This document shows positions 1 to 64,000 of a stretch of 64,000 nt of DNA, piece after piece. Where the stretch lies: positions 62,001 to 126,000 of the forward strand of contig JAQSEB010000047.1 in the NCBI GenBank assembly GCA_030063045.1, read 5' to 3'. The position numbers and the translations under genes were made by a program. Below the pieces are notes generated by a model that did no database searches, had not been told where the DNA came from, and saw only the letters and a list, made by a program, of their open reading frames with translations. Position 1 is the first letter of the stretch; every line of letters starts with the position of its first letter. This stretch comes from Pratylenchus scribneri. Taxonomy: Eukaryota; Nematoda; Chromadorea; Rhabditida; Pratylenchidae.

Positions 1-3000
1 TCATCCTCTTCTTTTGCATTTTGTGTGGATGTTTTATTCATTTTGATTGAATATTTCGCAGATTCTATACAAAACATTGAACTAATTGCCAAACAAAATT
101 GAATATTCATTGCATCCGTTTCATTCCGAAGGGCGAATACCAATATTTTTTGAATATTTCCGCACAGATCCAAATATTTCAATTCGGGTTCCAACAAATT
201 ATTGGACGAGCCTTGTCGAGAAATTTGTTTGGCTTTTCCAAGTGGCGATTTTTGTGCTAAAAATTTAAATTAAATTCAATTTTTATTTTCATTCTCACCG
301 AGAATATGTGTTCTTCCAAAAACGGATGGCCATACTAAAATGGAGGCAAGTGCCCGAAGGCAAGTTCCCCTCATTTCCACTTGACTGATTGATGGATGCA
401 ATCTGAATTAAAATGGAATTAATTTTATAAAATTATTATATTTACGGTATTTTGATGGATTCAGTGAGCACAATGTCAATGGCCATGAGATAATTTGGAA
501 GTAAAATTTGAACACCCTTTATGGCCAATTTGAATAAATTATCTGCCGAATAGAAAAGCAAAGAGCAAAGGACAAGTCGGTCACGCTTTAAATTAATTAA
601 ATTATATTTAATAATATTAACATAAAGAATACCGAAATGATTGCTTCATGAAGAATGGCAAAGAATTTGGCCATTTGTTCATCGCTAAAATGTTCCCGTG
701 ATGCCTTTGAACAAACAATTCGGCAAAGGGCGCCAATTGCGGTTGCACGACCCGATGAAAAACCATCCACGGATGGGAATTCATTGGGATGAATGAATTG
801 ATTTTGGCTTGAATCGCCTCCAGCAATCATCATTGATGACAATTCGGTGACACTTGAACCAGAAATTGAAGCGGCTGAAAATTCAAATTAATTAATTAAA
901 ATTTAATTAAAGCTTCACTTACTAAATGAACGCCGTAAAACAAATTTTCGTGAGTTTTGTTCAACAATATTTTCTTCTTGATTTTGTCTGGTTGGTAATA
1001 ATAGTTTTGTCCCAATTGATGTGGCCAATAATGTGGATGAATTGGAATGGGTAGAGTCCAATTGATGTGGCTGTTGGGATTGAGGAGAGGAAGAGGAGGC
1101 GGCACTTTCTGTTGTTGATTTTTGGCTCAATCCATCTGAACAAATAAAAAAAAATTAAATTCCCTTTTTGGAGATTTTATCAATATATGGAATATATGAA
1201 GAGTTGGTTAACTGACGGGAATTTTTATAAATTTTTTGAAATAGAAAGCGTAAAGTGCGTTGCTATGCCAACATTTTTTCGACGGGTCAATTTTTGGTTA
1301 TGGCCAATTTTTAAATAACATCATAAATAAATGTCCTATCGATCAGAGCTGGCTGAAAATGGGAAAAATGCGCGTGCATTAGTGGATAAATTATAGTTCG
1401 AGAGAGGAGTGAGGATGGATTTGTTTGGACCATCCAACAATCCATAATTTTGTTAGTAAAGAGCGCCCTTCTCCAAAAATGGGATTTGCATTTATTCCAT
1501 TTTACCCTAGTCTGAAATTTTAATGCATTTTTCGTTACGGGGGGATATTTACATTTGTGACTTATTAAAAATAAACGTTTTTTTTTGTTTGCATAGTTGA
1601 ATAAAAATTAAATTAAATATTCCAAAAAAAAAATTTTTGAAACTTAAATTGGGGAAGAAGTGAATAAAAGGAACTGGAGGAAGTTTTGGGGGAGGAGGCT
1701 GAATGCGTGAAGAAGAGTGGGGCGAAGAGGAGGAGAACAATTGATTTCTGGTTGTGACGAAAAATGTTTAGTGGGGTTCCATGAGGGAAATAGTGGGGGC
1801 AGATTTGGGAGGGGTGTCAATGGGAATTGAACAATAAATCAGGGGAAACATGCGCATGACTGAAAATGAGGACAGCGGACAGGTAAAATATAAATATTTT
1901 TAAGGTGATTTCAGAATTTTTATGGAAAAAATATTTGCAGATTTTGTTTGAACGTTATTTTTGAAGGAAACGGAAGGAGCCACATGTGTATAATCAGATT
2001 AAAAATGTATGTTTGCGTAAATTAACGTAATGCGGTGGAGGGTGGATAGGGGTGGTGCGCATGGGAATTACCGAAAGAAAAGGCAAATCAAGTGGAAATA
2101 ACAAATGGAATTTTTTGAAAAAATAATCAAAAAAGCTACCTTCGCTGCTTTGAATATTCTTGACTAATTTCCCATTTCCATCAACAATCGGGAAAGTCGA
2201 TTCATAAAGAAATTTCAGGAACACGGTAAGCAATGATGTAGCCGATGGTCTAATCGATGCACAAATTGGATGTGGTTTTTTGAATGGGTTACCTGAGAAA
2301 TTTGGCATTTTGATCTTTTGAAAATTTTAACTCACTTTTTAAAATGTACCAAACATGTTGTTCACCTCGAATTCGATTAGTTTCAACAATTAAATCATCC
2401 TTCAAATTTTGGCCATTTTCATCATTTTTGTTGCTAATATTTGATGTTGTGGTGGTTGTGGGAATTTTTACCGATAAATCACTGTTATTGCGTTGTTGAA
2501 TTCGAAACGAAACATTGGAATTGGAGGAATTGGCTTCATTGGTCAACTAATAAATTTTTAAATTTTATTTTATTTCTAAAATTTTTGTATTCTAATTAAC
2601 AAACCGGAATATTCGATTCTTGTGCAATTGTTGCTGTTTTATTGGCAAAATTATTTAACCATTGGGCATTCAATTCTTCACTTTCATTAAAGCCAAATGT
2701 AAAATTATCGCCTAAAAATTTTGTAATTTTTATTTTTTAAATGTTTTGTACCAATGAACAAATCAATCATTTTCTTGAAAGCCAAAATAATGAGGAAAAA
2801 GGAAAGGGCAATTTGTTCGTTGAAAAATTTGATATCTTTTTGGTTGTTTATATTCATTTCACATTGATTAATTCCATTAAAAAAGGAATTAAAAATTAAA
2901 TTTATAATTTAAAATTTATACCAAATTTGCCAAATTCCCAAGGATTTCCAAACAAAATGAATAAATTAAGCCAAAGATTCTTGAACATTTGCAATTTTTC

Positions 3001-4406
3001 AGAGTTAAGTGAATTTTCAAGATATGGTTCGAATATTTGGTTTTCATCTAAATATTTAAAATTATATATTTTAAAATAATAATATTTAAACCTGAAATTG
3101 AGGTAATGTTGTAAAGTGGTGGGCCATATAAATTATGCAGAATAATAAGTGTGGAATTTAATAATGTTTTCGCCCAACATTCGACAAATTGCACCTAAAA
3201 TTCGAAATATGAATATTTGGTACTTGTGTCGTTTACTACATCCCCTTTTTTGGAAAGTGAAGGGTCCCCCCTATGGTTTTAGGATTTGGGTTAGGGTTTG
3301 GGTTCAGGATACACGTAAGATGATTCTTACCCCACCCTATCCCTAACCCAACCCTGATTGACCCCAACCTAAAATATGACAAACCAAAGGGGGGACCCTT
3401 CACTTTCCAAAAAAGGGGATGTAAACGACACAAGTACCGAATATTTTATCAAAATTGATCAAAAAATAAATTTTTAAAATATTTAAATTTTTACTTGATG
3501 TCCGCACTGGACAGAAATCGAAGAGAGCGTTCTCCAATATGATGGGGACGGAATTAATTCATTCAATGCGGCCCCAGTCAAACATCCAAACAATGATTCG
3601 CTCAAATCATTTGCCATTAAAAATCCAATTGAATCTTAAGAAATTAAGTAATGAGATAATTAAGCTGATAAATACCTTGGGATTTACAATTTTTAATGGA
3701 TAATATTTGTTCAGAAATTGCAATTAGGAAGAGAAGAGTTCGCGACCACACTTCATCCTTGAATTCTTCAATAACGGAATGTAATAATTGATGAATTGTT
3801 ATCAAAATTGTTCGAATTTGTGTTGCTTGTCGGCTCAATTGAAGCATAATATCATCATTGAATTGGAAAGAACATTTGCTATTATCAAAAATTGGTCGAA
3901 ATGCATCCAAAATTCTTCTTAAAAAATTTATTATTTGATAAATAGTAAAATGAAATTTTACCTAAAATATTTATCCGGATGCTCAACCAATTGCCTTGGA
4001 CAACAATGGTGTGGATTTTTAGTTAAAGCAGTCAAAAAATAGCAATAAATTCGGACGGCTGATCGCAGTGTTTCATACGATTCATTCGAAGCAAATGATA
4101 AAGTGAGTCCATGGTTTATAACCTCAAATAATACTTATCAATTTAATTTAAAATTAATTGGAAAATACCTGCATAACCCATTCTAATTCATTACTATTTG
4201 AGTAGGCAATTGAAGAAGCCGAGGAGGAAGGCCTATCAATTTGGCCAGCCAACTCTCGAACCAATATACTTGCAACTGCTTCACCTGACGATCTTAAATT
4301 AATACAATTAATTCAAAAAATAATTTTGTAAAAATTACGGAGTAAATTTTGCAAGAATCCCAGGCTGGATTATGGGTAATTCAATTAGCGGCCAATCGTT
4401 TTCCAT
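1..4406 (-). CDS. RALGAPB: Ral GTPase-activating protein beta subunit (RalGAPB homologue), 3' part outside the window
   Basis: Non-catalytic subunit of the RalGAP complex, which switches off Ral small GTPases. The gene starts at 4406 (MENDWPLIELPI...) and runs off the left edge. Conserved pieces, N to C: WVMQ then VINHGLTLSFAS at about 4060-4200; LDAFRPIFDNSKC at 3644-3910; EFPSVDGFSSGRATAIGALC followed by RIVCSKASREHF at 597-842; DRLVLCSLLFYSADNLFKLA then IKGVQILLPNY near 460-580; the block around LGKAKQISRQGSS to FCLAISSMFC at 1-265. Each aligns in order with remembered human RALGAPB (for example GRAEACGTLCRIFCSK and CDLKGIDVVVPYF). The C-terminal RapGAP-like domain would lie beyond position 1. 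Most introns are about 50 bp, but one at about 1.14-2.1 kb is longer and another holds a palindromic MITE. C. elegans hgap-2 would be the counterpart. Family call is strong; exact exon edges in the low-complexity middle are uncertain. Confidence 0.82.
3213..3444. mobile_element. Palindromic MITE-like element in a RalGAPB intron
   Basis: Two arms of about 65-70 bp are near-perfect inverted repeats. The left arm reads AATATTTGGTACTTGTGTCG onward, and the right arm (3377-3444) is its reverse complement. The centre is about 95 bp of G/T-rich then C/A-rich sequence with GGGTTAGGGTT-like and CCCTAACCC-like stretches that can also pair. It carries no coding sequence. Size, inverted ends and intronic position fit a MITE or fold-back element. 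The target duplication is not clear. Confidence 0.7.
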
Positions 4407-4649
4407 TAAAATTTAAATTATTGTGACACTAAATATATGCGAATTTAATCAAATATTTATGTTTGATTTAATTTATTTTTTACGATATAAAAGTAGAATG
4501 AAACAGGAAATAACATCACAAATCACATCACATTGAATCATAAAATATTATACACAACAAAACAATTGATTAAACATATTGATAATGAACTAATATAGAT
4601 GATTGTTTTATCCTAATATTGACCTCTTTCTGTCATCTTATCCAATTTA

Positions 4650-5430
4650 TTAGATCGGCGCTTCTTCATATCTCTTCTTTCGCGGATCAATTATGAGTCG
4701 GTTCGGTCGCTTTGGAGTACGGCCTGCGGAACTGCGGAGATTGGCCAGATTCGTAGTATGGTGGTCGCCATGCTAAAATCAATGCAAATTTATTAAAGTT
4801 AAAATGTGAAATATACTTCATCATCGCTTTTGCCAACATTCGGTGTCGGGCTGGTCAAGTTGCCATTTTTGTCCTCAATCGCAGTCATTGCCAATAACTC
4901 CCGGACATTTTCTTCCATTGATTCATCTTCCTGTTTCACATTGTTCCAAAATGTCTCCTCGTCTTTTGTTGCCAATGATGCAGATGTAGTAATACCAAAA
5001 TTGCCATCAGCAGCAGATCCTCCGTCTTCTTCTTCATCATCATCATCATAGGAGGAGGATGATGGCAATGGTGATGATGAACTGTCCGGGTCACCAATCC
5101 CGTAATATGCACGAATTTGCCAAGGCTCCAATGGAATCTTAATTTATTTCCATTTGTTTAAAATATAACCAACTTTAATGGACTAACCCTTTGAATTGGC
5201 TTTATGGTTGGAAAGATGAGTCGCACCGGCCCTTCGACTTTGTTTATTGCCATTTGTTGATCATCATTTGCTTCATTGTCCATATTAGGAATTGCTGGCT
5301 CCTCCATTTCTTCGCCAATGACACTGCCGTTCTGTGTTGATTGATCTTCCTCCATCGACGTTGAGCCGGCAAATTTTGTTTTTAGCTGGTTCAAAACGGC
5401 CGCATAATTTTGACGGACACTTCCGGCCAT
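4650..5430 (-). CDS. Unrecognised acidic, low-complexity protein
   Basis: Three-exon model of roughly 230 residues. Exon 1 begins at the ATG at 5430 (MAGSVRQNYAAVLNQLKTKF) and contains a hydrophobic stretch, GPVRLIFPTIKPIQR. Exon 2 (about 4817-5140) starts IPLEPWQIRAYYGIGDPDSS, then a serine/aspartate/glutamate-rich run, then TFWNNVKQEDESMEENVREL. Exon 3 (4650-4774) is basic and ends RTPKRPNRLIIDPRKKRYEE then API and stop. Introns are GT-AG with matching phase. An acceptor-like TTCAG lies about 55 bp upstream of the start, with an out-of-frame ATG between, so the start is not certain. I do not recognise the family. The acidic middle and basic tail suggest a nuclear protein, which is inference only. 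Confidence 0.6.
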
Positions 5431-5765
5431 TGTTCGCTTCCGGTTTCCGTGCTCATTGATGACATTTATTTTTGCTGAATTTATTTTTATTGTTAAATAG
5501 TTAAAATATTGAAAAATATAAAAAACATTATTCAACGTTGTTACCAAATAATAATACAAAAATTATCTTTAATCAAATTTATCCATTTTATGGTAAAAAG
5601 ATGCCATCATTGGCCGAAACAAATATAAGTTGAATTGTTGAATGGTTTAGAAATGTCAGGGTTAAGAGATGTTTACAAAGACCATAAAAAAATTAGTTGA
5701 TGGTTGAATAAGAATGGTTTATAAAATTCATCATTTATATCTCCAATTCCGCTTCTTCTCCATTT

Positions 5766-6746
5766 CAATGTCCGCCGCTGGCATGAGTGGTGGAGTTGAT
5801 CTTGTCCAGTGAGTCAGCGAAGTCATTGAAGGCAGTGACAATAGTGCGGATCAGTGTGACGGTGAGTTTCTTGAGAGCGGCGAGGTCATCTTAAAATGCA
5901 ATCCGAATTAAGCTTTATTTTTCAAAATCATACCACTTTCGGCAAGACGCTGGATTTCCGCCAATCCCTCGACAACCTTTTGGTTGTGTTGACCAAGAAG
6001 AACATGATGATCTCCGACTCCGTTGACCAATGACTGTTGTTGACCCATATCAGTTGCCCCTAAATAATTTTTATTTTTGAGATTTTGTCTATTATTCAAA
6101 TTTCTATTACCACCAGTCTCTTCCACATTGCCGCCGCCGTTGACCTCCACTTCCACTGCTGGACGAGAGTCGAAGGTCACAGTCTTTGCTGATTCACGCC
6201 CAATGCCATTGATCATCCCTTCGTTGTTCGAGCCGTTGAAATGTCCATACCCATTGTTCATTTCCGTAGAATTGATCGACCCTCCATTGACCATTCCATC
6301 AACCTTTGCCGGGGTGGTGGTTTTGAGAATTCCTAAAATGAAATTATGTTAGTCTGAAAATGAATTTACCTTTAGCAGGAAGCGTGGTCTCATTGGGAAC
6401 TGCGACGGGTTTGATATCCTTGACTTCCGTTGCGACAGAATCTATAATATCGATAACCAGTTAATTGATCATTAAATTTATAGCTAATTACCTTGATCAG
6501 TGACTGGAATGGTTCGGCGAGCACCTTCAAGGGCAAATCCACCACGACCACGGCTTGAGCTTAACATTAATTTTATTGAATAGTAGTAGTTTTTAAATTG
6601 AATTACCTGAAATCGCGGACCGAACCCTTTTCTGGAAGTGGAAGAGGAGGAAAGTCGCGGCCACCACTTCGACCAAAACGGCCACCTTGACCTGAAGAAG
6701 CGCGTTTGACGAATGGAGGAGGAGGACCGTTGAAAGAGCGGTTCAT
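5766..6746 (-). CDS. Unrecognised glycine/asparagine-rich protein with an RG-rich N-terminus
   Basis: Five or six exons. The start ATG at 6746 gives MNRSFNGPPPPFVKR. The N-terminus has RG/GR clusters (GGRFGRSGGRDFPPLPLPEK and SSRGRGGFALEG), typical of RNA-binding or arginine-methylated proteins. A mid region reads KGILKTTTPAKVDGMVNGG and then KTVTFDSRPAVEVE; KTVTF resembles a PP1-docking RVxF motif, which is only a suggestion. The C-terminal exon (about 5766-5891) encodes a likely amphipathic helix, DLAALKKLTVTLIRTIVTAF, and ends HASGGH. A 51-bp intron near 6061-6111 has no stop and is a multiple of three, so it could be retained. No family recognised. Confidence 0.6.
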
Positions 6747-7461
6747 TGTTGTTGTTTATGAAGGTCGTTGAATGATAATAAGATAATTTGATTGATTGTA
6801 AGAATTGAAGATTTATCTAGAAAAGTAAATAAAATTTGATTAAAAATCAGATCTTATTTTACGAAATTATTTTAGAATTTATCAATTGATTTAATCGAAC
6901 CGATTAGCCCAAACATGAGAATTAATAAGGAATCGGGATAGGGCTATTATCGAATATTTATTAAAATTTTTATTCCCATGATGACATTTCATAAAATGAG
7001 AAATGACAAATGAGTATGAGTGAGAATTGAGACTGAGACCGAGACTCTAACTAAAAAAACACAATTTTTGTTTTTGTCTTTAGCGTTTTGCGTTAACGCT
7101 CTTTCTTTCATTACAGTAAAAAATCAATAAAATATAATGACATTTTTATTTTTTAATCTTTTAAAATCTCTTTAATGTCCTTAAATTCTTTTCTTTGTTG
7201 GAACTTGGAATTGGAAGAGTGAGGAGAGCGCATTTTTTTTAGATCCATTTCATTTCCTACTAAAAAGTAAAAACTATGGTTGATTCTCCAACAATTGATC
7301 AAGCATTAAATAACCTAGGTAGTCAAAATATTAATCCAAAATTTTCAAATTTGCGAAAAAAAAAATGTAGAAATTAAAAAATAATCCGAGAAATCGATTT
7401 ATTACAAATTAAAAAATTTATTATGTTTTATTTATTTTAGAGTAAAAATACTCTAAATAGA
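6747..7461. other. Intergenic, divergent promoter region
   Basis: AT-rich spacer between two divergently transcribed genes. It contains a small ATG-initiated stretch at 7276-7320 that does not splice in frame into the next gene and may be untranslated leader. An acceptor-like TTTTAG at about 7435-7440 precedes the downstream start. I see no other structured element. Confidence 0.5.
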
Positions 7462-9745
7462 ATGGAAAATCCCCGTTCTCCCTCTCCAAAATCGGTTGAA
7501 AATATTGAACAGTTGAGGCAGCTCCAAGAGAAAATGGTGGCTGAATCACTAAATAATGCCTTTAATTCGCATCGAAAATTGTTGGATCAAATATTCGAGG
7601 TAATTTATGGTTTTTACTGATATTTTATATGAAAATAATTTTTAGGAAAAGACAACTGTATCAAAACAATTGCTCGAAAGCCAATCGGAAAATCATTCTC
7701 TTCGATTACAAAATGAAAAACTTCTTCATGATCAACAAAACCAAGCCAGATTATTGGAATCCAAGGAAGCGTTGATTGCTCAATTGCAAGAACAAGATCG
7801 GAAAAATATGACAACATTGAGCGAGAAGGAGACCACGGTGAAGCGACTTTTGTTTGAGAAGGGTGATGCGGAGACAAAATTGGTTAGTGAACGACAATCA
7901 CATCAGAAACAAATGGAGAAAGCGATCAAGGAGGCGGAACAGAAATTAGTAAGCCAAAAGTGTTAGATTTATGTAAAATTAATTATTTTAGCAACAAGAA
8001 TGTGCAAAGCTCCGAGAGCATCTTCAAACTGAGCATAGGGCCGAATTTGAAAATAAGGAACATGAATGGGAGAGCAAATTTAAATTGCTGACTGAATCCT
8101 TGGAAGAAGCCGCAGCTGCTCATCGAAAATTGGTATTTACAATTAAATTTAATTTGATAATTTAATTTTTCAAAAAGGAGAGTGAACGGGACAAATTCTT
8201 CTCAGAGAAAAAAGAAATGGAAGAGAATTTGGACAAGTACAAACGTCGATTTGTTGCCGAATTGAATCGAGATTTGGGCTCAATGTGTGTCCAAATGGGC
8301 AATGGCGTGAACAGAGCATTGATGGAAGTTATGGTCAGATTGAGTGAGTTTTACGCCAAGGAATAATAAAATCAACATTTTAAGACGCCGAATATTCACC
8401 AGCACCGGTTCCTCCTCCACTCGGTGGTAATTTCAATTTCGATGGCGGCGCCGATGCACAATTCGCATTGAAACGTGCCATCCTTCCCAATGAAACACCG
8501 CAGTCTAGTCGTCAGCAACGGCCACAACCGCATCAGAATTTTGCCACCAACCACAATAATCAATCGACCGGCATTCACAATTACATTTCACCAACACCAA
8601 TGACCCGAAGTCGCAGTAAAGCAAATCAGCAAATTTTGGAAGAACAACAATCAGCCCACACGGCTTATTCCACATCAGATCATCAACCATTGGCGGAGGA
8701 TGAGCCAATAATGCGCTTTCCTTCCCCACCAAAACCAACCAATGCAGCAGCAGCTACAAATTCTCCGGCATCAACTGCGATTTCAAGTTTGTTTTGTACT
8801 TATTAAATAAATTGATGGAAAATTAAATATTTATTAATAATTGGAGTTGGGAATAAATTAAATAATACATTTGAGATACTTATCCTTTAAATCTCGAATA
8901 AATTGAACACGATAGACCCCAAGCCCCAAGGAATGCTATATCATTCATTGGTTGGCTGTAATCTATTTCTAGGACCTTAAGATGATATTATCGGGTCCTG
9001 GAATAATGATGAACCTACCCTTCTGTTTAGTAAAGTGACCATTTAAGTTAACCATCTATGATATGATGACTTTGGGATTTGGGTTCCGGAGATAACCTAT
9101 AAGTACTATAAATTTAAATATTTTTTAGTGATCGCCGTAAGAAGCAGCAATTGCCCAGCTGCGCAAAGTCAAAGTCATCTTCAACCATCACAACAATTCA
9201 ACGAAATGCTCGCATCGTCCAGCGCATCCAATATGGTCCCACCGCCCCCACCATTGCAACAAATTCCTCAAAATGTACCTTCAATAAGCAAAAAAGGCAG
9301 AAGAGCAATGGGTGGTGGAGGGGATGCCCAAAATTTGACGACAATGACAATTGCCAAAAAACGACCGATGATGGCCGCTCTTTGCACTCATCCGCATGAA
9401 CATTTCATCAATAATACTCAAGTGCCCGTGAATATTTTGGTTTGCTTCAAATTATTTGAATTAAATAAATCAGAACAATTTAAAGGCAAAAACAAAGCCA
9501 TGGCGACCGCCGGGGGGAGGACAGATCTTTCCGACTTGCAATAGTTCTCATCAATGACGGCAACAAAAAAGCAACGCGATCAGCCATCAACGAGCAGCAA
9601 TTCGGCGATGAATCAACAAAATATTCGGCCAACTAAAATCAATCAAATTGGATCTGGGTCATCAAACATCAGCAGCCAAATAGGTCCTCCATTGTTTACT
9701 TCAACCCCAACCAAAAAACGGTTGTTTCCTGCATTTCAATTGTAA
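7462..9745 (+). CDS. Coiled-coil protein with proline/glutamine-rich tail, family unknown
   Basis: Exons 7462-7599, 7646-7948, 7992-8132, 8178-about 8341, about 8388-8798, 9129-9439 and 9545-9745 join in frame. The N-terminal 250 or so residues are strongly predicted coiled coil, with heptad-like runs such as EQLRQLQEKMVAESL and KRLLFEKGDAETKLVSER. A conserved-looking patch, RRFVAELNRDLGSMCVQMGN, follows. The tail is low complexity (VPPPLGG, NAAAATNS, VPPPPPLQQ) and ends STPTKKRLFPAFQL. The intron at 8799-9128 is about 330 bp, far longer than its neighbours. The last intron (9440-9544) is needed to skip an in-frame TAG at 9542. I do not recognise the family; a structural or cytoskeletal scaffold role is a guess. 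The two 3' exons are less certain than the coiled-coil part. Confidence 0.62.
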
Positions 9746-10093
9746 ACTTACTTTCACTTCTTTCTACCTATTTATGTAATAATTTACTCGAATATGTACC
9801 ATCACTAATCTATTTTTATTGTAATTTGACAAATTTACTCACCGCCAAAACACATTTTTTGCATTTAAAATTGATAAAATTATAAAAACTGCTGAATAAT
9901 TTGTTGAAATATTTAAATTTGGAAATAAATTATTTTATATTTATATTAAAAGTTCTACAATTATAGTGATTTTTTTATGTTGAAATTTTTCATTTCTTTC
10001 CAATTCCAACGACAATTGCATAAATCAATCTTCTTGTCGTCTTCCAACAAAAAATTTTCAAATTTTCGACAAAATTTGTGGAATTAAAATAAA
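9746..10093. other. Intergenic spacer with 3' UTR of the coiled-coil gene
   Basis: AT-rich sequence with AATAAAT-type polyadenylation signals near 9924. No coding or RNA signal seen. Confidence 0.45.
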
Positions 10094-11361
10094 ATGCTGA
10101 ATAATAAGGTGGAACTTGTTGGAAGCGTCAGATACGATTCAAAGCAGGAAATTTATTATGACAGGTTATTTTGAATTTATTCACATTAAAATTCCTATTT
10201 TTAAGTCTAAAAGTGGGAAATGCATTAATTGGAATGTTACGAGGCAAAGAGCTGAAAAAGCAGAAAAAGATGGAAGAACAATTCAAATGCATAATTAATT
10301 TCCCTAAAAAGCGGCCAACTGGGAATGAGACTGAAATTAGTTCGTTTTTTATTAAATTAATAATTGAAATCAATATTCGATTTTAGGGATCACCTCGACT
10401 TTTTCCGCCCAAAATGTTCAAAAATGCCGGGAGGAAATGGAACGTGCAATTAGTGAAGCTCGGAAGCAGGCAATTCCAACCCATTTCTTATCAATTCCAT
10501 TATTCGATGCCAAATTACGTGAACAATATACGGCACTGGTCGAAAAGATTTGTGCGGATCCAGAATTGGCGGTTTGAAAATTTAATTTTAATAATAAATA
10601 ATATTAATTTTTTCAATTAAATAAAATTACTTTTAAGGAAGAATGCAAACAACGTAAACTCTTCATGCCACCATCCAAACTGCATTTGACATTGGTCGTA
10701 CTCAAACTGTTCACAAATGAGGAAATTGAAGCGACCAAACAATTCCTTGATCGATTTTTAAAATCGGATGAGGCAAAGTTAAAAAAAAAAATTATAAAAA
10801 TAAATAATTTTAATTTATTTAGGCAGATTTTTGCCAGCGGTCCTAATATCCATTTGGAATTCCCTTCGCTCGAACATTTCGCTGACCGATCGCCCGAAAA
10901 AATCGCCGTAATTTTTGCAAAGACCAAATCAGAAAGGTTGCATAATTTTTTGGATAATTTGAGAATTAAAATTTAATAGATTGCAAAAATTGGCAAATGC
11001 AATTGACGACGCATTGGCAAATGCCGGATTAATCGAAAGGCGAAAAATGGATGATGTTATTTTGCACATGACCGTGCTTAATACAAAATATTTATGGCAA
11101 GTAAGAAAAAACAAAATTAAAAACCAACAAAAATGCAATTTTCAGAAACGGCGAACTTTCCTCAATGCCAAAACACTTTTGGAAAAATTTGGTCAATTAG
11201 AATTTGATCCGGTCGAAGTCCAAGAGGTTCAATTTTTAATAGGATTTTATTATATTCAAAGCCTTTTTCAGCTGCACCTTTGCGAGATGAAAGGAACTGA
11301 CGACGAAATAAATGGATACAAATCAATTCATACGATCAAATTTTTAACCACAATGAAATAA
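10094..11361 (+). CDS. ASCC1: ASCC1 homologue (KH plus AKAP7-type 2H phosphoesterase-like domain)
   Basis: Activating signal cointegrator 1 complex subunit 1, which acts with the ASCC3 helicase in alkylation repair and transcription. Eight exons join in frame: 10094-10164, 10206-10340, 10387-10571, 10638-10777, 10823-10936, 10980-11100, 11146-11226, 11272-11361. The N-terminal part (NALIGMLRGKELKKQKKMEE) matches the KH-domain position of human ASCC1 (HIVGKRGDTRKKIE), but the GxxG loop is not obvious and the KH may have drifted. The C-terminal AKAP7-like domain is clear: PTHFLSIPLF, then KLHLTLVVLKLFTNEEIE and VILHMTVLNTKYLW, which carry the two HxT motifs of 2H phosphoesterases. About 290 residues, slightly shorter than human because the N-terminus is short. 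The start lies only 12 codons before the first conserved position, so an upstream exon is possible. Confidence 0.85.
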
Positions 11362-11455
11362 ATGTACATATTTTTATTGAATTTATTTTCAAAAATTTTT
11401 AATAATAAAAAATTCGCAAATTGAGAATAATGTATTTTAAAAAATCGAAAGAATC

Positions 11456-12688
11456 CTAGTCATCTTTCTTTTCTTCCCCCGCCTCCTTTTCGTCCTTTTT
11501 AGCATCTTCTTTGTGGCCTTCTTCTTCATCCGCTCCATGTTCATGTTCTTCCTCCGCCTCAACCGGTGTAGCTGCCTTTTCTTCCGCATTATCCTCCTCA
11601 TGCCCTTCTTCCGGGTTGTGTTCTGAATTTTTTTAAATCATTGAAGTCACTAATTAAATTGCCAAAATTACCTCCGGCTTCTTCCTCTATTTCCTCTTCC
11701 TTTTCATTTTGTTCTTCTCCTCCTCCTTCATCTTCTTCCTTTTCCTCTTCATCATCATGCAAATGATGTTCAATAATTTCATCAGAATCTTTTGGTTCTT
11801 CCACTCCTTCATCTTCTTCGTGCTCATCCGCTGGTGCCGTTGGCAATGGGCATGCGGGTGGCGGGGATGCTTCCTTAGGAGATGATTCTGGTGGTGGAGC
11901 TTCTTCCTCATTTCGTTTGACTAAAAATTAATCAAATTACCATTCTTTTAAGTGAATTTGTTCGGTTTAAATTAATTGATATAATCCATTTTAATGCAAT
12001 AGTTAATTAAAAATAATGTCACTTACCGGCTTTTTCCCGTCGCTTCTTATTCCCATTTGTCTTCTTTTTCGATACTTTTCTGCTCAAACTATTCTCTGCT
12101 TCAGATTTTTCTCGTTGCTGTCTCCTCGGTTCCGTGCTTCGTGATTGACGAATTTGGGGGTGGGCCAATGAGGCGGGTGCTGATTTTTTCGATGCCGAAG
12201 AGAGGGCGAATGAATCGCTGGCTTTCGATCGGGGTAATCCAGCAGCCGAAGAGGTGCTTCGACGTCCAACTGAAGGAGTTGTGCGTAATGATGCCGATTG
12301 ACCATATGGGAGTAGAGTGAATGGACCGGATGAGGCCACATATTCCTTTAATTAAAATGGATTGAATTTTTGAGATTTTTCAAATAATATATCTATTTCC
12401 CCCAACCTTATTATGCTCCAATTGTTGTGTTGAGCTAATCGGCGTTCCATCAAGCGTAAAAAGTCGTTTAGCGCCTAGGACAAGGCCAATTTTTTCACTG
12501 ACTGCGTCCAAAAAAGCGTGAATATCGTGGGTTTGCCGAGAGTTTAGTACAATCTAAAATAAATAAAACTAAATTTAACGAATTCAATCAAAATATACAT
12601 TTATTCCCTTGTGATGAACATCCCCATTCCGGTATATTCGAATGCGTTTTCCTTTGTCCGGAGTCAGCCTCAAATATGAACTACTCAT
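11456..12688 (-). CDS. Doublecortin (DCX) domain protein with long acidic tail
   Basis: DCX domains bind and stabilise microtubules. The start at 12688 follows from the family N-terminus: KGKRIRIYRNGDVHHKGINI, then HAFLDAVSEKIGLVLGAKRL and FTLDGTPISSTQQLEHNKEY VASS matches the DCX pattern (R-N-G-D...F/L-D-G...V). Exons 12599-12688, 12407-12553 and then 12345 downward join in phase. After the single DCX domain comes a basic serine-rich segment (SVGRRSTSSAAGLPRSK; EKSEAENSLSRKVSKKKTNG), then an almost purely acidic proline/glutamate tail ending GEEKKDD. It has no kinase domain, so it is not a ZYG-8/DCLK orthologue. DCDC2-like or a nematode-specific MAP is possible. Exon boundaries in the acidic region (11.6-12.0 kb) are approximate. 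Confidence 0.78.
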
Positions 12689-13861
12689 CTTTAAAATGTT
12701 TTCACTTCATCAAATTTTGATGGTGTTTCTTCACACAATTTTGTCGTTCATTGAAGTGTAAAAAGGAAGCTGAAATATTTTTAAACGATAGTTCAAATAT
12801 GTCAAAACAATTTTAAAGGAGAAAAGAGAGGCTTTGACGTTTTTTTGTTCAAGGCGCAGAACCAGACATTTTTCCCTGTGTTTATCTGGAACTCTTGTCC
12901 TTTCTTTCGACAAAAGTGGAATGGGGAGATTTGGCTTTGGCAAAAGAGGAGGGAAATAATAGTGGCGGATAAACAAAAAAAAAATCAAAATTTTTAAGCT
13001 GTTAAAAATTTTTAAAAACCTTAGATGTATTTGGTGCCTAATGATACGAATACCGTCATGCCTATCTATTATATACCTAGGCGGTTTTTGAAGGAAAGTC
13101 AATCGAAGTTTTTTAAGGCCAAAAATATGGCCAATCTAACATTTTCGTCAAATGCGCGGCGCCATCTTTGTAGCTGTTTCCAAGGGAAATTGACCGACTG
13201 GTCAGACCTTTTTTTCCTCAACAATAAATGAATGTAAAAGGGATATATGGGTAGGTGCCGATGCCGACAGATTGCGGCTAAAGAATGACAAAAACAATGT
13301 GAGCTAGAATGAGGAGATTATGCAAGGTGTGGAAAAATTAAGAAAATGGGAAGAAAAGGTAATGAAGTGGGATGTATAGGTGGCCACAAAGCCTAGTTGG
13401 TGGAAATATAAAATTGTGAGAGGAAGGAAAATTGAAGTTGGGATAAGCATGCATTAAAATTAATACAATTTCTGCTGATTGCTCAACATTGAAGCCAATA
13501 TCCCCGTTGCCCATTGGATTAAAAATAAGGTCAACAACGGACTACAAATTTTCCAAATTTCTTGGCAGTTTCTCACAACCGCACTAATAACCAAAGAATG
13601 GTTTGTCTCCTTTTCTCCTTAGGCAAAATTTTTGTTGAATTAAATCAAAATGAAAAAGCAAATTTATTTTCAAAAATAGCAAATAACAGGAATGATTATT
13701 TTGAGGATACAAATAAAATTGGGAAAATAAAAATTATGAATATTATTTTAACAAATATAAAAATTTCAAAATTTATTTGACTAGGCATTTTTGGGCTTAA
13801 TTGGATATATCGAAAATTGTATTTTTATCGGTAAATTGGACATTGGAGGTCAGTCAGAAAA
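12689..13861. other. Intergenic region, 1.2 kb
   Basis: AT-rich spacer upstream of the DCX gene and downstream of the FRS2-like gene. It contains ORFs of up to about 120 codons on the minus strand that show low complexity, no splice logic and no recognisable motif. No RNA gene or repeat seen. Confidence 0.5.
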
Positions 13862-16107
13862 TTAACTTCCAGTTGCATTCGTTGCCATTGTATTTGTTGA
13901 GGAGGTGATCAATGTTGAATTGCTGCCCACTCCGGCATTGTTATTATCATCCATTCTGCTGTTGCCAATATTCTTGCCGGCCATCTCAATCATTGCATAA
14001 TTCAGCATTGGCATCGCTCCACCATTACCAGCAGAATTGGGCACAATTCGTTCCATACTGAAAATTATTGTATTAAAATATATAAACAAGGTTTTAGGTT
14101 TAAAACCAAACCTATTTGAAGTGTAGAGGAGTGAGGAAGACGGCGATGGATGGCCAGCAAAATTGCCGCCAACCATGGATTTGCCAGATGCCGGCAAAGC
14201 ACCACTCATTGATTGGGACATCAGCAAATAATCTTTGGGCATTACGGCAGCCGGATGATGGATATAAGGTTGTTGTTGAAATTGTTGATGGAAAGGTGAA
14301 TTTGGATGATGATTTGGTGGAGGATGATGAGGATTTTGCGAGTAAAATTGATGGAATGAATGTTGCATTGAAGGATTGGTGGACGTTGGCATAAATGCGG
14401 AGCCGGGAGAGGGATAATAGATTGGAGGAGTGTGCGTTGGTGGTGCATTGGAAGCATAACTGAAAAATTTGTTAATTTAATTCATATTTTTACCAAATTA
14501 TTTTTATCGATTTTTTACGGAAATTAATGTTCAAAAACTAAGTTTTTTGTTATTTTGGCAATAAAAAACTAACGGAAGTTGGAATGCGCCTGGTCCTGTG
14601 CTGAGAAATTCCAGCCGACTTCGATCCGTCCGATGTAATTCCCTCACATTAAGTCCATTTTGTTGTTGCTGTTGGCCATTAATTTGATGATTTCCCCTCA
14701 ATTCCACATTCACATAGGCATGTTGATTGTTTTCGCCGGTGCAATTTCCAATTTCGGATTGTCCACCATAAAATTTTCTGGGTGGTGGCACTGCCATACG
14801 GATTGGCTCCGGTGGTCTAATTGCAACGCGGCGTCGATTTTCATCATTTAAAACGTGTTCCATTCTAAAAAATATGTTTGGAAATTATTGGCAAATTTTA
14901 ATATTTATTACACAATATCCCCGTCGAGTTGCTGTTGACTAGCCCATGGACTGCCGGAATCAAGTGCCGAATGATAAGATTGGTTCATAATGCATGAACC
15001 GGAAGCAGAAGCAGCCAACGAATTCAAATGGTTTTGATGTGCATAACTAAATTTTATTTTTACAAAATATCCATCAAAAAATAATTTCAGAAAAAAATTA
15101 TTCCCAAAAATGTGATTTATTACCTTTGCTGTTGATTGAGTACATGATGGAGTAGGGTTGAATTGCTCGCATTTCCTTGGATTGGATTGTGAAGATGGTG
15201 GCGAGGATGCGGTTGTTGATGGGCCAAATTGGCCGCCCCAATCACATTATTCTCCAAATTTGAGACCACACTTCGCGGCCGTTCTCTATTATTGTTGTAA
15301 ATTGGTGCAGTTCGGGCATATGCAGAAATGGACGAAATGACCGATGGACATTTTGGTGAAGGGTTTTGTTGTGCCCGGCGTGCCTCTTGAATAACATTGT
15401 AGGGAGGAGGTGCCAATGAGCCATAGTGATTTGGTGAAAATTCATTATTGGCACCTTGAAAAATTTAAAAATCACCAAAATTGAATTTTTCAATACCTTC
15501 ACTGGAAAAACGTTGTACAGGATGAATGCGGGAAGAGGCTGCCGGATTAGGCACCAATGAATTCACACGTCCACTTGCCACTGAACCAGCCCTCGATCCG
15601 CGAGCATATTCTTCAATTTTGATTTTATTTTGGACCATCTTAAAAATAAGTTAAATTTTTTATTATTTTGTTGAACGAACATGGAATATTCGTTCAGCTT
15701 GATGAGATTGGAATGTGTGAAGGCCTTCCCCAGTGGCACATCGTCGACCGCTTTCAAAAAAAAACACCTAAAAATATATTTCATTTTCTAAAAATACGAA
15801 CAAACCCCGGAGCATGTATATCCATATCGGCGAAGATGTGCCAGTGACCAATATTGAAAATTGCTACCACCACGTGAGAAAACAATCTCATCATCGTTAA
15901 TTTTTAGCCAGCCTGAAATTTTATTCTACAATTAGTTACGGAAAATATTCCTCACCCGGTATGAATTTATTTCGCTTTTTGACAAAAACCCGAAAAGCAG
16001 AAGGATCTTGAAAATTAAAAATTATTTTTTATTTAAACTTTCATACCGTTTGAAAAGTCTTCGGGCCTGAACAATCGAGAATGGTTCACACTTGAATTGT
16101 TGCCCAT
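13862..16107 (-). CDS. rog-1: FRS2-like PTB-domain adaptor, N-myristoylation signal
   Basis: Membrane-anchored adaptor that couples receptor tyrosine kinases to Ras/MAPK. It begins [13 protein letters not shown] (start 16107); glycine 2 in this context is a classic N-myristoylation site, as in FRS2 (MGSCCS). An IRS-type PTB domain follows: [70 protein letters not shown], then AERIFH, close to FRS2 (LCLRRYGYDSNLFSFESGRRCQTGQGIF). The long remainder is asparagine/glutamine/proline/histidine-rich and low complexity, with scattered tyrosines ([19 protein letters not shown]) that could be phospho-docking sites. The last exon has a 50-odd bp intron without a stop at about 14058-14110. C. elegans ROG-1, which acts in germline MAPK signalling, is the probable counterpart. 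The symbol is by family, not proven orthology. Confidence 0.83.
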
Positions 16108-16600
16108 TTAACTACTAATTTTGCCTTAATTAAAAACCAATACACATATTTATTTGATAAAACTTGATATAGGATAGAAGAATGGTGAACAACTGACTTG
16201 TGAAATAAAGAAGCCGCTGGGTTGTTGGTCATTGAGTAAAAGAAAGGCCAATTCATTGTTAGTCCAATGTCGCCATTCGCCGCCGTTGTTCACAAGTCAA
16301 AAAGATGAGAGGAAAACCAAAACTAAGGAATCATCGATTATATTAACAGCTGTCCTCATCCACAGAGTCGACAGCCGACAAGTCCGATCCCCTTTCCCTT
16401 GAGTCCGAGTCGTCCTTGCCCGGTTGTCTTTGTCCCAGGTGAAATTTGACAAAAGCATAAGCAAAGATCCTAATTCCTAACTAAACTAATAATAGCTAGA
16501 GGAGAGGAGATAGATTTACTTTTTACTTAACTGTACTGTATTGATTTACTTACTGTATCTACAAAAATCGATAAATGTCAAAAAATATTATCATTATCAT
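16108..16600. other. Divergent promoter region between the FRS2-like and phosphatase genes
   Basis: About 500 bp with a somewhat more GC-rich patch at 16260-16440 and poly-A/T ends. No ORF of note or RNA gene seen. It must hold the upstream signals of both flanking genes. Confidence 0.4.
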
Positions 16601-16607
16601 TACGGCA

Positions 16608-16650
16608 CTAATTTTTATATAAAAAGGTAAAGCTGATCCATTACTCGTCA
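16608..16650 (+). promoter_or_regulatory. Putative TATA-box core promoter of the tyrosine phosphatase gene
   Basis: TTTTTATATAAAAAGG at about 16611-16626 is a textbook TATA element. An initiator-like TCAGTTACC lies about 30 bp further on, and the start codon at 16676 follows after a very short leader. Most other genes here show no such element, which suggests a tightly regulated, tissue-specific gene that may not need trans-splicing. Confidence 0.6.
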
Positions 16651-16675
16651 GTTACCAATCATTCAAAACCAAAAA

Positions 16676-18187
16676 ATGTCAGGCCCCCCACAACGAACGA
16701 CATCAAGAGAAGCAGCAAATACTCCACAAAGGACGGCATCAAGAGAAGCAGCAAATACTCCACAAAGGACGGCATCAAGAGAAGCAGCAAATACTCCACA
16801 AAGGACGGCATCAAGAGAAGCAGCAAATACTCCACAAAGGACGGCATCAAGAGAAGCAGCAAATACTCCACAAAGGACGGCATCAAGAGAAGCAGCAAAT
16901 ACTCCACAAAGGACGGCATCAAGAGAAGCAGCAAATACTCCACAAAGGACGGCATCAAGAGAAGCGCTGAATTACGCCACAAAACTACTGAAGAAGAACA
17001 TGCGGGAACTTGTCGCAGAATTCAACCAAATACCAAAGGACGTCAATGCTGCAGAATACAGAAGCTGGGCAAACAATCTGGACAGAAATCGATACAAAGG
17101 TAAATTTTTATTTCTTTATTGAACACCCATAAAATGAACTTTTTTTTTTAGATGTTTACTGCCTCGATTCAACCCGTGTTCGACTCGCCTGGCCGGAAGG
17201 AACAAAGGACGACTACATTCACGCAAATAGAATTGAAGGAGGATTTCCGGAGCTTAACAACGAATTGATTGCGACCCAGGCACCACTCGAGAACACGATA
17301 GGCGATTTTTGGAGAATGGTAGTTTTAACAATCACAAACATTAAATTACCTAACTTATAAATTCCAGGTCTGGCAGGAGAAAGCATCAATCATCGTCATG
17401 TTGTGCCAATTGGTCGAAGAGAATAACAAAAAGAAGGCGGACTTGTATTGGCCGTTAGAACCCAGACAAAAGCCGGTAAAAAAAATAGAAATTTATTTTA
17501 CATTCAATCAACTACTTTTTTTAGATCAAACTGGACGACTTTGGCCTTAGCATTGAGAATATTGGCGTTCAAGAGCAGCCGGAAAAGCAAATGAGAGTCA
17601 GCCAATTACGAGTAAAAGGTAAAAATTACTTCAACATTTTATTAAAATTAACAATTACAATATTTTCAGGTCGCAGTTCAAAAACAGGAGAGATTAGAGA
17701 ACATGCAGTGACACACGTCATGTGGAGAGGATGGCCAGACAGAGATGTACCAGCGAGCGCCATGAAAGCACTTCAATTGTTGTACAACGTCCGCGGATCA
17801 TCAAATGGTGTTGTCATTGTCCACTGCTCAGCCGGTAAGTCAAATATCCAATTGAATTCTTCAAACCTTAATCTTTTTTTATTTTTAGGCATCGGCCGTA
17901 CCGGAACCATCATTGCCCTGGAAATTGCACTGCGGAGACTGCGGGCGGGCCAAGAGATCGACGTCAAGGGCATTGTCACGAAACTGAGGGAGCAACGTTA
18001 CAAGGCATGCCAAAACTGTCACCAATATCTCTACATTCAGTATGTTTTTAAAATTATTTTAATATGTTTAATCAATTTTTTTTATTTCAGTTATGCTCTA
18101 CTCTCCTATTTGGCTGCCAAAGGAATCGTGACCAATGAAGATTTCAACAAATTCAAAATGGCCTATGAAGCGATCAAGAAGAATTGA
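16676..18187 (+). CDS. Protein tyrosine phosphatase with N-terminal 12-residue tandem repeats
   Basis: Cytosolic PTP; dephosphorylates phosphotyrosine proteins. Seven exons join in phase: 16676-17099, 17152-17318, 17368-17475, 17525-17618, 17670-17834, 17889-18039, 18091-18187. The catalytic domain appears complete: DYIHANRI (substrate loop; canonical NYINAS is diverged), TQAPLENTIGDFWRMVWQ, GWPDRDVP (WPD loop with general acid Asp), VIVHCSAGIGRTGT (P-loop with Cys and Arg), and a Q-loop region with YKACQNCHQYLYIHYALLSY. No signal peptide or membrane segment. The N-terminus is eight 12-residue units, TPQRTASREAAN, before NYATKLLKKNMRELVAEF. Small single-domain PTPs of this kind form a large nematode family often expressed in sperm, so a male-germline role is plausible but inferred. 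AATAAA signals follow at about 18310. Confidence 0.92.
16684..16972 (+). repeat. 36-bp coding minisatellite, one degenerate plus seven near-identical units
   Basis: Units beginning ACTCCACAAAGGACGGCATC start at 16721, 16757, 16793, 16829, 16865, 16901 and 16937. They read as identical except for the end of the last one. A diverged first unit at about 16684-16720 precedes them. Length 36 keeps the frame, and each unit encodes TPQRTASREAAN, with a possible basophilic kinase site (RTAS). Identity at synonymous positions shows recent expansion or homogenisation. Confidence 0.93.
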
Positions 18188-18807
18188 ACGAATAAATCCA
18201 CATATCATCATCATCATTGTATAATTATTGTAAATACTATTGTTCATTGTTGTATATTTTTTGTAATTGTTCATTTTTTGTAAATATTTCCAATAATGTG
18301 CCATTTGTTTAATAAATATGAATAAAGAATATTTATAATTGAACTTTTTAATTTATTTTTGACGGGGTTTTGGCTTAAAGGTTAAAGCTTATTTTTGGTC
18401 TATTCTTCTCCAATTTTTACCCTTATGCTAGTCCCTTAATATCGATCGGGTCGGGACTTCTTCGGCTTTCGATTCGACACCATTGTTGTTCAATATCACG
18501 TCTCACTATTCTTCTTTGTATGTATATGAATATGACACGTGTCTGTAAATTGTGACAATACACATCATTCTTTTTCTTTCAAAAATTAACATATCACACT
18601 AATCATAATCATTCATATCAATCAGAATTAGAAGCCTGGATCTTGTTTTTTATAAACAAATTTAGCGCACTCACTTTAATAATAAACTAATTTTTAGCAT
18701 TAATTTGTTCCCAAATTATTAATCAAATCAATAATCATTCTTCATTTATCGATTTTAGAAAGTGTCTTTTTCCCAAATTAATATTTTCTTATTGTTCAAC
18801 AACGACA
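18188..18807. other. Intergenic, upstream of CPEB
   Basis: About 600 bp of AT-rich sequence: the 3' UTR of the phosphatase, then spacer. An acceptor-like CGATTTTAG at about 18750-18758 lies 50 bp before the CPEB start and could receive a spliced leader. No upstream CPEB exon is evident. Confidence 0.45.
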
Positions 18808-20061
18808 ATGTTTTGCAACAAAAAAGAAATGTTCAATGATGTGTTCAGCATGAAGGAATTATTGAACAATGAAGTGTTTTGCAAGAAGGAGATGTTCAAT
18901 GATCTGTTTTGCAAGAAGGATGAAATGTTCTCGAGGAAAGTGGTATGCACATTTATTAGCTTAAAATCCTTTAATTTCATTCAAATCCTCTATAGTTTGT
19001 CGGCGGTCTCCCAATTGACACAAGCGAAGCTGATGTGAAGCAAATGTTCCAAAAGTATGAAGACTGCTTTTTCATTCACAGCTTAGCTTTATCAACTTCT
19101 TCAGGTTTGGTCCGCTACTCGTGGATTGGCCAAGTCGTTCTGAGTCGCCATACATTGCCAAGAAAGAACAATATCATGGATATGGTAAAGCGCAGACTAT
19201 GGAAACTAATTAAATGTAAATTTTAGCCATCGGTAAGCAACCACAAGTGACCGGCTATGCCTTTCTCATCTTCATGGAGGAGGCCTCCGTGCAACGTCTC
19301 ATCTCCAAGTGTTACCATGAAGGCGATCGTTACTACATGCTCATCACCAGCAAAACTGTTCGCGAAAAGCCGGTCCAAATTCGTCCTTGGCGCCTTTCTG
19401 ACATGGATTTCATGCCGCGTCATTCCGGTTTCCTTGATGCTCGTCGTACGGTATGGGTTTTTAAAAAAAGTTTACTAAACAATAATCCATATAGATTTTC
19501 ATCGGTGGTGTCCCACGTCCAACCAAGGCATCGGAACTCGCTTTCGTCCTGGAGAGTCAATTCGGTCCGGTCTGCTATGCGGGTATTGATGTGGATCCGG
19601 AGATGAAATACCCGAAGGGTGCTGCACGTGTCACCTTCACCACCATCAAATCCTATGTGGCCGCCATGTCTGGTCGTTTTGTGAACATCCCACATTCGGA
19701 CACCACCAAGCGCGTAAGTCAAATCAATTGCTCGGTCTTTCGAAAATATTAAACCAATTCATAGGTGGAAATCAAACCATATGTGGTGAACGAACAAATG
19801 TGCGACAATTGCGAGGGAAAGGTAAAGGATGAAAATTTTAACACAAATTTTTCGGAAATTTTTCAGCTTTGCCATGGCCGTTATGCGCCCTACTTTTGTG
19901 GTGATGTGTCCTGCCTCCAATACTTTTGCGAGTCTTGCTGGGACCGTTTGCACTATGGAAGTGGCTGCCGCCATCGTGAAATCCACAAACCGTTCGTGCG
20001 TCTCGGCGAACAGACAAAGCAACTTCATCGCCTGCCGCATCATGCTTCACGCCTTATCTAG
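18808..20061 (+). CDS. Short CPEB-family cytoplasmic polyadenylation element-binding protein
   Basis: RNA-binding translational regulator of germline and early embryo mRNAs. Exons 18808-18942, 18996-19054, 19105-19184, 19227-19450, 19495-19713, 19765-19821 and 19867-20061 join in phase to about 320 residues. RRM1: [50 protein letters not shown]. Linker: [16 protein letters not shown]2: [41 protein letters not shown]-terminal CEBP ZZ zinc domain: [20 protein letters not shown], then [22 protein letters not shown]. The long regulatory N-terminus usual for CPEBs is missing; only 45 residues of a repeated EMFND(V/L)FCKK-type motif precede RRM1. Closest to the CPEB1/cpb-1/fog-1 group by recollection; the exact paralogue is undecided. 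Confidence 0.9.
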
Positions 20062-20362
20062 AATGGATGGATGGAATGAACAATGGATAGACCCAAAGAC
20101 AAGCACACATTTCTCTTCTCAAATCCTCCTCTTAAAATAAGTCAACATTCTTTTTAGTGCCATTCTCATCCCCCTGCCCACCCAGTCCCATTATTCAAAT
20201 TTTTGTTAATTGTAATTTCGAATTTTAATGTTAATTTTTTGATAGGCACATGTGAAAGCCGCCATCCATTGTCAAATTTAATTTATTTGCGATGTTGTTG
20301 CAATTTTAATTTTAATTGTGATTGGTATTAAATAATAATGTGATAAAATATTAAAATATATA

Positions 20363-20570
20363 TGTTACGGCCAATAGTGGAAATCGGGCATAACTAGTAA
20401 TGGCCGGCCAAAACTAGTAATGGCCGAAAATCGGCCAATACTAGTTATGCCCGGGCATAACTAGTAATGGCCGGCCAAAACTAGTAATGGCCGGCCAAAA
20501 CTAGTAATGGCCGGCCAAAACTAGTAATGGCCGGCCAAAACTAGTAATGGCCGGCCAAAACTGGATTAAG
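20363..20570. repeat. Left subterminal repeat array of the TIR element
   Basis: Tandem 20-bp units GGCCGGCCAAAACTAGTAAT with small variants. They contain the FseI-like palindrome GGCCGGCC and the palindrome ACTAGT. Candidate transposase-binding sites. Confidence 0.85.
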
Positions 20571-20748
20571 GTGAAAACAACTAAATAAAAGCTCAAAATA
20601 CATGTAAAAACATATTTTTATCACCATAAATGAAAATTTAGCATGAAATAAATGAAAATGTTTAAGACTAAATAAAACAAAAATGGATGAGCAAATTAAA
20701 ATTGGCATAAAAGCATTATAATATCAAACATAATTTAATCATTTTCAA

Positions 20749-21717
20749 TTATTTGTTGTTGCAACTGAGGCTTCCATGACATCGGCTGTTGCATTTTCGC
20801 TCCAATTTCAAACATTTGCAGCGCATGCTCACACATTTGGTCGTGCATGAACAATGGACATAGCCTAGAAAATTTAAAATTAATTTTAAAAATAATAAAT
20901 GAATAATTGAACCTTGGGTGCCGCTTAATGATTCTGCACCAACAGCAGTTCGCAATGAAATGTTTGAGCCAGGGACATCCCCAATGTTCATGTGGCTATT
21001 TGAAGAGCAAGGTTCAATTGGATTCCGGCTGTAGAGTTGATCCAATGTTCCATTCTTCGTTCCAATTTTGTAGAGCCCATGTTCATTGACTTCTTGTACA
21101 ATGCCGATGAGATTGCGCGGATCAATTTTGGATCGGTCAAACTCCGGGACTGGCAGACGCACATTTTGGCCAACTTCGAGCTGTGGAAACCTGATTAAAA
21201 TTGATCAAATTAATTATATTGAATTTTAATTAAATTAAAAATACTTTTTGCCGGATGTTTCGAACATTTTCTTGGCTTGCCGTTGCTGTTGAATTTTTGC
21301 GCCCTCTCGATTTGCCTCAATGTTTTGGTCGCGCTCATCAAAAATTCCACTGAAATCATCCTCGTCATTTTGTTCATCTTCCAATTCCAGCGCGATGACG
21401 CGATCATCCACGTCGGTCACAAAATCGGTCCCATCAATTGTTATGAATTCTTCCTATATTTATTTTTGATTTATTTAATTTTATTCTAAAATATACCATT
21501 GATTCTTCCTCATTTTTAATTGGAAATAACAAATATTTAAATTAAATTACATTGCCATCCATTTTCGTTCTTGTTGATTTTTTATAATTGGCTTTTCCTC
21601 AGTTGCTCTTTTCATAACTGCTTCAATAATAGAATCATATTTTTCTTTCGTTGGAATATAAGAGTAGGCTTTTTGTTGCAAATATAATGAGAATTTTTCA
21701 TTGAATTCGAGATTCAT
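20749..21717 (-). pseudogene. KRBA2-like transposase remnant lacking the DDE core
   Basis: N-terminal exon (start 21717): MNLEFNEKFSLYLQQKAYSY, IPTKEKYDSIIEAVMKRA. Then an acidic linker exon (LELEDEQNDEDDFSGIFDER), an exon with VRLPVPEFDRSKIDPRNLIG and KIGTKNGTLDQLYSRN, and a final exon ending YVHCSCTTKCVSMRCKCLKL then ERKCNSRCHGSLSC NNK stop, a CXC-type cysteine-rich tail. The N-terminal segment and the post-integrase plus CXC tail match remembered KRBA2-like transposons, but the roughly 200-residue integrase (DDE) core that should lie between them is absent. Splice sites and reading frames of the remaining exons look intact. It is probably non-autonomous; it could still make a DNA-binding protein. 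Confidence 0.68.
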
Positions 21718-21889
21718 GATTAGCTAAATAAAAAATTAATTTTTAAAAATTAATTAACCAATAATAAAAATGGAATAAATTATTTATTTGTACTTTATTT
21801 AGTTAATAGATAATTTACTTGTATTTAGTTATTTTGTTATATTTAGTTATTTTGAGCTTTTATTTAGTTGTTTTCACCTTAATCCAGTT

Positions 21890-22018
21890 TTTCCCGGCCA
21901 TTACCAGTTTTGCCCGGCCATTACTAGTTTTGGCCGGCCATTACTAGTTTTGGCCGGCCATTACTAGTTTTGGCCGGCCATTACTAGTTATGCCCGATTT
22001 CCACTATTGGCCGTAACA
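21890..22018. repeat. Right subterminal repeat array of the TIR element
   Basis: Inverted copies of the left-end 20-mer (GGCCATTACTAGTTTTGGCC pattern), more degenerate at the inner end, where the first units read TTTTTCCCGGCC and TTTTGCCCGGCC. Confidence 0.82.
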
Positions 22019-22127
22019 TATATTTATTGCCACATAAAAGTGAAATTTAATTCACTAAAAATGCCTTTTTCTATTTTTTCATGTTTCTCATTTTAAAAAT
22101 TATTTTTCAGCAAAACTTCAGTTCAAA

Positions 22128-23714
22128 ATGATCTCCATCAGCCAAGTGCTCTTCAATTTTGTCCCTCTTCGGCCGGCCCCAATGTCCAACAACAATAACA
22201 AAGTCATCCACAGATTGGTGTTGACCGGTGGTCCATGCGGCGGAAAAACAACAGGCCAAGAAAGGCTGGCTACATTCTTTGAGGATCTCGGCTGGAAAGT
22301 GAGAATTTTCTATAAAATTTTAATAATCATTCACAATTCAGGTCTTCACCACTCCAGAAACGGCCTCCATCTTGCTGAACGGACGAGTTCAATTCAAGGA
22401 ATTAACAAAGGCGCAGTGCTATCATTTCCAAAAGGATCTCCTTCTGACTTTGTTGCAAATCGAAAAGGTTTTGAATTTTTAAGGGCGAATCGATTAACCA
22501 ATTTTTTTAGGTTTTCTTCAATCAAGCCGAAATGATCGATGACCGAGATGTGCTGATCATTTGCGACCGTGGCGCCCTTGACCCTTCGGCATATATGGAC
22601 AAAGAATCCTGGGACAATTTGCAAAAGGATTTGGGAATGGATGCATTCGATTTACGCGACAATCGATATCATCAAGTGAGTTGGACAATTGGAAAATGAT
22701 TTTTAATTTGAATTTATTTTAAGATCGTCCACATGGTCACTGCAGCCGACGGGGCTTCCCGATATTATACATGCGCGAACAACACGGCCAGAATGGAAGA
22801 AAGCTTGCAGGAGGCACGGGAGCAGGACCGCAAAACAAGAGAGGTTAAAACAAATTTTTTCAATTTTGGATAATAAAATATTTTTTGCAGGCCTGGACTG
22901 GCCATAAATGCCTCTCCATTGTGGACAATTCGGATTGCAGCGACTTCAACGACAAAATAATCAAATTGATCAAAGTGGTTTGCGAACGGCTGGGCATTGC
23001 GGATGTTGACCGGTTGGAGAAGAACAGCAAAAAACGGAAATGGTTGGTCATCGGCATTGGCGACGAAGACGCATTCCAGAAAAACAAATTCGAAGAATTC
23101 AAAGTGGTGCATCAATATTTGAGAGATGGGGCCAGCAAAAATCAAGTTTATTTTAAATTTAATTGAAAATATTATTCAAATTTTGACAGATTCGTCTTCG
23201 TTCCCGTTGCCGAAATGATGGCCAAATCACATATACATTGACAACCCGGCGATACGAAGATGACAATCACAAACAATTGCCAGAACCAGTGGAAACGAGG
23301 AAGAATTTGACTCGTCGAGAATATCATGACTTCATTGCCCTGAATGACCAAACCCGTGCTCCCATCCACAAAAAGCGCCGCTGCTTTGTTTTTGGGAATA
23401 AAGTCGGTTTAACTTTTTCAAATTCATTCAAATCAAATTCATCTTTTGCAGTACTTCAACTTGGACACCTATGTTGAGCCATTGCCGCCTGGGTGCAAAG
23501 GACAGCCGTTGATGATCTTGGAGACGTATACAACGAAGCCAGTGCATGACAAAGAACCGACGCTGCCATCATTTCTCAAAGTGGACAGAGAAATCACCGG
23601 AGATCCAGCATATTCAATGTTTGCGCTTTCAATCACTTTTTGTAACCTAATTATTATTTTTCCAGGTATAATTTGGCTGACCCATCTCAAATTCCGCAGC
23701 AAAATGACAATTGA
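22128..23714 (+). CDS. TRPL translocation defect protein 14 (TTD14)-like: P-loop NTPase plus CYTH-like domain
   Basis: Eight exons in phase: 22128-22298, 22342-22467, 22511-22675, 22724-22843, 22891-23145, 23190-23402, 23452-23618, 23666-23714. The N-terminal half is an NRK-like P-loop domain: [20 protein letters not shown] (Walker A GGPCGGKT), [15 protein letters not shown], then [16 protein letters not shown] (Walker B-like). It continues [19 protein letters not shown]. The C-terminal half has [40 protein letters not shown] and a [18 protein letters not shown] stretch, typical of CYTH-type strands. In Drosophila the protein binds GTP and phosphoinositides and is needed for TRPL channel trafficking. 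Assignment is from family memory. An acceptor TTTTTCAG lies just upstream of the start. Confidence 0.75.
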
Positions 23715-23958
23715 AGACAAAGAATAGATAAGATGAATTCCTTTTTTCGAATCCGACCAATATTTTTGACTTATATGTTGTTTTCCAAAGCATATACCAA
23801 TTCAATTATTCTTGCGGGTTTTTTCGATATTTAATTTAAATAAAATTGAAGATAATGATTGACTATTTTTTTCCAATATACTTGTTTTATGTCAAAAAAA
23901 TACCATTCAGTTCTTCTTACATTAATTTAATTTATTTTTGATAGTTTTATTTAATCGG

Positions 23959-25734
23959 ATGATGAAGAAACGAGAAGAAGCTAAAAATTTGTCCATCCCG
24001 ACCAAAAGCAATACTTCATCTAATGAAAGTTCTGATGAAGATGAAGAGGAAAGTCAAGCTAATTTATGGACGAAGAAAGATGAAGAAAATTTTTTGCGGA
24101 CATTGGGTGCATTGAAAACTGGCGATCCAAGGATTTATGAAGATAAAGTGGCATTTTTCAGCGAAAAGGATGACAGCAGCAGGTTTTAACTTTTAATCAC
24201 ATTCATTTGATAATTTTTATATTTTAGTTTGTCAATGTCAAATGATGGACACAATAATAACGAAATAACAGACAACAATAAAATGACACTAAAGGATTTT
24301 GAACGAAAACTTATTCTCGAACGCGGAGGACATTTAAGTGAGGATGAAGATTTTGAAGATCAACCTGGACCATCTTATCAAAAACAAGATCAACTTTTAA
24401 AAGAAGAGTTAGTCAAAAATTTGACACTTTATAATTTGTTGAAATTTGAGGTTTAAAAATGCTCTAGCCAGTTCGGATGAAGAAAGTGATTCCGGTGATT
24501 TACTAAAGAAAAGAGTCAAAACGGAGGAAGAAAAGGTTTTTATTTGAATTTTAAATATTTTTATTTATTTTATTCATTAAGATGAAAGAGGAAGAAGATT
24601 ATTATGAATGGCTAAAGAATGAGTCGTCAACTCTGAATATTCATGACAAAAATTTGGTAAGGAAAATGGAATATTTTGCACTTAAATAATTGTTTATTTA
24701 GCAAAAATTGAAGGAACGATGGGCAAAGGACGATGGATTAGAAGAAGATGAGAAATTTCTTCGAGATTTTCTTTTATACAAAAAATACGAAGGAGAAGCG
24801 GACGAAAAGGACAGGTTAGGAATTTAATCTTTTATTAAAATCGAAAATTCAATTTAAATTGTAGGATTCCAACTTATGATGAAATTATTCGCGAAGACGA
24901 AGAGGAAGATCGAGCCGATGAATTCGAGAAGAAATTTAATTTTCGTTTTGAAGAACCGGACCAAGAATTCGTAATTATTTTTATTCATTTTAAAATTTAA
25001 TAAATTTGATTATTCAGTTAAAACAATATCCGCGAACTTCGCGGGAAGCATTACGCAAAACGGAGACTAAACGAAAATTGAAGCGAAAAGAAGTGGAGAA
25101 GAAAATAGAGAAGAAGCAAAAAAAGAGGAAAATTGAACAAGTTGATATTCCATTCCGCTACCGCAGCGTCGTTCCCAACTCATTTGGTTTAACCACGGAA
25201 GAGGTTAAATAAATTAATTTTGTAAAAAATTAGTAAAATAAGATTTTGGAAGCTGATGATCGTTGTTTGAATGCATGGGCCCCAATTTCGAAGGTCAGTC
25301 AATATCGGAACGAAGATGAAGAAAGCCGTCAAATTGCCTATTTTGAACGAAAGGCGAAGAACACTCAGAAAAAACAAAAAATTCTTCATAATAGGTTTGA
25401 AAATTTTTTTTTAATTCATATAAAATAAAAATATTTAAGAGAATTATTGGATGATGTGGAAAAGGCAGAAGAAATTGGCGAATTTGCTTCTGAAGAAAAA
25501 AATGAAGAAGAAAAACCATCGACATCGCAGCCAAATATGACCAAAAAGAAGAGGAAAAAGGAGAAGTTAAACAATTCTGGACAATCAATGAAGAAGAAAA
25601 AGAAGAAATTAGAAAATGGCATAGATTTGGGTGTGGAACGGATGAAAGCTTATGGAGTTAGCCTAAAGAAGTTGAGAAGGGCCCAATTCAGCCGGAAAGC
25701 ATCGGAATTAAAACAAAAGAATAAAGAAAATTAA
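23959..25734 (+). CDS. KRI1: KRI1 homologue, 40S ribosome biogenesis factor
   Basis: Nucleolar protein needed for 40S subunit assembly. Nine exons in phase: 23959-24182, 24228-24407, 24451-24535, 24582-24656, 24702-24814, 24865-24970, 25018-25203, 25243-25394, 25440-25734. Conserved blocks: [84 protein letters not shown], and the hallmark [32 protein letters not shown]. The C-terminus is lysine-rich and nucleolar-like. The intron at 24408-24450 is only 43 bp. The upstream in-frame residues LFNR before the two ATGs at 23959 match the conserved NRYRER region, so a short extra 5' exon may exist. About 245 bp downstream of the TTD14-like gene on the same strand, so the two may be one operon. Confidence 0.9.
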
Positions 25735-25908
25735 ATGTTTCCCTCTTTTATTGTTAACTTTATATGTTGTTTTCATTCATTAAAAATTGAATAAAAATGC
25801 AGTGTTTTTAAAGATTTATTACTTTTACTTGAAAAAAAAAGAAATACAATAAATAGTAATGATCCAGTGAGATCGCAAAAACATTATGTATAGTTACGAA
25901 TAATCCAA

Positions 25909-26957
25909 TCATTTCTTGCGATTCTTCTTCTTTTCCGGCTCCCCTTTGCAATATTTCTGCTCCAATTGATCAAGGAAATTGCCCTAAAAATTTTTAAACA
26001 AATTAGTTTACAAGTTAGGCAAATGTGTAGAAAAACCTGTTGCTCGGCCCTTTTCTTTTGCTTAGCCAAAATTAATGAGGCGAGGTCATCAGTGCCTTGT
26101 CCAGTACCGCTTGTTCCGGCTTCCTGCTGCATTTCTTTCAATACTTTCTCAGCCTCCTTTGCCTCCTTTTCAGCCCTCTTAATTCGTTTAATCCTTGCGG
26201 TTGGCGGTTCATTCACAAATTTAGGGAATGCCTCCACTTCGTCCTTCTCAATAAAATAACGGATGATCTCACGAATTCCTGAAAATATATAATTTAATCC
26301 AATTATTTTAAAAAAAATTTCTTACTATCTTCTTGATGAATGTCAGCGCCAATCACTGTGCTCATTATTTTGTTCATATCGCCTTTATATTTGGTATATG
26401 CCACTTTAATTTCCTTCATCTCATCTTCTGACCCTGTGATTTAAGACTAATTTTATCAATTTCAATCCAAAATATTTACCCCGAAATTTGCGCAAAAATT
26501 CCTCAATGTCCTCTTTTGTGACCTTCTTAAACATTCCTCGCCAAGTTGAAACCCAATCTTTTGTGCTATCATTGAGGCTATCTTCGTCGTCCAAATCGCC
26601 TGAATTTATTAAGATAAATTTTAAGCAAAAATTTCAAAAAATACAAACCAGTTTCGTCGTATATTTTGCGTTTTTCTTTGTCGCTCAGAATTTGATAAGC
26701 CTTCCCAATTATTTGAAACTTTCTGGTTGCCAAATTTCTTTCATTTTCTCCATACTGGGCCGACGAAAATCTGTCCGGATGCCACAAGATTGATTGTTGA
26801 TAATAAGCCTTTTTGACTAAAAATATAGTGATATATCAATTAATTTGATTAAAATTAAACTTTTTGATTCAATCGGCGCATTGTTCCTGTCCAAATTCAA
26901 TATTTGGTAAAGATCTTTGGTACCAAAAAGCTCCACACAATCATCAAATAAGGTCAT
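25909..26957 (-). CDS. DNAJC9: DNAJC9-type J-domain protein
   Basis: Histone-chaperoning HSP70 co-chaperone. The start at 26957 gives MTLFDDCVELFGTKDLYQIL. The J domain contains KKAYYQQSILWHPDRFSS with the essential HPD, then KFQIIGKAYQILSDKEKRKI YDETG. Then come the DNAJC9-specific parts DWVSTWRGMFKKVTKEDIEE FLRKFRGSEDEMKEIKVAYT KYKGDMNKIM, and a C-terminus rich in Lys/Glu (TARIKRIKRAEKEAKEAEKV) ending KKKNRKK. Five introns of about 50 bp. Length is near 260 residues, as usual for the family. Convergent with KRI1: the two stop codons are about 175 bp apart. Confidence 0.9.
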
Positions 26958-27664
26958 CCTTCAAAAATAATAATATAGTCAATGATACAATTGTAATCTA
27001 AAAAATAAAAATTTAAAAAAATGGAAGGAGAAAAACTAATTTCCGATTGATTTAAAAAAACCCAAGCCAAGCTAAAACCACTATTTATATTTTTAATTAA
27101 ATTAAAAAATTAAATCCGTCACTTTTTTCACTAATAAAATTTCGTTAATAAAATAAACAAAAAATATCGCTCAGTGATTTTTATTTTTATGATGGCTGCT
27201 TTTTTGAAAAAAAAATTCATTTCATCATTCGAAAAAAATAATAGAAAACTTTGCGTGTAATGTTTTTTTTTTCCTCATAAATTTCCTCCGATTTTCATCT
27301 CAATTCGTACTTCATATATTCATTCGCATCCCAAACACTTATTAACTTTCCTTTATTCTATTGATTCTTAAAAGGACTTTCCGTAAACTAGTTATCCCGC
27401 AGAGAATGAATGTGCGGAAGAAACGAGCTGAAAATAGAATGTTCGTTCAAAGTATTTATAATTTCCTTTTCATCATCCAATAATCCTTGAATCGAAGTAG
27501 AAAATGCAAATGTTACATAACAAACAGCAGCAGCATAATCGTCATCCATTTTCAACAAATTAACTTCCTACTTAGATATTTACTTCAACTTTAAATCGAA
27601 CAGGTATTTTGCACTATTTTATGTAAAAATAAAAGTCTAATTTATCATTCATTCAGGCCGCCAC
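26958..27664. other. Intergenic, 0.7 kb
   Basis: Very AT-rich divergent spacer between DNAJC9 and the GILT region. A pyrimidine-rich acceptor TTCATTCAG at about 27650-27658 precedes the small upstream exon. No RNA gene or repeat seen. Confidence 0.45.
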
Positions 27665-27832
27665 ATGCTTCATCACAATTCTCGATACCGACGATTTCTC
27701 ACAAGGCCATATTTCTATTCAGTGTTCTTCATATCTTTATTTTTCCTGTTAATTTGGTGGAATTCATTGCCCCAAGACTTTGTTGAACATTTGGACGTTG
27801 AGGATCAACAACGCACAGGAATTGGAGTAATT
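27665..27832 (+). CDS. Candidate alternative first exon or small type II membrane peptide
   Basis: An ATG in strong context (GCCGCCACATG) right after an acceptor-like TTCAG opens a 56-codon exon: LTRPYFYSVFFISLFFLLIW is a membrane segment, then LPQDFVEHLDVEDQQRT and a consensus donor GTGAGT at 27833 in phase 0. The second GILT exon at 28371 also starts in phase 0, so splicing across would give a membrane-anchored GILT isoform. If unspliced, the ORF stops 8 codons later. No homologue recognised. Confidence 0.4.
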
Positions 27833-28209
27833 GTGAGTCACAAAATGGGAAAAAAATAACTAGGGTGGAAAGTGCTGACTTTACATTACAAGTAAAATAG
27901 TTGAAAAAATAAAATTTAATAGCCACGTTACACAATTGGGGGAAAGGCATAGGGCAATCCATTTCTAAGCAAGCACATTTCTCAAAAATTTTTCAGTTTC
28001 CCATAAGTATCAATCAAAGCTAGTAAAGTAAGCATCAGAGGCTAGACACCATTTATTTCTCGAGGGCTTTTTGCAATAGAAATTTTCGGATCCTTTGCAA
28101 AAAATGACACATAAAACTATTGTTTCCATTTTTCTTCCACCCCCTCCTTTACATTGACCAAATTAAACGGAACAATTGGTCCGGAAAATTGGTGAAAAAA
28201 AAGAAGGTC

Positions 28210-29149
28210 ATGATCACTGCAAAAAGAACTTTTTGCCCAATTTTATTTTTACTATTTATTTTGATACAAAAAAGTTGGCAAGAATTATTTCTAAATGAAA
28301 CCAGTGACGAAGAAGAGGAAGTAAAATTTTATCATTTATTTTTCTAATTAATAAATCCAAAATTCAACAGAAACCGCCAATTGCAAAACCACTTCCCATG
28401 GATGAGAAAAAGGCAAATATTGTTCAATTGACCGTTTTCATGGAGGCACAATGTCCGGATACAACAGGTTAATTTATTGGTTCTCATTCATCATATTTAA
28501 TTAAAATAATATTTTAGGATTTATTCGACGCCAATTGTTGCCTTCCTGGTCCAGATTGGGCGCCAGCAATCGAATTAATGTTTCAATTGTGCCTTTTGGC
28601 AAAGCCAGTTGTACGGCAGAGGAGGATGATTTCAAGTGAATTAATTCATTCAGAATTATTTAAACAATTTCAATTCTTTTAGATGTGAATGCCAACATGG
28701 AGTGAATGAATGCGAATTGAACCAATTGATGAATTGTGCCATTGATTTACTCCCTGATCCGGATAGTCATATTCCATTAATTGGATGCATTCAAGGAAAA
28801 GACAGTTTGATCTCTGCATTTAGGTTACACCATTTAATTTAATTTTAATAATTTTATTTATAAAGGAGTTGTCTGACCGGCCATTCATCAGCAGATTGGT
28901 AATTTCATCAAAATTTTATATTGATTAACATTATTTTATAGGTTATGGAAATGTACAATTGGCAAGAGGGGAAGAAGATTACATGCAATTGCCGGGAATC
29001 GGACGGCCTCAATTGGTGAAGAATTCAATTTTGTGCCTTGGGTTGTGCTGGATGGTCTCCGCGACAATGATGCATTTTATGCTTTGGAGGAAAATCTTTG
29101 CAAACGATTGAACGAACCAAAACCTCATCCTTGTTCCAAATTCTCTTAA
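28210..29149 (+). CDS. GILT-family (gamma-interferon-inducible lysosomal thiol reductase-like) protein
   Basis: Secreted or lysosomal thiol reductase family. The start at 28210 gives a signal peptide: MITAKRTFCPILFLLFILIQ. Six exons in phase: 28210-28320, 28371-28467, 28518-28635, 28683-28823, 28866-28898 (33 bp), 28942-29149. VQLTVFMEAQCPDTTGFIRR is the active-site strand. The GILT signature CQHGVNECELNQLMNC is complete, followed by FVPWVVLDGLRDNDAFYALE ENLCKRL. The redox site is CPDT, so the second cysteine of CxxC is missing. This also occurs in some invertebrate members and would change or abolish disulfide reduction. Convergent with the proteasome gene. Confidence 0.85.
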
Positions 29150-29470
29150 AAATCTTATTGTCCATTTTGGTGACGGTCCCGGTTTTTTATTAGCCTCTCT
29201 TCAACAATTTTGATATACTTATTTTAGTCATTTTAGTGCCTACTTAATTTTAAAAACATTTAATCTCATTAAATTGTTGCTAAATTTTTTACTACTTATT
29301 GTTGTATTTTTTCCATATCTCATTTGCCTTATTTTTAAATTACCAAAGAAATATGCATAATTTATTGATGTATTGATTGAATCTTTATTTATCAAAAAAA
29401 AAAATCGGTGAAAAGAATAAATATGATAACAAAACAATTTTGTCAAATTTCATATTTGAATGCTCCAAAA
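29150..29470. other. Convergent 3' UTR spacer
   Basis: AT-rich sequence between the GILT and proteasome alpha-7 stop codons. Nothing else seen. Confidence 0.4.
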
Positions 29471-30469
29471 TTAATCCTTATCCTCCTCCTTCTCAATATC
29501 CTCCTTCACTTGATTTTCCAATTGGTCAATTTCCGGTTGGTTCACTTTCTGTAAATAAAAGTTTGAATAAATTTATCAAAAATTTTGATAAAAACCTCAA
29601 ACATTCCCCGCGATGAACTGCCAACCCATCCCATTTCAATCTTCTGTCCGGTCACTCCCTCATCTCGGATGGTCAAAATAGTGCGAATCAGCTTCTTCAT
29701 AAGATCCTGTTTGTCCAATTCTTTCCCAGTTGCTTTGCGCTCCGCTTCAATTTTCTCAATTTCGGTTTTTGCTGCCTGTGCATTTTTTCTAAAATTAAAT
29801 TATTAATTGTTTAATTAAATTGAATTTTATACCCGATAGCCCATGAATAGTACTGGAAGCGTAAGCCCGATGGATCGATGCAATGAATTGAAGGACCATC
29901 CTTAATATAATTATCCAAATTAGATTATTAAAATTACAAAACAAACCTTTTCATCCCAAGCAACCAGGAAAGCCGAGACACCGTACGGACGCGAGATTCC
30001 CAAAGTAAAGATGTGAACATGTTCGCCGAGCTATTTAATAATTTATAAAATTATTTGTTCATGTTTCAAAAATGCAGACCTTTTGTGCCAAGTTTTTCAC
30101 GTCTATCGGCTCAAGGAATTCCTTCAAGTATTTATTGGCCTCTCTGCGAGCATAGCCATGAAGATTGCAAACGTCAGGATGGAGACCGGAACCGATGAGC
30201 CCAATTTTGTCGTTGACATCCATAATACGTGTGTTCGAATCCTAAAATAAAATCGTCATTTTAATTAAACTATTGTAATGACAAACCTCGACGGAAAGTT
30301 TCGATGGCACCGGTTGATCAACGCCGACCAAAACACCTTTCTTACTTCCTAGAGCGATGACTGTGACACTGGATTCAACAGCTTTTGATGCGTACTCAAT
30401 TTGGAATATACGGCCATCTGGCGAAAATGTTGCAGCGGCCAAGTCATATCCTGTTCCAATCGAACTCAT
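29471..30469 (-). CDS. PSMA3: 20S proteasome subunit alpha-7 (PSMA3)
   Basis: Structural alpha-ring subunit of the 20S core. The start at 30469 gives [20 protein letters not shown], then [14 protein letters not shown], the canonical proteasome alpha signature (YD...FSPDGR.FQ.EYA). Later parts: [76 protein letters not shown], and the acidic tail EKEEDKD typical of alpha-7. Exon 1 is 30287-30469; exon 2 starts at 30241. C. elegans name pas-7. Divergent from the BCS1 gene across 670 bp. Confidence 0.93.
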
Positions 30470-31136
30470 TTTGAATATTTTTTATTTATTATTGCTTAAA
30501 TCTTAAAACAAAAAATCTATTTAAAAAATAATAAATCATTATTCATTAATAATCATTTTCTATTTTCCCGAGTTAGTGTGTTTTTACTTTACCGGAAAAG
30601 TCGTTTAAAACATTTCAGTCAAACCATGTTTAGTTTATCGTTTATAAATCTTGGTTTTGAAACTGGTTTTCAAATATTCTAAATCCAAAAACATTATTTG
30701 GTTTTTTGGTATAATCGTTAAACGCTCCCTTCTACGCTTCTACCAGGCACATGCATTGCACGCGCACCCGGATTTCAGAAGGTTTTGTTTATTTCTTTTT
30801 TTGTGTTGTGTGTTGTGTCTAACTAATTTTCATACATGAAAATAATAATTTGGCACGCGCGTGTTCAATTAAGCTTTCGCGTGTATCGCGTTTCGGCTTT
30901 CCGCTTTCGGGATCAGAGGACTAGGACTGCCGGCCGCGGCCGGTTTAATCCATTGTCCATTCCATCGCATCTCATATTGTTTTTGTTAAAAGTAAATTAC
31001 GGGTTGATTATTTTGAATATATTTATTGTTGATTCACTCGATTAAAGTGTATTTAAATTTTTTCTTGTATTTTAAAAATCAGCAATAAATTGTTAATTTT
31101 TTTAAATTTATCTATTCAGAAATTTCGGAAAAAAAT
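30470..31136. other. Divergent promoter region PSMA3/BCS1
   Basis: AT-rich flanks around a GC-richer core at 30850-30945 that contains GCCGGCCGCGGCCGG, a long run of palindromic CG. No ORF with splice support. Likely shared promoter. Confidence 0.45.
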
Positions 31137-32761
31137 ATGAATTCTATATTGCCAACATCTAACAACGGAATAAACGAAATTGCAACATCAAGCGGCGGGA
31201 TAATTACAACAGAGGCAACCTCCGTAATGGAAAATCCACTTTTTACGGGCGGAGCTGGACTTATGGGCTTAGGAGTTCTACTTTCATTTGGCAGAAGACT
31301 TTCACTAATTGGAACATCATTATTGAAAAGAAAATTCATTTCAAGACTCGAATTGGACAATACCGATGAGTAAGCTTTTTTTTTGATTAGTAAATTGAAT
31401 TAAAAAACAATTTTAATTTAGAGCATTTCACTGGGTCTTGGATTACATCAATAAAAATAGCAGAAAGAGAGCAAATCAACTATCCGTCAATACGTCAACA
31501 ACTCAGACCGAAAGTGGCAAAATTACAAGCAATTTTATTTTCTCACCCGGACGTGGAAGCCATTTTCTCCGCTTCCAAAATAGATGGATCCAAATAAATC
31601 GGGAAAGGGAGAAGCAAACAATTCAACCGCTGGAAACTGTGACACTTACAACTTTTGGTTAATTTTTAAATTCATTTAATTAATTATTAATAAATTTATT
31701 TTAGGAGTGGATCCCACTTTTTGGAAGTCATTTCTGGAAAATGCGGCAAAAGATGCGATTTCTAAAGTAATTAAAATTTAATTAACATATAAAACAATTT
31801 TATAGTTGGAAACTGGCCTTTCTGTTTACATACCCAATGGTCCAAGTTGGAATCGTTTTGGTAATCCAAAGATGAAACGACCGCTGGACTCGGTCATTCT
31901 GGATGATGGAATAAAGGAAAGACTTCAAGCCGACATCAGCACATTTATTTCCTCCAAAAAATGGTTCATTCTGTTCATTTAATTCTATTAATAATAGTTT
32001 AGGTACACGGATCGGGGCATTCCATATCGGCGAGGTTATTTATTTTATGGACCTCCGGGAACGGGCAAAAGCAGTTTTATTTCGGCCCTCGCCGCATTCC
32101 ATGGCTATAATATTTGCATGTTGACGCTGAGCGATCGAACAATTGACGATGCCCGACTAAATCATTTGATGAACAATGCACCACCAAATGTGAGTATTTT
32201 AACTAAAAATTAATTAAAATAATTATTTCCATTTTGAAGAGTTTTATTCTACTCGAAGACATTGACAATGCATTTGTGAAGAGAGAAGCCGTGGAGAACA
32301 ATCAAATGGGAGGAGCTTTTGAAGGCCTGAACCGGGTTACAATGTCCGGCCTGCTCAATGCCATCGACGGGGTTGCCAGTTCGGAGGAGCGTGTTCTCTT
32401 CATGACCACAAATTACATTGAAAGGCTGGATTCGGCGATGATAAGGCCGGGACGGGTGGACATGAAAGAATATTTTGGCAATTGTTCGCCAATAATGTTG
32501 GAATTGGTTTGATTTATTAGTTGTTTATTAAATTTAAAAATGCATTTTCAGATGTTTCGACGTTTCTTTGAAGTTTTGCCGGATGATTTGGCAGTCGAAT
32601 TCAAGGATAAAGTTTGTTCCACTGGCCGAGAATATTCGCCGGCATCAATTCAAGGATATTTGCTCAATTTTAGGAACAGTCCGGAAGAAGCCATTGAAAA
32701 TGTGCACAAAATTAGTTCACAACCAAAAATCTGGTCATTCCCAACAATTAGCTCAAAATAA
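31137..32761 (+). CDS. BCS1L: Mitochondrial chaperone BCS1 (AAA ATPase)
   Basis: Inner-membrane AAA protein that inserts the Rieske Fe-S protein into complex III. Seven exons in phase: 31137-31369, 31422-31657, 31705-31766, 31806-31963, 32003-32189, 32240-32506, 32552-32761. The N-terminal membrane segment is [20 protein letters not shown]. The BCS1-N domain includes [14 protein letters not shown] and [16 protein letters not shown]. The AAA module has [20 protein letters not shown] (Walker A), [12 protein letters not shown] (Walker B), [42 protein letters not shown] (sensor and arginine finger). About 450 residues, somewhat longer at the N-terminus than human. The first gene of a tight same-strand run with UTP13 and PNO1. 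Confidence 0.94.
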
Positions 32762-32891
32762 AAATTGTTTTTCTTATTTGTTTTTTTATCGATAAATTAA
32801 TTTTAAAATTATTTATTTTCATTTTATTGTTTGTTCTACATTTATTGATTTATAATTTAATTATTTGTACTTCAATAAATAATAAATTTAG

Positions 32892-35066
32892 ATGAGTTGG
32901 TCTCAACAAAATAAAACTCTATCGGCTGTAGAAATTAGGAAGACACATTTGTTCGATGTTTCAACTTCCAGGTTTGTGAATATTAATTAAATGAATATTA
33001 AATGCTAATTTTATTTTAGTTTCATCAATGATTTTGATGACCACAAAAAGGATGAACCAACGATGACGACGGCTGATCAAATTGATGAGAAACAAAATTC
33101 AACATTAATTTCTTCATCCGATGAAATTTATGATTCAACATATTTGAACAATTGTTTGGCGATTGCAACGAATGATCAAGATTTGACGGTGCTCGATTTG
33201 GGCAATGGACAATGCATCAAAAGAGAAGGTTCATTTAATCAATTATTTTGGTTTTAATCATAATTTAAAAGGACATAGTCAAAGTATTTTGTGTGTGGAC
33301 TCGCCGGACTGGGATAATTCAATGTTGGCTTCCGGCTCCAAAGACAATTCCATCATTTTTTGGCGACTCAAACAATTGAAAACAATTCCAATGGAAATTG
33401 ATGGAGAAGAGAATGAAATGAATTCAAATCTAGCAGAGAAAATTATCGACCAAATTGGTATCGCCACCGGACATACTCATTCAGTGACCAGGTTTATTTT
33501 TGAATAATTTAATTAATTATTAAATTTTAGCATTGCATTTTCCCACTCCAAAACATTGCCATTTTTGGTCAGCGTCGCCCACGATTCAACCCTAAAGCTT
33601 TGGGATCTCACAAATTTGGCTGTAAAACAAGAGAAAGGCGAAGAAATAAAAAATCCGTAAGAAAGTGCACTTTTTATTATATTAAAATTTAAAAATTGAA
33701 GATTAAAAATCCAAACTTCTTCCACTGTTGTGGCCCATTCCAAGGACATAAACAGTGTGGATGTGAGCGAAAATAACAAATTATGTTTGACCGCCTCAAT
33801 GGACAAAACTGCAAAGCTATGGCATATTGATAAAAAGAAGAAGGAATTGACGCTGGCTGCCACCCTCGAAGGCCATAAAAGAGGGGTTTGGTGCGCTCGA
33901 TTCTCCAAAAATTTACAGGTTTCAAAAAAATTCTCTAAATTTATAAAAATAATATATTATAAATTTATGCCGAATTTGGAATAATTCCAGTTTTTTAACA
34001 TAAATAAATTCCAGTTGGTGGCCACTTGCAGCGGTGATTGCACAATCAAATTGTTTTCTTTGCTCGACCAAAATAATTGCATCCGAACATTGCAAGACCA
34101 TCAATTCGCTGTTCTTTCGGTTAAAATTAATTATTTTTCAATATTTTAGAAAATTATTTTTAAGGTCCTTTTCATCGACAATAGCACCAAATTGGTTTCG
34201 GTGGACGGCGGTGGACTCATCAAGATTTGGGATGTTCAAAAGGGAATTTGTGAGAAAACGGAGGAAGGCCATGAGGAAAAAATTTGGTCTCTTCGAGCAT
34301 TGCCGCCAATTGAAGAAGAATTGTCCAATTTGGCAAAGCCAAAAGCCCGTTTTGCGACGGGCGGGGCTGATGGCCGTTTAATAATTTGGGAGGACAAATC
34401 CGAAGAATTGAAGCAAAAAAGACAAAAGGAAATGGCCAAAAGGGCAACCGACCAACAAACATTGACAAATTTGTTGGATCAGGATCGTCTTTTTGAGGCG
34501 CTGGTTTTAACCCTGGATTTGGACCAACCATTTCAGTCAGTTAAATTAATTTTTACAAATTTTTGTAAATTATTATTTTGGTAGATGTTTGAAAGTTTTG
34601 AACAAATTATTTGAAGGAAAAGAAGTAGAGGAAAATATTCACGAACAAAAATTAATTGAATTAATAAAACGGCTGAATTCCATCCAACTTTCCAAATTGC
34701 TCGATTATGCCGCCCAATGGAATACGAATACACGGACATATACGGTTTGAACAAAAAAAAAGAATTAATATTTATTTATATTTAAAAAATTTAATTAAAA
34801 TATTTCATCTAATTTATTTACAATTTTTTAGATTGCCCAAATTGTTTTGAATTGTGTGCTAAAAAGTGTTCATCCGAATCAAATTCTAAAATTGCCGAAT
34901 ATCCAAACAATCATTGGCGGATTTTTATCCTATTCGATAAGGTTTTATTTTTTATTTTACACATTTTCTTTCAGCAAATTTTAGGCATTATGAACGGCTG
35001 AAGAATTTACGCCGGAATGCAGCCCATTTGGATTATATGTTCACAAAAATGCGAATGTTGGATTGA
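32892..35066 (+). CDS. TBL3: UTP13/TBL3 WD40 protein, apparently lacking most of the first beta-propeller
   Basis: Component of the UTPB module of the SSU processome (18S rRNA maturation). The ATG at 32892 directly follows AAATTTAG, a good trans-splice acceptor. WD repeats: [47 protein letters not shown] with [75 protein letters not shown]. The UTP13 C-terminal domain is clear ([63 protein letters not shown]). Human TBL3 has two propellers; here only about one blade precedes the second one, and the 130-bp gap to BCS1 leaves no room for more exons. Either a truncated homologue or a split gene. Confidence 0.85.
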
Positions 35067-35226
35067 AAAGATATTTTTTAAAATTATTTGTTGATTTTTT
35101 TTTAAATTTTTTAACTGTTTAAATTTGTTAAAAATTATTTTTCACAATTCTTTCATGGTTAATGACCAATAATTTATAATTTTTCTTACATCAATTTCCT
35201 TTATTTATAATTTTCATTAAAGAATT

Positions 35227-37554
35227 ATGGAAAATTCAAATAATAATAATGAGGCTGGAAATGGAGACGAGGAAATGCCGCCTCTCGATGATATTATTGT
35301 GGAAGAGGAAAAGCAAAATGATGAAGGATTTGTGGCCGTGAAAAAGGTTAACTTAGATTTAGAAATTAATTTGATATATTTTTGGAGTGTTAATAATCTG
35401 TAGAATTAAAATTAATTAAAAATATTGTTGAATAATAAATATTTAATTTTATCTTTTTTTAATAAAAATTCCTACCATTCTCAAATATTTAAAAATTAAT
35501 TAATTTGTCAAATATAAAAATGATTTTTCCATTTAAAGAATGATCGAAAACGAAAATCGCAAGCCATGGATTTGGAGGAGGACCCAACAATGGCAGAAGA
35601 ACAATTCCCGGAAGGAAAAAGGGCCAAACCAAGTGCAGAAATCCGGAAAGTTTCGGTGCCCACGCATCGATACCAGCCATTGCGAAAAAATTGGCAAAAA
35701 ATTGTGGCACCGGTGGTCAATGAATTGAAATTGCAAATCAGGTAATTTAATTTTAAAATTATTCGAAATATTATTTAAATTTATTATGAAGATACAATTT
35801 GAAGACCCGCAATGTGGAAATTCGCTCCCCAGACGAGACCAATCCAAATCGGACATATTTGCAAAAAGCAGCCGATTTTGTGCACGCATTTCTCCTTGGA
35901 TTTGAATTGGACGATGCAATTTCACTCATTCGATTGGATCATTTGTTCATGGAAAGCTTCGAGATAAACGATGGTTAAATTTTTATTAAAATATAAAAGT
36001 CTAGTTAATTAACAATATTTTTTACAATTTGTCAATTAAAAATTGGCTAAAATAAATTTAAATCTAATTCAAATTCTTTAAATATTTTTTAAATTTTCGC
36101 AGTTAAAACTTTGCGTGGCGACCATTTGAGCCGAGCAATTGGTCGAATTGCGGGCAAGGATGGACGCGTCAAAATGACAATCGAGGTAGGAAAACAAAAT
36201 GATTTAATTTTTATAAAAACAAACAAAAAATATTTTATCTATTTTCATCATTTTCCATTTCAGAATGTGACAAAAACGCGAATTGTTTTGGCCAATGACA
36301 AAATCCATTTGCTTGGGGCATATAATAATTTGCAAGTGGCCCGCCGCACAATTTGCAGCCTCATTATGGGTAAATTTATTTATTAAATTGATTTATAATT
36401 GTAATTCTGATTTGTAATTGTAATTCTGATTTGCAATTGTAATTGTAAATTCTGATTTGCGATTGTAATTGTAAATTCTGATTTGCGATTGTAATTGTAA
36501 TTCTGATTTGCGATTGTAATTGTAAATTCTGATTTGCGATTGTAATTGTAAAATTCGGATTTGTAATTGTAAAATTCTGATTTGCGATTGTAATTGTAAA
36601 TTCTGATTTGCGATTGTAATTGTAAATTCTGATTTGCGATTGTAATTGTAAAATTCGGATTTGTAATTGTAAAATTCTGATTTGCGATTGTAATTGTAAA
36701 ATTCGGATTTGCGATTGTAATTCTGATTTGTAATTGTAATTGTAAAATTCTGATTTGTAATTGTAAAATTCTGATTTGCGATTGTAATTCTGATTTGTAA
36801 TTGTAATTGTAAAATTCTGATTTGTAATTGTAAAATTCTGATTTGCGATTGTAATTGTAAAATTCTGATTTGCGATTGTAATTCTGATTTGTAATTGTAA
36901 TTGTAAAATTCTGATTTGTAATTGTAAAATTCTGATTTGCGATTGTAATTCTGATTTGTAATTGTAATTGTAAAATTCGGATTTGCAATTGTAATTCTGA
37001 TTTGTAATTGTAATTGTAAAATTCGGATTTGCAATTGTAATTCTGATTTGTAATTGCAATTGTAATTCTGATTTGCGATTTTAATTGTAAATTCTGATTT
37101 GCGATTGTAATTGTAAAATTCTGATTTGTAATTGTAATTCTGATTTGCGATTGTAATTCTGATTTGCGATTGTAATTGTAAATTCTGATTTGCGATTGTA
37201 ATTCTGATTTGCGATTGTAATTGTAAATTCTGATTTGCGATTGTAATTGTAAAATTCGGATTTGCAATTGTAATTCTGATTTGTAATTGTAATTCTGATT
37301 TGCGATTGTAATTGTAAAATTCGGATTTGCAATTGTAATTCTGATTTGTAATTGTAATTCTGATTTGCGATTGTAATTGTAAATTTTGATTTGTAAATTA
37401 ATCCTCCTCCCCCACCTTAATCCGTTTATATCTCCCCAAAAAGGTCATTCCAATTCCAAATATTTAATCCCCCATTCATTTTTTAGGCACGCCCATCAAC
37501 AAAATCTACGGAAATCTTCGGAACCTGTCCAGTCGGTTGGCGGAACAACTTTGA
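35227..37554 (+). CDS. PNO1: PNO1/Dim2 KH-domain ribosome biogenesis factor
   Basis: 40S assembly factor that works with NOB1 at the 18S 3' end. Start 35227, stop 37552-37554. Conserved blocks: [71 protein letters not shown], then [39 protein letters not shown], and the final exon [22 protein letters not shown]. All match human PNO1 closely. The acidic N-terminus is poorly conserved, as usual. Most introns are 50-190 bp, but the last (36370-37486) is 1117 bp and is almost wholly satellite repeat. 160 bp after UTP13, same strand and same pathway, suggesting co-transcription. Confidence 0.94.
36396..37396. repeat. AT-rich satellite array 1, inside the last PNO1 intron
   Basis: About 1 kb of tandem units built from TTCTGATTTGCGATTG, TAATTGTAA and TTCTGATTTGTAATTG, roughly 17-27 bp per unit, with variants AAATTC, ATTCGG and GCAATTG. 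Same family as the arrays at 45.0 and 50.5 kb, oriented like the latter. Reading frames through it (up to 294 codons of Q/N/I/T/Y/S/K/R repeats on the minus strand) are artefacts of the periodicity. Confidence 0.95.
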
Positions 37555-38158
37555 ATGGAAAGGAAAGACGAATGGAATGGAATCGATAAATTGTACGATA
37601 AAAAACAATATTTTGGACTATTTCCATTGTTGTTTTGTTATTTTTATTAATCAATCTTATTGTTGGATGTTTTAAACAAAAAATTCTGCCCTTTTTTCAT
37701 TCATTTTTATTCAATTCAATGAAATGTAGAATAACAAGAAAAAGTTGTGGAAAATTGCAATGAAACAGAATGAAGTTTGTGATTGGGAAATAATTTGATG
37801 AGGCTAAAATATTCTAAAATATTCTCATGCAAATTTAATAAAATTATTATTATCAATATCCGGGGAATAACATGCACACAATATAAGGTGAAAATAATGA
37901 GAGAATAAAAATAATAACCGGCTTCGCTTTTCCTATTGGATTTGGAGATCTTTAGTTTGCAATTTACAAATTTTAATAATGAAATTGGGATGAAATTGTT
38001 CATAAATAGAAGTGGGGAATTTGGACGGATGGAAAACTTGATTTTTCTATAAAATATTGGCATGTTAGAGGAGAAAATGGCCTTGGGGGTATTTCAAACA
38101 AATCAAATTGTATCCAAATTGACAAAAAATTCCATAATGTTTGAAGTCACTCTAGTTT
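37555..38158. other. Convergent 3' region PNO1/mab-3-like
   Basis: AT-rich spacer holding both 3' UTRs. No further feature seen. Confidence 0.4.
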
Positions 38159-41100
38159 TCATTGGTTTTGTTGAATTGACATCAATGATTCTATGCTATG
38201 ATCCGAAGACTGGGAAGGCTTGTTTTGGTTGATTTGTTGCACAATGCTTTGCTGAATGGCAGCAATTAATGTTGGTGTGAGGCCAGCGAATGGGTTCCTT
38301 AAAATGTTCACATTAATGAGAAACTTTTTGGTTTTGTAGTTTGGATTTGGACTGATTAACATTTTGATAATTCAACGAATTTCCCTTCAATCAACTCACA
38401 TTATTTCCATAGGATTCTTTTCCAATACACCTCCTCCTCCCATTGTTGCGACCAATGATTCAATCAATTGGCTAAATTCTGCCATTCTAGTTGCTTGTTG
38501 TTGTTGTTGCTGATTGGCCAAAATGATCGCCTGTCGTGCAATTGCCATTTTCTCCATGTTTATGGCCGCCTCGAGGGACAATTGCGAAAATGGCGGAATG
38601 AGGGTCGACAATTCCATCGGAATAGCTGCATTTTGGGCGGCTGCCATTGTCGGTAACAAAGATGGCGGCGATTGAATAATCGGCGAAACTGTTGTTGAAG
38701 AATCGGAAGATGTTGCCGGAAAATGCAAAAATGGGAAACTTGGAGATGGAAGTATTGGGTGTTGGGGCGGCGTCGGAATGGCCGATGAAGCCAAGAAATA
38801 AGGTTGCTGCTGGGGACGATCAATTTGGGTTGATTGGACGCATGCCCTATTTTCCATTGTCATTGCCGGCTTTCGTTGTCGCTTTCGCCCCATTTGTGCC
38901 GCCTTTGTCTTTTTCCCATCTGCTGCACATTTTTGGCCAATTTGGGCGGAATTCAGTGACGGCGAATTGCACAATTGAATGGCATCAATTCCTTCCTCCA
39001 TCTGCTGATTAGTGCCTCCTTCACGTGCCTTCTTTTGTCTTCGACGAAGCTTTATTTGTGCGGCCATCAGTTCGCGCCGTTCCACAACAAGAACGCAGTT
39101 TTCACATTGGCATTGACGAAAAGGGCATAGAGACTAAATTAAAGAGGGAATTGAATATTTTCAAAAAGAATTATTGAGAAAATATCAAAGAAAAATGGAC
39201 TAATTTAGAGGAAATGTAAGGAAAGTGAGGGAAACTTTTTGCTGAGAAGCTTTTGTCCCCGAAAAGGATTAATAAAAATTATTTTTATTTGAAAAAATGG
39301 CTCCATTATTTTTCTTTATTTATAACCGCCTCACCTTTTTGTGGCCCCGCAATGCACTTTCCACTCCATGGGCATTGCAACGGGCACAATTTGGATTCCG
39401 TGGTTTTGGCCCATTTTGTGGCCCTTTCCCTCCTCCATTTTTGCCTTCGCCGGGTTTTCGTGTGCTCAACGCATTGTTCAATTTCCTTCTTCGCTCCACC
39501 ATATGGCATTCATTGCATTGGCAATCTCGATACCGGCAAAATGGCTTGTGGCCTTTTCGCGGGTGTTCCTGAAAAAAATTCAAGAAATGATTGAATTTCT
39601 GATTATATATTGACTAACTCGCTACTTTCCCTTCCCTCATTATCCTTCTATTTATTTACCCACCTCTTTATGGTTTAAGCATCGTTGGCAAAAATATTTC
39701 TTGTCCTTTTCTTCACCGCCCCAACAGCTACTTCCGGCTGAATCCGAGCCTAGACCATTTCCTGCAAGGCGAAGACCGTCCAAAGGTGGCATTGGCGTTG
39801 TAGTGCACGAAAGGACGTCGATTTCGGCATCAATTGATTGGACGGAGCCGGATGATTGGGGCGAAGTTGAGGCGGAAGTGAATGGCGATGAAACGGCAGC
39901 TGAAATTGAGTTGGAATTGAAATTATTTTTAGGGTAAATATTAAAGGGAAATGAAGATTTGCTTGATGAAAGAGAGGGGAAATCAGACAGTTGGCCCTCT
40001 TTGTTGGGCCTGTCTAGAAAAAGGCGTTTAATTGGGGCCCAAAAAGTGTAAACAAAAAGAGAAGGGGCCAAAAGGAGTTCCCCCAACTTTAATCCATCAA
40101 ATGTTCCCTCTAATCCATTCCCATTTCAATTGCAACATTCTCTTCAGTCAGATTATTTGCCCTTTTATTTTGACAGACATTTTTGCCAATTAAATTAATC
40201 CAATTATATTCTAATAATGAAGAATGAAGATACTTTAATCAATTAATCCAACTATCCCATCCATTCCAATTTTCATTTTGGCCAAAACACACAAAAATAT
40301 GCAAATCTTTAAAACAATTTCCCCACAGACCTCCTCAGTCCTCATACTCAATTCCTTCCTTCCTTTCCATTCCACCCATCAATTCATCTCTTCCTTCTTT
40401 TCATTTCCCCAAGCAAGGTTGCCTTTTTGTTCCCCCTTCCCTTCCCTTCCTTCCTTCCTCCTCAATTTCCCCTACAGTATACCCATTCTCCCTTCCTTCC
40501 ATTCCTCCTATCGGTTCAGGGAAAGGGGTAAACCCTAATGGGGAAGGGATTTTGTTGCAGAGGATAAAAAGTGCAAATTGGACCGGTGGGAATTTTTCGG
40601 ACAAATACAAAATTGGCCAATTGGGTGGTCTTCTAATCAGCATCAGCAGAGGTGTCTTTTATGGGAAAGTGGAATAGATACTTCCAAATAATTTCAGTTT
40701 AAACAAAAACTAATTCTTTATTTAGCTATCAAATTTTGGAATGAATGAAATAATTGCTTCGATTGATCAAATCTTTTTCATTGAATTCATTCATTGCCTT
40801 TTAATAATCTGAGCAAAAACCAAAAATTGCCTAGCCGATTTCTTCCACCAATCATTTCAATGAATTTTTGCCCAAAATATTATAAAGGCCCCACCCAATC
40901 TTAGGGCTCATTTTTCTTGAAAGGAACGATAGGGTTTTTTTTTGATTGGCGTAAAATTTGCACAACCATAAAAATACTCAAGAAAATGACTTTTGGGGGA
41001 GGAGGTGGGACATAAATCCACCCATTTGGGACAACCGCCAAAAAATAAAATATTTATATGCTCGAATGCTTGGAATGGGAATGGAATTGGTGAGAAAGAC

Positions 41101-41581
41101 ATATGGATGGATGGGGAACCAAATCGAAAGGATACGGTGGTGGAGAATTGAGAAGGGAAGTGGGAATGGGATACATATTTTCGGCGTTATAGGCGATTGG
41201 TGAACTGCAATTTACTAATTAATCCATTATATTATCCAATCCACTAAATCCAATTAATCACAAATCCCGAGACACTCTAATTAGTGGATTAAGGACATTT
41301 GCATTGGAGAACAATTTCTTATATCAAATTTAATCCAAAAACATGAAAAGTGGCAGATTAGATGGAATGCCTTATTTTTGGGAGAAGGGCAAAATTATGG
41401 CCCAAATTTATGTTATTTTATTGTCAAATTTGAACTCACTTTCATTGCCTCCTCCTCCTCCATTGTTCGCCATTTCCTCCTTGAATTTGGCAATTGAAGA
41501 AGTGGCAAAAATCGGCGATTGTTGATTTGTCATTCGAGTTGGCGGCATTGAGGGTGGCTCACATTTTTTAATGTCGATCAT
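38159..41581 (-). CDS. mab-3: mab-3-type transcription factor with two DM domains
   Basis: DM-domain (doublesex/mab-3) regulator of sexual differentiation. Five exons close exactly in phase: 41440-41581 (142), 39664-40013 (350), 39335-39568 (234), 38400-39133 (734), 38159-38297 (139) = 1599 bp, 532 residues. The first DM domain spans exons 2-3: KYFCQRCLNHKEEHPRKGHK PFCRYRDCQCNECHMVERRR KLNNAL. The second spans exons 3-4: NPNCARCNAHGVESALRGHK KSLCPFRQCQCENCVLVVER RELMAAQIKLRRRQKKAR. All zinc-binding Cys/His are present. Tandem DM domains and LMAAQIKLRR are hallmarks of nematode MAB-3; DMD-3 also has two, so the exact paralogue is not settled. The C-terminal part is Pro/Ser/Gln-rich and longer than in C. 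elegans MAB-3. Exon 1 (MIDIKKCEPPSMPPTR...) is separated by a 1.4-kb intron and is supported by its donor and phase. Upstream lies the cluster of GLI/TRA-1-type sites. Confidence 0.9.
40622..40630 (-). promoter_or_regulatory. GLI/TRA-1-type site in mab-3-like intron 1
   Basis: TGGGTGGTC on the plus strand, a perfect 9-mer match to the GLI-family consensus GACCACCCA, inside the 1.4-kb first intron. Confidence 0.6.
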
Positions 41582-42157
41582 TTTTGGTAGAATTGGGATT
41601 GATTTTGGATTGGGGTTACTTTTCTTTGCGGAAAATTGTTCGCCGGAATTTAAATGGGGGAAAAATGAATGAATGGAAAGAAAATGGAGGAAAATGCGGC
41701 TTTGGAATTTGAATGCGTTTTATAGGACATTTGATGAAATTGGGAATATTTGAGAGGGAAAGAATGGGGGAATATTGGATTGTTTAATGGAAATTCAGCG
41801 CAGAAAATGAAATGCAAAATTTAAATTGAAGGAAATATGCGAAAATGGCTGCTCCATCAAAGTTGGGCCAGCCAATTTATAGGCGCCGGATTGCGGGTTC
41901 AGGGCCACCCCTTTTGGCAGCTACAGCTTTTTTTTCCCGTGCCCAGCATTGAGACTTTGAGGGTGGCAGGCCGCGCCCCTCATTTGCCCTTTTGCCCCCT
42001 CCACTTTGGATGTGCTTTTGCCCGCCCCTTGGAGGGTGGCCTACGAAAATGTTGGAATGGGGAAGGGGGTCGAGACAAAAAACCCTTCCAAAATACAAAT
42101 GAGAATGAAGAATTGGCGGCGAAAAGGGCAAAAGGGGAACAACCACCGGCAATCGGC

Positions 42158-42760
42158 TGGCAGAATGGCTAGCCGGCCGGCTGGCTGCACTCTTCGCTTT
42201 TTTTGAGGGTTGCGAATGTCGAATGGGCGGCGAAATGGAGACGGCGAGGGCAGTCTACTGCCTTTTTCCCCTCATCCCCCACTCCACTTCCTCCCCATTT
42301 TTCGCCAATGCCCCGCCCAAAAAAGGACCACCCAAGGGGCCAAAAGAGGAGACTGGCTGCTTCACAAAAGGGACACAAAAAAAGGACCTCTCACCCCAAT
42401 GAAAAGGGCAATCAACCAGCAGAGAGAAAGAAAAGAAATATTATTTGGGCGCAAATGTTGCTGCCAGCCGGCCTCCCTTTCATTCCCATCCTGCCAGCTG
42501 CCATTCTTCCTCTCGCCATTCTTTCCCCTTTTTTATTGCTGCCAGCCTATTCTATTTTCCTCTTTTCAATTTCTCATTGCCTTCCATTTTTCGCCCAACC
42601 AATTTTCCGCCTCGCAGCAATTTTTAGCTGCCAGCCTCCCCCTCCCTCCATCCATCCATTCCCAACTCGCCCATTTTTTGTTCGCCAGCCATTCTCAATT
42701 CCCTGCGCCTTTTCATTCTCTTTCGGCCGGCTGCCCATTTCCATTTGCCTTCGTGTGTGG
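42158..42760. repeat. Cluster of CTGCCAGCC / GGCTGGCAG motifs
   Basis: Occurrences at about 42158 (GGCTGGCAG), 42460 (GCTGCCAGCCGGCC), 42537 (GCTGCCAGCC) and 42628 (AGCTGCCAGCC), with near-variants CTGCCAGCTGCC at about 42490 and CGGCCGGCTGCCC at about 42725. More copies lie at 44343 and 44376 and at 58008. Spacing is irregular, so this is a dispersed motif and not a satellite. Confidence 0.55.
42326..42334 (+). promoter_or_regulatory. GLI/TRA-1-type site, proximal upstream region of mab-3-like gene
   Basis: Perfect GACCACCCA, 745 bp upstream of the mab-3-like start codon, on the opposite strand to the gene. Confidence 0.55.
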
Positions 42761-42918
42761 CATTCGCAACACTAAAAGGGGAGGGGGAGGAGGCCGAAGA
42801 CCGGCTGGCTGGAAAAAAAGTGAGGAGGTAAAAATGGGAAAGAAGAGTCGAGAGCGTCGACCGATGATGGGCAAAAAAGTGGTTGGTGGAAGGGAATTGG
42901 GCCGGCGATGGATTGGAT

Positions 42919-42930
42919 GGGGGGGGGGGG
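42919..42930 (+). repeat. G12 homopolymer
   Basis: A run of twelve G in the gene-free region. Confidence 0.9.
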
Positions 42931-44146
42931 AATAGATTGGGCGATGGAAGGTCGAAAGTTGATTGGGAATTGGGGATGGGTTATTTGTTGGAATTGGTGG
43001 GCAATTTATGGGCCATAGAATGTTTTTGGGGTGGATGTTTTAAAGGGAAAATGGGGTGAAATGGTTTTGTGATTAGATGGAAAGAGGGAGGGAATCGGGA
43101 ATCGCTGATTGGAAGGAAAAATTGAGAGGGCCAAGAAAATGGACCAATCCGCCGAGGGCATTGGATGATTTTTGTATTGGGAGAAAAACAACAAAAAAAA
43201 CAATAATAAAATATGCATTATTTTTGGGTGGATCCATTTTACATAAATTTATTCATTCCTGGGAATGCCCTTTCCCCCCTTTTGGGTGGCCAAATTGACT
43301 GCATTTGTTTTTCCATATTTTCCTCTATTAAATATGCTAAAACAATGCAAAAACCCACCAAAATCCTTTATGGAAAAATGCTGAAAATGTGGGCAGACAA
43401 AATTGGAATAAAAAGAACTTTTTTGGCAGCAAATTTAAGCGGCTTAAAGGGAAGAAAAGGGAAGGAGGAAGTTAAAACGAAAATTCAATCCCCCTCCCTC
43501 AGCAGATTGGGTATCGGGATTATATTCGTGGCGAAGTCAATTCAATAAATCCTTTAAAATTGTACATTCATTAATTGATTCCATTAAATTAAATCCTTCA
43601 AAAGCCGAATTCATTGTACCGCCCAATTATGGATGTGTCGGGGTTAATGTTCGAATGTCAATTTTGGTGAATCTATGGGGATTAAAGTGCGAAGATCAAG
43701 GATGTGCGAAAGGTTGTTGCTCTCAAATTGTTGCGCAGCCTTCAAATTATTTATTATGGAGAGAATAATTCACAACCAAAATATGGAACCACAAAAAAGT
43801 AAGAAATATTTTTTTAGGTTATCAAAATGAAGAATGGATGAATGAATGAATGAATGAATATGGAGGAGGAGGAGGAGGAGGAGGAGAAGGTCGTTGTATG
43901 GTCGGTTGGTTGAAGGAAGAATTGGCGAAGATGAAAAAAATGGGAAGAAGGGGACCCGAAAGGAGGAAGAAGGAGTCGTTTGGAAGGAGAATGGATGGAG
44001 GAAAAAGTGTTGCGAAGGAAAAAAACCGCTCCTCCTCCATCGCCATCGGCGGCAGCACCAAATTCTCCCCAAGGGCCAGCCGCCTTCCCCCCAAGCAAAC
44101 ACGCGAGCGGGCAAAATGGATGGATGGAATGGGAATGGGAATGGGA

Positions 44147-44160
44147 GGGGGGGGGGGGGG
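44147..44160 (+). repeat. G14 homopolymer
   Basis: A run of fourteen G following GGGAATGGGAATGGGA, so the whole stretch is a strong G-quadruplex candidate. Confidence 0.9.
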
Positions 44161-44967
44161 ACCATCCATTCAGCCAGCCGGCCCCCTCAACCCGGACCAC
44201 ACAAATCGCAACAAACACAGGGGAGGGGCAAGGGGACAGCCGGCCGTGCTGGGCGCCGACGACCGACGAATGAGGAGGAAAAAAGGAGGAGGAAGAAGAA
44301 AAGGGATGTGATGTGAATGGGGGAAGAATTGGAGGGGCAAAAAAACAGCGGCTGGCAGCAACCGAAGCTGCTGCTGCCAGCCGCCCCTCAATCTTAGCAG
44401 CAGCCGAACTAAATAGAATGGAATGGAATTGGAGAATGGACCCCTTTCTTCCAACGAATTCCCCTTTTTCGCCTATCTTCGTTGCATCCCTTCATTCAAT
44501 CTTCTTCTTCTCATCATTCCCCTTCTTCCATTTGGCCTTGAGGGACCAAAAGCAAAAAAAAGTGGCGAAAAAACTACTCGTTTCTTCATTGCGCTTCTTT
44601 GTTGTGTATGAAATGAATGTTCATTTTATGGTTCGGGCCAAAAATCATTCAATGGTCTCTCGACCAATTTTTGAATGAGGAAAAATGGAAGAACATTTTG
44701 CCTGGGAATGGGAATCCATAAAAGGGAATCTGACCAAGAAATTGACATTTTTTGAAGAGGATTGACAAAAAAACGGCATTTGCGGTGATTTTTAATGGAA
44801 AATTTGAGGACCAAATTTTAGTTGAAAATATTCAAAGTGAATGATGCCTAAAGGGCAAATCAGCAGGTGATTTCACTTTTTTTAGTGATATGATATATAA
44901 TAGGGGAATCCCGGGGAATATTTGCCGGGTTTTTGATTGGTTTAAAATTTTTTGCTAAAATATCTCC

Positions 44968-46201
44968 TCAGAACAGGCGGAATTAAATTGGGGAAAATAG
45001 GCAGAAATCTCAATTACAATTACAAATCAGAATTACAATTACAATCGCAAATCAGAATTACAATTACAATCGCAAATCAGAATTACAATTAATCGCAAAT
45101 CAGAATTACAATTACAATCGCAAATCAGAATTACAATTACAATCGCAAATCAGAATTACAATTACAATCGCAAATCAGAATTACAATTAATCGCAAATCA
45201 GAATTACAATTAATCGCAAATCAGAATTACAATTAATCGCAAATCAGAATTACAATTACAATCGCAAATCAGAATTACAATTACAATTACAAATCAGAAT
45301 TACAATTACAATTACAAATCAGAATTACAATTAATCGCAAATCAGAATTACAATTAATCGCAAATCAGAATTACAATTACAATCGCAAATCAGAATTACA
45401 ATTACAATCGCAAATCAGAATTACAATTACAATCGCAAATCAGAATTACAATTAATCGCAAATCAGAATTACAATTAATCGCAAATCAGAATTACAATTA
45501 CAATCGCAAATCAGAATTACAATTACAATTACAAATCAGAATTACAATTACAATTACAAATCAGAATTACAATTACAATTACAAATCAGAATTACAATTA
45601 ATCGCAAATCAGAATTACAATTAATCGCAAATCAGAATTACAATTACAATCGCAAATCAGAATTACAATTACAATTACAAATCAGAATTACAATTACAAT
45701 TACAAATCAGAATTACAATTACAATTACAAATCAGAATTACAATTACAATCGCAAATCAGAATTACAATTACAATCGCAAATCAGAATTACAATTAATCG
45801 CAAATCAGAATTACAATTAATCGCAAATCAGAATTACAATTACAATCGCAAATCAGAATTACAATTAATCGCAAATCAGAATTACAATTAATCGCAAATC
45901 AGAATTACAATTACAATCGCAAATCAGAATTACAATTACAATTACAAATCAGAATTACAATTACAATTACAAATCAGAATTACAATTACAATTACAAATC
46001 AGAATTACAATTACAATTACAATTACAAATCAGAATTACAATTACAATCGCAAATCAGAATTACAATTACAATCGCAAATCAGAATTTACAATTACAATC
46101 GCAAATCAGAATTACAATTACAATCGCAAATCAGAATTACAATTACAATCGCAAATCAGAATTTACAATTACAATTACAAATCAGAACAGGCGGAATTAA
46201 A
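44968..46201. repeat. AT-rich satellite array 2, inverted, flanked by 20-bp direct repeats
   Basis: About 1.2 kb of units AATTACAATTACAATCGC and AAATCAGAATTACAATTAAT, the reverse complement of arrays 1 and 3. The array (about 45008-46187) is bordered by TCAGAACAGGCGGAATTAAA at 44968-44987 and again at 46182-46201. Variants alternate between TACAATCGC and TAATCGC units, giving a higher-order pattern. Confidence 0.95.
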
Positions 46202-46892
46202 ATCACAGAATTTTCTCTGGGTTTTTGTATCCGAATGTCGGGGTTTAGCATTTAAGAGATAGTATCCCTACCTTTTTATATCTTTATAAGAGAATAAAAA
46301 TAACCCTCAAGCATCAATTAAAATGTCACTGCTTGGCCAATAAGGGAAATTTGCATTTGTTTGTATTTTGATGAAATTTACAAAATTATATTTGATATTT
46401 TATAAAATATCAACACCTTTATAAAATATAATATCACGCCCCATTTTTAGCTGATTTTAATTTGCGTTTTCCGCCTCCACATTTTTTGCCATACGCAAAT
46501 TATTTAAATTTTTTAAACATTTGCGCTTTACGTAGAATTTTAAAATTTGACAAATTTTGACGGAAAGGGTGAATTGGATTTTGGGTACATGACGAAAAAT
46601 TATATTATGGCCTCATGCTGCATAATAATTCTTGGTAAATTTTAGGGAGGAGGGATTGGGTGGGGGCAGCTGGATGAATGGAAAAAAGGAGGAAAAAGTG
46701 CACGCGAAAAATGGCCAATTCTCGATGACTTGAGATATTTTATTTTATTAATAATGTTTCCATGCGATCATTTCTTATTGGGTAGCAAAAAAAAAGACCA
46801 AAAAATAAAAAGCAAAACCCCACAGAGGGAAGTTAAAAGGAACACATTCCGGACACGTGAAAAATTGGTGAAAATGATGGAATGGATGATGG

Positions 46893-48369
46893 GACCACCC
46901 AAGGCGGATTGGGCTTCATTCTCATTCGAATGGGAATCTAATTTTAGAATAGCATTGAAATTGACATTAATCCCCTGAGGATATATTCCCTTGGCATTGT
47001 TTCCGAATTTCTTTTCATTCTTTTTATTGGAAGACTTCGCTCAACAATTTTACTTTTATTTGGAAAATAAAACAATTATTGCACAATCCTGGAGATGAAA
47101 TCTAGTTCATTCTACCACCCAATCATTGAATTGATGAAATCCCCATTTTGTGTTGATGGCACAAAAAATCACATCAAATGCAAATTTGTTAAATTTCCTT
47201 TCCAAAAGACATTTTATTTTACCCTCAATTTCAATTTGTGGTTTGTGTTGCGCACTTTTAGAGCATAAAATTGACGAAATGAAATTTGTGAATTTGATGT
47301 GAGGTGGGTTTTGGGTACGGCTTATACGGCATCAATTTTTGCGTGCCAAAATGACTGCTGCGAAAATTTTGATTGAATTTAAATTGAATTTCAATGAAAT
47401 TCTCTCAGCCAAGGACCACCCGGATTATTTTTTGCAATTATATTTCAGTGATTTGCACTTTTAAAATGGCGGCTGACTTTCCCATTGGCCAATAAAAATT
47501 AGTCAACTTTTTTCATTAATTTTCAATTATTCCTCGATGGATTGTTTATGTATTTGTTGCGCACGAAATTATGGCAAAAACCAGTCTCAATTTATTCCCA
47601 TTTTGCGTGTAAAACAAATAATTTGATGGCCACTTAATTCGGTTTCGGGGGAAAATTAGATTGGAAATATACAAAAGGGCGGAAATGGACCACCCTGGGG
47701 ATTTGCCTTAGAAAAATGCCTCCAGGGTAATTTACGATTTCAGCCAAAGGTTTGCGTGCCTTTTCCATTTTTCATTCCTCAAATGGGCAAATGGCATTTT
47801 GCGCCAACACAGCCCTTTTTGGGCTATTATTTTCCGCCAACATTCCCCCTTTTGCCTGTTGCGCTAAATTTGAATCCGGTTGGCCAACATTCTCACTTTG
47901 GCCTGCCATTTTCTTCCCGAGGGAGCATTTGGAGCAAAAATAATTGGGTTTTGGGTGGTCAAGAGTGGAATGGAGAGGGGCAAAAAAACAAATTCGCAAA
48001 TGTGTTGGCGGAAATGGGAGGAAAGGAAAGATGGAGGACCACCCTGAAAGGAAGGAATAAAGCCAAAAAAGCATTGCTTTATTACATTTTTGGAGGAAAT
48101 AAACTAAAAAGCCAGGGAATATTGCCTTCCATATATGGAATTGGCAAAAATTTAATCAAAATTATTCAATAAAATTTTGCATATTTCCGGTGCCCTATCG
48201 GAATTCATAAAATTTGCATTAAAAAGCCATTCGCAAGAATTCATTAAATTAAGGCCAATTTGGAGAGAAGGAGGGGACCACCCAAAATGTCAAAATTCAA
48301 TCTTCAATTTTCCTAAAAAATGTTCAGCAATTTTTTTGCAAAATTAAAATTGAATTTGGAGACCACCCA
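46893..48369. promoter_or_regulatory. Dense cluster of seven GLI/TRA-1-type GACCACCC sites
   Basis: Perfect GACCACCCA at 46893, 48276 and 48361, and as TGGGTGGTC at 47952. GACCACCC with a different last base at 47414 (G), 47688 (T) and 48037 (T). A one-mismatch GGCCACCCA lies just outside, at about 48659. The cluster is 5.3-6.8 kb upstream of the mab-3-like start. No coding signal is found here. The motif is the core bound by GLI zinc-finger proteins, including nematode TRA-1. The extended C. elegans TRA-1 preference (T-rich block 4 bp before the core) was not found at the sites I checked. Confidence 0.65.
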
Positions 48370-49876
48370 GCCAGCAACAAATTCGCCTTGGCCAAATTCT
48401 ATTAAATATTCTTTGGCCCAATTTGCGTGTTTCCGGCCAGCAGATGGAAATTATTGGCGGCTATGAATCGTCCGCTATAATTAATTTTTGCCTTTCTTTC
48501 AATGGGCGATTGGGGGGCGGTGTTGGAAAAGGACAAATGGGCAAAAAATGGAATAATGGAAAAAATGGCAACCATAAAAACTTCAATTTCGCAAATTTGT
48601 TTCGAGAAATGATGGAAGGAAATGATGACGAGGAGAGATGAGATTATTGTACTGAATTGGCCACCCAAATACGATAGGCTTCACCCCATCCGCCACCCTC
48701 TCTTTGGGGGCTCATTAATTCAACAAAAGCCACATTCTCTCCATTTTGAATTGGATTCCCGGAATTCACACAACCTTTGGTGGCCAATTTTTTATATTAA
48801 AAATGAGGGAGGCAGCAATTTTTTGCAATAATTTCGCCCCAATTCCTTCGCGTTTGATTTGGCAACCAGCATAAAAGAGTAACATGATTCTAGGAAACAA
48901 TATGGGAGAATGAGATTTGAGATTGGAAGAGCGGACCACACGCGGAATATAAGCTAATAAAAGGAATGTGGGAATGAAATTTAAATAAAATAATTAAAGG
49001 AAAATAAAAAGGAAAATGAATTCAAAAATCGAATAAATAATAATTGAAGTGGACGGTTATTCTGGAAAATGTTTTGTGCAAATTTAATTAAATTGAACTG
49101 AGCAAAAATTTCGCAAATAAATTGGAGGATAAAAAGTGATAAAACATTTAGGAGAAAAAGTGGGTGTGAGAATTGGAGAATGAAAGGAAAAATTGCATTC
49201 GATTTAGTCAGTCGATTTTGATTCCCCTTTTGGGCAAATTTAAGTAATATTTCCAAAGGGGGACTGGCAGAATGGAAGGAGTGGAGTACGAAGAACAGTT
49301 GTCGAGGAGAAAAACCAATTGAAAGATTGAAATTGGAAGGAAGAAAGGCACATAATTTATAATTTTTTATTATTCTTTGTTCATATTTTTATTCCAAAAG
49401 ATAAACAAATTGACTGGACTACGAATTTTAGGTGTAAGTTCAACGAAAAACTAGTTCTGACTGGCAAAAATGCCCAAGTGAAGATTTATGCCGGAGGAAA
49501 GAAGCCTTCCTTCAATTTGGCCCCTAAATAACAGGGAGGAATGTGGGTGGCCTAAAATTGGTGAAGCAATTGAATGGAAGGCAGATTGAAGGTCCAAAAC
49601 GATGGAATTTGTTGGCCTTTGGTTGGAAATTTGGGACTGTGAAGAATGAATAAAAATGGCCATTTATTTTGCCCATTGGCCCATTCATTTTGATGGCCAA
49701 TTCCCCACCATCCATTCCACTCTCCATTTCAATGCCATCATTCCTTCACAATTCCATCCAATTCGCCCATCCCTCCATCCTACTCAAAAGCCATCATTTT
49801 CATCGTCGCTGATAGGCTGCTTTTTTTGCCTTTCCCATTTGCCATCCTCCCAAGACCAATTCCATCGCCCATGTTG

Positions 49877-49885
49877 CGGGTGGTC
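49877..49885 (-). promoter_or_regulatory. GLI/TRA-1-type core, distal
   Basis: CGGGTGGTC on the plus strand (GACCACCCG on the minus), eight of nine bases of the consensus, next to the C20 run. Confidence 0.4.
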
Positions 49886-49911
49886 CAATGGCCTTTGTTC
49901 GGCCCGCTCTT

Positions 49912-49931
49912 CCCCCCCCCCCCCCCCCCCC
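49912..49931 (+). repeat. C20 homopolymer
   Basis: A run of twenty C in the gene-free region; the true length in the genome may vary. Confidence 0.9.
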
Positions 49932-50505
49932 TTTATTCCACCAATTCTATTCCCATATTTCAGCCCTATTTTATCGCCTTCCGACGGGGCAGCCGACCAT
50001 CCGCCAAAACACAAATGAAATGGATGGATTCACTCGAAGGGGTGAATTTGTTGTTTTCTAACCCCACCCCTACTATTTTTCTTTGTGCAAAAAATGGGGG
50101 CGCAATTGTTTGCCGTCTTCATTTTCGTCTTTGCCGCTTTTGGCCAGCCGGTCGTAAATCTGTCCAAACGGGGAATGGAAAATGGGCAAGGAGGCAGGTC
50201 ATTGGCTGAGAAAGGGGAATTGAATGGAGAGTGGAGAGGGATTTAAATTGGAAACGAATAATAAAAGGTGAAAACTGAAAATATTGAGCAAAATAATCGC
50301 CCGATGTGCAAATTGCAATTTTTATTTATCACCTAGGATGATTGGAGCTGATTGAATGGAGAAAAAGTGGTTGAATTCGAAGACAGTCTAAAAGGGGCTC
50401 ATATTATTAGAAAATGATTAGAAAGGTTGGATGAATTTAATGGTGTTGGGTATAAAAATGATTATGATGTTGCTTTAGGCATTTGAGATTTATAAATTCC
50501 ATCTG

Positions 50506-52750
50506 TTCTGATTTGTAATTGTAATTTTGATTTGCGATTGTAATTGTAATTCTGATTTGTAATTGTAATTGTAATTCTGATTTGCGATTGTAATTGTAAT
50601 TCTGATTTGCGATTGTAATTGTAATTCTGATTTGCGATTGTAATTGTAATTCTGATTTGTAATTGTAATTGTAATTCTGATTTGCGATTGTAGTTGTAAT
50701 TCTGATTTGCGATTGTAATTGTAATTCTGATTTGCGATTGTAATTGTAATTCTGATTTGTAATTGTAATTGTAATTCTGATTTGCGATTGTAATTGTAAA
50801 ATTCTGATTTGCGATTGTAATTGTAATTCTGATTTGCGATTGTAATTGTAATTCTGATTTGTAATTGTAATTCTGATTTGCGATTGTAGTTGTAAAATTC
50901 TGATTTGCGATTGTAGTTGTAAAATTCTGATTTGCGATTGTAGTTGTAATTCTGATTTGCGATTGTAATTGTAATTCTGATTTGTAATTGTAGTTGTAAT
51001 TCTGATTTGCGATTGTAATTGTAATTCTGATTTGCGATTGTAATTGTAAAATTCTGATTTGCGATTGTAATTGTAAAATTCTGATTTGCGATTGTAGTTG
51101 TAATTCTGATTTGCGATTGTAATTGTAATTCTGATTTGCGATTGTAATTGTAATTCTGATTTGCGATTGTAATTGTAATTCTGATTTGCGATTGTAATTG
51201 TAATTCTGATTTGCGATTGTAATTGTAAAATTCTGATTTGCGATTGTAATTGTAAAATTCTGATTTGCGATTGTAGTTGTAATTCTGATTTGCGATTGTA
51301 ATTGTAATTCTGATTTGCGATTGTAATTGTAATTCTGATTTGCGATTGTAATTGTAAAATTCTGATTTGCGATTGTAATTGTAATTCTGATTTGCGATTG
51401 TAATTGTAATTCTGATTTGTAATTGTAATTGTAATTCTGATTTGCGATTGTAGTTGTAAAATTCTGATTTGCGATTGTAGTTGTAAAATTCTGATTTGCG
51501 ATTGTAGTTGTAATTCTGATTTGCGATTGTAATTGTAAAATTCTGATTTGCGATTGTAGTTGTAATTCTGATTTGCGATTGTAATTGTAATTCTGATTTG
51601 CGATTGTAATTGTAATTCTGATTTGCGATTGTAATTGTAATTCTGATTTGCGATTGTAATTGTAATTCTGATTTGCGATTGTAATTGTAAAATTCTGATT
51701 TGCGATTGTAATTGTAAAATTCTGATTTGCGATTGTAGTTGTAATTCTGATTTGCGATTGTAATTGTAATTCTGATTTGCGATTGTAATTGTAATTCTGA
51801 TTTGCGATTGTAATTGTAAAATTCTGATTTGCGATTGTAATTGTAATTCTGATTTGCGATTGTAATTGTAATTCTGATTTGTAATTGTAATTGTAATTCT
51901 GATTTGCGATTGTAGTTGTAAAATTCTGATTTGCGATTGTAGTTGTAAAATTCTGATTTGCGATTGTAGTTGTAATTCTGATTTGCGATTGTAATTGTAA
52001 TTCTGATTTGCGATTGTAATTGTAAAATTCTGATTTGCGATTGTAATTGTAAAATTCTGATTTGCGATTGTAGTTGTAATTCTGATTTGCGATTGTAATT
52101 GTAATTCTGATTTGCGATTGTAATTGTAATTCTGATTTGTAATTGTAATTGTAATTCTGATTTGCGATTGTAGTTGTAATTCTGATTTGCGATTGTAATT
52201 GTAATTCTGATTTGTAATTGTAATTCTGATTTGCGATTGTAATTGTAATTCTGATTTGCGATTGTAATTGTAATTCTGATTTGCGATTGTAATTGTAATT
52301 CTGATTTGCGATTGTAATTGTAATTCTGATTTGCGATTGTAATTGTAATTCTGATTTGCGATTGTAATTGTAAAATTCTGATTTGCGATTGTAATTGTAA
52401 AATTCTGATTTGCGATTGTAATTGTAATTCTGATTTGCGATTGTAATTGTAAAATTCTGATTTGCGATTGTAATTGTAATTCTGATTTGCGATTGTAATT
52501 GTAAAATTCTGATTTGCGATTGTAATTGAAATTCTGATTTGCGATTGTAATTGTAAAATTCTGATTTGCGATTGTAATTGTAAAATTCTGATTTGCGATT
52601 GTAATTGTAAAATTCTGATTTGCGATTGTAGTTGTAATACTGATTTGCGATTGTAATTGTAATTCTGATTTGCTATTTAATTGTAATTCTGATTTGCAAT
52701 TGTAATTGTAATTCTGATTTGTAATTGTAAATTCTGATTTCCGATTATAA
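50506..52750. repeat. AT-rich satellite array 3
   Basis: About 2.25 kb of units TTCTGATTTGCGATTG plus TAATTGTAA (about 25 bp) with variants TAGTTGTAA and AAATTC. Recurring longer blocks (for example similar unit order at about 51.1-51.4, 51.6-51.85 and 51.98-52.2 kb) point to higher-order repeats of a few hundred bp and amplification in blocks. The left boundary, AATTCCATCTGTTCTGATTT, resembles the border of array 2. Confidence 0.95.
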
Positions 52751-54326
52751 ATTCCTTATACTTATTCGGTGAAAAAGGGAAGTAATGCGGGGGTTACTGT
52801 ATGTGAGATGCCCTTAGGGCATGGATCAAATCTGTCATTTCTCCTTTATTTATTTCTCCTTTCCCATTCAAAATACTGTAGAAATGAAATAGGATGTGAA
52901 TGTGAATTTAACTTTAGGGCAGGTTCAATGTTAATTTTCTTTGCCCCATGCCCCTTCAAAAATTTTGAATAAGTGAGAAGAGGAAGGAGAAATGTTGATT
53001 GGAATTTTAGAAAAAAGCACGGATAGTCAACTCGAAATAAGTGAATCAGTATTGGCACTGGCACAACAAAATATTCCACAAAATGCATTGCCGAAAATAT
53101 AAAAGTAATTCATTTTTTCAAATTATTGTAATGGTAGATTACTCTTTTTATGTTATGACAAACGTTTTATTTTCGTATTTTTATTTTAGAGTTGTTTTAT
53201 TGTACAAAAGATTTTCCAACCCAAACTAAGTGGAATTTCACTTAGATATAAATTAACATCAATCAAATCTCTAGAATATATTTATTTGTGTATTAAATAT
53301 GTATAAATTTTTTGACGAGTACAAAATTATTTTTCCAACACGGGAACGGAGGGAAGTGATTGTGAGCAAATTGGCAAATACAAAAGGTGGCGGGAGAGGA
53401 GGGAGAATTCACCGATGGATTTTTAATTACATTATTAATATAATTTTCTTCACTTATAAAATTTTGGAAATGAGAAATGGGACCGGGAATGCTCTAGGAA
53501 TTTGAATTTACAACATTGGGGGAAATTGTACGAAATGGAGAAAGGCACTGGGGACAAACACATCCGGGGGATAAAAAATAATTCATAAAATAGTTTGCAG
53601 GGGCAATTGGGGAATTTAATTGGTTGATTTGGCAATTGGGACCAAAGAAAGGGTTTAAAAAACAGTGAACAATGCCAAATTGGAGAGCATTTTTCAAATT
53701 AACCACAAATGATTGGACACGTTTATAGAGGGGTAGAATGGATCACTGTGGATGTGGGGTAGGGTATTGCTAAAAAAAACACAATAAAATTTCCCATTTA
53801 TTTCGATCGCACCACATAAAAGAAGTGAATTCTTGCAAAGTTTTTATTTGGGAGGATAATTGACAACAATAATATGTGAAAATGAAAAAGGCAAATAATC
53901 AATTCATATTCAACCGGGAATCAATATAAGGGGATATAATGATCAATTTAGTGTGCAAATGTTGGACAAAAAATTGTAGGGAAGGAGTATAAAAATAATT
54001 GGGAAAATAATGAAATAATTTGTGAGAATTGTGATTTTGTATACAATTTGGAAGCCGAATTGAGGCAAAATTGATGATGATGAGTGTAGATTCACCGGAG
54101 AGAATAAAAATTGGATGAATAGATAAATGGAGAAGGAAAAAGAGGAATATATGGACACTGTGTTCTAACAAAGTGAAAAATTGTAAAAGGGAATTGGGAA
54201 GGAAGGCTCCAGAATGCAACAAAGATCACTTCCTGGAATTGACACAATTCATTCATCTTTTTTTGATTTCATCCATTCTGGAGCATTTTTTTTGGATTTG
54301 ATTGATGAGCATTCATTCAACTGCTG

Positions 54327-56382
54327 TTATCGCCTTGTGGTTGGAGGAACAGATTCCTGAAAATAAAATAAATTTATTTTTGATGGCATATTTATATTCT
54401 AATCCTTTATTATTTCCCAAAAACTGACCATTGTGATTGGCCGTTTAATTTCTCCACTGCCATTTGAATTGCCAATGCCACCGAATCGAGTTGTCGGTCG
54501 GCCATTTGAAGGATTGCCAAGGGCAAATCGGTTATTGTTGTTGATTGTTCCTCCTCCAGTTTCAACTTTTCTTTTCCATGGCTGAGGCTGTGATCCTCCT
54601 CCATTGCTTGGATCGGCCACTTGGGTGATTGGCGATGAGGAGGCCATTGGCGGCGGTTGAATCAAATCCTCGGATGGAGTCAGGCACCGAGGCTGTTGGT
54701 GATGAGGGACTGTGCCAAGCACTCGGTAGATGTCATCCGCCTGGGCCAATTCCTCAAGCATTGGCAACAAATCGAGCAATTCCGTGTCATTTGGATCGTC
54801 AAACCATGTCCGGACGGCGATCTAAAAAAATTAATTAATTAATTAAAATAAAAGCGCCATTTGATACCTTTATTTTTGCCCTAATTGCAAAAAAATTTAA
54901 AAAATCATAAGCCCCCAATGGGAATCGAACCATTCTTGCCCTTTTCCCCATACACTAAATCGAACGACATACCACTGCGCTAATGGGCCATATAAATTAA
55001 TGTTTGCAAATTGCCCTATGTTCTTTCTTACTTTATAAGGGAGGGGCATCAATTTTATTTGTTTAGTACCATTCGCCATGAAAAAGTTAATATGACCAAA
55101 AATCCAGGGAAAAATAAATGCTACGAAATACGAATCGAGATTTACCCAATTTTTATTAATAATACTAGAAAGATGAAACTGACCGCATTGTCCGGATGGA
55201 AGGCATAACTAGCCGGTGAATTATCAATGATGACCACTTTTCGCAAATCTCTGCCCAATCGTTCCAAATCCTTTAAAATATAAATTAAATATTTTAATTT
55301 ATAATAAATTACCTTCACATAATTCCCTTCAAAAAAGACGCATGATTCGCGGAAAAGTCGAGTTCGAAAAATTCTCCGCTTATCAAGAAGATCTGCCACC
55401 GGATCCGCATACTAAAATTAAATTAATTTAAAAATAATTAATTTTAATATAGGATACCTTTGCTAGACTGGCTGTGAAAAGAATGCATTCAAAAAGGGAG
55501 CCAATCCGTTCCAAAAAATGGTCGGTGTGAGGCCTTTTGAGCACATAGACTTGATGAACGACGTTGTCAATTTCGACTGGAATCACAAAATCGGCATTTT
55601 TGACCGGCTAATTTTATAATTAAAAATTATTTAAATTTAATTTGCAAAATTACCTTAAATGAAGAATGGACCAGTGTTTCGTCCAAATCAACAATTAAAC
55701 ATTTTCGATTGGCATCCGAAGGCAAAACCCGTTGCAAAAGGAAGTGATGTTCTTGCTGGAAAAATAAAATTAAAAATATCTTAGATTTAAACCTGTCGTT
55801 TATTTTGTTCAGCACCCAAATTGGGCAAAATGTTGTTATTATTTGTGTTATTATTGTTGTTGTGGCCAATGCCGAGGACCAGTTGTGTTCCTTTAGAGGA
55901 GGTTTCGGGACGAGGCGCCAATCTTTGCCGGATTCCTCCAGATTTGATTGGTGACAACAATGCATTCGATGGTTGAGGACCGTGACCACCTTTGGTGGCC
56001 TGCGTAATTGGCAACGAAGTCCTTGGATCGCATCCATCTGCGGCAGAATTGGACGAATCATTCTCTAAAAACAGCAATTTTAATTATAATTGTATATTAA
56101 AATATGCTCACTTTTGCCGTAATTGTTTGGCCGAATGCAACAGCAAAGGGTATGCAAAAATTTGGGCATTGTACGGCGAGTTGAGGACGGCAATTGTTGC
56201 GATGGATGATGTTGATGAGGAGGGGGTGGTCTGCCTGTTGTTCCTCTGTTTCGAGCGCCCGAAGCTCTGGACGGCGGCGGGGGATTTTGGCCGGTAACAG
56301 CCAGCGCTTCACCTTTATTGGCCTTCTCTTGAGGAATATTCTCCGAATTCCGGCTATCCACTGATTCCGATGAGAAATTAAT
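54327..56382 (-). CDS. scpl-1: SCP-type small CTD phosphatase (HAD family)
   Basis: Dephosphorylates RNA polymerase II CTD Ser5 and other phosphoproteins. The catalytic block is nearly identical to human CTDSP1: [18 protein letters not shown] (DxDxT motif), [124 protein letters not shown]. The region before it ([11 protein letters not shown]) matches the SCP LFCCVC segment. The C-terminal extension of about 120 residues (Pro/Asn/Gly-rich, ending [13 protein letters not shown]) is unusual for the family. The first exon seen (from 56382) begins mid-ORF with [15 protein letters not shown], so a start exon lies upstream, perhaps at 59680-59892. Confidence 0.9.
54900..54995 (-). tRNA. tRNA-like sequence, probably degenerate, in an SCP phosphatase intron
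   Basis: On the minus strand, TAGCGCAGTGGTATG resembles an internal A box and GGTTCGATTCCC is a good B box, spaced as in a tRNA with a variable arm. The acceptor ends (GGCCCAT... and ...GGGGGCT) pair only partly, the T-stem needs an extra base, and I cannot form a clean anticodon stem. It is followed by T-runs on the minus strand. A tRNA pseudogene or tRNA-derived SINE is more likely than a working tRNA. Confidence 0.4.
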
Positions 56383-59300
56383 CTGTAAATTTATTATTTT
56401 AGAATAATTTATTCGGGTTTATTGGGACATTTTTCACGATTATTCATTCATTTATTTTAATAGGAAATGTGCGCAAATAGGGTGGATTTTTCGCGCATAA
56501 TCCGCCAAAAAATGTCGAGGCTAATTAAATTTTCTTTGTTATTTATTGATCGCATTTTGAGGAGAACTAATCCGCTACTTTTCCCTCAATTCGTGTTCCC
56601 ACGTAAAGTAGATATTATCCCCTCATTAAATTGTTGGAATTGGAAGGAAGGGGGAGTGGTAAATGGTTTTGTATTTTATCAAAAAAACGATATAATAAAA
56701 TGGAGTAAACAACAAATAAACAGCAAATTGGCGAATAAACATATAAAAAAATGGACGATGAATTCTTTTGTCGCAATTTTTGGTGGGGGTGAAAAGCATC
56801 ATCGACCGGCAAACCAAGTGGAAAATAGGAGAGGGAAGATTGGTGGATAAAAATGGGAGAATATATGGCCAAAAAAAATGGCATACTCAAGCGCATCTCA
56901 AAAGTTGGCCAAAAATAGGCATTTTTATTGACTAAATGATGAGAGAATTTTTTGGGCAGTTAAAAATTGACAAAAAGTCAAACCCAACAAAATGTCCATG
57001 TTGAGGCCAAAAAATAATGGCACTTTGGCAGCAGTGAACGCGGGAGGAAAAGGGGAAAAAGATGGGCGAGAAAAAAGAAAGAAAGCAGCCAGTCTCGGCC
57101 ACATTCCCTAAATTGAATAAGCGAAAGCCGAAAATTGGAGAGAAGAAAAGGATTGAGGGAGGATAAGCATTGCGGGAGGGGACAGTAAAAAATGGATTGC
57201 AATAGAAAAATTTGCAAGATTTAGTTTTGATGTGGAGGAGGCATTTTTACTTAAAAAACGCAAACAAAAATGGCACAGTGTTTCAAGGGGGAGGGGGAAA
57301 ACCATTCCATTACGCAGCCGGATCAATTACGCACTATGAAATAATGGAAAGAAGGAACGCGTGAAATTCGAGATGATAAAAGGGGGCTAGTGGAATTGGC
57401 GGTGAATGAGGATGAAGGGGGTCATGGGAATTTGGGCTGAATTGAATAGAAGAATGACTGCTCTCGAAATTATTGAAAATATTTGGGAATAATGCCAATT
57501 TTTTGGGCCTTTTTATGAATTAACAATGGAAGAAGGAAGATTGAGAAATAACAAAGAATTAGGAAATATTTTTAATTTTGAAAAATAAATTTCAAAATAA
57601 AGGGGGAGGAATGTTTGTGCGCAGCATTTTTTGTGCACTTTGATTATGCGAAATTGGAAAAAGAGGGGGATAATTCCCTTTCATTTCACCCTATTATCCG
57701 CGCCCGCCTACATCATTTTATTTGTTCGCGAGAGTGAATAGCAGCCAAATAAGGGGGAAAGGGCGAGAGCAGAGCTATACATCCCTTAAAAGGGGAATTG
57801 CCCATCCTTTTTTACTTAGTCTTCCGCTCCTTTCTTCTCTTCCTCCTCCACCTTCCATCATGCTCCATTCATCCCCCTTCTCATCACAAATGAGCAGTGA
57901 AGAATGGGGAAAAAGGGGGAAAGGAAGAGGGGAATGTGCTCGCTCTCGTCGGTGGTGGTTTCCATGAGCACGATGAACCTCTAAACAACCAACCAACCGA
58001 CCAGCTACTGCTGCCAGCCGGCCAATTGCTTTCTGCCTCATTTCTCCATTCCCATTCTCTCTTACCGCCTTCTTATCTTTGCCCATATAAATGGTGGCTG
58101 ATGCTTCGATTTAGGGAGAGGGGCCTTTGGTTTGTTTTGGGTGTCCCTTTTCCTCTTTTGCCTTAACAAACCAACTGCTGGCAGTCAGTATTTGGCTATA
58201 CTCAAAAAAAGAGTCCGTTCTTCTATGTCAAGAGTGAGGGAATTCGGCCGTCTTTATTCACTTTTCCTCCCGTCTTATATTTTACAATTGAAAAGGGCAA
58301 ATGGTGGGAATATATAGGGTGAAGGCGTTTTGCCAAGCTTTTGGATGCGGTTTGATGGAAAAGGGAAGGACTAAACCCTTCACATTTTTGATCGCAAATA
58401 GTCAAAAATTGTCACAAATAATCAGCATCATTCATCGGTGGTCGTTAATATGACCCTCCCCTTGCCTAATCTAAATAACCTGATTGCTGATTGTGGTATG
58501 GACTGATGAGGGGGGGGGGGGGGGGGATAATAATGACATGCGCACTAATTTGTTTTTGTCTGACAATCCCGTTAATTTATTTTTAATGGCGGCTTTAAAA
58601 AATGCGCGGAATGGATGAATGAATAATGGAGGGAGAAAGAAATTGGATATTAATAAAATTGTAGGTAGTTAAGGAATAGGGTAGGGGGAATAAATTCAAA
58701 TGAATAGAATGAAGAATGGATGAATAATGGTTGAATCATATGCGGAAAAACAATAAAAAGAATGAAAACGTAAATAAAAAAGAAGGGAAAAAATCGCAAC
58801 AAAAATCAAAGGGGAAGGGAAAATTCATCCGCATTTTTGAGACAGGAAAAAAACCCGAATAATAAAACATAATAGCGCATAAAATGGGGGAGAATTGCAT
58901 TCCATTCAAGTAGGAAGAAGAAAAGGGGAGCGGGAAGCGCCCTAATTAAATCGCGAAAAATGTGATTTTATTGCCGCCGCCACAGCCATCGCCCCGATCG
59001 TTTTTATGATTATATTAGTTATTAATGTTAGTTAGTCTAGCTGGTTGGATTGTTTGCTGCGGGGGAAGAAGATGAGGAGGGAAATGGGAGGAAAAGGCAA
59101 GTGGTTGGTTGATGAAAATGAACGATTTGTCGGCTGGCTAAAAGTTGGAAAAAAATGATGATGAGCGAGGAGAGCGAAGGAAGGAGGGGAAGGGGAAGCG
59201 TGCGGGCGAACAATGGCGGATGGGATAGAAGGGAGGAAGAGAGGATGATCGCAAATAAATAGGAGGGAGCGGCGGAAGACGGTTGGTGGATTGGAGCAGA

Positions 59301-59679
59301 GCGCAGTGAAGATGTAGGGTTTTAGGTTGGGCAATGGGGGAATGAACAAAACGGCTGGCGCAGGTGTCAGTAAAAAAAGGAAAGGGAAGACGAAGTGGAA
59401 GCGAAGAAGTAAAGCAATCGGGAGAATGAATGTTGCTGATGTTGGAAAGGGAAAATCAATGGTTGGAAAGGAACTGATGGATGTGGGTGATTTCCTAAGA
59501 GAGCAAAACTGACTCGATTTAAAGAGTTAAAACGGCGCAAGGAGGAGGAAAAAACTGCCGCCGCTAGAGCCGAGAGGAGGGAATAGCGAATATTTTGTTT
59601 TAAGGCAGTCAGTTCAGTCAGCCATTTTCCATCTCTTCCATCAATCAATTTTGAAGAGAAAAAACTAAAACCAACCAAC
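56383..59679. other. 3.3-kb non-coding stretch, probable first intron of the SCP gene
   Basis: AT-rich with GC-rich purine tracts, one more CTGCCAGCCGG copy at about 58008 and a G17 run at 58510-58526. ORFs are low complexity without splice or domain support. Similar in composition to the region upstream of the mab-3-like gene. Confidence 0.5.
58510..58526 (+). repeat. G17 homopolymer
   Basis: A run of seventeen G in the non-coding stretch upstream of the SCP gene. Confidence 0.9.
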
Positions 59680-59892
59680 CTTCTTCATTTTCTCGGCTGA
59701 TGCTCGATCGTCGTGATGGCTGCCTTCTTCGTCCCCGCTCCCGTCTTCTTCTTCCGCATTCCTCCAGTTGAACAGTCGGTGTAGGCATCCATCACCTCCT
59801 CCAGCAGCAGCAATGAAGCGGTGGTTTTGCTGCCCAGAAATTCCAAGTAGTGGTTCATCAATTTGGCACATCTTTTGATTGATTTGAATCAT
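59680..59892 (-). CDS. Candidate first coding exon of the SCP phosphatase gene
   Basis: Start at 59892, MIQINQKMCQIDEPLLGISG, then a Gly-rich and acidic stretch ending DDRASAEKMKK, exactly 71 codons before a GTTGGT donor in phase 0. The next known SCP exon (56382) also begins in phase 0, giving KMKK-INFSSES. Supported only by phase and position; the donor is weak, and the intron of about 3.3 kb would be the longest here. Confidence 0.35.
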
Positions 59893-60108
59893 AAAAATGG
59901 AAATATTAAATTAAAGTCGAAATTTAATGGAAAAAATATTTGAATAATTGTGTTCAAACTTAATAAAAATAAATTGGAAGACAAATTTTTCATCATTTTT
60001 AATCAACAAATTTTTTAACAAAAACAATATTCATTTGAAATTGAGAGGAATATTTCCAAATAAAGTCCGGTCTTTTTCCTCCATTTTCATTCATCTCATT
60101 CAATTAAC

Positions 60109-61271
60109 TCATTTCTGTCCGCTCTTCTTTGTGAAGGAATGCTTCGGCTCCGATTCGGATGTCTTGGATTGTGATGCCGAAGAACGACGACGAGCCTTCT
60201 CAGCTTGTTTTTCCTGAAAAAATAAAATTATTGAAATTGAATAAATTAATTTTAACCTTTGCATATTTTGCCAAAGTCTGGTGGTAAAGGGCAGCTTCCT
60301 CTCGGCGTTTCACGCGGCGCTTATTCTTGAGGGAAATTCGTCGACGCTTACGTTGCAAAGTGATTGGTGTGACCAAACGCTGGATCTTGGGCGTTTTGGT
60401 GCGAGGTTTCTTCCCTTAAATGGAAGAATTTAATAAATATTATGGTTACGATTTATGACTTTGATTTAGAAGCATTTTTAAGATTATTAAATAATTATTA
60501 TTTTATTAGTGATTTAAATATTTATAAATGGAAGACTGAATAAAACTATAGGATCATTCGTGATCATTACTATACTCTAAATAGATATTTTCTAATAATG
60601 TAAAGTTATAAAAGCTGTTGGGGATGTGGGATGTCTCAAAATTTTTTATATTTATTAGTTTTGAATATGAAAAATTTGGAAACCTTCTTTTGCCGGAATT
60701 GTGCGGCGAATAACATATTTGCGGACGTCATCCTCCTTGCTCAGATTGAATAAGCGACGAATCTTGGTGGCACGTTTTGGGCCAAGGCGGCGTGGCACGA
60801 CCTTGTCAGTCAGGCCTTCGATCTCACCTTCGCCTAATTTAGAATAGTTAAATGGTATAAATGTTATTCAAACCTTTCTTCACAATGATGCAAGCCAGGG
60901 CAGAAAGATTGGCATCAACGATGCAGCCGCGAACAGATTTGCGCTTCCTCTCACCACGTCGTCGTTGACGATAACACGAATGGCCTTTGGACAAAAGCAG
61001 TCGGACACGGCCATTGGTGATTACGCCCTGCTTCATTGGAAATCCTTGCTTGTCATTTCCTCCCGTAATGCGAAGCACATAGCCCTAAATTGTTCCGTAT
61101 AATATAAAATTTTAATCTTAATTTTTGTAAACCTTCCACTCATCGCCGAGAGTATCCGCATCCACTTCTTGGGCCATTCGCTTCTCATAGAAAATGCGGA
61201 ACTTCTTCTCATCTTCAAACTCAAAAGTTTTTTGGGCTCCGGTCGACGGATATGCAACGTTCAATTTCATT
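60109..61271 (-). CDS. RPS6: 40S ribosomal protein S6
   Basis: Small-subunit protein and S6-kinase target. Five exons. The start at 61271 gives [20 protein letters not shown]. Then [94 protein letters not shown], the basic helix [20 protein letters not shown], and the C-terminal [20 protein letters not shown] phosphorylation region, ending SGQK. About 245 residues, as usual. The intron at about 60420-60685 is about 270 bp, longer than the others; I found no convincing snoRNA boxes in it. Confidence 0.97.
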
Positions 61272-61757
61272 ATTTATTGATTAAATTTGCCTGAAATGAA
61301 AACTGATTGTAAAATTTATATCTCAAATTAATTTTTTATTATACTCATTATCATTAAACAAGTTAGCATTCTTATTCCAGAATTCGGTTTAACATTAGTT
61401 TTAGTTTGGGGTTTTTCTTTTTTAAACAATTCATTCATCAAAACCAAAACCAACCAAAAGCAATTTTCTTTTTTCTCCCTTCCTTGATTTTTTAACATTC
61501 TATTTCTATGCTATGATTGTCTGCTTAGAATTGTTTGTATGCTATTTAATTTTTAGGAATAAACAAAATTGCGGATTTTTAAATAGGAACTGAAATGTTT
61601 TTAAATATACAGAATCTAAGAATGCAAAGATCAAACCAAAAACGAAGGAGGTTTTATTTTTTTAAACCTTTAATTAAACTGATCAAACCATAATCATTTG
61701 ATGTAAATTAAATTTTTTAAAGCTGATAAAGTAATTGATAAATTGGAAAATCAATCT
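61272..61757. other. Divergent promoter region RPS6/VPS25
   Basis: AT-rich, 486 bp, between two divergent genes. No pyrimidine-tract or other clear core element could be assigned with confidence. Confidence 0.4.
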
Positions 61758-62419
61758 ATGAATTTTCAATGGCCGTGGCATTTTGAATTTCCACCTTTTT
61801 TCACGTAAAATTGTGATATTTTCAATGATTAATTAATTAAATTTTGCAGAATTCAACCAAATCTTTCTACTAAAGATAAACAATTAAAAGCTTGGGGCCG
61901 ATTAGTTCTTGATTATTGCCAATTCAATAAAATTTATATTGTCGATTTAGAGGAAATTGCTAAATCGGATTTGTTCAACAATCGACGTCTCAATCGTTTG
62001 TTCATTTTATTCATTCATTAAAATCCAATTAATTTAAGGTAGACTAGACGAATCAGGAATTCGCTCTGTGTTTGACTTTCTTGAACAGCAAAAACACGTG
62101 GAGTGGAAAGACAAAAGCAAAAACCGTTGCAATATTTATTGGAGACGTCCTGAAGAGTGGGGCCAACTAATTTACGAGTGGGCAAATTCAATTGGATTGC
62201 TTAATACGGTTGTGACACTTTACGAGCTTACCAAGGGTGAGGACGCTGCACAAGAATGTGGGTTTTTCAGGATTAAAAATCAAATTTCACTATTCAATTT
62301 TAGCTTTCTACGGATTGGACAGAGACGTTTTATTGAAAGGTCTTCAACATTTGGAAGATCAAGGCAAAGCAGTTTTAATTGATATTGACGGAGAGAAGGG
62401 CGGAGTCAAATTTTTGTGA
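61758..62419 (+). CDS. VPS25: VPS25, ESCRT-II subunit
   Basis: Two-winged-helix subunit of ESCRT-II, which sorts ubiquitinated cargo into multivesicular bodies. Exons 61758-61804, 61850-61995, 62039-62257 and 62304-62419 close in phase to 175 residues, the family's usual length. MNFQWPWHFEFPPFFTIQPN matches the diagnostic WPWQYSFPPFFTLQPN. Then KQLKAWGRLVLDYCQFNKIY, HVEWKDKSKNRCNIYWRRPE EWGQLIYEWANSIG, TVVTLYELTKGED, FYGLDRDVLLKGLQHLEDQG KA, and the C-terminal GGVKFL. Only 24 bp separate its stop from the TRMT61A start. Confidence 0.95.
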
Positions 62420-62443
62420 TTATCAATCAAATTCCTATTTAAT

Positions 62444-63631
62444 ATGGACGAAGAAACTAGTCAAGATAACAATGGTAAATTTTAAAAATTTAATTGGAAA
62501 TTATAAATTTTTAATTTTAGGTGCAACTTTTTTAAAGAACAATGATAAAATAGAGGAAAATGACACAGTTTGCGTTTATGTGGACTTAGCCAACCAATAT
62601 TCAATTGTTGTTAAAAGAGGTCAAACTTTACATATGAAATATGGAGCATTGCGTCATGAATTCCTCATTGGAAAAAGGTTTTAATTTTATTATATGACAT
62701 TTAATTATTCTCTAAATGAACAGTTATGGAGTGCCAATTAGTGCCACCGCCGGTTATATTTATGTGCTGAGGGCAAATCCAACATTGTGGACGCGGACAC
62801 TGCCAAAAAGGACACAAATTTTATACACACCGGACATTGGGACCATTCTCCTTTTGCTGGACATTAAACCTGGCTCAATTGTTTGTGAGACGGGAACAGG
62901 TACAACACTACCAAAAATTCAAAATTTAATATTAATTTTTAAGGCAGTGGTTCTTTGACTCATGCCATCGCCACATGTGTGGCCCCAACCGGTCATGTCT
63001 ATTCCTATGATGTTGATGCTTCGCGCGTTAATTCCGTTCAAAATGATATCAAAGTAAAGAATTAACGGGTCAAAATTCAATTATTTATCTGTTTAGGCCC
63101 ACGGACTCGCAAACAACGCAACCATAATTGAAAGAGATGTTTACGCAATGGGTTTTGATGCCGTAAATTGTGATGCAATTTTCCTCGATTTACCATGTCC
63201 GTGGCCATTAATTGAGAAATGTAAAATGGCATTTAGCGCAGAGAGCGGTGGTCGACTAGTCAACTTTTCTCCTTGCATAGGTAAAACAATGAATAATTTA
63301 CATTTTAAATTTTTGCTTATTTAGAACAAGTTCAACGCGTTGCCGAGGAGCTGGAACGCCATGGATTTATTGAGATTCAAACGGTCGAATTGGTTCCCCA
63401 AAAAATGAAGGTTACAACTTAAAGAATTCAATACTATTTTTTTAAATTCAGGCAGTCGAAGTTCCCACGGAAAAATATGAATCGGTGGATGATGCCAAAA
63501 AGATTGCAATGGGATTAGAATTGGAAACAACAAGCGAATTTGATGAACCCATTTTGGACTTAATCCCCTTCCCATCGATGCAACCCACCCATACCGGATA
63601 TCTTACATCGGCCACATTTTTACCCTCATAA
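62444..63631 (+). CDS. TRMT61A: TRMT61A, catalytic subunit of tRNA m1A58 methyltransferase
   Basis: With TRMT6 it makes m1A58 in the T-loop of tRNAs. The ATG at 62444 (MDEETSQDNN) is followed by a splice into GATFLKNNDKIEENDTVCVY. Conserved parts: MKYGALRHEFLIGKSYGVPI, GYIYVLRANPTLWTRTLPKR TQILYTPDIGTILLLLDIKP, then motif I VCETGTGSGSLTHAIA (SAM-binding GxGxGS), GHVYSYDVDASRVN (acidic end of beta 2), CDAIFLDLPCPWPLIEKC (motif IV DxPxPW), LVNFSPCIEQVQRVAEEL and the C-terminal PTHTGYLTSATFLPS. About 310 residues. Close coupling to VPS25 suggests co-transcription. Confidence 0.95.
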
Positions 63632-63772
63632 AAATTTATTTCATTGAATAAAATTTGCTATAATTTATTAATAAAATTATGTAATTTTGAGTATAAATGA
63701 TTAGATTTGGTGTACTGGATTATTCATTTTAATTTTTAAGTATAGGAAATTTTTTGAATTTATCAAGGTGGA

Positions 63773-64000
63773 TCATCCCTTCGTTTTGACTTTAACAGTT
63801 TCTCCGCTTTTGCCATCCACGGATGGTTGAACCCTGCCGGTGCCGATCGCATCATTTGTGGTCGAAACGCCTTGCACAAATTGGAGACCGGCTTTGCGTG
63901 CCACTAAATTTTAAATTAGCTTGAGTATATTTTAAAATGTTCTACTTCTTCCGGCAATTGCCCGTGGCCCTAGCTCATAAAGTTGAAAACCGGCCAAAGT
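63773..64000 (-). CDS. Unidentified partial gene, C-terminal two exons
   Basis: Exons 63946-64000 (running off the right edge) and 63773-63903 join in phase: TLAGFQLYELGPRAIAGRMA, RKAGLQFVQGVSTTNDAIGT, GRVQPSVDGKSGETVKVKTK G stop. Codon-like periodicity and a clean GT-AG intron support coding. I do not recognise the family. The tail (GETVKVKTKG) is basic and hydrophilic. The stop is 142 bp from the TRMT61A stop, so the two genes converge. Confidence 0.55.

Follow-up and report, generated by a model that had tools for sequence, protein, structure and literature searches.

mab-3 in Caenorhabditis elegans is reportedly a direct target of TRA-1, a result credited to Yi et al. in 2000. A single TRA-1 site lies near the C. 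elegans gene, and the extended TRA-1 site, TTTTCNNNNTGGGTGGTC, includes a T-rich block. Two reports describe several TRA-1 sites in the promoters of fog-3 and fog-1 (PMC12719749, PMC13255598). In Bursaphelenchus okinawaensis, mab-3 is reported to be upregulated in males and in tra-1 mutant males, and the same source characterises the work on nematode sex determination beyond Caenorhabditis and Pristionchus as a few mutants and expression studies (PMC9095866). Here, we describe a dense group of GLI/TRA-1-type binding cores upstream of a mab-3 gene in a 64,000-nucleotide stretch of Pratylenchus scribneri DNA (the window, on contig C47).

A mab-3 gene with a cluster of GLI-type cores upstream

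The gene and the sites around it lie as follows.

38159..41581, minus strand: predicted mab-3 gene model encoding 494 aa with two DM domains; the spliced frame is open and its borders are GT/AG
41581-41440, 39899-39664, 39568-39335, 39133-38400, 38297-38159, minus strand: its five coding exons
40013, minus strand: alternative acceptor for exon 39899-39664
40622..40630, minus strand: GACCACCCA site in mab-3 intron 1, unchanged in the homologous copy on contig C104
42326..42334, plus strand: GACCACCCA site about 745 bp 5′ of the mab-3 ATG, unchanged in C104
46893..48368 (1476 bp): seven-site GACCACCC cluster (46893+, 47414+, 47688+, 47953-, 48037+, 48276+, 48361+)
49878..49885, minus strand: distal GACCACCC site within a conserved noncoding element

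The mab-3 frame is intact, and relative to the C104 copy it has a dN of 0.011 and a dS of 0.06. The product matches the Pfam DM model in two stretches (119 bits), and in a tree of the DM region the gene sits with MAB-3 proteins, so the initial annotation of a two-DM-domain, mab-3-type gene holds. The same tree sets the gene apart from DMD-3, whose group separates at 100/100, and identity with dmd-3 was rejected. This tree has 42 rows, a midpoint root, a very long dividing branch and flagged long branches, and it does not resolve the position of the gene within the MAB-3 side.

The window contains 11 copies of GACCACCC, counting both strands, at 40623(-), 42326, 46893, 47414, 47688, 47953(-), 48037, 48276, 48361, 49878(-) and 56224-56231(-); 100 dinucleotide shuffles of the window gave a mean of 0.51 and a maximum of 3. 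Six sites extend to the full GACCACCCA (shuffle mean 0.13), four of which are among the seven clustered sites. The cluster is located 5.3-6.8 kb upstream of mab-3. These results reproduce the initial description of six full sites, and of seven sites within 1.48 kb at 5-7 kb upstream. The ten positions listed there were all recovered, with those on the minus strand shifted by one base, and the accompanying statement that the other 54 kb contain no site had overlooked the one at 56224. That description had also remarked on the missing T-rich block, which is indeed absent at all ten sites: at the C. elegans spacing, no more than three of the five letters of GAAAA match at any of the ten, and when shifts of up to 3 bases are allowed, four letters match at only two of them.

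The excess is specific to the full core

The initial annotation proposed an assembly-wide count as a check. Over 227,248,964 bases and both strands, we found 2652 copies of GACCACCC (1310+1342; one per 86 kb) and 1083 of GACCACCCA (541+542; one per 210 kb). At this genome rate, 0.017 copies of GACCACCC are expected per 1476 bp, compared with 7 observed (Poisson P(>=7)=9e-17), and about 1e-10 runs like this cluster are expected genome-wide. Seven sites in 1.5 kb are therefore far above chance.

GACCACCC ranks first among the 8-mers of the 46.2-49.9 kb region, with 8 copies where a 197 kb background taken from elsewhere predicts 0.084, while its 24 one-mismatch variants are slightly enriched in the same region (4 in total versus 1.6 expected). 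In a 224 kb comparison with a flank filter, five words rank above GACCACCC, all of them from a single stretch (L021) with tandem arrays of a 6-bp unit. The seven sites have unrelated flanks (mean agreement 0.27, maximum 0.45), and no tandem array runs across any of them, so a tandem expansion was rejected. In the flank comparison, the strong match between 48276 and 48361 represents one and the same DNA, because these sites are 85 bp apart, and the remaining matches are at most 16 bp long. Nor did the cluster segment show up as a dispersed repeat: in a search that omits simple repeats and very common words it matches only C47, C104 and one 82-base stretch at C64:765398. The window gave no Rfam match at the gathering score, and a tRNA scan of it was empty. 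Contig C4 has a second group of GACCACCCA sites, three within 1.48 kb, and no gene was recognised there in the list of open reading frames.

We also considered autoregulation through the MAB-3 site, given as AATGTTGCGA(T/A)NT (PMC6736625). Matches to it between 40.1 and 50.4 kb are close to expectation (35 versus 38 expected at >=9/12, and 5 versus 4.6 at >=10/12), and autoregulation is therefore unsupported. The word TGTTGCG alone occurs 4 times in 46.2-50.4 kb versus 0.34 expected (p 4e-4, post hoc).

Homologous copies and paralogues

The following additional features are relevant to a comparison with related loci.

36389..37393, plus strand: satellite array separating the penultimate and final exons of a PNO1-type gene; left end of the C64 deletion
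44077..44427: second element common to the paralogues
45011..46187, minus strand: 25-bp satellite array separating the proximal region from the cluster
49850..50330: conserved noncoding element, 67% (C55), 70% (C109) and 72% (C87) identical, 5′ of DM exons there
50513..52730, plus strand: 25-bp satellite array past the conserved element; right end of the C64 deletion
54.3-56.4 kb, minus strand: neighbouring NIF-type phosphatase gene, whose locus contains site 56224

All 10 noncoding GACCACCC cores, including the seven of the cluster, are intact in C104. Between C47 and C104, 0 of 80 core bases are changed versus 25 of 399 flanking bases (Fisher p=0.009), and the intersite spacings differ by 0-30 bp, as expected for independent sites. 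Given that 68% of all noncoding 8-mers are intact in C104, finding ten of ten intact has a p of about 0.02 if the sites are independent; a shift test of core conservation at eight sites gave 0.07, which is not significant. Counted from C104, 10 of 11 noncoding sites are kept, because that contig carries an extra noncoding site at 731815. Site 56224 is also kept there. The third homologue, C64, has neither mab-3 nor the cluster, apparently because satellite arrays recombined and left a deletion at C64:725375-726459; the arrays at 36389 and 50513 share their orientation, and that at 45011 is reversed relative to both.

The element around site 49878 has counterparts upstream of three further loci with DM exons, and was found nowhere else in the genome (five of five candidates). 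Site 49878 terminates the longest run identical in C47, C104 and C55 (25 bp), and its core is exact in C55 and has one mismatch, GATCACCC, in C109 and C87. It is the only one of the window's ten noncoding sites with an exact counterpart in C55, and none of the ten is exact in C109 or C87. The seven-site segment is absent from these three older mab-3 paralogues. The elements at 44077 and 49850 are about 84 bp apart in C55, compared with about 5.4 kb in the window. The mab-3 'copy' on C4 is just a stop-containing fragment, some 640 bases long, and thus provides no test of the upstream region.

Interpretation and alternatives

With a probability of roughly 0.6, we propose that the cluster is a homotypic distal mab-3 module for a GLI-family protein, most likely TRA-1, that represses in females. 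A dense cluster beside mab-3 suggests a strengthened version of the known female/male switch, with TRA-1 as its putative binder. The seven sites would be occupied by several molecules of the local TRA-1, assisted by the sites at 49878 (distal), 42326 (upstream) and 40623 (intron). In females, where TRA-1 would be active, mab-3 would be held off; where TRA-1 is low, mab-3 would be on and male differentiation would follow. The initial annotation interpreted the locus as a conserved TRA-1 to mab-3 switch, here enlarged. Since the paralogues lack the seven-site segment, conservation of the switch rests on site 49878 and on the C47/C104 pair, and the switch may be enlarged, as was suggested.

This genome has genes for GLI-type proteins with five fingers and matching recognition helices. 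Fingers 4 and 5 of GLI-type proteins make most base contacts, and in the protein encoded on C14, these two fingers are identical to 2gli at recognition positions -1, 2, 3 and 6. Finger 4 differs from 2gli in an R-to-K change at position 4 and an S-to-T change immediately before the helix. All five C14 fingers align to 2gli with 178 bits, versus 95 bits to ZIC3.

It is unlikely, though well worth weighing, that another GLI-superfamily or C2H2 protein (of ZIC/REF-2, GLIS or KLF type) or a diverged TRA-1 paralogue binds the sites, in a non-sexual role at mab-3 or another gene. Among the matches listed, with 150 of the 328 candidates given a score, are at least eight related GLI-type loci and numerous other C2H2 hits, and the region shows an excess of CCACCC (13 versus 0.94 expected, 8 of the 13 being the full core). 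However, the word that is enriched is the entire 8-mer, with G and A at its first two places. The ZIC-type motif, CCCAGC, shows no excess in the region (1 versus 0.8 expected), and the GLIS-type motif, GACCCCCC, has no copy there, a count that is uninformative because the background likewise has none.

A bolder form of the proposed TRA-1 module is distinctly doubtful: in a lineage where reproduction is parthenogenetic and the GLI/TRA-1 family has multiplied, mab-3 would have gained the many-site array as a cooperative, near-fail-safe male lock, one of the three homologues having lost mab-3 by satellite recombination, so that a male gene would be both locked by regulation and lost within a single genome. 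Several observations weigh against the TRA-1 module in general: the T-rich block is missing, the three paralogues lack the cluster segment, two of them carry a mismatch in the 49878 core, and intactness in C104 is weak by the 8-mer and shift tests. In addition, P. scribneri is termed parthenogenetic and occurred in male-negative samples alone (PMC10981769), and may thus have little need of a male switch today.

We consider it improbable that the module acts on the NIF-type phosphatase gene, or on an unseen noncoding transcript, instead of mab-3. The cluster does sit between both genes, and a site kept in C104 lies inside the phosphatase locus. However, mab-3 and the phosphatase gene are both minus-strand genes, which places the cluster past the phosphatase 3′ end and on the 5′ side of mab-3, and the 49878 element recurs only upstream of DM-exon loci. 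Least probable of all is a functionless accumulation by chance or mutation, to which the absence of the segment from the paralogues and C64 and the moderate significance of C104 intactness would lend some weight, but which is opposed by the extreme Poisson probability, the unrelated flanks and the lack of a dispersed repeat or a tandem array across the sites.

Comparison with known systems

A link in sequence from TRA-1 to mab-3 in a tylenchid would open the most conserved part of this pathway to direct testing. It would also serve as a marker of the switch for root-lesion, root-knot and cyst nematodes, groups in which it is not understood how sex is determined, and a species described as parthenogenetic would be a test case for how the male programme is retained, silenced or lost.

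B. okinawaensis is, like P. scribneri, a clade IV nematode, and there TRA-1 negatively regulates mab-3 at the transcript level; the difference is that this source does not appear to describe binding sites, its main text using 'motif' 0 times and 'binding' once (PMC9095866). The fog-3 and fog-1 promoters resemble our locus in that TRA-1 sites form a homotypic group beside a gene promoting male fate. However, those are germ-line genes with sites in their promoters, whereas here the proposed module is distal, and its gene is of the DM class in a nematode that is only distantly related. A further likeness is to TRA-1 and mab-3 in C. elegans, where target gene, binding core and regulator family are all the same; in contrast to C. 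elegans mab-3, the P. scribneri locus has, without the T-rich block, seven sites clustered 5.3-6.8 kb upstream together with three outliers.

The mab-3 gene and its surroundings

The gene beside the cluster, proposed in the initial annotation to be a mab-3-type gene with two DM domains, proves to be one. Our minus-strand model spans 41581 to 38159 and has five exons with GT/AG borders and a predicted product of 494 aa; more than one acceptor is possible for exon 2, including 40013 and 39899, of which the model takes 39899. Pfam finds the DM domain twice in the product, whose best matches are nematode proteins. A tree of the DM region with 42 rows groups the window gene with those named MAB-3 or male abnormal (100/100) and separates it from DMD-3 of C. 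elegans and C. brenneri, the dividing branch being very long and relations within the MAB-3 side lacking resolution. The two DMD-3 names are those of the source; C. briggsae and C. remanei MAB3 and C. briggsae DMD3 were assigned in this analysis.

Features around mab-3 (window coordinates)
Downstream of mab-3: PNO1-type gene
36389-37393: satellite array
44077-44427: second shared element, about 84 bp from the element at 49850-50330 in C55 and similarly near it in C109 and C87
45011-46187: satellite array of the same family, inverted
49850-50330: conserved element, also upstream of the DM exons on C55, C109 and C87 (identity 67%, 70% and 72%)
50513-52730: satellite array of the same family
Upstream of mab-3, same strand: NIF-type phosphatase gene, 3' end facing the cluster

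Density and specificity of the core

The window holds 11 copies of the 8-mer GLI/TRA-1 core GACCACCC, against 0.51 in shuffles, and six of its longer full form, GACCACCCA. Seven of the 8-mers form a cluster at 46893-48368 (1476 bp), 5.3-6.8 kb 5' of the mab-3 ATG. The ten sites originally listed all stand, though not the accompanying statement that the rest of the window had none: an eleventh, at 56224, sits in the phosphatase locus. An assembly-wide count, as the initial annotation had proposed (227,248,964 bases, 276 contigs), gives 2652 copies of GACCACCC and 1083 of GACCACCCA. At this genome rate, the probability of seven GACCACCC in 1476 bp is 9e-17; genome-wide, one would expect about 1e-10 runs of this kind. 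Read by eye over its first 100 places out of 2652 (contig C1 and part of C2), GACCACCC never exceeded two per 1.5 kb, and the densest group among the first 100 of the 1083 GACCACCCA places (C1-C7) was three in 1.48 kb. GACCACCC is absent from 10-kb stretches at four further DM genes (C87, C33, C50, C32), and occurs once in 40 kb around C4, once in 40 kb around C109 and once in 30 kb of C55. Three GACCACCCA sites lie within 1.5 kb at C4:3059651-3061133 (L024), where no gene was recognised alongside.

Against a background of 197 kb of other sequence, GACCACCC is the most over-represented 8-mer of 46.2-49.9 kb (8 versus 0.084 expected); its 24 one-letter variants total 4 there, versus 1.6. A 224-kb scan for words with at least five copies per 1.5 kb, with a filter aimed at removing tandem repeats, left 368 of 1004 words, and the five that rank above GACCACCC all come from one stretch of C55 (L021) containing CTGTTC tandem arrays. 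Flank agreement among the seven cluster sites is about at chance level (mean 0.27). A G precedes 7 of 10 noncoding sites (p 4e-4 at p(G) = 0.18). Within the cluster, six of seven sites point the same way (p 0.125). Another word, CTGCCAGC, occurs five times at 42156-42628, upstream of mab-3.

Conservation in homologous and paralogous contigs

The homologous contig C104 is syntenic with the window at 90-95%. Every one of the 11 sites has a counterpart there, and C104 has one extra, at 731815. The cores carry no substitution in 80 bases, versus 25 of 399 in the 20-base flanks (Fisher p = 0.009); two weaker tests give about 0.02 (chance of 10 of 10 noncoding cores being intact) and 0.07 (shift test on eight sites). 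The sites are not rigidly phased: their spacings in the two contigs differ by 0-30 bp. The two mab-3 copies share 480 of 493 residues, with dN 0.011 and dS 0.06, as under purifying selection.

Diverged DM exons on C55, C109 and C87 (exon 3 protein identity 80%, 76% and 57%) represent older paralogues that look eroded. C55 has CLNQ versus CLNH in the window gene; on C109 no match was found to that part of the first DM domain which exon 2 encodes; C87 has RDHKK in place of RGHKK and no match to the first third of exon 3. A genome search places the 49850-50330 element on these three contigs, C47 (whose bases 62001-126000 form the window) and C104, five places in all. Its 49878 site is exact in C55 and terminates a 25-bp run, the longest common to C47, C104 and C55; the counterpart in C109 and C87 is GATCACCC. 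The two shared elements are near each other in the paralogues and 5.4 kb apart in the window, which points to either a gain of the seven-site segment by the C47/C104 line or its loss by the other line. The DM domains appear to be eroding, yet the upstream element is retained, on C109 (L017-L020), C55 (L021-L023) and C87 (L025). Adjoining the 49878 core, ATGTTGCG at 49871-49885 resembles the core of a MAB-3 site; across the region, complete matches to that site show no enrichment.

With C64, the region has three homologous copies; over window 53300-58300, C104 matches at 95% and C64 at 90%, the latter also across the phosphatase region. At C64:722001-728100 (L046), sequence matching window 33010-37393 (87%) passes directly, via one satellite array, to that matching 50648-53357 (88%); a stretch of about 13 kb that takes in mab-3 and its cluster, the last PNO1 exon and the upstream element is gone, and none of 29 DM matches genome-wide lies on C64. 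As the window arrays at both ends have the same orientation, the gap is apparently a deletion by recombination between direct-repeat satellite arrays, although misassembly across the satellites may also account for it. A mab-3 fragment on C4 (about 640 bp, 88.8%, with stops) adjoins the same satellite family; we would guess that it is a remnant of the C64 copy.

Possible action and candidate regulators

In C. elegans, TRA-1 represses mab-3 (PMC3789826, PMC13255598); by analogy, repression in females is the likely action at P. scribneri mab-3: TRA-1 on the cluster would repress the gene in females. Activation of genes by full-length TRA-1 is also described in Caenorhabditis (PMC12719749), so the effect here may have either sign. 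Sources on reproductive mode disagree: P. scribneri is termed parthenogenetic in one (PMC10981769), where a survey records it in 5 of 39 male-negative samples and in 0 of 61 that were male-positive, whereas a karyotype catalogue (PMC11555361) gives its count as 12 and classes it as a protandrous hermaphrodite. A literature search with most subscription journals outside its scope turned up no report describing mab-3 TRA-1 sites beyond Caenorhabditis.

TRA-1 fingers, used as the query, have at least 180 matches in the genome (150 of 328 candidates scored). Of the loci inspected, eight have the GLI pattern; further candidates are C17, C196, C19 and C137 (one good finger match each).

GLI-type loci
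L032: C11
L034: C124, finger 1 not found
L035: C42
L038: C14
L039: C103, fingers near-identical to those of C14 and C35
L043: C35
L044: C95, more diverged fingers
L045: C231, more diverged fingers

Finger 4-5 helices are altered in some of these loci. Aligned along their full length, the C14 fingers score 178 bits against GLI (2gli), versus 95 bits for ZIC3 (residues 5-127); two zinc-finger 568 chains have summed scores above GLI, through repeated fingers. Finger 4 differs from GLI by S-to-T and R-to-K and keeps recognition positions -1, 2, 3 and 6; the helix of finger 5 is identical.

Comparison with known systems

Caenorhabditis has a single GLI protein, whereas P. scribneri has at least eight GLI/TRA-1-type loci. 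Two TRA-1 homologues are recorded in B. okinawaensis (PMC9095866). The three homologous copies of the region contrast with the published estimate of diploidy for P. scribneri (PMC10138993).
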